Shown here in pieces: positions 1 through 38,248 of a DNA stretch of 38,248 nucleotides (the stretch's first letter is position 1; every line of letters starts with the position of its first letter). Where the stretch lies: the NCBI GenBank assembly GCA_905235585.1, contig CAJOME010000004.1:1-38248 (forward strand), given 5' to 3'. The position numbers and the translations under genes were made by a program. The notes beneath the pieces were generated by a model that made no database searches, was not told the DNA's origin, and was given only the letters and a program-made list of their open reading frames with translations. Source of the stretch: an uncultured Lachnospiraceae bacterium (GTDB lineage: Bacteria; Bacillota; Clostridia; Lachnospirales; Lachnospiraceae).

Positions 1-65
1 GCTTCTGTCGCTGCAGACAGTCCCGCAGGGCCGGCTCCTATTATGATCAGATCATATCTCTTCAT
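1..65 (-). CDS. FAD-dependent oxidoreductase, N-terminus only
   Basis: Only the first 21 codons are inside the window; the rest lies beyond base 1. They read MKRYDLIIIGAGPAGLSAAT, a textbook FAD-binding Rossmann start (beta strand, then GxGxxG). The ATG overlaps the TGA of the upstream 2Fe-2S gene as ATGA, so the two are translationally coupled. A small 2Fe-2S protein directly followed by an FAD oxidoreductase is the arrangement of HcnA/HcnB (hydrogen cyanide synthase) and OoxA/OoxB (opine oxidase), where the pair forms an amine dehydrogenase. The exact substrate cannot be read from 21 residues. Confidence 0.85.
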   Translation of the reverse strand, partial: MKRYDLIIIGAGPAGLSAATE

Positions 66-406
66 CTGACTGCCTCCCGCTGTTCCTTAAACGGTATGTC
101 ACTTACTCCGTATTGTGTCCTGACATCCATCCCCTCTTTAAGCGGTGTGATGCAGGTACGTACATTAGGAATGCCGTCGACTACCATCACACAATCCGTG
201 CAGCGTCCGATAGCACAGAATACCCCTCTTGGGCTGTGTCCCTTTTTTGTGTATCTGTGTACCATCACTCCTGCTGCCTTAAGTGCCACCGCCACCGGCT
301 CACCCTCATATCCGTATATCTCTTTTCCGTCATATGAAAAGCTTACGCGTCTTCCTTTTTCGGTATTTCCCAATATCGGATGTTCTGATATCCTGTGTGC
401 CATCAT
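62..406 (-). CDS. Small (2Fe-2S)-binding protein, HcnA/OoxA-like subunit
   Basis: This 114-residue protein is essentially one ferredoxin-like domain. The cluster motif is CAIGRCTDC at about residues 64-72 with a fourth Cys at about 85 (C-x4-C-x2-C-x12-C). The small subunits of opine and cyanide-forming amine oxidases and the N-terminal part of sarcosine oxidase alpha subunits have this form. It probably passes electrons from the FAD subunit encoded next (ATGA overlap). There are two adjacent ATGs (406 and 403) behind GGGGAG; the second has the better spacing. It follows two ornithine-cyclodeaminase-family genes after a 26-nt gap. The family is clear; the substrate is not known. Confidence 0.85.
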   Translation of the reverse strand: MMAHRISEHPILGNTEKGRRVSFSYDGKEIYGYEGEPVAVALKAAGVMVHRYTKKGHSPRGVFCAIGRCTDCVMVVDGIPNVRTCITPLKEGMDVRTQYGVSDIPFKEQREAVR

Positions 407-432
407 CTTCTCCCCGTCATTCCTGTCATCTG

Positions 433-1569
433 TCAGACCATCTCAGGCTTGTCCCAAAGCCTTAATGGCGTACCTATTCCCATTGAAACAGCCTTCTCAT
501 AGCATATCTTCCCCCATGCCACATCCTCTACGGGCATACCTCCCACGGAGAATATGACGATATCGTTATCATCCCGTCTCGCTTCAGCTTTGCCGCATAT
601 GATATCACCCAGATCCGTTATTTCGTCCTTATTGATAAGCCCGTCATGTATCATATCCGTAAACTTTGATCCGATTATGTTGTTCGCTCCGAATGAAGGA
701 TATGGGAACTCCTCCGCCCATGCCTCATACAGCGCAGTATTGTCTACTACCAGAGAGCAGCTTCCAGCCATGAAATCTGCCGAAAGCTCAAAGCAGCTTA
801 CACCTATCACGAGAGCTCCGGGCTTCAGCCACCCGCCCTCCACATAAGGATAGGTAGATGGATCGGTATTTCCGGAGTTTGCAAAGCAGACTACGTCCGT
901 ATCCCTTACGAGCTCCTCTACAGTGTCCACTGCGTATATCCTTTCAACCTTTGGATACTGCTTTCTCGCTTTTGCCACAAAAGCATCAAGTGAAGCCTGT
1001 CCTCTGCCCTTTACCTTTATCTCGCTGATACTCTCACAGGTATCCATGATGGCTTCCAAAGATGTGCTTCCCATGACTCCCGGACCGCATATCCCACACA
1101 CTCTCGCATCCCTTGATGCCAGATATCTTGCTCCGACACCGGGGATAGCTCCTGTGCGCATCGCGCTGAGTATATTTGCAGACATCAGCGCAATCGGTGC
1201 TCCCGTATCCTTGTCATTCAGCATCACCGTAAGTATTGACCTTGGCAGACCTTTTGTTTTGTTATTACTGTTGCTCCCGTACCATTTCATACCTGCAAGG
1301 TCAAAGGAGCCGCCAAGATAGGCAGGCATGGCCATGAACCGCCTGTCATCTCCCTCATCTAAAGGCATATTCGGAAACTTTGAGGTCTTCGGAAAGGATA
1401 ACTGGCTGCCATGCGAATTGTGATTGGCTCCGCCCATCACATAGTCACCGCTTCTTAAGCACTTTATCACCTCTTCCATGGTATCTATACAGGCTCTCAT
1501 GTCCCTGACACCGGCCTTTATCATGTCCTCTTCAGACAGAAATAAAAAATCTATAGTCGGATAGCTCAT
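433..1569 (-). CDS. Ornithine cyclodeaminase / mu-crystallin family protein, paralog 1
   Basis: 378 residues, a little longer than classical ornithine cyclodeaminases (about 330-350). Family landmarks are visible: an active-site lysine region (AGMKWYGSNSNN), the arginine segment SAMRTGA, and a Rossmann nucleotide-binding loop GPGVMG at about 163-168. The segment after the Rossmann fold reads LVIGVSCFELSADF, where OCD carries its catalytic Asp (GGD context); that Asp seems to be absent. The protein may therefore be an imine reductase or amino-acid dehydrogenase rather than a lyase. Public annotation sometimes calls close relatives 'tyramine oxidase subunit B', without firm biochemistry as far as I know. 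The start has GGGAG six bases upstream. It lies 12 nt after its paralog, in the PII-pot unit. Confidence 0.85.
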   Translation of the reverse strand: MSYPTIDFLFLSEEDMIKAGVRDMRACIDTMEEVIKCLRSGDYVMGGANHNSHGSQLSFPKTSKFPNMPLDEGDDRRFMAMPAYLGGSFDLAGMKWYGSNSNNKTKGLPRSILTVMLNDKDTGAPIALMSANILSAMRTGAIPGVGARYLASRDARVCGICGPGVMGSTSLEAIMDTCESISEIKVKGRGQASLDAFVAKARKQYPKVERIYAVDTVEELVRDTDVVCFANSGNTDPSTYPYVEGGWLKPGALVIGVSCFELSADFMAGSCSLVVDNTALYEAWAEEFPYPSFGANNIIGSKFTDMIHDGLINKDEITDLGDIICGKAEARRDDNDIVIFSVGGMPVEDVAWGKICYEKAVSMGIGTPLRLWDKPEMV

Positions 1570-1581
1570 ATATTTCTCCCA

Positions 1582-2730
1582 TCATTTCATGTACGGTTCA
1601 TCCCAGAGATTCAGCCTGGTTCCTATGCCGAGCATCCTCGCCCGTTCGTAGCATTCATATCCCCACGACAGATCCTCCAAGGGCATGCCGCCTATGGAAC
1701 ACATGATTATCTCATCCTTACTCTCCCTGCCTTTTTTGACGCCGTTTACTATATCGCACAGATCGAGTACGTTCTTTCTGTCGGTTTTTCCGGTGTCCAC
1801 CAGATGTACAAAGTGAATCCCCATAATGCACCACTCACGTTTATTGCCAAGCTCGTCTGTCTCTCCTCTTGCCATGAAGTTGCTGAGATATTTCTGATAC
1901 ATACCGTAGTTATCCACTACCATTTTGGTACTGAGGAAGTCATCAAACTGTCTGTAGAGAAACGATCCCATACTGAATACGGTAGCTCCCTTCTTGAACC
2001 ACTCGATATGAAACTCCTCCATATCAGCCTTGCTCACCGACATCGCCTCGGAGACCACATCGGCATCACTGCATGCCTCCCTGAGACTGGCGCATATCTC
2101 TATCTCCTTAACATTCGGATATTTTTCTTCTATAAAGCTCTTCATCTCAAGAGCCGTCCTTGATGATAGGCTGCTCCCTCTCAGCTTTATCTTCTTTATA
2201 TTTGGCAATACCCTCATATAGCACATGAGCGCGCATTTATTGATCACTCCGGGTCCGATCAGCGAAAGCACTTCGGCATCGGGATCGGCAAGTAGGGTGG
2301 CTGCCATCGCCGGCATCGCTCCTGTCCTCATGGCAGACAGCAGATTTGCCGACATCACCGCCACAGGAGCTCCGGTATCCACATCAGAGAGAGTGACCAT
2401 AAGTATGGACCGCGGGAGTCCCCTGGATGAATTATGGCTGTTTGAGCCGTAATACTTCTGTCCTGCTATATGAAATCTCCCTCCTATATATGCGGGCATC
2501 GCCATAAATCTGCGGTCAGGTCCGTCATCTATGGGAAATCCCTCTATATCCGAGGTCTGGGGGAAGTTCATCTGCAGGCCGTGTTCATCCCCTTTTGGTC
2601 CTCCGAGCAGAAAATCATGCTTCCCGAAAAGCATCATGGTCTCACGCATGGTTGCCATACACCGCGAGGCATCCATGACTCCGGCCTCTATCATGTCCTT
2701 TTCATTCAGGTACAGAAAGTCTATGCTCAT
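1582..2730 (-). CDS. Ornithine cyclodeaminase / mu-crystallin family protein, paralog 2
   Basis: 382 residues and clearly homologous to the neighbouring 378-residue protein along its whole length: shared FLYLNEKDMI-type start, AGQKYYGSNSHN, SAMRTGA, GPGVIN nucleotide loop and a matching C-terminal LWDEP. It differs where the OCD catalytic Asp would lie (SMGSFLYRQFDD) and carries a longer, charged insertion near residues 290-310. Two adjacent diverged copies suggest a hetero-oligomer or two successive steps. The start has AGGAG six bases upstream, inside the end of potD (3-nt intergenic gap), so it is co-transcribed with the transporter. The family is confident; the reaction is unknown. Confidence 0.85.
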   Translation of the reverse strand: MSIDFLYLNEKDMIEAGVMDASRCMATMRETMMLFGKHDFLLGGPKGDEHGLQMNFPQTSDIEGFPIDDGPDRRFMAMPAYIGGRFHIAGQKYYGSNSHNSSRGLPRSILMVTLSDVDTGAPVAVMSANLLSAMRTGAMPAMAATLLADPDAEVLSLIGPGVINKCALMCYMRVLPNIKKIKLRGSSLSSRTALEMKSFIEEKYPNVKEIEICASLREACSDADVVSEAMSVSKADMEEFHIEWFKKGATVFSMGSFLYRQFDDFLSTKMVVDNYGMYQKYLSNFMARGETDELGNKREWCIMGIHFVHLVDTGKTDRKNVLDLCDIVNGVKKGRESKDEIIMCSIGGMPLEDLSWGYECYERARMLGIGTRLNLWDEPYMK

Positions 2731-2733
2731 GCG

Positions 2734-3786
2734 TCACTCCTTCAGTTTTGTCCACATCTCGTCATATACTGCCAGTGTATCGGCATCCAGATATTTTACA
2801 AATTCGCCGTTTTTTATTACCTCAGCCGGCACGTTTTTTGCCTGATTGGACACATAATCATCTCCCATAAGCTCCAGTGCTTTCTTATTCGGACAAAGGT
2901 ATGGAAACTCGGATATATTTTCCTTAGCGGCATCCGCGCTCAACATATAGTTTATGAACTTCATTGCATTATCGTAGTTTCTGGCGCCTTTGGGTACCAC
3001 CCAGTTGTCCAGGAATACATATGCTCCCTCCGAGGGATATACGATCTCTATGTCAGGGTTTTCTTCCATCGCCATGGCAATCTCCGCGGACCACACCATG
3101 CCAACCGCGCAGTCACCTGATATAAGTGCTGATTTAGGTGAGTCGGAATCATACAGCCTGACATTCTGTTTCAGACTCATGAGCTTCTCCTGTATTTCCG
3201 ACAGCACTGTGCGATCCGTCTCATTCATCGAATATCCCATACTCCGCGCAGTCATGCCTATAACAGCACGTGTATCATCCAGCACAACGATCTGTCCCTC
3301 CAGTGCCGGATCAAAGAGATCATCATAGGACGTTATTTCTCTGTCCACCTTCGATGTATTCACGGCAATGCAGGCCACACCTCCCTCATATGGTACAGAA
3401 TACAGATTACCCGGATCATACGAGGGATCGAGATAAGAATCATCTATATTTTTCAGATTGGGCAGCTCCTCCCTGTCAAGCTTCTCCAGCTTGTCCTGAG
3501 CCACAAGATATTCCACGGCGTAATCACTCGGGAGCAGTACATCATATGCGCCCTCCGACTCTGATTTGAGCTTTGACAGCATATCTTCATTTGAGGAATA
3601 TGTAGATACGTTCACCTTTATACCATACTGATCCTGAAAGTCAGCTATAGCGCCTTCCGATACATATTCCGTCCATATGAATACGTTCAGCTCTCCGTTA
3701 TCGGTCTTGCCGGCATTTCCGCAACCACTGAGCATCAGCATGGATACTGTTACTGCGAGCAATAAGCTCATCACTTTCTTTTTCAT
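2734..3786 (-). CDS. potD: Polyamine-type ABC transporter substrate-binding lipoprotein
   Basis: 350 residues with a lipoprotein signal peptide (MKKK, hydrophobic stretch, lipobox LSGC with Cys at about 22), so it is anchored outside the membrane. The mature part follows PotD closely: FIWTEYV near the start, LPSDY, a DDTRAVIGM segment, and GMVWSAE. In E. coli PotD the WTEY block, an Asp and Glu in the DDxRE segment and several Trp bind spermidine. Here the Glu position of that segment is Ala, so the ligand may not be spermidine. It is last of the transporter genes (order A-B-C-D), with GGAGG ahead of the ATG. Confidence 0.9.
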   Translation of the reverse strand: MKKKVMSLLLAVTVSMLMLSGCGNAGKTDNGELNVFIWTEYVSEGAIADFQDQYGIKVNVSTYSSNEDMLSKLKSESEGAYDVLLPSDYAVEYLVAQDKLEKLDREELPNLKNIDDSYLDPSYDPGNLYSVPYEGGVACIAVNTSKVDREITSYDDLFDPALEGQIVVLDDTRAVIGMTARSMGYSMNETDRTVLSEIQEKLMSLKQNVRLYDSDSPKSALISGDCAVGMVWSAEIAMAMEENPDIEIVYPSEGAYVFLDNWVVPKGARNYDNAMKFINYMLSADAAKENISEFPYLCPNKKALELMGDDYVSNQAKNVPAEVIKNGEFVKYLDADTLAVYDEMWTKLKE

Positions 3787-3808
3787 AGCTAAACCCTCCT
3801 CTTTTTAT

Positions 3809-4612
3809 CTATGTCTCAGTATATTTCCTATGAAACAGGTCTCCCTGAGTCAGTACCACAAATACGGCAGTTACAATGAGTATCAGAGTAGACAGCGCAT
3901 TGACATCAGGCGCCACACCGCTCTTTACGCTTTCCATTACCTTAAGCGGATATGTCTTGGTCTGACCATATACAAAATAGCTGATGATCACATCATCTAT
4001 CGAGAGTGTGAAAGCAAGCAGAGCTCCGCCTGTTATCCCCGGCATGAGCACCGGTATCGTTATTTCAAAAAATGTCCTCAGCCTGCCCGCTCCGAGATCC
4101 ATGCTCGCTTCTTCTATGGATAGGTCATAGCCGGACAGTCTCGCACGCACATTAAATATCACGAACGGTATGCAAAAGGATACATGCGCAAGCACCAGGG
4201 TAAGCATGCCGCGGGGTATATCCGCTTTGGCGAATATCGTAAGCAGCGATATGCCAAGCACTATCTCAGGTATGACTACGGGAATATAGAGCAGACCATC
4301 TATCAGGGTTTTTCCTCTGAACCTGTACTTATACATACCTATGGCGCCCAGTGTCCCTATCATGGTAGACAATATGGTGCTGATGACTGCCAGCAGCACT
4401 GTAGTTCCAAACGCTTCAAGTAGTGAGCCGTTGCTCCATAGCTTCACATACCAGTCAAACGTGAAGCCCTTCCAGCTCATATATGGCTTTGTATTTGTCG
4501 CGTTGAAGGAATTGACCACTATTACCGCTATAGGCAGGAAGAGAAACAGATAGACCACCGCGCAATATATGGCCATACATATTCTTTTGTTTTTTTCTTT
4601 ACGTGTCATCAT
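3809..4612 (-). CDS. potC: Polyamine-type ABC transporter permease (PotC-like)
   Basis: Inner-membrane permease of about 268 residues with six predicted membrane spans and the permease EAA loop (EASMDLGAGRLRTFFEITIP) that contacts the ATPase. The longest reading frame starts at 4633, but that start would overlap potB by 17 nt and lacks a spaced ribosome site. The tandem ATGs at 4612/4609 follow the potB stop (4617) and suit GGGGGT upstream. It pairs with PotB to form the channel. Length and motif match PotC; substrate specificity is assigned only by family. Confidence 0.9.
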   Translation of the reverse strand: MMTRKEKNKRICMAIYCAVVYLFLFLPIAVIVVNSFNATNTKPYMSWKGFTFDWYVKLWSNGSLLEAFGTTVLLAVISTILSTMIGTLGAIGMYKYRFRGKTLIDGLLYIPVVIPEIVLGISLLTIFAKADIPRGMLTLVLAHVSFCIPFVIFNVRARLSGYDLSIEEASMDLGAGRLRTFFEITIPVLMPGITGGALLAFTLSIDDVIISYFVYGQTKTYPLKVMESVKSGVAPDVNALSTLILIVTAVFVVLTQGDLFHRKYTET

Positions 4613-4616
4613 AGCT

Positions 4617-5498
4617 TCATACCCCCAGGGCATCCATATCTCCGCCCAGTCTCTGATATATCTTTACAAGTATCAGAGTAAGCAATATCAGTACGATCGA
4701 GAGCGCTGCTCCGAGAGGCCAGTTGTTTCCGCTTTGAAACTGTCTCTCTATGAGATTGCCTATCATGTCCGAGTTGCCTCCGCCCAGTATGTCCGATACA
4801 AAGAAGTATCCAAGACATGGGATGAATACCATCAGACTGCCCGAAAAGATCCCGCCGGACGTAAGCGGCAATATCACTTCAAGAAATGTCCTGGCAGGGT
4901 GCGCTCCCAGATCATATGATGCCTCAAGGAGCGAAGCGTCCAGCTTTTCTATCGCTGTGTAAAGAGGCAGTATCATAAAAGGTATCAGGCAGTACACCAT
5001 GCCCAGTATGGTGGTGCCGTTACGGTACAGCATATCTATCGGTCCATCCGTGATGTGTAATGCGATGATTAGCGAATTCAGCCAGCCGTTTGTGCCAAGG
5101 AAGCTCCTCCACCCGTATATCCTTATCAGTGAATTGGTCCAAAACGGTATGATCACGAGCATATATAACACCTTTTTTCTGCGGCTCTTTGTTCTCGCTA
5201 TGATATACGAAAAGGGATACCCTATCAGTATGCACAGTATTGTCGTTACGAATGCGATAAACAGAGACCTCGCGTATATACGCATATAGTCCGCATCCAT
5301 CAGCCTGACGTAGTTATCCATCGTCAGATCAGATGTGACATTGTAAAACTCATCTATTGAGCAAAAGCTCATTGCCGCCACATATATCAGCGGTATCGCC
5401 ACAAGCAGCACCATGACGAGTGTCACCGGTCCGACCATGAGGATCGCGGAGAGTGTATCCGGCCTTATCCTTCTTTTTTGTGTTCTCTCGATGTCCAT
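4617..5498 (-). CDS. potB: Polyamine-type ABC transporter permease (PotB-like)
   Basis: 293 residues, six predicted membrane spans beginning at about residue 20, and the EAA motif EASYDLGAHPARTFLEVILP near residue 210. It is the first permease of the transporter. The start ATG has AAGGAG at a normal distance and follows potA by 15 nt. Its stop lies 4 nt ahead of the preferred potC start, consistent with coupled translation. Confidence 0.9.
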   Translation of the reverse strand: MDIERTQKRRIRPDTLSAILMVGPVTLVMVLLVAIPLIYVAAMSFCSIDEFYNVTSDLTMDNYVRLMDADYMRIYARSLFIAFVTTILCILIGYPFSYIIARTKSRRKKVLYMLVIIPFWTNSLIRIYGWRSFLGTNGWLNSLIIALHITDGPIDMLYRNGTTILGMVYCLIPFMILPLYTAIEKLDASLLEASYDLGAHPARTFLEVILPLTSGGIFSGSLMVFIPCLGYFFVSDILGGGNSDMIGNLIERQFQSGNNWPLGAALSIVLILLTLILVKIYQRLGGDMDALGV

Positions 5499-5513
5499 AT
5501 GAAAAGCTCCTTT

Positions 5514-6623
5514 TTACGCAAGCCTTATGTCATTCAATGCCTCAAAGATATAGTGACTCTCATTATGTATCAGTACGGCATCTGACGGGATCCAATAGGG
5601 GTAGCATCTGCTTCCAACCGGCGGCAGCTCCTGTCCGGCAAGTCTTTCTATCTTTAGCTCATTTCCGTTAGGCAATGACACTATGCATTTGAGCACAGAG
5701 CCCACATAGATATAGTCCTTTACCTGTGCCTGCAGTCCGAATCCCTCCACCGGTGATGACGAAAACCTCATCTTTTCCGGCCTCACCGATACAGTGGCAT
5801 ATTCGAGTATCGAAAAGTCATCCGGACAGGCTACGGATACTATACCGTTCTCCAGCGTCATGACAGCGACCCCGTCTGTTATCGAAGATATGCATCCGTC
5901 ATATGTATTAGTCTCGCCTATAAAGGTAGCCACGAATCTGGTCGCGGGGTGCTCATATATCTCTGTAGGAGTCCCGAGCTGATCTATCACGCCGTCATGC
6001 ATGACCGCGATACGGTCACTCATAGTCAGGGCTTCCTCCTGATCATGTGTGACATATATGAATGTGATATTCAGCTTTTTCTGTAACCTTTTAAGCTCTA
6101 TCTGCATCTGTTTTCTGAGCTTTAGATCCAGTGCTCCGAGCGGCTCATCCAAAAGAAGCACCCTCGGTCTGTTGATGAGTGCCCTCGCTATCGCTACCCT
6201 CTGCTTCTGTCCGCCTGACAGCTGGCTCGGATATCTTTTTTCAAAGCCGCCAAGCTGCACCATCTCCATCATTTCGGCGACACGCTCTTTTATCTCTGCC
6301 TTTGGCACCTTTTTCATCTTCAGTCCGTAGGCGATATTGTCATATATAGTTTTGTGAGGAAAAAGCGCATACGACTGGAAGACCGTATTTACATTCCTTT
6401 CATACGGCTCTTTTTCTTCTATGGGCTCTCCCTCTACGCGGATACTTCCGCTCGTAGGCTCCTCAAAGCCGGCTATCATCCGCAGTGTAGTGGTCTTGCC
6501 GCAGCCGGATGAGCCAAGCAGTGTCAGGAATTCTCCCTCACCTACGCTGAGGTTCATATTACGTACCACATGATTGGTTCCATATATTTTGTTTACGCCT
6601 TCTATTTCAACTATATTTTTCAT
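5514..6623 (-). CDS. potA: Polyamine-type ABC transporter ATPase (PotA-like)
   Basis: 369 residues. Walker A GSSGCGKTTT lies near residue 38, then the Q-loop region (NTVFQSYALFPH), the ABC signature LSGGQKQR, Walker B VLLLDEPLGALD and the switch His in YVTHDQEEA. The C-terminal third (about 240-369) is the TOBE regulatory domain typical of PotA/CysA-type ATPases. It is the first transporter gene, 23 nt downstream of the PII gene, so the sensor and the transporter are probably on one message. RBS AGAGGTG is present. Confidence 0.93.
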   Translation of the reverse strand: MKNIVEIEGVNKIYGTNHVVRNMNLSVGEGEFLTLLGSSGCGKTTTLRMIAGFEEPTSGSIRVEGEPIEEKEPYERNVNTVFQSYALFPHKTIYDNIAYGLKMKKVPKAEIKERVAEMMEMVQLGGFEKRYPSQLSGGQKQRVAIARALINRPRVLLLDEPLGALDLKLRKQMQIELKRLQKKLNITFIYVTHDQEEALTMSDRIAVMHDGVIDQLGTPTEIYEHPATRFVATFIGETNTYDGCISSITDGVAVMTLENGIVSVACPDDFSILEYATVSVRPEKMRFSSSPVEGFGLQAQVKDYIYVGSVLKCIVSLPNGNELKIERLAGQELPPVGSRCYPYWIPSDAVLIHNESHYIFEALNDIRLA

Positions 6624-6646
6624 GGGATCACCTCTTTATCCGCTGA

Positions 6647-7018
6647 TCACAGGGCTCTGTCTCCCCTTTCTCCCGTACGGATGCGCACGGCATCCTCCAC
6701 ATTTCTGATAAAGATCTTGCCGTCTCCCACATGGTCGGTAGCGCATACCTCCCTCACCTTTGCGATGATAGGCTCCACGAACCTGTCCTCCACCACGACC
6801 TCCGCCTTCACCTTGGGAAGCAGGTTGATGGTCGTCCTAAAGCCCTTCAGCTCGTTTACGGATTTCTCCGCGCCCTCGTCCGCAGTATCGCTGATACCCT
6901 TTTGGGTGCCGCAGCCCATCACGGTAGACAGCGTCATGCCGCCGCAGTTTATCTCATCCAGGATCGCCTTGATATCCTCAAGTCTTTCAGGTCTTACCAG
7001 CATCACCAGTTCTTTCAT
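6647..7018 (-). CDS. PII family nitrogen signalling protein with extended, tyrosine-free T-loop
   Basis: 123 residues of the GlnB/GlnK fold: start MKELVMLVRPERLEDIKAIL, QKG turn at 39-41, LPKVKAEVV strand, B-loop VGDGKIF at 97-103 and C-terminal RIRTGE. PII trimers sense ATP/ADP and 2-oxoglutarate and bind targets through the T-loop. Here the T-loop (about 37-65) is about 11 residues longer than in GlnB, and the usual uridylylated Tyr51 is absent (Glu at 51). Control by GlnD-type uridylylation is therefore unlikely. It is first in the unit with potABCD and amine-metabolism genes rather than next to amtB, suggesting the transporter or enzymes as partner (inference). RBS GGAGG lies seven bases upstream of the ATG. 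Confidence 0.92.
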   Translation of the reverse strand: MKELVMLVRPERLEDIKAILDEINCGGMTLSTVMGCGTQKGISDTADEGAEKSVNELKGFRTTINLLPKVKAEVVVEDRFVEPIIAKVREVCATDHVGDGKIFIRNVEDAVRIRTGERGDRAL

Positions 7019-7022
7019 ACAG

Positions 7023-7133
7023 CATCCTCCTCTCAGTACCGGGTTCGTTGGATCGAATAGGGAGGATGTGATCGCACCCTACTCGCCGCGTGGTCCGTGC
7101 CCGGCTGTGCCGGGAGAATCCCCTGCACGGACC
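7023..7133 (-). promoter_or_regulatory. Structured PII leader with possible ribosome-site sequestration
   Basis: Reading the minus-strand RNA, a 9-bp outer stem (GGUCCGUGC, 7133-7125, with GCACGGACC, 7100-7092) encloses a CCGGC/GCCGG hairpin. Then UAGGG (7081-7077) can pair with CCCUA (7062-7058). The overlapping CAUCCUCC (7068-7061) is a perfect 8-nt complement of GGAGGAUG (7030-7023), which contains the PII Shine-Dalgarno. The two pairings exclude each other, as in translational riboswitches. I do not recognise a known riboswitch class. Confidence 0.45.
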
Positions 7134-7144
7134 TGTGCATACAA

Positions 7145-7175
7145 AAAGAGGCTCGCCTTACGGACAAGCCTCTTT
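7145..7175 (-). terminator. Terminator/attenuator hairpin in the PII leader
   Basis: An 11-bp stem (AAAGAGGCTTG with CGAGCCTCTTT) with a 9-nt loop, followed on the minus strand by a run of T. It lies between the LuxR gene stop and the PII start, but downstream of the promoter at 7200-7228. It can therefore end read-through from the glnN operon and also attenuate the PII transcript. Confidence 0.75.
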
Positions 7176-7199
7176 GCTTAACGGTCATCTTTTTCGTGA

Positions 7200-7228
7200 A
7201 TTATATGACCGGACAAGAGTCTTTTCAA
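7200..7228 (-). promoter_or_regulatory. Sigma-A-type promoter of the PII-pot unit
   Basis: TTGAAA (7228-7223), a 17-nt spacer and TATAAT (7205-7200), a near-perfect vegetative promoter. The predicted start is near 7193, giving a leader of about 175 nt before the PII ATG at 7018. Confidence 0.75.
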
Positions 7229-7267
7229 TTCATTTAATTTACCATTTTTATGATCAAAAAGTATTAG

Positions 7268-8017
7268 TCACTCATACTCCTTGACCATCTTGAAGAGCTG
7301 TACACGATTCTTTATGCCAAGCTTTCTGTATATGTTCAGGATATGCTTTTTCAGCGTGTTTGGACTGATCACAAGCTCATCACAGATACCGGCGGTATCC
7401 GTACCGGACATCAGCAGCTTCAGGATCGCGTGTTCTTTTCTCGTGCATCCATATTTCTCAGCAGCCTCTGTTACCGTCAGTTTGCCGTTAGCGTCATTTC
7501 CGCTGGCACGCTGCTGCTCAAGACGATAGGCAAGATGGTCTTTCAGTATATCAAGTACGAAGATATCATCATACCTGAAGTCTTCCTTGCCTATGGTACG
7601 GTAAAATGTGATCGCTGCAAGAAAATGCTTATGCTTTGCTATGACTGCCTGTAGCGCGTAATGCCAGTTATTTGGTCTGTATACCTTTTTATAGTAGTCT
7701 GTCTCTACTCTCACCTCATCCGATATGATGTCGGTTTCCCTGTATATGAGCATCTTCCCGCTGCCTACGATCCCCCGGCTGTAGTCTATATCCTCATACG
7801 CTTCGGACAGATCTATGTCGCAGTTATATGTCACGGGATCACATAGCAGTCTGCCCTCTTTGTCAGATGCCATATAGAAGTCAGCACTGTCAAAGTCTAT
7901 CACCATCTTTAGCTGCTCCAGCAGGTCATAGCGCATGCTGTCAAAGTCCGGGGTTGTATATATCCTGTAGATTATATTATTCAGTAAAAGCCAGTCATTC
8001 GCCTCTAACTTCTTCAT
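7268..8017 (-). CDS. LuxR-family transcriptional regulator (sensor-like N-terminus)
   Basis: 249 residues. The last 65 or so form a LuxR/FixJ-type helix-turn-helix (YGCTRKEHAILKLLMSG, then ISPNTLKKHILNIYRKLGI). The first about 165 residues look like a GAF-type sensing domain (LLEQLKMVIDFDSADFYMAS). There is no receiver domain with a phosphorylatable Asp in the usual context. It follows gltD by 20 nt with no clear Shine-Dalgarno, so translation is probably coupled to gltD and the gene belongs to the glnN-gltB-gltD unit. A role in controlling nitrogen genes is plausible from position only. Confidence 0.85.
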   Translation of the reverse strand: MKKLEANDWLLLNNIIYRIYTTPDFDSMRYDLLEQLKMVIDFDSADFYMASDKEGRLLCDPVTYNCDIDLSEAYEDIDYSRGIVGSGKMLIYRETDIISDEVRVETDYYKKVYRPNNWHYALQAVIAKHKHFLAAITFYRTIGKEDFRYDDIFVLDILKDHLAYRLEQQRASGNDANGKLTVTEAAEKYGCTRKEHAILKLLMSGTDTAGICDELVISPNTLKKHILNIYRKLGIKNRVQLFKMVKEYE

Positions 8018-8037
8018 CTTGTTTCGCAGCGTGCTTT

Positions 8038-9549
8038 CTACGATACCCTTATGTTTGTATAGCCCATCAGATATCTGTCTGCCTCAGCGGCGCAGGCTCT
8101 TCCCTCGGCTATCGCCCATACCACAAGCGACTGGCCTCTGTGCATGTCTCCTGCGGTAAATATCCTGTCAGCTGAAGTATGATAGCTGTCGGCTCCGGTA
8201 CTCACCGTGCTTCTTTCCGTAAGAGCGACTCCGAAGGTATCGGCAGCATATCTCTCGCACCCCGTAAATCCGGCTGCTATCAGCAGCATATCACAGGGCA
8301 GCTCTTTCTCGGAGCCCTCTACGAGCTCCATCTTATGTCCGTTAAATCGGACACCTGATATGATTATCTTCCTGAGACAGCCCTTCTTGTCGGTGATATA
8401 TTCCTTTACAGTAGTCTCATATAGCCTCGGATCATGCCCGAAGAGCTTTATTGCCTCCTCATGACCATAATCGGTCTTCAGCACCTTCGGCCATTCGGGC
8501 CACGGGTTTGTATCTGTCCTGTCCTTTGGCGGCATGGGCATCATCTCCAGTGCGGTCACGGATCTGCAGCCATGCCTTATGACCGTACCTATACAGTCAT
8601 TTCCCGTGTCGCCGCCCCCGACCACGACTACATGCTTATCCCTTGCCGATATAAAATCCCTGCCCTTCATAAACTCTTCCGTACTCAGCCTGTCTGCCGC
8701 GCCGTTACGATCAAGCAGTGATCTTGTCGTGCTCTTAAGAAAATCAACTGCGTAATATATTCCCTTTATCTTCTCCGGGTCGGCACCGGGCAGAGCCCTT
8801 GCCTGCTTTGCTCCGCAGGCGAGCACTATAGCATCATAGTCCTTCAGAAGCTCCGATGCCTGTATGTCCTTTCCGACATCGATCCCTGTCCTGAATAAGA
8901 CGCCCTCCTCCTCCATGAGCCTTTGTCTTCTTATGATGACGGATTTGTCCAGCTTCATATTCGGTATGCCATACATCAAAAGACCGCCTATCCTGTCCTC
9001 TCTCTCGTATACGGTCACGGTATGTCCTCTGTGGTTCAGCTCGTCCGCTGCCGCCAGTCCCGCGGGACCCGAGCCTATGACGGCTATCCTCTTACCGCTC
9101 CTTATCTTAGGTATGACGGGCTTTATATAGCCGTTTGCGAATGCGCTCTCTATAATGTACAGCTCATTATCGTGTACCGTGACCGGCTCGCCATACTCTC
9201 CGTTTATGCATGCTTTCTCACACAATGCCGGACATACCCTGCCCGTAAACTCCGGAAAATTGGAGGTCTTTACCAGTCTCGACAGAGCATGCTCCGTATG
9301 TCCGTGATACAAAGCATCATTCCATTCGGGGATAAGGTTGTGGAGCGGACATCCCGTGACCATACCCTTCAGCTTCATCGCCGACTGGCAGAAGGGCACT
9401 CCGCAGTCCATGCATCTCGCTCCCTGTTCCCTGCGCTTTTCATCACTTAACGGCAGATGAAACTCGCTAAAATTCTTTATCCTTTCATCTACGGGAATAT
9501 CCGTATTGTTTTCCCTTTCATATTCAAGAAATCCTGTTGCCTTGCCCAT
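8038..9549 (-). CDS. gltD: Glutamate synthase small (beta) subunit
   Basis: 503 residues. N-terminal iron-sulfur region CMDCGVPFCQ and GCPLHNLIPEWND, then two Rossmann motifs: IAVIGSGPAGLAAA near residue 153 (FAD) and VVVVGGGDTGNDC near 310 (NADPH). The C-terminal TAGDMHRGQSLVVWAI is typical of the family. It supplies electrons from NAD(P)H to GltB for converting glutamine plus 2-oxoglutarate into two glutamates. It follows gltB by 21 nt; GGGAGG precedes the ATG. Length is normal. Confidence 0.96.
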   Translation of the reverse strand: MGKATGFLEYERENNTDIPVDERIKNFSEFHLPLSDEKRREQGARCMDCGVPFCQSAMKLKGMVTGCPLHNLIPEWNDALYHGHTEHALSRLVKTSNFPEFTGRVCPALCEKACINGEYGEPVTVHDNELYIIESAFANGYIKPVIPKIRSGKRIAVIGSGPAGLAAADELNHRGHTVTVYEREDRIGGLLMYGIPNMKLDKSVIIRRQRLMEEEGVLFRTGIDVGKDIQASELLKDYDAIVLACGAKQARALPGADPEKIKGIYYAVDFLKSTTRSLLDRNGAADRLSTEEFMKGRDFISARDKHVVVVGGGDTGNDCIGTVIRHGCRSVTALEMMPMPPKDRTDTNPWPEWPKVLKTDYGHEEAIKLFGHDPRLYETTVKEYITDKKGCLRKIIISGVRFNGHKMELVEGSEKELPCDMLLIAAGFTGCERYAADTFGVALTERSTVSTGADSYHTSADRIFTAGDMHRGQSLVVWAIAEGRACAAEADRYLMGYTNIRVS

Positions 9550-9570
9550 ACTTCCTCCCTGATCCTAAAT

Positions 9571-12500
9571 CTATTGAGCTGTCACGGCTGCAAAGGCCTC
9601 CAGCTCCGCATTCTCGCGCGAGAGCCCCTGCTCCTCAAAGCGTCCTATGGCTGTCAGCATCTTCTGATAGTCACGCGGTATGATCTTCTTGAAATCACCC
9701 ACATGCTCCTTAAAATGCCTGAGCACCTCCCCGGCGAGCTTTGATCCCGTCTCCTTCTCATAGTCAGTGAGTATGGTCCTGAGCTCTTCGATATCATACT
9801 TATCCTTGAGCTCCTCCATATTCACCATGTCCTTATTGATACGTCTGTACAGCAGATGATCCCTGTCGAGCACATAAGCTATGCCTCCGCTCATACCGGC
9901 CGCAAAGTTCTTGCCGGTGGGACCGAGTATCACCGCTCTTCCGCCTGTCATATATTCCAGTCCGTGATCACCCACTCCTTCACACACGGCTGTGGCTCCC
10001 GAGTTTCTCACACAGAATCTCTCACCCGCAATGCCGCATATGTACGCCTTTCCGGAGGTTGCCCCATAGAGCGCAACATTTCCAATGATGATATTTTCTG
10101 ACGCACTGAATATTGATTCTTTAGGAGGAATCACTATGAGTTTTCCTCCGGAAAGACCTTTGCCGAATCCGTCGTTCGCATCCCCCGTAAGCCTGACGGT
10201 TACTCCCCTGGGTATGAATGCCCCGAACGACTGGCCGCCTCCGCCGGCAGCCTCTATCATGTATGTATCGTCAGGCAGTCTGTCCTGACCGTATCTCTTC
10301 GTCACCTCCGACCCGAATATCGTGCCGAATGCCCTGTCCGTACTGGACACCTCTATCTTTACACTGTTCTTTTTCTTATCCATCATCGGGAGCAGCACCC
10401 TCTCGTCCGGTGTACGCTCCGTATGAAAGTCGTACAGACTCCCTGCCTCAAAATGCCTCTTTTCGGCTCTCGCGTATGAAGGATCGAGTATATAGCTCAT
10501 GTCCACACACTTCGCGCGGTTCGTCATGAGTTGTTCCCTGACCTTAAGGCAGTCGGTACGCCCTATCATGTCCTCTACCCTGCTGAAGCCGAGATATGCC
10601 ATGATCTCTCTGAGCTCCTCTGCGATAAAATGCATGAAGTTTATGATATATTCCGGCTTTCCCGCAAATCTCTTTCTCAGCTTCTCATTCTGCGTGGCTA
10701 TCCCCACAGGGCAGGTGTCCTTGGAACACACCCTCATCATCATACAGCCCATGCATACGAGCGGAGCCGTGGCAAAGCCATACTCCTCCGCGCCGAGCAG
10801 TGCCGCTATCGCTACATCTCTGCCCGACATCAGCTTGCCGTCTGTCTCAAGCACCACCCTGTCTCTCAGCCCGTTTTCTATCAGACTGTGATGAGCCTCG
10901 GCCACCCCGAGCTCCCATGGGAGCCCTGCCCCGTGTACCGATGAGTACGGTGCCGCACCGGTGCCTCCGTCATATCCCGATATGAGTATGAGTCCTGCGC
11001 CGGCCTTTGCCACGCCGGACGCTATGGTGCCTACACCGGTCTCCGATACGAGCTTTACCGATATCCTTGCCTCACGGTTAGCATTCTTCAGATCATATAT
11101 GAGCTCCGCCAGATCCTCTATGGAGTAGATATCATGGTGAGGCGGAGGTGATATAAGCGCCACTCCGGGTGTCGAGCATCTTATCTTCGCCACCCACGGG
11201 TACACTTTTTTGCCCGGCAGATGTCCTCCCTCTCCGGGCTTTGCGCCCTGCGCCATCTTTATCTGTATCTCTTTCGCAGATCCGAGATAGGCAGAGGTCA
11301 CACCGAACCTCCCGGATGCCACCTGCTTTACGGCGGAGTTTCTTATGGTGCCAAAGCGTTCCGGATCCTCACCGCCCTCACCGGTATTGGATCTGCCGCC
11401 TATCGTATTCATCGCTACAGCTATGGTCTCATGAGCCTCCTTTGACAGAGAGCCGTATGACATGGCTCCTACCTGAAATCTCTTTACGATCTCATCCGCG
11501 CTTTCCACTTCTTCTATGGGTATACTCTTCCCTGCCGGGACGAAATCAAGGAGTCCCCTGAGTGTATGCGGTCTTGTGTCATCATCGACCATACCCGAAT
11601 AGACCTTAAACTGTTCATAGTCGCCCTTTCGTACAGCCTGCTGAAGATTGACTATGGTCTCGGGATTATAAAGATGATCTTCTTTATCCCTTCCGGATCT
11701 CAGGCTGTGAAATCCTGTGGAATCGAGTGACGTATCCACTCCAAGCCCCAGAGGATCAAAGGCATGATCATGTCTGAAGGCCGTCTCTTCTTCTATCTCC
11801 CTGAGTCCTACGCCTCCCACACGGCTGACCGTCCCCGTGAAATATCTGTTTATCACATCCTTTGAAAGACCCACCGCCTCAAAGATACGTGCCGACTGAT
11901 AAGACTGTATGGTGGATATGCCCATCTTGGCGGCTATCTTCACCACACCCGAAAGAAGTGCCTTATTATAGTCATCTATGGCGGTATGATAATCCTTGTC
12001 CAGTATGCCCCTGTCTATGAGCTCTGCTATACACTCATGCGCGAGATACGGATTGATCGCTCTCGCTCCAAAGCCCAAAAGCGCCGCCATATGATGCACA
12101 TCTCTTGGCTCACCGCTCTCGAGTATCAGCGACACCGCAGTCCTCTTCTTTGTCCTGACCAGATGCTGCTCCACCGATGACACGGCAAGAAGTGACGGTA
12201 TGGGTACATGGTTCTCATCCACTCCCCTGTCCGAGAGTATGATGATATTGCTGCCCTCCGCCACGGCGCGGTCTACCGCTATATCCAGCTGCTCCAGTGC
12301 TTTCTCCAGCGAGGTATTCTTATAGTAGAGGAGCGACAGCACTCCGGTCTTAAAGCCCGGTCTGTCAAGATGGCGTATCTTCAGCAGATCCACCCCTGTC
12401 AATATGGGATGGTTCACCTCCAGGACTCTGCAGTTATCATCCTTTTCATTCAGCAGGTCTCCGTCAGAGCCTATATAGACCGTAGTATCGGTCACGATCT

Positions 12501-14079
12501 TTTCCCTCAGTGAATCTATGGGCGGATTTGTGACCTGCGCAAAAAGCTGCTTGAAATAATCAAAGAGAAGCGGATGCTCGCCTGAAAGTACGGCAAGAGG
12601 CACATCATGTCCCATCGATACTGTCTGCTCCACGGCATTTTCCGCCATGGGAAGTATCTGCTTCATGACATCCTCATAGCTGTAGCCGAATGCCTTGTAC
12701 AGCTTATCCCTCGTCTCCTGATCATGGGTGTCTATCTTTTTGTTGGGTATCTGAAGCTTTGACAGATGCAGCAGTCCCCTGTCGATCCACTCTCCGTACG
12801 GGCTGCGGTTCGCGTATCTGCTCTTACACTCCTCATCCGATATTATCCGCTTCTGCTTCGTGTCCACGAGCAGCATCTTGCCGGGCTCAAGCCTCGACTT
12901 TTTTACTATATGTTCAGGAGCTATATCAAGGACACCTACCTCGGAGGAGAGTATCAGTCTCCCGTCATCCGTCACATAGTATCTGGACGGTCTCAGACCG
13001 TTGCGGTCAAGCGTGGCGCCGAGCAGCTCACCGTCGGAAAAGATGATCGCCGCGGGACCGTCCCAGGGCTCCATCATGGTGGCATAGTAATGATAAAAAT
13101 CCTGCCTGTTCCTGTCCATGTATTCATCATGCTTCCACGGCTCGGGGATCGTGATCATCATGGCAAGCGGCAGCTCCATACCGTTCATGTACAGAAATTC
13201 AAGAGTATTGTCGAGCATTGCGGAATCCGATCCCGATGAAGAGATCACAGGATATATCTTATCGATATCCTCCTTCAGTATACCCGGGCGCATAGTCTCC
13301 TCACGCGCGAGCATCCTGTCGGCATTTCCCCGTATCGTATTTATCTCACCGTTGTGCGCGATCATGCGGTAGGGATGCGCTCTGTTCCATGAGGGAGTGG
13401 TATTGGTCGAAAACCTCGAATGTACTATGGCTATAGCCGTCTCATAGTCAGTATCTCTGAGATCATCATAAAAGCTTCTCAGCTGACCTACAAGGAACAT
13501 ACCCTTATACACTATCGTCCTTGACGAGAGCGAACAGATATAGGTATCCTCCGACGACTGCTCAAACTCCCGTCTTATCACATAGAGCCTGCGGTCGAAC
13601 TCAATGCCTTTTTCGACATTCTTCGGACGCTCTATCACGCACTGCTCTATGGACGGCATACAGTCTGCGGCAGCCTTTCCGAGTATACCGGGCTTTGTCG
13701 GCACCTTTCTCCAGCCGACAAATCTCATGCCCTCCTTTTCCGTAATGACCTGCATCATCCTTTTTGCGAAGGTGCGTTTCATATCGTCGGACGGAAGGAA
13801 AAACATGCCTATGCCATAGTCGCCCTCATCGCCGATCTCAATGCCTGACTCAGCCAGAGCCTTACTGAAAAACCTGTGGGATATCTGCAGCAATATGCCC
13901 ACTCCGTCCCCGACCTCACCGGTCGCGTCCTTTCCGGCTCTGTGCTCGAGCTTCTCCACTATGGACAGGGCATCGGACAGCACCATGTTGTCCCTGTGCC
14001 CGTCTATATTTACGATAGTCCCTATGCCGCATGCGTCATGCTCTGCGGCATAGGAACCGCACATATTGTTTTTATTCAT
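9571..14079 (-). CDS. gltB: Glutamate synthase large (alpha) subunit
   Basis: 1502 residues, full length. After a 16-residue propeptide-like start comes the class II amidotransferase nucleophile (DACGIGT, Cys17), which needs processing to free the Cys. Central and FMN-binding synthase domains follow (GGRSNTGEGGEDP, then GYDGGTGAAPYSS), the cluster motif CSKDTCPVGIATQ, and a C-terminal Gly-rich beta-helix domain (GEGVGDHGLEYMTGG). It hydrolyses glutamine and channels ammonia to 2-oxoglutarate. The ATG has AGGAGGAG upstream and lies 41 nt after the glutamine synthetase stop, so product and consumer enzymes share an operon. Confidence 0.97.
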   Translation of the reverse strand: MNKNNMCGSYAAEHDACGIGTIVNIDGHRDNMVLSDALSIVEKLEHRAGKDATGEVGDGVGILLQISHRFFSKALAESGIEIGDEGDYGIGMFFLPSDDMKRTFAKRMMQVITEKEGMRFVGWRKVPTKPGILGKAAADCMPSIEQCVIERPKNVEKGIEFDRRLYVIRREFEQSSEDTYICSLSSRTIVYKGMFLVGQLRSFYDDLRDTDYETAIAIVHSRFSTNTTPSWNRAHPYRMIAHNGEINTIRGNADRMLAREETMRPGILKEDIDKIYPVISSSGSDSAMLDNTLEFLYMNGMELPLAMMITIPEPWKHDEYMDRNRQDFYHYYATMMEPWDGPAAIIFSDGELLGATLDRNGLRPSRYYVTDDGRLILSSEVGVLDIAPEHIVKKSRLEPGKMLLVDTKQKRIISDEECKSRYANRSPYGEWIDRGLLHLSKLQIPNKKIDTHDQETRDKLYKAFGYSYEDVMKQILPMAENAVEQTVSMGHDVPLAVLSGEHPLLFDYFKQLFAQVTNPPIDSLREKIVTDTTVYIGSDGDLLNEKDDNCRVLEVNHPILTGVDLLKIRHLDRPGFKTGVLSLLYYKNTSLEKALEQLDIAVDRAVAEGSNIIILSDRGVDENHVPIPSLLAVSSVEQHLVRTKKRTAVSLILESGEPRDVHHMAALLGFGARAINPYLAHECIAELIDRGILDKDYHTAIDDYNKALLSGVVKIAAKMGISTIQSYQSARIFEAVGLSKDVINRYFTGTVSRVGGVGLREIEEETAFRHDHAFDPLGLGVDTSLDSTGFHSLRSGRDKEDHLYNPETIVNLQQAVRKGDYEQFKVYSGMVDDDTRPHTLRGLLDFVPAGKSIPIEEVESADEIVKRFQVGAMSYGSLSKEAHETIAVAMNTIGGRSNTGEGGEDPERFGTIRNSAVKQVASGRFGVTSAYLGSAKEIQIKMAQGAKPGEGGHLPGKKVYPWVAKIRCSTPGVALISPPPHHDIYSIEDLAELIYDLKNANREARISVKLVSETGVGTIASGVAKAGAGLILISGYDGGTGAAPYSSVHGAGLPWELGVAEAHHSLIENGLRDRVVLETDGKLMSGRDVAIAALLGAEEYGFATAPLVCMGCMMMRVCSKDTCPVGIATQNEKLRKRFAGKPEYIINFMHFIAEELREIMAYLGFSRVEDMIGRTDCLKVREQLMTNRAKCVDMSYILDPSYARAEKRHFEAGSLYDFHTERTPDERVLLPMMDKKKNSVKIEVSSTDRAFGTIFGSEVTKRYGQDRLPDDTYMIEAAGGGGQSFGAFIPRGVTVRLTGDANDGFGKGLSGGKLIVIPPKESIFSASENIIIGNVALYGATSGKAYICGIAGERFCVRNSGATAVCEGVGDHGLEYMTGGRAVILGPTGKNFAAGMSGGIAYVLDRDHLLYRRINKDMVNMEELKDKYDIEELRTILTDYEKETGSKLAGEVLRHFKEHVGDFKKIIPRDYQKMLTAIGRFEEQGLSRENAELEAFAAVTAQ

Positions 14080-14120
14080 AACTATGACTCCTCCTGACAG
14101 CGCTTAGTCATGATTTATAC

Positions 14121-16214
14121 TTACCTCAGTGAGAAGAGGATCTGTCCGTATGTAGGATAAGGCAGGTATCCGTCAGGGATTATCTTTTCAGCCTTGTCTA
14201 CAAAGGTACGGAGATCATTCATGTCCTTAAGTATCACGTCATGGTAAAATCTCGCAGCTTCAAGAGCATCCTCTATCTTCTCGGCTCTCTCTGTATCGTC
14301 ACGGAGCTGGTGTATCTTGTTTCCTATGATCTCGCTCGTATCATCCAGCGTGTTGATGATATCCGATTCGTATGAGCAGGTCAGAGAGGGCATCAGCTGT
14401 TTCTTCTTTAATGCCTCGTTCGTCACATCCTTCATGTAGGCCACAAGACCCTGTGTGAAGTCCTTTCTTATCATCTCCTGAAGGGTGAGTGCCTCGATAT
14501 GTATCTCCTTATTGTAGTTTTCAAGGAATATCTCGTACCTTGACTCCAGCTCCACATCCGTCAGGACCTCATGCTTCTTAAAGAGCTCTCTGTTCTTGTC
14601 AGACAAAAGATGCGGCATGGCATCCGGCAGGGATTTGAGATTGTACAAGCCTCTCTTTTCAGCCTCCTCGAGCCATTCATCCGAATATCCGTTGCCGTTG
14701 AAGATGATCTTCTTGTGCTCCTTCAAAAGCTCCTTCAAAAGCTCATCTATCGCTCCGTCCAGCTTATCCTCGGGAACATCCTTCAGCTTCGCGTATATCC
14801 TGTCAAGCTCTTCAGCCACGGCGGTATTTAACGCGATATTGGGCTGCGCCACGGAGAGCGAGGATCCGGGCATACGAAATTCAAACTTGTTTCCGGTAAA
14901 TGCAAAAGGCGAAGTCCTGTTCCTGTCCGTAGTATCCTGTGTGATGTGCGGCAGGACATGTGCCCAGCTCATCTTAGTGGCGCCCGAACCGTCATATTTG
15001 GTTCCCTCTTCTATAGACTTGAGCACAGCGGCAAGCTCGTCACCTATGAATACCGATATGACTGCCGGAGGTGCCTCGTTCGCGCCGAGTCTGTGATCGT
15101 TTCCTGCCGAAGCCACAGAGAGTCTCAAAAGATCCGCATATTCATCCACCGCAGATATCACAGCCATAAGGAAAATAAGGAACTGCTTGTTGTCCTGCGG
15201 CATCTTGCCGGGATCGAGCAGATTCTCTCCGGCATCTGTGCTTATCGACCAGTTGTTGTGCTTGCCTGACCCGTTTATACCCTCGAAAGGCTTCTCATGC
15301 AGCAGGCAGGCATATCCGCATTTGTCCGCTACCTTTTTCATTATCTCCATAGTGAGCTGGTTGTGATCCACAGCCACATTCGCGGTCTCAAAGACCGGAG
15401 CCAGCTCATGCTGTGCCGGAGCCACCTCGTTATGCTTTGTCTTCGCCGGTACTCCGAGCTTCCAGAGCTCCGCATCAAGCTCATGCATAAATTCGGATAC
15501 CTTGGGCTTCAGTACTCCGAAGTAGTGATCCTCCATCTCCTGTCCCTTGGGAGCCGGGGCACCTATCAGCGTCCTGCCGCACATCACGAGATCCTTTCTT
15601 CTCAGATATTTCTCCTTATCCACGAGGAAGTATTCCTGCTCCGAGCCTATAGTGGTATTTACTCTCTTTACCTGCTTCCCGAGGATCGAGAGCACTCTGA
15701 CCGCCGATTCGGAAAGGGCATCCATGGATCTTAAGAGCGGTGTCTTTTTATCGAGAGCCTCTCCGCCGTAGGAACAGAAGGCAGTCGGGATATAGAGCGT
15801 GCCATCCTTTACAAATGCTGGTGATGAAGGGTCCCATGCCGTATAGCCTCTTGCCTCAAAGGTAGCTCTGAGTCCTCCCGAAGGAAAGCTTGATGCGTCG
15901 GGCTCTCCCTTGACGAGCTCCTTGCCTGAGAACTCAAGCAGCACTTCTCCGCTTCCTGCCGGGAAGATAAAGCTGTCATGCTTCTCGGCTGTGAGTCCGG
16001 TCATAGGCTGGAACCAGTGCGTGAAATGCGTAGCTCCGTTTTCCAGTGCCCATTCCTTCATTGCCGCTGCCACGGTATTGGCCACATCAAGCTGCAGATG
16101 CGTGCCCTTTTCCGCTGTAGCCTTTACTGCCTTGTATACGTCCTTGGGCAGCCTTTCCTGCATTACCCTGTCTCCGAATACCAGACTTCCGTAGATTTCC
16201 TTCACACTTCCCAT
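14121..16214 (-). CDS. glnN: Type III glutamine synthetase (GSIII)
   Basis: 697 residues, the size of GSIII rather than the about 445-470 of GSI. Characteristic segments are THFTHWFQPMTG near residue 80, KTKHNEVAPAQHE near 260 and GINGSGKHNNWS near 313, which carries catalytic and ATP-binding residues. It condenses ammonia and glutamate using ATP to make glutamine. It is the first gene of the unit with gltB and gltD, giving the complete GS-GOGAT cycle. The start is set by AGGAGG eight bases upstream. Its long leader holds two terminators and a duplicated hairpin. Some databases use the symbol glnA for this gene. Confidence 0.97.
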   Translation of the reverse strand: MGSVKEIYGSLVFGDRVMQERLPKDVYKAVKATAEKGTHLQLDVANTVAAAMKEWALENGATHFTHWFQPMTGLTAEKHDSFIFPAGSGEVLLEFSGKELVKGEPDASSFPSGGLRATFEARGYTAWDPSSPAFVKDGTLYIPTAFCSYGGEALDKKTPLLRSMDALSESAVRVLSILGKQVKRVNTTIGSEQEYFLVDKEKYLRRKDLVMCGRTLIGAPAPKGQEMEDHYFGVLKPKVSEFMHELDAELWKLGVPAKTKHNEVAPAQHELAPVFETANVAVDHNQLTMEIMKKVADKCGYACLLHEKPFEGINGSGKHNNWSISTDAGENLLDPGKMPQDNKQFLIFLMAVISAVDEYADLLRLSVASAGNDHRLGANEAPPAVISVFIGDELAAVLKSIEEGTKYDGSGATKMSWAHVLPHITQDTTDRNRTSPFAFTGNKFEFRMPGSSLSVAQPNIALNTAVAEELDRIYAKLKDVPEDKLDGAIDELLKELLKEHKKIIFNGNGYSDEWLEEAEKRGLYNLKSLPDAMPHLLSDKNRELFKKHEVLTDVELESRYEIFLENYNKEIHIEALTLQEMIRKDFTQGLVAYMKDVTNEALKKKQLMPSLTCSYESDIINTLDDTSEIIGNKIHQLRDDTERAEKIEDALEAARFYHDVILKDMNDLRTFVDKAEKIIPDGYLPYPTYGQILFSLR

Positions 16215-16230
16215 ATTATTGCCCTCCTTT

Positions 16231-16268
16231 TAATATTTATAGGAAGTTTGGCTTTGCCAAACTTCGAG
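16231..16268 (-). repeat. Leader direct repeat, copy 1 (hairpin before glnN RBS)
   Basis: A 38-bp unit identical to 16317-16354. On the minus strand it forms GAAGTTTGGC-AAA-GCCAAACTTC, a 10-bp stem with a triloop, then an AT-rich stretch that runs directly into the glnN Shine-Dalgarno. Confidence 0.9.
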
Positions 16269-16316
16269 GGGTCGCTCACTTTGATTAACAGCTGTGGGCG
16301 CGTCCCCCATCTCCTT

Positions 16317-16354
16317 TAATATTTATAGGAAGTTTGGCTTTGCCAAACTTCGAG
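16317..16354 (-). repeat. Leader direct repeat, copy 2 (upstream)
   Basis: Perfect 38-bp copy of 16231-16268, 86 bp upstream in the same leader, again followed by AAAGGAG and, here, an ATG. A tandem duplication of the ribosome-proximal hairpin is the simplest origin. Confidence 0.9.
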
Positions 16355-16359
16355 ACCAC

Positions 16360-16395
16360 AAAAAAAGCCGCCGGAGGACATACTCCTCCTGCGAC
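16360..16395 (-). terminator. Second terminator (T2) in the glnN leader
   Basis: On the minus strand GTCGC-A-GGAGGA pairs with TCCTCC-G-GCGGC around a GTATG loop, followed by seven T. Pairing is complete except for one internal mismatch and one G-U pair. It lies within the leader, downstream of the promoter and upstream of glnN, so it must be read through for expression. Confidence 0.75.
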
Positions 16396-16420
16396 CCCAT
16401 TGTCGTACTGATATATCTGT

Positions 16421-16458
16421 AAAAAAATAAAGACACTTGGACTGATCCAAGCGCCTTT
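16421..16458 (-). terminator. First terminator (T1) in the glnN leader
   Basis: A 13-bp stem (AAAGGCGCTTGGA with TCCAAGTGTCTTT, two G-U pairs) with a 4-nt loop and a T-rich tail. It begins about 9 nt after the predicted start, resembling the hairpins in front of PII and asnB. Confidence 0.8.
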
Positions 16459-16473
16459 GCTTTTACGAACTGT

Positions 16474-16502
16474 ATTGTATACCTGTTTCATCTGTCTTGC
16501 AA
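16474..16502 (-). promoter_or_regulatory. Promoter of the glnN-gltB-gltD unit
   Basis: TTGCAA (16502-16497), 17-nt spacer, TACAAT (16479-16474). Predicted start near 16467, just after the carB stop at 16511, leaving a leader of about 250 nt. Confidence 0.7.
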
Positions 16503-16510
16503 GATGTTTT

Positions 16511-19500
16511 TTATATCACCGATATCCTGGGTGATATATCCTCCAGTACATCCAGCAGGATGCGCACCGTATCAAGTGATGTGAACATGGTCACTCCGTT
16601 CATTATGGCGCATCGTCTTATCTCTATGCCATCGCTGTAATGCCTGCCCGAGAGTATGGCTCTTGTATTTATTATATAGCTCACATATCCAGCTCTGATG
16701 GATCTTAAGATCTCGTCGCTCCCATCGCTTATCTTGCCCCTTATGCGTGTCCTTATCCCGTGAGCCTTAAAATAATTTGCCGTACCGACCGTACCCTCGA
16801 TATTAAAGCCCAGCTCATAAAAACGCCTTATAAGGGGAAGCGCTTCTTCCTTATCCTCATCGGCAAGCGTGACCATTACCGTGCCATATTCCTTCATCTT
16901 TATGCCCGAAGCCTGCAGCGCCTTGTAAAGCGCACGCTTTAAACTCCTATCATAGCCTATTGCCTCTCCTGTCGATTTCATCTCGGGAGAAAGATATGCG
17001 TCCATGCCGTTCAGCTTTTCAAAAGAAAACGCGGGAGCCTTCACATACCAGCACTCCTTTTCCTTGTACATCTCATCGGCAAGTCCCTGAGCCTTCAGGC
17101 TCTCACCCAGCATTACCCTTGTAGCTATATCCACAAGAGATATGCCCGTTGATTTTGAAAGAAACGGCACACTCCTTGAAGCCCTCGGGTTCACTTCTAT
17201 CACATATACATTCTCATCCTTATCCACTATGAACTGTATATTGTAAAGCCCTATGATGCCTATGCCTGTGCCGAGCTTTCTCGTATAGTCCCATATAGTG
17301 GACTTGACCCTGTCCGATATCGAATAGGGCGGATAGACACTTATACTGTCACCGGAATGTACTCCGGTACGTTCCACCAGCTCCATGATCCCCGGCAGGA
17401 ATACACTCTCACCGTCGCACACGGCATCCACCTCGACCTCTTTACCCACTATATATTTGTCCACAAGCACCGGTCTGTCGGTATCGACCGCGACCGCATT
17501 GTTCAGATAGTGTGTGAGCATTTCCTCGTTTGCGACGATCTCCATGGCGCGTCCGCCCAGCACGAACGAAGGTCTCACAAGTACGGGATAGCCTACCTTC
17601 TCGGCTGCCTTTATCCCATCCGGTATATTAGTTACCGCAAGTCCCTCCGGATGCGGGATACCAAGCCTTTTTATCACTCCCTCAAACGCGTCCCTGTCCT
17701 CTGCCGCAAATATGGCGTCGGTTCCGGTCCCGATGATCTTCACGCCTCTCTCCGAAAGAGGTGCCGCGAGGTTTACGGCCGTCTGTCCGCCCAGGGATGT
17801 GATGACTCCGACAGGCTTTTCCAGCTCGATCACATTCATGATATCCTCGACGGTAAGCGGCTCGAAGTAAAGCTTATCCGCCGTGGTATAGTCTGTTGAT
17901 ACGGTCTCCGGATTGTTGTTGATGACTATCGCCTCATATCCCAGATCGTGTATGGTCTTTACCGCGTGGACAGTGGAATAATCAAACTCCACCCCCTGTC
18001 CTATCCTGATGGGTCCGGATCCCAGTACGATTATCTTCTTGCTGTCCGATACTACGGACTCGTTTTCATCTTCATATGTGGAATAAAAATACGGCACATA
18101 GCTTTCAAATTCGCTGGCGCATGTGTCGATCATCTTATACACCGGCTGTATGCCGTATTCACGTCTGAGAGCCCATATGTCCTCTTCCGTGCAGCCGAGG
18201 AGCTCCGAGATATACGAATCGGAAAAGCCCATTCTTTTCGCCTCATAAAGCAGCTCTCTGTCTATGACGGCGCTCTGCGTGCCCTCTGCTTTGCTCCTTG
18301 TCCCCTCGATTTTTATCTCAAAGTCTACTATCTTATGGATCTTATCCAAAAAGAACATATCGATTCTGGTCCGGGAGTATATCGACTGCAGATCCGCCCC
18401 GAGCCACAGCAGCTCGGATATGGCATATATCCTGTCATCGGTTCCCTCTTCTATATATGCCAGAAGCTTTCCGATGGCTTCCTTTCGGCTGTCCGGACCG
18501 CTCTTATCCGACAGGCTCGCTACGTCAAATTTTTCCAGATGTATGTGGTTTTTCCCGTCTTCAAGTGATCGTATCGCCTTAAGAAGACTTTCCTCAAAAG
18601 TCCTTCCGACACTCATCGTCTCTCCGGTTGCCTTCATCTGGGTGGACAGCACATTCGATGCCGTAGTGAATTTGTCAAAAGGAAATCTCGGGATCTTGGT
18701 CACGACATAATCAAGTGTCGGTTCAAAGCATGCCGGGGTATTGGCAAGCTGTATCTCATCAAGGTTCATGCCTATCGCGATCTTTGCGGATACTCTTGCG
18801 ATGGGATATCCGCTTGCCTTTGACGCAAGAGCGGATGATCTCGATACTCTGGGATTTACCTCTATCACATAGTAGTCAAAGGACTCCGGATCCAGCGCGA
18901 ACTGCACGTTACACCCACCCTTTATCTTAAGCGCGCGGATTATCTTCAGCGCACTGTCTCTCAGCATATGATATTCTTTGTTTGTAAGTGTCTGACTCGG
19001 AGCCACTACTATCGAGTCACCGGTATGTATGCCTACGGGATCGAGGTTTTCCATATTACAGACCGTTATTGCCGTGTCGTTTGCGTCACGCATAACCTCG
19101 TATTCGATCTCTTTATATCCCTTTATGCTCTTCTCTACGAGGACCTGGTGCACAGGGGACAGAGCCAGAGCGTTTTTCATCCTGACCGTCATTTCCTCCT
19201 CATCCTGCGCGAAGCCTCCGCCTGTTCCTCCGAGTGTAAAAGCCGGTCTTAAGATCACGGGATAGCCTATGCTCTCTGCAGCCGCCAGTCCCTCTTCCAC
19301 GCTCTCCGCTATGGCAGACGGCACCACAGGCTCACCCAGCTCTTCACAGAGCTCCTTAAACTGTTCCCTGTCCTCCGCTCTCCTTATGCTGTCCGCGTCG
19401 GTGCCCAGGAGCTCTATCTCACATTCGTCAAGCACACCCTTATCATAGAGCTGCAGAGACAGGTTGAGTCCGGTCTGTCCTCCTATCCCGGGCACTATCG

Positions 19501-19753
19501 CGTCCGGTCTTTCGTATCTGCATATCCTGGCCATATACTCAAGTGTCAGCGGCTCCATATAGACCTTGTCTGCAATCGCATGATCCGTCATGATGGTTGC
19601 GGGATTGGAGTTGGCAAGTATCACCTCATAGCCTTCCTCCTTGAGCGCAAGACAGGCCTGCGTACCCGCATAGTCAAACTCCGCCGCCTGACCTATCACT
19701 ATAGGACCCGACCCTATCACCAGTACTTTTCTGATATCGTTCCTCTTTGGCAT
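16511..19753 (-). CDS. carB: Carbamoyl-phosphate synthase large subunit
   Basis: 1080 residues with the internal duplication of CarB: LVIGSGPIVIGQAAEFDYAG near residue 11 and LGSGPIRIGQGVEFDYS near 560, each starting an ATP-grasp half. The C-terminal about 130 residues form the allosteric MGS-like domain (YKALQASGIKMKEYGTVMVTL). It makes carbamoyl phosphate from bicarbonate, ATP and ammonia delivered by CarA, for arginine and pyrimidine synthesis. The ATG lies 3 nt after the carA stop, so they are tightly coupled. It is the last gene of the asnB-pyrG-carA-carB unit; the next promoter (glnN) begins right after it. Confidence 0.97.
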   Translation of the reverse strand: MPKRNDIRKVLVIGSGPIVIGQAAEFDYAGTQACLALKEEGYEVILANSNPATIMTDHAIADKVYMEPLTLEYMARICRYERPDAIVPGIGGQTGLNLSLQLYDKGVLDECEIELLGTDADSIRRAEDREQFKELCEELGEPVVPSAIAESVEEGLAAAESIGYPVILRPAFTLGGTGGGFAQDEEEMTVRMKNALALSPVHQVLVEKSIKGYKEIEYEVMRDANDTAITVCNMENLDPVGIHTGDSIVVAPSQTLTNKEYHMLRDSALKIIRALKIKGGCNVQFALDPESFDYYVIEVNPRVSRSSALASKASGYPIARVSAKIAIGMNLDEIQLANTPACFEPTLDYVVTKIPRFPFDKFTTASNVLSTQMKATGETMSVGRTFEESLLKAIRSLEDGKNHIHLEKFDVASLSDKSGPDSRKEAIGKLLAYIEEGTDDRIYAISELLWLGADLQSIYSRTRIDMFFLDKIHKIVDFEIKIEGTRSKAEGTQSAVIDRELLYEAKRMGFSDSYISELLGCTEEDIWALRREYGIQPVYKMIDTCASEFESYVPYFYSTYEDENESVVSDSKKIIVLGSGPIRIGQGVEFDYSTVHAVKTIHDLGYEAIVINNNPETVSTDYTTADKLYFEPLTVEDIMNVIELEKPVGVITSLGGQTAVNLAAPLSERGVKIIGTGTDAIFAAEDRDAFEGVIKRLGIPHPEGLAVTNIPDGIKAAEKVGYPVLVRPSFVLGGRAMEIVANEEMLTHYLNNAVAVDTDRPVLVDKYIVGKEVEVDAVCDGESVFLPGIMELVERTGVHSGDSISVYPPYSISDRVKSTIWDYTRKLGTGIGIIGLYNIQFIVDKDENVYVIEVNPRASRSVPFLSKSTGISLVDIATRVMLGESLKAQGLADEMYKEKECWYVKAPAFSFEKLNGMDAYLSPEMKSTGEAIGYDRSLKRALYKALQASGIKMKEYGTVMVTLADEDKEEALPLIRRFYELGFNIEGTVGTANYFKAHGIRTRIRGKISDGSDEILRSIRAGYVSYIINTRAILSGRHYSDGIEIRRCAIMNGVTMFTSLDTVRILLDVLEDISPRISVI

Positions 19754-19756
19754 CTT

Positions 19757-20836
19757 TTATCCCTTTTTCATCAACTCCGTAAATCCTGTAAACAGATATC
19801 CGCTGTCCTGAGGTCCCGGCGCGCTTTCGGGATGATACTGCACCGAAAACACCCTGTCTGTATCGCTGTATATACCCTCCACGGTATCATCCAGCACATT
19901 GATATGCGATATCTGAAGTCCGGTACCCGTGATCGAGCCGCCATCCACGGCATAGCTGTGGTTCTGACTTGTAATCTCTATCTTTCCTGTCCGTATATCA
20001 CGCACCGGATGGTTGCCGCCCCTGTGTCCGAATTTCAGCTTATAGGTCTTTGCCCCATAGGAAAGCGCAAGCAACTGATGTCCCAGACATATGCCGAACA
20101 TAGGTACTCTTCCTCTTAAAGCCTTTAATGTCTCTATGACCTCCGGCACATCACACGGATCCCCCGGACCGTTCGAGATGAATACTCCGTCCGGCCCGAG
20201 TGACATTATCTCCTCACCCGGTGTATCATAGGGCACTATTGTCACATTGCAGTGACTCCTGTTCAGCATCCTCACGATGTTTGTCTTCATCCCGCAGTCT
20301 ATCGCCACTACATTAAAGTGCGGATTTGATGTACGGCTGTACCACTTTTTTGAGCAGCTGCATCTCCTTACAGCGTCATGCGGCACCGGAGTGTTTTTTA
20401 TCTCGGCGACCGCCATGTCTGTGGGCACGTCCGTATTCGTAATTATACCTCTTCCCGCGCCCTTGTCCCTTATGCTCCTCACGAGCTTTCTGGTATCCAC
20501 GCCGCAGATCCCGGGTATGCCGCTTTCCTCCATGAGCTCCGGCAGCGTCTTCGCCCATCTGAAGTTGGAAGGATTGTCATTTATATCTCTTACTATAAAA
20601 GCCGAGGGAGAGATCATCCTGCTCTCGAAATCCTCATCCGTGATCCCGTAATTGCCGATAAGCGGATAGGACATCACGATACCCTGATCCGTATATGAGG
20701 GATCAGAAACTATCTCCTGATAGCCTGTCATCGACGTATTGAATACTATCTCACATACGGCTGTTTTATTGCTTCCAAAGCCTGTGCCTGCATATTCCGA
20801 TCCGTCCTCAAGAACCAGCTTTCTGTCACACTTCAT
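19757..20836 (-). CDS. carA: Carbamoyl-phosphate synthase small (glutaminase) subunit
   Basis: 359 residues from the ATG at 20836; a GTG at 20839 is also in frame, but AGAGG at the end of pyrG suits the ATG. The N-terminal domain (LVLEDGSEYAGTGFG) is followed by the class I amidotransferase domain with nucleophile Cys in MFGICLGHQ and the His-Glu pair in VQYHPESAPGP. It releases ammonia from glutamine and passes it to CarB. It begins 5 nt after the pyrG stop. Confidence 0.96.
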   Translation of the reverse strand: MKCDRKLVLEDGSEYAGTGFGSNKTAVCEIVFNTSMTGYQEIVSDPSYTDQGIVMSYPLIGNYGITDEDFESRMISPSAFIVRDINDNPSNFRWAKTLPELMEESGIPGICGVDTRKLVRSIRDKGAGRGIITNTDVPTDMAVAEIKNTPVPHDAVRRCSCSKKWYSRTSNPHFNVVAIDCGMKTNIVRMLNRSHCNVTIVPYDTPGEEIMSLGPDGVFISNGPGDPCDVPEVIETLKALRGRVPMFGICLGHQLLALSYGAKTYKLKFGHRGGNHPVRDIRTGKIEITSQNHSYAVDGGSITGTGLQISHINVLDDTVEGIYSDTDRVFSVQYHPESAPGPQDSGYLFTGFTELMKKG

Positions 20837-20841
20837 CACTG

Positions 20842-24130
<3,289 letters not shown>

Positions 24131-24167
24131 ATAAAGCTACCTCCCCACAGAGTGAAAATTTAAATCG

Positions 24168-24205
24168 AAAAAAGGCGTCTCGGAGATAAACTCCAAGACG
24201 CCTTT
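24168..24205 (-). terminator. Terminator/attenuator in the asnB leader
   Basis: A 15-bp stem (AAAGGCGTCTTGGAG with CTCCGAGACGCCTTT, one G-U pair), 5-nt loop, T-run after it on the minus strand. It starts about 11 nt after the predicted transcription start, so it acts on the asnB message itself. Confidence 0.8.
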
Positions 24206-24222
24206 GTCTTTTCTGATAAGTG

Positions 24223-24251
24223 AGACTATCACTATTTGTCTGATCTGTCAA
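24223..24251 (-). promoter_or_regulatory. Promoter of the asnB-pyrG-carAB unit
   Basis: Consensus -35 TTGACA (24251-24246), 17-nt spacer, weak -10 TAGTCT (24228-24223). Predicted start near 24216. Confidence 0.55.
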
Positions 24252-24352
24252 TCATTTGTTATCTAAAGCCGACCTGCTCTGAAGATCAGATATGGCTCAT
24301 CCGAAAAAGAAAAGAAAAGATACCACGGTTATTCATGATCCATCATGTAAGC

Positions 24353-24376
24353 CATACATCCGGAACCGGATGCATG
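24353..24376 (-). other. Hairpin downstream of tRNA-Trp
   Basis: An 11-bp inverted repeat (CATGCATCCGG / CCGGATGTATG on the minus strand) about 43 nt past the tRNA 3' end. No T-run follows, so it is a possible processing or weak termination signal only. I see nothing else in the stretch between the asnB promoter and the tRNA. Confidence 0.35.
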
Positions 24377-24418
24377 AAACCTAATATAAGCCGACTTTCC
24401 ATTGTATATGAAGCTTAA

Positions 24419-24490
24419 CAGGGGAAGAGGGATTCGAACCCCCATGAGCGGTTTTGGAGACCGCCAGGCTAGCCATTGCATCATTCCCCT
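24419..24490 (-). tRNA. tRNA-Trp (anticodon CCA)
   Basis: 72 nt. The seven-pair acceptor stem AGGGGAA/TTCCCCT has discriminator G. Anticodon stem GCGGT/ACCGC closes loop CTCCAAA with anticodon CCA, and the T arm has loop TTCGAAT. The D stem pairs three of four. The 3' CCA is not encoded. A clean promoter lies at 24548-24576. Confidence 0.93.
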
Positions 24491-24547
24491 ATTCATGCGC
24501 TGCGCTGTCTCTGTTTATCATTCGACATATTTTCGCGCAACGCAGAA

Positions 24548-24576
24548 ATTATACTAAATCAATACATTTATTGCAA
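24548..24576 (-). promoter_or_regulatory. Promoter of tRNA-Trp
   Basis: TTGCAA (24576-24571), 17-nt spacer, TATAAT (24553-24548), about 58 nt ahead of the mature tRNA 5' end at 24490. Confidence 0.7.
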
Positions 24577-24612
24577 GCGCCTGAAAAAATTTGCATCAGC
24601 TCCACGTCAGAC

Positions 24613-25917
24613 TCATTTAGTCTGTGTCCGGTTTGCAGGCTGTCCGCCGCTCGTCTCAGTCTTCGTATAAACAAATCTGTCTACAGGTGCTCCCATCTTA
24701 ATGGTATCGTCCTTCAGGTAGCTTCGTGCCCCATACTGTGCGCTTACAGTGTTCATGGCTCCCTTAAGACCTGATACGTATATCAGTCCGACTATAAGAG
24801 ATACGACCAGTGCAAATATCTCAGCCGGCACCGTAAAGGAAGCAAAAAGAGCGATAAGTATCTGGACTATGACAAAGCACACGGCAGCGCCTATAGCAAG
24901 GTGCTTGTTGGCAAGCCCTTTGTCGATCGGCAGCGAGCCGACCATTTTACCCGTCTGACCGTTTATTCCGAAAGTGTATGTCTCATCGTTGTATTTAGTG
25001 GTCATCATCCAGACCGGAAGCATGGCATATTCCGCCTTTGCATTGGTCAGCTTTATCGACTCGGATTTCTCCTGTACTTCTTCAAACCCGCTGACGGTAG
25101 ATCTGATCCTCTCCTTAAAAGTGTTTGTCACACGCTCGTTTGCTCTGGGCTGCGCATCCTTTTCCCCCACATCATATCGGTTTGCAAGATAACCACTGAA
25201 ATAAGCTGCATTATACTCCACTCCCTTGGAGAGATCATACGGTTCTAGCGACTCCATGGTGGCATCGTCCATCTGGGTGGCTGCATCCACGGGTATCTTC
25301 TCAAAATCCATATCCCCGCTCCGGATGATCCGGTAATGATCCTTTTTTACATATTTTACTCCGTTCTTATCCCAAGATTTGCTCTTGACACCGTCATAGG
25401 ACACAGACCCGGATGCATGACAGCTGTACAGCCAGAATGGTACATACATACCCGTGATATCCTCTATGCGGTTGCCCTCAGTGAATGCCTTAGGTAAGAG
25501 CTTCTTTCCCTTGGTAAATTCATTCAGCTTACCCTTTGCCTCTTCCTTGTCCACAGCAAAAGGAATGACCAGATCCGGTCTGTACATACCCTCAAAAGCC
25601 TGCGGTATGATAGCCTGATTGCCGCAATACGGGCACTCAGTCGCTGCGGTATTTTCATCGGCAACCATCTCTGCCTTGCAGGATGGACACTTATATCCGG
25701 TCAGCTTGCCGTTCTCGTCCGTTATAACGAGCTGTTCGGGTGTGGTCCATGTCATATCCGAGCTTGCGGCATTCTCTTTTTCGGCTTCCTGTGCCGCCAT
25801 GGCCTGCTCCATGGTAAAGCTCGCATCGCAGTACTCGCATGTCATCTCCCCCGTCTTTCCGCTGAAGGAAAGCGCTGCCCCGCAGCAGGGGCATTTGAAA
25901 TTAAGTACATCTCCCAT
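24613..25917 (-). CDS. Zinc-ribbon membrane protein (TFIIB-type zinc ribbon family)
   Basis: 434 residues. Two N-terminal zinc ribbons: CPCC with CEYC (about 10-34) and CPSC with CPYC (about 78-98). A conserved middle region contains FWLYSCHASGSVSYDG. Two closely spaced hydrophobic segments lie near residues 340-400. Similar proteins are common in Clostridia, of unknown function. It follows the C11 peptidase gene by 13 nt with a GGAGG-type site, so the two are co-transcribed and may work together (inference). No strong terminator was seen before the tRNA promoter. Confidence 0.75.
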   Translation of the reverse strand: MGDVLNFKCPCCGAALSFSGKTGEMTCEYCDASFTMEQAMAAQEAEKENAASSDMTWTTPEQLVITDENGKLTGYKCPSCKAEMVADENTAATECPYCGNQAIIPQAFEGMYRPDLVIPFAVDKEEAKGKLNEFTKGKKLLPKAFTEGNRIEDITGMYVPFWLYSCHASGSVSYDGVKSKSWDKNGVKYVKKDHYRIIRSGDMDFEKIPVDAATQMDDATMESLEPYDLSKGVEYNAAYFSGYLANRYDVGEKDAQPRANERVTNTFKERIRSTVSGFEEVQEKSESIKLTNAKAEYAMLPVWMMTTKYNDETYTFGINGQTGKMVGSLPIDKGLANKHLAIGAAVCFVIVQILIALFASFTVPAEIFALVVSLIVGLIYVSGLKGAMNTVSAQYGARSYLKDDTIKMGAPVDRFVYTKTETSGGQPANRTQTK

Positions 25918-25930
25918 TTTTGTAACCTCC

Positions 25931-28414
25931 TTACTTTACATCATCTGTCCAATAGCTCTGATTATAAATATCGGTAAACTTATAGAGAGCCTTGTATTTC
26001 CCGTGCAGATCCGTATTGCTTATCTCGATATCGGATGTATCTACTGTCATCGGATCACCAAGAAAATAGCTGTCCTTAAGTGTACCATCATACCCGTAAT
26101 AATCACAGAGGAACCGTATTTCATCACCGTTTTTAAGCTCAGTCAGTCCCCTCGCCACAGTCTCTGTCTCATCAGTATCATAATCGGGATCGGCTCCGGC
26201 GATAAACCCGTAGGGATCATCATTATCAAATATGAGTATGAGCTTTACCTTGTCACCGTTAAGAAGGGCAGGCACATAGCCCGTGATCGTATAAGCATCT
26301 CCGTCATCGACAGTATCGGTATGATAGTACGCGACAGGCTGTCCGTTAATCGAGAGCCATGTACCGTCCACGTCGGGCATAAGCCGTCCGTTATCTCCCA
26401 GTACATAGAGATTGTCCAGACCGAGATCCGCATATCCCTCGCCGGTATCATAATACATGTTAAGATCAACTGAATGCACCATGCTCCACTGATCTTCCGT
26501 AAGCTCTATATATCTGTTTCCGTCTCCGTCGGTCTGCCATGTGAGCAGTCCCGGATCGAGTCTGTTGTCTGCTATATAGTCTGCTGTCTCCTCATCAGAG
26601 AGACTCCGTCCGATAAAGAGATCCGCTGACCCCGAAGCTCCCGAAAGAGCTGTGATAAGATCGGTGATCTGCCCCAAGCTCTGCATCGCTGAGCCGCTCT
26701 GCATAGCTGAGCCGCTCTGCGAGGATGTGCCGCTGCCCCCGAGCAATACCGTAAGAGGCGATATCATTCCTCCGCCGTAGGAATTTCCTCCATAAACAGT
26801 ACCTCCCGTCGCAGCCTGACCGGACAACTCCAGACTCGCAAACTCTCTTATGCAGTCCGAATACTCATCATCCAGTCCTATCTGCTTGTAAGTGCTCATC
26901 GCCTTGCTCACAGATGAAGTCTTGCGATAAGGGAAATAAATGGATATGCCGTATGCATCCGTCATATTCGATGAAGTCCTGTTGTACTTCACCGCCGAGA
27001 GCAGGGTGTCCGAGAGAGCTTCTCCCTCCTTGGTCCCAAGTCCGTTCGCAAAGCTCACAAGGTCTATCTGGTCTATCTTCGACGATACCGCAAACTCTCT
27101 GACATTACTCCTCGCATTTGATACGGCCTTATACTCTCCGTTTTTTATCAGATCTGTAGTCTCCTGCGAGAACGCCTTAAATTCGTCTCCGACTGTCTGT
27201 GACAGCTCAGCGAGATCGACCACAGACAAGGTCGTCTTCTGTCCGTAGCAGCTCCTTGCGCACACATCCACGAAATCATCCGCTATATTCTTGCCTATCT
27301 CTATCGTAGGCATCGAGGTATCCCTCGAAAGAGCGGTAAGCCAGTTCGTATAATACCAGCCTACTCCGGGCTCGGTCTCTTCGGATGCGATAAGATAATC
27401 CGCGTATTCCGCAGCCATAAGATCTGTCTCTATCGTAGCCATAAGGCAGGCATCGAATCCTATGAAGTCATACTTCATTCCGGCATTCTTAAGCGCTGTG
27501 TTTATTCCCGCAAGGGACATCGAGCCGCTGCCGGGTTTTTTCTCATCATATCCGTAGCCCGATATCGATCCGCCGCCGTGATCCCAGAATATGAGCATGT
27601 TACGGTTAGCGGGATAATTCGCATTGCAGTATTTTATAAAGCCCGTAAGCGTGGCAGGATCGGTCATGACCTTGTTTCCCATGTCTTTTTCAAGACACTT
27701 AAGCCCTCCGCCCATCACCCGGTATATTTGGTTTGTCCTGCTGCTTATCACATTGTTTTTCCAGCTCTTGCAGCCTCCGGTATATACGATGATATTCACT
27801 TTATCGGACAGCGTCGCCTTGGCCATCTCATTCAGATCGTTGGTCGCCATACCGCTTTTCGACTCCAGATCCGTACCGCACATATAGACCATGATAGTGA
27901 CGGTGTCATCTCCGTTACCTCGTATAGTTGTATACTTTTCACGTGCTTCTGAGTCAACGGAGGTGTTCAGTCTTCCCGTATTTTCTTCTCCGGTCCAGCC
28001 GGTCGAGGCAGAGCTTAAGTTATTTCCTCCGAAGAGACTCTGCAAGAGGGCCGAGGTTCCTGCAGAACCTGTCGATGCCGCTCCGTTGCCCGCTGCTGCA
28101 CCTGTATTGCTCTGTGCTGTTTGCGCCGCTGTCTGTGCCGTGTCGTATGTATCCGCAGTGTCATAGCCTGTCGCATCCGAGCCTCCGAAAAGAGAAGACA
28201 TTCCGTATCCGCCTCCTCCCAATACAAGCATCGCGATTATAGCTATGATCGGAAGCTTGCCGGAGCCTCCGCTCCTTGACCCTCCACCGAACGATCCGCT
28301 CCCCATGGCTGAGCCGCTTCCGACCCGACCCAGTCCGGACGGTCCGCCGATATGTACTCCTTTTCCACCGCCTGTCACACGTTTTTCTCGTGCTCTTGGT
28401 CTGTTTTCCATCAT
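25931..28414 (-). CDS. Membrane-anchored clostripain-family (C11) cysteine peptidase
   Basis: About 827 residues from the tandem ATGs at 28414/28411, placed by AAGGA upstream; the frame extends to 28468 without a ribosome site. A short basic head and a Gly/Ser-rich stretch precede one membrane span (LPIIAIIAMLVLGGGGYG, about residues 54-71), putting the bulk outside. The peptidase part has catalytic His in FWDHGGGSISG (about 279) and Cys in GFDACLMATIE (about 323), the C11 dyad. Clostripain-type enzymes cut after Arg or Lys. The C-terminal about 250 residues look like beta-rich repeats, perhaps for binding. Self-processing is likely by family but not visible. Confidence 0.85.
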   Translation of the reverse strand: MMENRPRAREKRVTGGGKGVHIGGPSGLGRVGSGSAMGSGSFGGGSRSGGSGKLPIIAIIAMLVLGGGGYGMSSLFGGSDATGYDTADTYDTAQTAAQTAQSNTGAAAGNGAASTGSAGTSALLQSLFGGNNLSSASTGWTGEENTGRLNTSVDSEAREKYTTIRGNGDDTVTIMVYMCGTDLESKSGMATNDLNEMAKATLSDKVNIIVYTGGCKSWKNNVISSRTNQIYRVMGGGLKCLEKDMGNKVMTDPATLTGFIKYCNANYPANRNMLIFWDHGGGSISGYGYDEKKPGSGSMSLAGINTALKNAGMKYDFIGFDACLMATIETDLMAAEYADYLIASEETEPGVGWYYTNWLTALSRDTSMPTIEIGKNIADDFVDVCARSCYGQKTTLSVVDLAELSQTVGDEFKAFSQETTDLIKNGEYKAVSNARSNVREFAVSSKIDQIDLVSFANGLGTKEGEALSDTLLSAVKYNRTSSNMTDAYGISIYFPYRKTSSVSKAMSTYKQIGLDDEYSDCIREFASLELSGQAATGGTVYGGNSYGGGMISPLTVLLGGSGTSSQSGSAMQSGSAMQSLGQITDLITALSGASGSADLFIGRSLSDEETADYIADNRLDPGLLTWQTDGDGNRYIELTEDQWSMVHSVDLNMYYDTGEGYADLGLDNLYVLGDNGRLMPDVDGTWLSINGQPVAYYHTDTVDDGDAYTITGYVPALLNGDKVKLILIFDNDDPYGFIAGADPDYDTDETETVARGLTELKNGDEIRFLCDYYGYDGTLKDSYFLGDPMTVDTSDIEISNTDLHGKYKALYKFTDIYNQSYWTDDVK

Positions 28415-28495
28415 CCTGTCCTTGTCATATATTATTGCAGTCATGGTGACAGTGTCTGTCTTGATCACTTCATCACCTGAAAGACTCCATGATGT

Positions 28496-28524
28496 ATTCT
28501 ACTACACTTGCATGTATTTTGTAA
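28496..28524 (-). promoter_or_regulatory. Promoter of the C11 peptidase unit
   Basis: TTACAA (28524-28519), 17-nt spacer, TAGAAT (28501-28496), about 75 nt upstream of the chosen start. Confidence 0.45.
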
Positions 28525-28567
28525 TTCCAGTTTACAATTGCAAGTCGCAAAAACCTATAATATTTAT

Positions 28568-28762
28568 TTAGATTTCCATGCTATCTGGATTAAGAAGAAA
28601 ATCATAAACACTCATTACCAATATGCCTTCTTCGTTATAAAGTGGTGCCACAGCATCCTTTGTAATAATAATTTTCTTAAATCCATCTCTGATCTTCACC
28701 AATGAACGTTGCTCCTGTTCCATCTTTTCTTTATTTGGTAACACATCTCTACGTATTTCCAT
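28568..28762 (-). pseudogene. C-terminal fragment of a DUF4143-type AAA ATPase
   Basis: 64 residues. The segment RSLVKIRDGFKKIIITKD followed by GILVMSVYDFLL matches, from memory, the tail of the solitary P-loop ATPases with DUF4143 that are abundant in Lachnospiraceae. The ATPase core is absent, and inverted repeats lie directly upstream. An AGGTG lies seven bases before the ATG, so a short peptide may still be made. I read it as the remnant of a deleted gene at the edge of the accessory island; an independent small gene is the alternative. Confidence 0.55.
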
Positions 28763-28775
28763 AATGTTTCACCTC

Positions 28776-28855
28776 ATTGCGTATTGAACAGAAATGCGGA
28801 TTCCGCATTTTTGTTCGATACGAATTAGATTTTGCCGACAGTATCGGCGAAATCT
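28776..28855 (+). repeat. Two adjacent long hairpins (plus-strand RNA pairing)
   Basis: Hairpin 1 (28776-28825) is a near-perfect palindrome centred at 28801 with arms such as AAATGCGGA/TCCGCATTT and GAACA/TGTTC. Hairpin 2 (28827-28855) has AGATTTTGCCGA pairing with TCGGCGAAATCT around CAGTA. All three non-Watson-Crick positions are G-U in plus-strand RNA but A-C in minus-strand RNA. The spacer between the ATPase fragment and the nuclease gene holds these, a weaker stem at 28889-28917, and the terminator at 28920. Confidence 0.6.
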
Positions 28856-28919
28856 TTGGAAAAGTTTCGCACTCTAAAAGCATGAAACCTCAAAAGTTGT
28901 ATTTCCTATCTTTTGAGAA

Positions 28920-28948
28920 AAGCCAGCACAGTTTTCCTGTGCTGGCTT
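28920..28948 (-). terminator. Terminator downstream of the Rpn-like nuclease gene
   Basis: A 12-bp stem (AAGCCAGCACAG / CTGTGCTGGCTT) with a 5-nt loop; on the minus strand a short T-rich tail follows. It lies about 110 nt past the nuclease stop codon. Confidence 0.6.
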
Positions 28949-29059
28949 CTCTACATTCTGTATTCTATTGTTATTTTCCATAAAGTCCTCCATTTCCGAG
29001 CATGAAAAAGCTGCAAACTATTTCTGGTCTACTGCCTCATAAGCTCTATAAATATTCAA

Positions 29060-29911
29060 TTATTTTTGAAGCTGCTTTGCTATAATTGCACGTTCTTTAC
29101 CTTGAATTTTCAAAGCATTAAGTGCTTGTTCCAAAGAAAGCTTCATACTATCCATGAGTGACCTTACATCGTCACTTCTAGTTTGAACCTGTCGCTCATC
29201 TGCAACTTTATCAGCTAGCTTATTAAATGATTCACACATAGCATCACGTCCTTCCTCTGTTTCTTTAAAATGTCTAACACCATCCGCTAACGGTTTATAG
29301 TAGATATCGTCTGCATTTTTACAGTTAAAATCATGAGCCAACTTTCCAAAATCATCATCACCTTCATAAACTCCGTTTACAAAGATTATACGAGAGCCAT
29401 CGTCAAATTGTTCATTAGTCTCTCTGACAACCTTATCTACATGATATATCGGTTCATTCGTGCCAAATTTGTCATGTTGACATATGAAAATAACATAAGC
29501 ATCCTTCAATTCCTTGAATTTTTGCTTTTTCTTAAGCATTCTCACATCCATCATGCTACCATGAAATCTAATTCTTCTGTTGTGAGAACCCTCTACATTT
29601 CTCTGAACCTCAACATCAAATTCTATTCCGTCTCCATCAATAACGTGAATATCAAGAGTAATGTCGCGCCCTTCAACATATGGGCTTTTCATATCAACCT
29701 GTCCTTTAACTTTAACTACTTTGATATCATCTCTCTGGAGCACAATCTTTAACAACAATTCTGCTGCCTCGATATTTCCATCAAAGACCTTGCTCATAAG
29801 GTCATCATCGAATAAAGTTAAATCATCAATCGCTTTATCAAGCTCAGCATCAATCTGAGCACTAAGCTCGTTCTTAGAGGATTCTGCCTCTGTAACTCTT
29901 TTCTTTGCCAT
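29060..29911 (-). CDS. Rpn-like PD-(D/E)XK nuclease family protein
   Basis: 283 residues from the ATG at 29911; a GTG at 29917 is in frame but overlaps the GAGGAG ribosome site. The motif order ITLDIHVID then IEFDVEVQRN gives the Asp and Glu-x-Gln of the PD-(D/E)XK transposase-like family (PDDEXK_2), which includes the Rpn recombination-promoting nucleases. The N-terminal half also carries the family's DDLMSKVFDGN opening. The C-terminal about 60 residues are helical and charged. Such proteins cut DNA and can promote RecA-independent recombination; some are linked to phage defence. It has its own promoter and terminator. A degenerate version is possible, but the motif residues are present. 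Confidence 0.85.
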   Translation of the reverse strand: MAKKRVTEAESSKNELSAQIDAELDKAIDDLTLFDDDLMSKVFDGNIEAAELLLKIVLQRDDIKVVKVKGQVDMKSPYVEGRDITLDIHVIDGDGIEFDVEVQRNVEGSHNRRIRFHGSMMDVRMLKKKQKFKELKDAYVIFICQHDKFGTNEPIYHVDKVVRETNEQFDDGSRIIFVNGVYEGDDDFGKLAHDFNCKNADDIYYKPLADGVRHFKETEEGRDAMCESFNKLADKVADERQVQTRSDDVRSLMDSMKLSLEQALNALKIQGKERAIIAKQLQK

Positions 29912-29936
29912 ACTCACTCCTCACATTAATAATAGC

Positions 29937-29964
29937 ATCATACCACACCCAAAACAATTAGCAA
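29937..29964 (-). promoter_or_regulatory. Promoter of the Rpn-like nuclease gene
   Basis: TTGCTA (29964-29959), 16-nt spacer, TATGAT (29942-29937), with the ATG about 25 nt downstream, giving a very short leader with GAGGAG. Confidence 0.6.
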
Positions 29965-30057
29965 TAAAGTGATTCTAAGCCTTCAACCTTACGCTTTATT
30001 ACCCAATAAACATCTTCAACCTCTCGATCAGAAAGTTTTTCGAAACTGCACGAGAAT
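29958..30057 (-). pseudogene. Short protein-tail fragment of unknown origin
   Basis: Reading FEKLSDREVEDVYWVIKRKV on the minus strand looks like a real charged helical C-terminus, resembling tails of small antitoxin-type proteins, but no start, upstream domain or ribosome site remains. It overlaps the -35 of the nuclease promoter. The call rests on protein-like composition only. Confidence 0.2.
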
Positions 30058-30074
30058 AAGGAAGTGTTCAGATA

Positions 30075-30485
30075 GACAATTACCACAATAGCCGACAGAA
30101 CCGGATATCGCCGGTATATTTTTGAAAAGGCGCAGGAAGAACTGAAGCGAAGGGCTGATGTTCCAGTCAAGAATCCGAGGACATCAAAGGCTACCTTACT
30201 CCTGAAGATAGGATGAGGTTTGAGAGACAGGAAAACATACGGACCAGCACTCAGAAGCTTATGAGCGGATTCGGAAAAATGGCAGGCGCAGCAGCAGGTG
30301 CTACTGCTGCAGTGGCATTAGTTGGTGCAAGTAGTGTCGCCGGAGAAGAAGCCGCACCTCTTGTTATGGATAAATGGGGAAAGCCTTTAATGAAAAAGAC
30401 AACCGAATGGGGTGGAAGAATTGGCGGTTCAGACGGCACCATATCATCTTTTATGGAGTCATCTAAGGAATCATCTAAGTCGTAG
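30075..30485 (+). pseudogene. Frameshifted remnant encoding an Ala/Gly-rich small protein
   Basis: Plus-strand frame 1 gives RTGYRRYIFEKAQEELKRR and a second frame continues with EDIKGYLTPEDRMRFERQEN; together they read like one protein broken by a frameshift near 30150-30160. The second part is open from an ATG at 30213 to 30485 (90 residues): an Ala/Gly-rich hydrophobic stretch (GKMAGAAAGATAAVALVG) and a Ser-rich end. Upstream stops remove the original N-terminus. The 90-residue piece could still be translated, but its ribosome site (AGG directly before the ATG) is poor. Family not recognised. Confidence 0.5.
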
Positions 30486-30498
30486 AAGTACTGTAAAT

Positions 30499-30528
30499 AA
30501 AAGGGCGGTTTTTTCAATCCGCCCTTTT
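30499..30528. terminator. Bidirectional terminator between convergent genes
   Basis: A 10-bp stem AAAAGGGCGG / CCGCCCTTTT with a 10-nt loop, A-rich on one side and T-rich on the other. It lies between the plus-strand remnant ending at 30485 and the minus-strand membrane protein gene ending at 30550. Confidence 0.75.
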
Positions 30529-30549
30529 GATGCTCCTATATAATAGCTC

Positions 30550-31935
30550 CTACATAATCCACCAGACCCCGCTTCTTCCTGAACTGAGATCAACTCCGTA
30601 TGCAATACCCGATCTTGACTCGAAGACTTCTTCTGCGTAACTTTTGTCGTTTTTACCTGCTTTACCAAACATGAAAAAGAGTATTCCAAGGAGAATATGC
30701 ATCCCGAGCCATCTTAACGGATGAGCGAGCGCATATATAGTGACAAATACTGAAATAGCTACTCCGACTATGGTTATTGCGATGTTTTTTCTGAACTTTT
30801 TCTTTTTGTAATCATATCTACGCTTATATATAAGATACGAACCGCAAACGGGACAGTCCATGTCAAGTTTATCAGCTTTCATCCCGGTTATTGATTCTGC
30901 GATATCCATATAGCGAAGGTTCTGATCCCAGCTATCCATTAATTCATACGTAAACCGCATATAAGGAGCCTGACTCACAGCGTTCTTAAAAGCATCATAA
31001 GAGAGTTTGCCAACTGGTTTTAAGCCATACAAATGATCTAACCCAGATGACCCTTTACATTCTGTGCTGTATGATATTTTCTCTTTTTCATTGTCTGGAG
31101 CAAGGAAGTACTGGCATCGCAGGTCATAATATTTAAGACCAGCATCCAGAAGTATCAAACCGAAGTCTCCCATGGCTTCATAGTTTTCTGAGTCCTCTTT
31201 ATTCAGAAATGGATGTTCCTGGTGGATACGTACCATCCTTGCTGTTATGTAGACAACCATAATGATATTGTCTATACTATACTTGCGAAAGTTCTGAGGT
31301 GATTTGCGTATGTCATGGATCGGGTCATTGAATACATCGGTGCACTCCAGGAGATTGTCACATGTATCTTTGACATGCTGCTTTTTGAATATCTTTATTT
31401 GATAATTCTTGCACCATTGCCATGCATCATAAATTCCCAGATACATACTTCTTGCAAGGGGTTTCCTCTTCATCTGCATGATAAACATGCCGGTTATGAT
31501 AAAAGTTGCGAACAGCTTTTGTATGCGTTCGCTCGGCTTGAGCTCGTATGGCTGATACACTTTATACATAAACTGACCAATACCGTAGGCTACTTCATGA
31601 TTTTTGCACTTCTTATTGCAGTATGTATCTATACCCTGCATGATTGAAGTGAGCATGTCTGCCGTAAAGTCCTCATCAAGAAGAGGTTTGCCATTGTATG
31701 TACCGTCATCTGTTAGAATGGTGTCAAGAACCGTACAAGGCTTTGATGCAGTATCGAAGGCCAAGGGGTTTTTCCCATTAGATGTCAGGAAATGGACATA
31801 CATTCCAGCCAAATCGTATACAGCATCTCTCACCAGTATCTCTTCTGATGAACCATTCTTCAGATGCCGTATATACTTGCCGTCTACTTTTGTTATAGAT
31901 GTAATATTGTTATTGTATTGAACAGATATTGTCAT
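30550..31935 (-). CDS. Hypothetical membrane protein with CPxC motif
   Basis: 461 residues, not recognised. The first about 370 are soluble and Tyr/Cys/Lys-rich with no clear motif. A CPVCGSYLIYKRRY segment near residue 375 looks like half of a zinc ribbon. Two membrane segments follow (about 395-415, IAITIVGVAISVFVTIYALA; and about 420-437), then a short tail, so most of the protein is probably cytoplasmic. A very good AGGAGG precedes the ATG and a bidirectional terminator follows, so it is a single-gene unit and probably expressed. It lies in the AT-rich island with broken mobile-element genes. Function unknown. Confidence 0.7.
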   Translation of the reverse strand: MTISVQYNNNITSITKVDGKYIRHLKNGSSEEILVRDAVYDLAGMYVHFLTSNGKNPLAFDTASKPCTVLDTILTDDGTYNGKPLLDEDFTADMLTSIMQGIDTYCNKKCKNHEVAYGIGQFMYKVYQPYELKPSERIQKLFATFIITGMFIMQMKRKPLARSMYLGIYDAWQWCKNYQIKIFKKQHVKDTCDNLLECTDVFNDPIHDIRKSPQNFRKYSIDNIIMVVYITARMVRIHQEHPFLNKEDSENYEAMGDFGLILLDAGLKYYDLRCQYFLAPDNEKEKISYSTECKGSSGLDHLYGLKPVGKLSYDAFKNAVSQAPYMRFTYELMDSWDQNLRYMDIAESITGMKADKLDMDCPVCGSYLIYKRRYDYKKKKFRKNIAITIVGVAISVFVTIYALAHPLRWLGMHILLGILFFMFGKAGKNDKSYAEEVFESRSGIAYGVDLSSGRSGVWWIM

Positions 31936-32148
31936 GTCGCACCTCCTTTACTTCTTGTACTTATTACACTGCATGGATTATATTTTCGCAATAGGATAAT
32001 TCCTGTCCATTAGATAAATATATCTCATTATCCTTCTAATAGCGGATAAATGCAACATTTCTCTATTTCCGTGTAAAAAACGCAAATTAGGGCTTGATTT
32101 AGGTTATGGGCATACTTTTTAATTCTTTTACGCGTTACGGAGGAAGCT

Positions 32149-32690
32149 ATGCAAGACATACATGTTCTTTTTGGATTTTCATCACAGCAGATAGCGGATA
32201 ATATTAGTAATTCGCTCAAATCCTTGGGATTTAGGGTATCCAGTAATATGAGACCCGATAAGTATACCTTTAAGGAATTCCTCGATAATAACCTTTCATT
32301 AGATGCTGTCATATTAAAGGAGCATCTTGATGGCGGCGACAGCTACAGCATAGAAGAGCTCGTTGATCTGACCGATAACGTGAGCCCTGACATTAATTTT
32401 GTAGTCATTTTAAGTCCTAAGTATAGAGGCACGGATCAGATGAAGGAGCTATACGCAGCGGGTATCCTTTGTGTAGTTTTTTCTGATGGGAAAAAAGTGT
32501 CAATCCGGACATGATCGCGGATCTTGTAGCATATGGAAGGACACGTCGCGAAGCAAGGGAGTATTACAGGATAGACAGGATCACGATAAAGAAAGTCTGC
32601 AAAACCCGACTTTCTCATGTGAGGTTATCGGTATACTCGAAGATAGCCTTATCTACGGAATTAAGGAATTTGAGAGCCTTCTTGAAGTAA
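32149..32690 (+). pseudogene. Frameshifted receiver-like N-terminus of a mobile-element protein
   Basis: The first frame (32149-32514, 121 residues, GGAGG five bases upstream) reads as a response-regulator-like fold (HVLFGFSSQQIADNISNSLK; MKELYAAGILCVVFSDGKK). At GGGAAAAAAGTG the frame breaks and protein-like sequence continues in the -1 frame from 32502 (NPDMIADLVAYGRTRREARE). From about 32615 it overlaps the opposite-strand recombinase-like gene, so the remaining C-terminus is lost. From memory it resembles proteins on Lachnospiraceae conjugative elements with an N-terminal pseudo-receiver, perhaps TadZ/CpaE-like; this is weak. Decay is the simplest reading; programmed frameshifting is less likely. 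Confidence 0.5.
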
Positions 32691-33322
32691 TCACTCTCTT
32701 TATCGAAAGATTCCGTGGTACTGGCTATGTCGGCAGCTACCCTGTTGAAGTTTTCAACCGTTTTATTAAGGGCTTCCGACGAATAAAAAAGGCTTTTGGT
32801 TAAGCGGTCATTGTATTTATCGTCAAGTGGCTCAATGCCAAGGTAATTATACATATCACGCGGAGTGCGTGCATGACAACGCTTAAAGGCTGCATCCGGA
32901 TTTTTTTTGTAAAGATCAAGGATAAAGGTTTTATACAGCCGATTATAAGTAAGTTTAGGAGTTATGCCCATAAGGTCTGAAATGTTTTCAAGCGCCTTAT
33001 TGAAAGTCATGAGGTGCAGGGGTCTACCCAGTTTTGATCCGATAAAAGCAGGTTCATCGGGGTTTCGACCCTCATAGCGCAGTGTTAATTGTTCAACAAG
33101 CTCATCAGACAAAGGCATGGTATGAGTAAGATCCTTATTCTTACTGCCCTGATAGCTGAGGGTTTTTATTCCGTAAAGATCGCCTGCCTTTAAGGAAACG
33201 ATATCCTTAAGGGGTATGCCGGTCTCAATGATTATATTAAAAACAAGCACGAGATCTGGATTACGCTTGTAAAGCATATCGCGAATAAGATCCAGCTCCT
33301 GTTTGGACGTTATAGGGGTCAT
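32615..33322 (-). CDS. Tyrosine-recombinase homolog lacking catalytic arginines
   Basis: 235 residues, of which about 1-165 align with the catalytic domain of small Firmicutes XerC/D-type integrases. The TGLRISDIL-type helix is TGIPLKDIVSLKAGDL here, so Arg I is Pro. The HTLRKTF-type box is LTYNRLYKTF here, so the His and Arg II are lost. The Lys hairpin (GSKNKDLTHTMPLSDELV), a later His (CHARTP) and the terminal Tyr (MYNYLGI) remain. About 70 extra charged residues follow. GGAG six bases before the ATG and the intact frame argue for expression. It may bind DNA or remodel recombination without cleaving; decay is the alternative. Confidence 0.65.
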   Translation of the reverse strand: MTPITSKQELDLIRDMLYKRNPDLVLVFNIIIETGIPLKDIVSLKAGDLYGIKTLSYQGSKNKDLTHTMPLSDELVEQLTLRYEGRNPDEPAFIGSKLGRPLHLMTFNKALENISDLMGITPKLTYNRLYKTFILDLYKKNPDAAFKRCHARTPRDMYNYLGIEPLDDKYNDRLTKSLFYSSEALNKTVENFNRVAADIASTTESFDKESDYFKKALKFLNSVDKAIFEYTDNLT

Positions 33323-33460
33323 AAAGGTCTCCTAATTAAGTGTTGTTTTATATTTTATCATTTATGGAACATGGTTTCAAATAAAGGAAGTAGAAAGGAG
33401 TCAGTCAAGTAATCGTTGGCAAATTTTCCAGTAATTCAATTTTTTCGATTGGAATGATAC

Positions 33461-33485
33461 TTCTGCGCTATCGCTGCCTGTGCTG
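33461..33485. repeat. ppdK 3'-end repeat, copy C
   Basis: 25 bp identical to the last coding bases of ppdK (35412-35436), with a diverged base just beyond (GAAG in place of GAAA on the minus strand). It marks the island-distal side of the ATPase segment. The rest of the 33323-33551 spacer shows no gene except a short open fragment (PIEKIELLENLPTIT) on the minus strand. Confidence 0.85.
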
Positions 33486-33495
33486 TCATGCTAAC

Positions 33496-33509
33496 CTACG
33501 ACACTTTTT
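33496..33509. repeat. Direct repeat, left copy (CTACGACACTTTTT)
   Basis: A 14-bp exact repeat of 35176-35189 in the same orientation, with similar TAAC bases before it. Together they bracket the ATPase gene. Confidence 0.7.
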
Positions 33510-33551
33510 ACAACCCCTAAAAGGCTCTAAAACCTATTGGCATTTTCGCAT

Positions 33552-34949
33552 TTAGCTATACAAATCATCTAATGTTAGCAATGATACCTTCTCACCATCA
33601 GCGTTCTCAACAACCCACTTAGAAAAGCCTGACAAAGAAAAATACATATACTGAACTTCCTCGTATTTTCTGTCAATAAGACCTTTTCTGTTCATCAGGT
33701 CTTCATAAACTGGCTTATCTATCTGTTCGTTTTTGAACTTACACTCTCCAAGAATTGCCTTCTTTCCAATTTCATCAATTCCAACAACATCAATATCTGT
33801 TGGAACACGATCATGTCCCATCCCCCACCATTTTCCTACATTTGTAGTCATGCATTTCAGCTTTCCATCTAACCCATGTGAAAGAACGTAATATCTACAC
33901 ATATCTTCAAAAATCTCACCCATGAAATCATGCAAATTGTTCTTTACATACATATTGTAGTAAACGTCTCCACGGTTCATCTCAATGGCAGCGCGCCCCT
34001 TTGGTATGAATTTATACCAAAAACGATACATGCCATCAGCGATTTCATAGTTAACCTTCTTTTTGTTCTTTTCATCTGTTATGGCGGAAACTTTTGCCAG
34101 AACTCCAACTGTAGTAAGATTCTTTATAGTATATGAAACTGCAGCGGTCGACTCATGTACTTTGTCAGCGATTTCATTTACTTTATTTGCCCCACCTGAG
34201 CACGCCTCAATCACTGTATTGTAGGTGTTAACAGTTCGGAACTCTTGCATAAGCAAATTATATGGTTCTTCATAAAGGTAACCGGATGGTTTAAAAAAAA
34301 TATTTATCAAGTTATCATCTAACGAAATAGAATCATCAAAAAGTGTTAAGTATTTTGCAACTCCTCCAGTTACACCAAATACAACAGCCTTTTCCTCATT
34401 ATTGTATTTAGGCACAAATTTAGCAGAATCCAGATAATCAAATGGTTTTAAGAAAATTTGATTATCACGTCTGCCAAACAGTGGACTCTTTTCACTCAAG
34501 ATTTTTTTCTCCATAAAACTAATTGCTGAGCCACTAATGATAAAATATATATTTTTCTTACTAAGAATTGAATCAATCGCACCTTGAAATCTTGATAAAA
34601 AAGACTCGTCTACTTCGGCAATATATGGTATTTCATCCAAGACGATTACTGTTTTTTCATCTTTACAACTATTACCTACAAACTTAAAGAAGCCTTCCAA
34701 ATCCGAAAACCCCACACCTTCCATCTCTGGTACGATATCAGAAATGAATTGTGCACTCCACTTTTTTACATTATCTTCTAAGCTGGATTTTGCTGCTATA
34801 TAATAGGACGCTCTCTTATCCTTAATAAATTCTGAAATAAGCGTAGATTTACCTATACGTCTGCGGCCATAAATAACAGTCATTTGGAAACCTGGCTGAT
34901 TGTATGTTTCCTCCAGTACACTCATTTCATGTTCTCTTCCTATAAACAT
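33552..34949 (-). CDS. AAA ATPase with DUF234-like C-terminus
   Basis: 465 residues from the ATG at 34949 (GGGAG eight bases upstream); a GTG at 34964 is the alternative. Walker A is YGRRRIGKSTLI near residue 27 and Walker B VIVLDEIPYI near 105, followed by IISGSAISFM, typical of the archaeal-type solitary ATPases. A winged-helix-like stretch (NEIADKVHESTAAVSYTIKNL) lies near 270. The C-terminal part has VPTDIDVVGID and AILGECKF, a PD-(D/E)XK-like Asp...Glu-Cys-Lys pattern as in DUF234. These ATPases are numerous in Lachnospiraceae, often single-gene units; their role is not established, with defence or mobile-element functions proposed. Confidence 0.85.
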   Translation of the reverse strand: MFIGREHEMSVLEETYNQPGFQMTVIYGRRRIGKSTLISEFIKDKRASYYIAAKSSLEDNVKKWSAQFISDIVPEMEGVGFSDLEGFFKFVGNSCKDEKTVIVLDEIPYIAEVDESFLSRFQGAIDSILSKKNIYFIISGSAISFMEKKILSEKSPLFGRRDNQIFLKPFDYLDSAKFVPKYNNEEKAVVFGVTGGVAKYLTLFDDSISLDDNLINIFFKPSGYLYEEPYNLLMQEFRTVNTYNTVIEACSGGANKVNEIADKVHESTAAVSYTIKNLTTVGVLAKVSAITDEKNKKKVNYEIADGMYRFWYKFIPKGRAAIEMNRGDVYYNMYVKNNLHDFMGEIFEDMCRYYVLSHGLDGKLKCMTTNVGKWWGMGHDRVPTDIDVVGIDEIGKKAILGECKFKNEQIDKPVYEDLMNRKGLIDRKYEEVQYMYFSLSGFSKWVVENADGEKVSLLTLDDLYS

Positions 34950-34992
34950 ACTTATTTCTCCCACTGATAATTCCCTTTACTAAAACTGCTTT

Positions 34993-35046
34993 TGCTAAAA
35001 TGTGTTTTATTAAAAATAATTTTAGCATAGTCTTCTTAGATGTCAA
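34993..35046 (-). promoter_or_regulatory. Promoter with overlapping inverted repeat upstream of the ATPase gene
   Basis: TTGACA (35046-35041), 16-nt spacer, TAAAAT (35024-35019). A 9-bp inverted repeat TGCTAAAAT (34993-35001) / ATTTTAGCA (35019-35027) has one arm on the -10 box, a typical operator position. Confidence 0.55.
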
Positions 35047-35175
35047 TGTAAGAATCTATCCACTTATATAAAAAACGCCTAAGCAAACCATTGATTAGAC
35101 ATTGTTGTGGCTTGTATTTCTAACATATAGCTTACCTAGACCAGTGCCTCTGGGCTTCAAAAACAGGACTGTTAA

Positions 35176-35189
35176 CTACGACACTTTTT
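35176..35189. repeat. Direct repeat, right copy (CTACGACACTTTTT)
   Basis: Exact copy of 33496-33509, about 1.7 kb away, on the other side of the ATPase gene. The spacer 35047-35175 between it and the promoter is AT-rich with nothing I can name. Confidence 0.7.
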
Positions 35190-35195
35190 TTGGGT

Positions 35196-35227
35196 AAAAA
35201 ATAGAGAGAGTCGATTGACTCTCTCTA
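35196..35227 (-). terminator. ppdK terminator
   Basis: An 11-bp stem TAGAGAGAGTC / GACTCTCTCTA with a 4-nt loop; on the minus strand six T follow. It lies about 180 nt past the ppdK stop, beyond repeat copy B. Confidence 0.8.
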
Positions 35228-35354
35228 CTGTAAACGCTTTAAATTCAAGGCTTCTGAGACTTTCAAAATCTTTCTTTTGCCCTTAAAATCAAGGAAAAAT
35301 CGTCTTTTGAATCTCATATTGAAGACCTAAAAAAACTCGTTGCAGCCGGATTAT

Positions 35355-35381
35355 TTCTGCGCTATAGCTGCCTGTGCTGCC
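35355..35381. repeat. ppdK 3'-end repeat, copy B
   Basis: 27 bp matching copy A (35412-35438) with one mismatch, exactly 57 bp (19 codons) away and in frame. On the minus strand it encodes AAQAAIAQK and a TAA stop. Confidence 0.9.
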
Positions 35382-35407
35382 GGCAAGTGCGCCTTGCGGC
35401 TCTCTGC

Positions 35408-38032
35408 CTATTTCTGCGCTATCGCTGCCTGTGCTGCCGCAAGGCGGGCTATAGGCACTCTGAACGGTGAGCAGGACACATAGTCGAGACCGATCTTGTT
35501 GCAGAACTCGATGGATGAAGGATCTCCGCCGTGCTCTCCGCAGATACCGCAGTGAAGCCCGGGTCTCACGCTCTTACCCTTCTTAAGCGCCATATCCATG
35601 AGCTCTCCGACGCCGTCCTGATCAAGCTTTGCGAAAGGATCGTTTTCAAATATCTTTCTCTCATAGTATGCCTGCAGGAACTTGCCGGCATCATCTCTCG
35701 AGAAGCCGTAGGTCATCTGTGTCAGGTCGTTCGTACCGAAGCAGAAGAACTCGGCATCAGCCGCGATCTTGTCAGCAGTGAGCGCAGCTCTCGGGATCTC
35801 TATCATCGTACCTATCTCGTACTTGAGATCGTAGTTGAGATTCTTCAGCTCCTCGTCCGCTACAGCCACTACAGTATTCTTGACATACTTAAGCTCCTTC
35901 CCGTCACCTACGAGAGGGATCATGATCTCAGGCACGATCTCCCAGTCGGGATGCTTCTTTGCCACATTTACCGCTGCCCTTATCACGGCCACGGTCTGCA
36001 TCTTCGCGATCTCGGGATATGTGACATCCAGCCTTATACCTCTGTGACCCATCATAGGGTTAAACTCCGCAAGTGTATCTATCTTTGCTTTGATCTGCTC
36101 TACGGTCTTGCCCTTCGCCTTGGCGAGCTTCTGTATATCGGCATCTGTCTTGGGTACAAACTCATGCAGAGGCGGATCAAGGAATCTGATGGTAACAGGA
36201 TTGCCCTCCATAGCCTCAAAGAGCTGTTCGAAGTCTCCCTGCTGCAGGGGCTCTATCTTCTTAAGAGCATCCTCTCTCTCATCTACGGTATCGGAGACTA
36301 TCATCTCACGGAAAGCCTCTATCCTGTCTTCATCGAAGAACATATGCTCGGTACGGCAGAGACCGATGCCCTCGGCTCCGAGCTCTCTTGCCTTCTTCGC
36401 ATCATGAGGAGTATCGGCATTGGTACGTACCTTAAGTGTCCTGTACTTGTCGGCCCACCCCATGATCCTGCCGAACTCTCCGGCGATCTTGGCATCTACC
36501 GTGGGAACCGCTCCGTCATAGATATTTCCTGTAGTACCGTCAAAGGAGATCACATCACCCTCGTGATACTCCTTGCCGGCAAGCGTAAACTTCTTATTCT
36601 CTTCATCCATTATGATGTCGCCGCAGCCGGATACGCAGCAGGCACCCATGCCTCTTGCCACGACAGCTGCATGGCTCGTCATACCGCCTCTTACGGTAAG
36701 GATACCCTGTGCCACCTTCATACCGGTGATATCCTCGGGTGAGGTCTCAAGTCTTACGAGTACGACCTTCTCGCCTCTTGCAGCCCAGTCCTCGGCATCT
36801 GCCGCGGTAAATACTATCTTGCCGCTTGCTGCTCCGGGTGCTGCGCCTAAAGCCTTGCCTATAAGACGTGCTCTTACAAGCGCACTCTGATCGAATGTGG
36901 GATGAAGCAGAGCGTCAAGATTTCTGGGATCTATCATGGCTACTGCCTCTTCCTCTGTCCTCATTCCGGCATCCACGAGATCGCAGGCGATCTTGAGAGC
37001 TGCCTGTGCGGTCCTCTTACCGTTTCTGGTCTGCAGCATGTAAAGCTTGCCGTGCTCCACGGTAAACTCCATATCCTGCATATCCCTGTAATGCTCCTCT
37101 AGAGTCTTGCAGACATCCGAAAACTGTGAGAATGCCTCGGGGAACTTTACTTCCATCTCTGATATCTTCATGGGTGTGCGGACACCTGCCACGACGTCCT
37201 CGCCCTGTGCGTTTGTAAGGAACTCTCCGAAGAGCCCCTTCTCACCCGTAGCGGGGTTTCTCGTAAATGCCACACCGGTACCACAGTCATCACCCATATT
37301 ACCGAATGCCATAGACTGTACGTTTACAGCCGTGCCCCATGAATAAGGGATATCATTGTCTCTTCTGTATACGTTTGCTCTCGGATTGTCCCATGACCTG
37401 AATACAGCCTTTATAGCTCCCATCAGCTGATCCTTGGGATCGGTAGGGAAATCCTTGCCTATCTTGCTCCTGTACTCTTCCTTAAACTGGTTTGACAGTT
37501 CCTTCAGATCGTCTGCGTCAAGATCAACGTCCTGTGTGACACCCTTTTTGGACTTCATCCTGTCTATGAGCTGCTCGAAATACTTCTTGCCTACCTCCAT
37601 GACGACATCGGAGTACATCTGGATGAATCTCCTGTAGCAGTCCCATGCCCATCTCGGATTGTTTGATTTCTCTGCAAGTGTGTTTACGACGGTCTCGTTC
37701 AGTCCGAGGTTGAGGATGGTATCCATCATACCCGGCATGGAAGCTCTCGCTCCCGAACGAACCGAAACGAGAAGCGGATTCTCTTTATCGCCGAATCTCT
37801 TGCCCGTGATCTCCTGCAGCTTGTCGATATACTCCATGATCTGACCGAAGATCTCGTCATTGATCTCCCTGCCATCCTCATAATACTGTGTACATGCCTC
37901 GGTGGTAATGGTGAAACCCTGCGGAACGGGAAGTCCCAGATTAGTCATTTCTGCCAGATTCGCACCCTTGCCTCCCAGGAGCTCACGCATATCGGCATTG
38001 CCTTCCGTGAAAAGATACACCCATTTCTTCAT
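35408..38032 (-). CDS. ppdK: Pyruvate, phosphate dikinase
   Basis: 874 residues, the standard length. The N-terminal ATP-binding part begins VYLFTEGNADMRELLGGKGANLAEMT. The phosphorylated His is in GGMTSHAAVVARGMG (about residue 455). The C-terminal PEP/pyruvate barrel ends with GLHCGICGEHGGDP and its catalytic Cys. It interconverts pyruvate, ATP and phosphate with PEP, AMP and pyrophosphate; in clostridia it usually serves glycolysis or PEP formation. GGAGG lies seven bases upstream of the ATG. The last about 10 codons are duplicated downstream at 35355 and again at 33461, pointing to use of the gene's end as an insertion site. Confidence 0.97.
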   Translation of the reverse strand: MKKWVYLFTEGNADMRELLGGKGANLAEMTNLGLPVPQGFTITTEACTQYYEDGREINDEIFGQIMEYIDKLQEITGKRFGDKENPLLVSVRSGARASMPGMMDTILNLGLNETVVNTLAEKSNNPRWAWDCYRRFIQMYSDVVMEVGKKYFEQLIDRMKSKKGVTQDVDLDADDLKELSNQFKEEYRSKIGKDFPTDPKDQLMGAIKAVFRSWDNPRANVYRRDNDIPYSWGTAVNVQSMAFGNMGDDCGTGVAFTRNPATGEKGLFGEFLTNAQGEDVVAGVRTPMKISEMEVKFPEAFSQFSDVCKTLEEHYRDMQDMEFTVEHGKLYMLQTRNGKRTAQAALKIACDLVDAGMRTEEEAVAMIDPRNLDALLHPTFDQSALVRARLIGKALGAAPGAASGKIVFTAADAEDWAARGEKVVLVRLETSPEDITGMKVAQGILTVRGGMTSHAAVVARGMGACCVSGCGDIIMDEENKKFTLAGKEYHEGDVISFDGTTGNIYDGAVPTVDAKIAGEFGRIMGWADKYRTLKVRTNADTPHDAKKARELGAEGIGLCRTEHMFFDEDRIEAFREMIVSDTVDEREDALKKIEPLQQGDFEQLFEAMEGNPVTIRFLDPPLHEFVPKTDADIQKLAKAKGKTVEQIKAKIDTLAEFNPMMGHRGIRLDVTYPEIAKMQTVAVIRAAVNVAKKHPDWEIVPEIMIPLVGDGKELKYVKNTVVAVADEELKNLNYDLKYEIGTMIEIPRAALTADKIAADAEFFCFGTNDLTQMTYGFSRDDAGKFLQAYYERKIFENDPFAKLDQDGVGELMDMALKKGKSVRPGLHCGICGEHGGDPSSIEFCNKIGLDYVSCSPFRVPIARLAAAQAAIAQK
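35412..35438. repeat. ppdK 3'-end repeat, copy A (inside ppdK)
   Basis: The coding copy of the repeated segment, specifying the last residues AAQAAIAQK of PpdK just before the TAG stop at 35408-35410. Confidence 0.9.
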
Positions 38033-38096
38033 ACTGTTTCCTCCATTAATAAAATGTTGTCGAGGTCAAAAGTCCGAAATACCCTCGTACTTAGAT

Positions 38097-38125
38097 ATTA
38101 TACCTTGCACGAAACGTTTCATCAA
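38097..38125 (-). promoter_or_regulatory. ppdK promoter with palindrome in the spacer
   Basis: TTGATG (38125-38120), 17-nt spacer, TATAAT (38102-38097). The palindrome GAAACGTTTC (38111-38120) lies in the spacer next to the -35 box, as a repressor operator would. It resembles a LacI/CcpA-type half-site pair but does not match the catabolite-repression consensus exactly. Confidence 0.6.
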
Positions 38126-38185
38126 TGTATAAATTTGTCCGGTGCTCCCGCCTGGGCTGCTGTATGCTGAGGAACTCTACCACCC

Positions 38186-38212
38186 CAAGTTTCAAGCCCT
38201 GCTTGAAACTTG
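38186..38212. repeat. Inverted repeat upstream of ppdK
   Basis: An 11-bp perfect inverted repeat CAAGTTTCAAG / CTTGAAACTTG around a 5-nt loop, with no T-run on either side. No gene is visible between it and the window end. Confidence 0.6.
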
Positions 38213-38248
38213 CTGCGAATGCTCATTGTGTTGGAACAGATGCAGCTT

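Follow-up and report, generated by a model that had tools for sequence, protein, structure and literature searches.

Few signal proteins are as widespread as PII, yet to our knowledge only a small number of its membrane partners are well known. The gene of one PII-like protein, PotN, is presumably part of a potABCD operon, and we take its subfamily to sense ATP/ADP and not 2-oxoglutarate. PotN, from Lentilactobacillus hilgardii (PDB 7O4X), has been studied together with PotA of a polyamine transporter (excerpts of PMC9692440), and the title of the PotN paper cited there (Iskhakova 2022) refers to energy-state sensing. In cyanobacteria, PII binds the ABC ATPases NrtC, NrtD, and UrtE, the contact with UrtE being T-loop independent (excerpts of PMC6603209). 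On the catabolic side, the PatA-PatD-type route combines a putrescine aminotransferase with an aldehyde dehydrogenase (ALDH). Opine catabolism of the Agrobacterium type consists of an opine-type importer and opine-processing genes, and Pseudomonas lhp pairs an OCD-family reductase with a multi-part DAO dehydrogenase.

The window (the whole stretch of 38,248 nucleotides analyzed) belongs to a host related to gut and rumen Lachnospiraceae. It contains nine minus-strand genes in the order PII, potABCD, OCDa, OCDb, 2Fe-2S, and FAD, with spacings of -17 to 26 nt (Table 1). The PII gene ends 23 nt before potA and has luxR and potA as its neighbors. A sequence-only reading had described these genes, with gaps of 26 nt or less, as a PII-led unit for amine uptake and oxidation. 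All nine are present with coordinates and families confirmed, the families support the coexistence of amine uptake and a 2Fe-2S/FAD oxidase in the unit, and a promoter-like site was found between luxR and PII.

Table 1. Features of the operon, its leader, and the adjoining genes in the window.
Feature	Coordinates	Strand	Evidence
LuxR-type (GerE HTH) regulator	7268..8017	-	PF00196, E 1.3e-13; gene upstream of the operon, conserved partner
Leader luxR-PII	7019..7267	-	Palindrome-like box, promoter-like site, hairpin with T-run
PII, PotN subfamily	6647..7018	-	PF00543, 83.9 bits; expanded T-loop without YRG
PotA, ABC ATPase with TOBE domain	5514..6623	-	TIGR01187, 374.6 bits, above cut-off 355.6; PF08402
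PotB permease	4617..5498	-	Best NF007044, 280.6 bits, under cut-off 348
PotC permease	3809..4633	-	Best NF007047, 266.5 bits, under cut-off 326
PotD-like lipoprotein	2734..3786	-	Best NF007048, 241 bits, under cut-off 582
OCDa, diverged OCD/mu-crystallin paralogue	1582..2730	-	NF004848, 396.8 bits, cut-off 362
OCDb, OCD/mu-crystallin enzyme	433..1569	-	NF004848, 534.8 bits, cut-off 362
2Fe-2S subunit (Fer2_4) of four-part oxidoreductase	62..406	-	PF13510, 102.5 bits
FAD subunit start (Pyr_redox_2, SoxA-like)	1..65	-	ATG at 65, 21 codons, contig end cuts the gene
GOGAT small subunit, neighbor	8038..9549	-	TIGR01317, 617 bits, above cut-off 447.7
GOGAT large subunit, neighbor	9571..14079	-	Identified by eye from the translation

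The gene order is not due to chance, since LuxR-PII-potABCD-OCDa-OCDb-2Fe-2S-FAD-BFD-DAO-Fe-ADH recurs across Lachnospiraceae, which disposes of the possibility that such an arrangement is peculiar to this genome. A scan anchored on the OCD genes was based on the best 80 of 562 confirmed matches, some records giving two loci, so that the counts favor near relatives. Among all the loci examined, checking showed six pairs to be the same DNA (L046/L082, L047/L075, L038/L126, L066/L152, L083/L198, and L151/L204). Among these best 80 of 562, PII lies inside the module in 57 loci, and its absence from the other 23 was rechecked with a PII HMM. As to the neighborhood search suggested earlier for PII beside pot and OCD genes, within the same best 80 of 562 PII accompanies PotABCD-type genes in 24 of 25 loci, and the sole exception starts inside potA. 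PII also accompanies a close APC permease in 30 of 31 loci (exception, L134), compared with 0 of 11 for more distant APC permeases (again best 80 of 562), a contrast that is partly built in because we ourselves set the divide at 50% and took the reference permeases from loci linked to PII. Two Treponema loci carry a Rid-family gene between PII and the APC permease. In 21 of the 24 PII-pot loci among the best 80 of 562, PII ends 17 to 55 nt before potA; in L080 and L081 it is found downstream of Fe-ADH, away from potA. OCDa, assigned by best BLAST reference, is present in all 25 pot loci and in none of the 42 APC loci, and Fe-ADH is present in 19 of the 25 pot loci (both best 80 of 562), the other six being five that end inside the operon and L092, a partial operon. 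PII follows the transporter in OCD-anchored loci. A phylum-wide profile search for pot-type PII also returned many weaker PIIs and did not enter the counts.

The window PII has 7o4x (PotN; E 1.5e-22) as its second-best match in the PDB, with 46% identity. All pot-linked PIIs and PotN form one clade in the tree (34 rows, 99/94*; 99/88* in another tree), with the placement of PotN dropping to 97/69, unstarred, once four long rows are removed. A second PII clade (37 rows, 100/99*) pairs with APC permeases beside OCDb, usually together with the same oxidase. Being encoded beside potA and grouping with PotN, the window PII can be assigned to the PotN subfamily, and the association of PII with a polyamine transporter is therefore prior art. 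The earlier claim that no PII-in-operon system of this kind had been described must be corrected accordingly. A set of OCD, four-part oxidase, and Fe-ADH with PII was not found in the literature searched. The window operon differs from the PotN case in continuing into this amine-catabolic set and in having a conserved LuxR-leader unit.

The T-loop of the window PII has 26 residues and no YRG motif. Pot-linked PIIs have T-loops of 19 to 26 residues, with the motif NE[IFL][KRQ]G..T.[IL]NLLPK in 25 of 26, and that of PotN has 17 residues, with KG where YRG would stand. Control PIIs have 15 residues and YRG in 13 of 17; the control set of 20 unfused PIIs was taken from matches listed by E-value, not as a random sample, and comprises 15 beside amt, 3 beside pot, 1 that is cut (L148), and 1 without a labeled neighbor (L155). 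Tyr51 is absent from all 26 pot_OCD PII rows, which sets them apart from canonical GlnB/GlnK proteins (Tyr51, YRG, gene beside amtB). Q39, K58, K90, R101, and R103 are conserved in the same 26 rows, but conserved Q39 and K58 do not by themselves establish 2-oxoglutarate binding. T-loop type follows transporter type, a match that is not independent proof, as shared descent confounds PII clade with transporter type. GlnK-AmtB and the cyanobacterial PII-NrtCD and PII-UrtE pairs are likewise cases in which PII acts on nitrogen transporters, with ABC ATPase subunits among its targets (excerpts of PMC6603209). They involve other transporter families, however, and the window PII has neither Tyr51 nor YRG and shares its operon with catabolic enzymes.

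Of the 24 PII-pot loci (among the best 80 of 562 matches), 20 have a LuxR homolog no more than 2 kb upstream of PII. In the window, the leader contains a palindrome-like box after the luxR stop, a promoter-like TTGAAA-17-TATAAT at 7228-7200, and a hairpin with a T-run at about 7145-7175 (fold z, -3.80). The hairpin with T-run is present in 19 of the 20 leaders examined (exception, L062), and a TTG...17...-10 pattern with 7 to 11 of 12 matches in 18 (exceptions, L062 and L078). Promoter matches over the whole region are no more than expected by chance (15 found versus 14.0 expected), and the case for the putative promoter and hairpin rests on the conservation of their position. Paired changes in the hairpin are visible by eye, the MAFFT alignment being out of register there, and the structure could be an attenuator. 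The leader contains no known RNA family at gathering score, and four sub-threshold matches (Bacteroid-trp, BTnc231, and two miRNAs) were taken as chance.

As the window is the whole of contig C4, sequence past base 1, where the complete FAD gene was to be read, is not available on it. The start piece corresponds to residues 1-21 of the FAD protein of a relative (86% identity), and another contig of the same genome (C48:12043-13080, its end) corresponds to residues 179-524 (76%). We infer that the cut gene continues at the end of C48, with ~157 codons unread between. There it is followed by BFD, DAO, and Fe-ADH (86, 76, and 67% identical to their counterparts in L046) and by an AmtB-PII fusion. 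The intact FAD protein of L046 is SoxA-like, with TIGR01372 as best NCBIfam family (under its cut-off) and sarcosine oxidase alpha and PH1363 as PDB matches, and an unrelated reductase, the case that would have counted against the oxidase, looks unlikely. All the parts of a heteromeric DAO-type dehydrogenase, namely, 2Fe-2S, FAD (Pyr_redox_2), BFD, and DAO, occur in one operon in L046; here, 2Fe-2S and the FAD start lie on C4 and the rest on C48, apparently as one set. These parts are shared with HcnABC, OoxAB, and proline dehydrogenase-type enzymes, in a comparison made by family, but all four are separate genes here.

The transporter is of the PotABCD type, with PotA above its family cut-off and PotB, PotC, and PotD matching their best families under the equivalog cut-offs. 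Among 13 pocket residues of Escherichia coli PotD, the PotD-like protein keeps 10 (W34, T35, E36, Y37, S83, Y85, D168, W229, D257, and Y293) and changes three (E171A, W255F, and Q327V); with E171 and Q327 lost, putrescine may not be bound in the manner of the E. coli protein. In sister operons, putrescine aminotransferase and/or ALDH genes occur in the loci of all four genomes that have a pot-type PII (E < 1e-50) but lack an OCD module, a count that leaves out L154, which falls below that line. G054 and G026 have LuxR-PII-potABCD-ALDH-putrescine aminotransferase, the aminotransferase of G054 scoring 681.5 bits against NF008570 (cut-off, 612) and the G026 copy being 86% identical. In G017, ALDH follows potD, and no putrescine aminotransferase occurs in the stretch examined around this first set; in G090, one lies ~1 kb further on (689.7 bits). 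The PotDs of these four genomes share the A171/F255/V-or-I327 pocket with the OCD-type operons (both members of L046/L082 and L047/L075 counted), and the pockets in L036, L154, and the second G017 set (L196) are different. Sister LuxR-PII-potABCD operons thus carry one or both enzymes of the PatA-PatD-type route, whereas in the window the OCDs, the four-part oxidase, and Fe-ADH take that place. The substrate would be a putrescine-like diamine.

Other substrates have to be weighed against this assignment. Both OCD enzymes exceed the cut-off of 362 for NF004848, "tyramine oxidase subunit B," a name that presumably goes back to Arcos 2010, with TynB as the NF004848 protein. The operon could then serve the catabolism of tyramine, phenethylamine, or another monoamine, as in the Pseudomonas Tyn systems, and the charges lost from PotD could suit a hydrophobic amine. 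OCDb is common to APC-type clusters and proteobacterial plasmids (54% identity to an Aminobacter member), and in five of six plasmid contexts opened from among 122 listed or counted records, its relative stands together with genes for Rid hydrolase and FAD-binding oxidoreductase. An APC permease is in view in three of those five, and no PII or PotABCD is annotated within 9 kb in any of them; their single FAD enzyme (24 to 28% identical to the DAO subunit in the two compared) and Rid hydrolase also differ from the set described here. As no aromatic-degradation family is among the family hits of the operon, and putrescine aminotransferase and ALDH genes are found in sister operons whose PotD pocket is the same, we consider a tyramine-type substrate unlikely. 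The sequence-only reading also allowed for opines, in the manner of Agrobacterium, with PotABCD importing the opine, the 2Fe-2S/FAD/DAO complex splitting it, and OCD processing the released amino acid. The oxidase is indeed made up like members of the opine oxidase/HcnABC/proline dehydrogenase class (Fer2, FAD, BFD, and DAO), and for the two OCDs SbnB comes next after NF004848 among NCBIfam families (177 and 129.6 bits, below its cut-off). The best solved relative of OCDb, 4m54, labeled putative ornithine cyclodeaminase, is one that we take to be SbnB itself, an enzyme cleaving an opine-like N-linked amino acid. The importer is of the polyamine type, however, and no arginase or other opine-specific family is among the hits of the ten window and ten C48 genes scanned. 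Since, in addition, the OCDs score only 51.1 and 65.9 bits against the true ornithine cyclodeaminase equivalog (PRK07589; cut-off, 350) and the sister operons have putrescine aminotransferase and/or ALDH, the opine reading was set aside as very unlikely. An even less probable alternative is D-amino/imino acid interconversion as by LhpBEF/LhpI, in which the complex would oxidize compounds like D-proline or hydroxyproline and the OCDs would be cyclic imine reductases. It would account for the same pairing of an OCD-family reductase with a multi-part DAO dehydrogenase and for the best solved relative of DAO (1y56_B, labeled sarcosine oxidase), but the OCDs reach 44.6 and 30.1 bits against the LhpI equivalog (cut-off, 400), and a polyamine-type importer is not expected.

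A different objection concerns PII, which might regulate nitrogen metabolism in general, through GS/GOGAT or transcription, and stand first in the pot operon by chance, with no contact to the transporter. The adjoining GOGAT genes and the displaced PII of L080 and L081 speak for it. However, PII tracks transporter type and stays in the set when moved, the two PII clades each keep their own transporter, and an AmtB-PII fusion is encoded separately in the genome, all of which makes this reading distinctly unlikely.

We therefore favor, with moderate confidence, a nitrogen-scavenging operon for a putrescine-like diamine in which PII gates the PotABCD importer. The LuxR-type regulator and the conserved leader would control transcription, and the PotN-subfamily PII would read the ATP/ADP state, possibly also 2-oxoglutarate, and open or close the importer by touching PotA, its proposed target, with the expanded T-loop. 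The imported amine would be oxidized at a C-N bond by the four-subunit dehydrogenase (2Fe-2S, FAD/NAD-type, BFD 2Fe-2S, and DAO-type FAD), alongside which the two presumably NAD(P)-dependent OCD-family enzymes would work. Fe-ADH would reduce the resulting aldehyde, so that the process could be near redox-neutral in an anaerobe, and the nitrogen freed would enter GS-GOGAT. Such a use of amine nitrogen fits the AmtB-PII fusion on C48 and the GOGAT genes beside the operon, whose adjacency was pointed out before and recurs in 4 of 29 pot-type loci.

A more far-reaching joint reading, which we regard as rather unlikely, is that PII is a plug-in kit in gut Clostridia and that the OCD version transaminates by an opine shuttle. 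PII clades would be dedicated to Amt (also as fusions), PotABCD, or APC, each with its own T-loop and each in a nitrogen-salvage operon with an interchangeable deaminating enzyme, either putrescine aminotransferase or OCD plus the four-part oxidase. Instead of direct deamination, OCD would reductively condense the amine with 2-oxoglutarate to an N-substituted glutamate, which the dehydrogenase would cleave to aldehyde and glutamate. If true, this would be an opine-shuttle transamination governed by a 2-oxoglutarate/ATP sensor.

The favored diamine-scavenging operon gives a candidate function to the large OCD-family clade NF004848, which is annotated by name only. The PII clades paired with PotABCD or APC, with their different T-loops, are natural variants for the choice of transporter by PII, and their recurring pairing in many related genomes gives a hint of how a single sensor is adapted to different nitrogen transporters in bacteria. 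For gut and rumen anaerobes, the operon points to a possible route, not found in the literature searched, by which nitrogen may be taken from amines such as putrescine.

The operon lies at the base-1 end of contig C4, whose 38,248 bases the window spans entirely, and consists of nine minus-strand genes: PII, potA, potB, potC, potD, two OCD-family genes (OCDa and OCDb), a 2Fe-2S protein and the start of a FAD protein. The intergenic distances, in operon order from PII, are 23, 15, -17, 22, 3, 12, 26 and -4 nt. PotA scores above the TIGR01187 cut-off; Pot subunits are the best NCBIfam families for PotB, PotC and PotD, yet all three fall below the equivalog cut-offs. Both OCDs are above the NF004848 cut-off, and the 2Fe-2S protein is a Fer2_4 protein. 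The start of C4 matches residues 1-21 of the FAD protein of a relative (86%), and the end of C48, another contig of the same genome, matches residues 179-524 (76%); we infer that the two contigs join, with about 157 codons of the FAD gene between the pieces. On C48, the FAD gene is followed on the same strand by BFD, DAO and an iron alcohol dehydrogenase (Fe-ADH), with identities of 86, 76 and 67% to their counterparts in L046, a relative with intact oxidase genes. Further downstream come an AmtB-PII fusion and then purF, trpE and trpG.

Coordinates of the features in the window, on C48 and in loci from other genomes
Feature	Location	Strand	Remarks
PII	window 6647-7018	minus	PF00543
FAD protein start	first 21 codons, truncated at contig end	minus	
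Leader between luxR and PII	window 7019-7267		palindrome-like box, promoter-like site, hairpin with T-run
Upstream nitrogen block	window 9571-24130	minus	GOGAT large subunit, glutamine synthetase (type III), carB, carA, CTP synthase, asnB (by eye from translations)
tRNA	window 24419-24490	minus	Rfam 55.4 bits
AmtB-PII fusion	L052:7358-9154 (C48)		598 aa, downstream of Fe-ADH
APC-type PII loci	L039:3216-9702; L094, L104, L107, L118, L128 and others		
PII flanked by APC permease and class III aminotransferase	L199:5702-8885		genome G083
Rid-family (Ribonuc_L-PSP) gene	L111:1666-2064; L119:11687-12088		between PII and APC permease, two Treponema loci
Amt-like gene, PII, OCDb, four-part oxidase	L091:8119-14200		consecutive, Eggerthella MAG
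AraC-type regulators	L104:11095-11964; L130:7265-8089; L119:8940-9836; L114:4728-5600		in APC-type clusters, replacing the pot-type LuxR

A genome collection was scanned with an OCD alignment, and the best 80 of 562 confirmed matches were taken as loci, with PII and transporters called by tblastn and a script. PII lies inside the module in 57 of these best 80, and an HMM recheck left 23 of the 80 without PII in the stretch examined. The adjacency of PII to potA and the OCD genes, which the sequence-only reading had put forward as one unit, recurs: among the best 80, PII is found in 24 of the 25 loci of the PotABCD type (at least 55% identity to the window genes), and the remaining one, L072, begins within potA. 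PII ends 17 to 55 nt ahead of potA in 21 of these 24; the distance is 237 nt in L092, a partial operon, and L080 and L081 have PII downstream of Fe-ADH. The pot type occurs, among others, in Pseudobutyrivibrio, Lachnospira, Coprococcus and Acetatifactor MAGs.

A second arrangement has its own PII clade and an APC amino-acid/polyamine-type permease by OCDb, usually with the same four-part oxidase (2Fe-2S, FAD, BFD and DAO); its carriers include Anaerostipes, Ruminococcus callidus, Treponema and Olsenella. Within the best 80, PII is present in 30 of 31 loci with a close APC permease (at least 50% identity to three chosen reference permeases; exception L134) and in 0 of 11 with a more distant one, a contrast that is partly built in because the reference permeases and identity lines were our own choice. 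In 27 of the 30, PII ends at most 148 nt from the APC gene. Both Amt-bearing loci of the best 80 have PII, as does 1 of the 11 without a labelled transporter, several of which end at contig ends. OCDa occurs in 25/25 pot loci and 0/42 APC loci of this set, and Fe-ADH (at >50%) in 19/25 and 0/42.

In genomes sampled without regard to OCD, NF004848 is above its cut-off in 13 of 100 from the family and 4 of 398 from the phylum. PII-type profiles were read at E < 1e-50, the next matches being at 1.7e-42 and 7.1e-43. Pot-type PII is found in 8 of the 100 family genomes, with the OCD module adjoining in 4, and APC-type PII at seven places in 6 genomes, all seven with an NF004848 gene within 2 kb; this result is partly by construction, since profile rows are among the matches (2/8 pot-type, 4/7 APC-type) and the APC profile was built solely from OCD-linked PIIs. 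The other three APC-type places are new.

In a 100-row tree, a single 34-row clade (99/94*) holds the pot-linked PIIs together with PotN, the PII-like protein of Lentilactobacillus hilgardii (PDB 7O4X), although the PotN grouping falls to 97/69, unstarred, once four long rows are dropped. The 37 APC-linked PIIs form a separate clade (100/99*), next to the four Amt-fused PIIs. T-loops of control PIIs have 15 residues, with YRG in 13 of 17, and that of PotN has 17. Those of PIIs linked to potABCD and OCD have 19 to 26 residues and the motif NE[IFL][KRQ]G..T.[IL]NLLPK in 25 of 26 rows; the exception, L036, has 15 residues and lacks the motif. APC-linked loops are of 15 to 16 residues and mostly acidic. 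Q39 is kept in 26/26 of the former group, and Glu is found in 20/37 of the APC-linked. The match of T-loop type to transporter is a strong hint rather than independent proof, because PII clade, loop and transporter co-vary by descent. The PII of L199 clusters with Amt-linked controls and has a T-loop without YRG, and this locus seems to be a further PII-APC pairing of separate origin.

An association of PII with a polyamine transporter is already known, as PotN is such a protein; a dye-labelling study uses PotN with the C-terminal domain of PotA (PMC9692440). PII acts on the ABC ATPases NrtC, NrtD and UrtE, and its contact with UrtE is T-loop independent (PMC6603209). Passages of a review that covers polyamines and the assimilation of nitrogen mention PotABCD and PII separately (PMC9397018). 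Among the literature titles listed, none concerned the pairing of PII with an OCD/oxidase module or with an APC permease, both weak negatives because most subscription journals were outside the search scope.

Among 20 leaders examined, without a shuffled control, a hairpin with a T-run is found in 19 and a promoter-like pattern in 18. By eye, a similar hairpin is seen in four further leaders, from ALDH/aminotransferase-type loci (L194, L195, L197 and L204). If a terminator, the hairpin would form an attenuator. The window has an additional GC-rich hairpin 3' of the T-run hairpin.

The four parts of the oxidase are those of the HcnABC/opine oxidase/proline dehydrogenase class. All 19 OCDs aligned keep the GPG motif and the lysine of the K(W/Y)YGSN motif unchanged. 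The NF004848 label, "tyramine oxidase subunit B", presumably goes back to the tyn genes of Pseudomonas putida U. OCDb shares 53.9% identity with a protein encoded on an Aminobacter plasmid, and an OCD-Rid-FAD oxidoreductase arrangement is found in five of six plasmid contexts examined.

Clues to the substrate come from the four pot-type family genomes without the OCD module (G026, G017, G054 and G090). G054 and G026 have the order LuxR-PII-potABCD-ALDH-putrescine aminotransferase, and in G090 a putrescine aminotransferase (689.7 bits; cut-off 612) is found about 1 kb on, beyond an opposite-strand LuxR gene. The first set of G017 has ALDH downstream of potD and no aminotransferase in the stretch examined; the second PII-pot set (L196) continues with a putrescine aminotransferase (667.5 bits), a GABA-transaminase-like protein (below cut-off) and an iron alcohol dehydrogenase, and its PotD has a different pocket. 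Cassette PotDs have A171, F255 and V/I/L at 327, with ten other positions kept, in 29 of 30 rows (exception L036), two row pairs being the same DNA. The same pocket is seen in three added rows (L194, L195 and L197), and the PotD of L154 departs from it. Because this pocket is common to the OCD-type and ALDH/aminotransferase-type cassettes, both likely import the same cargo, and the simplest guess from these sequences is that it would be putrescine or a near diamine.
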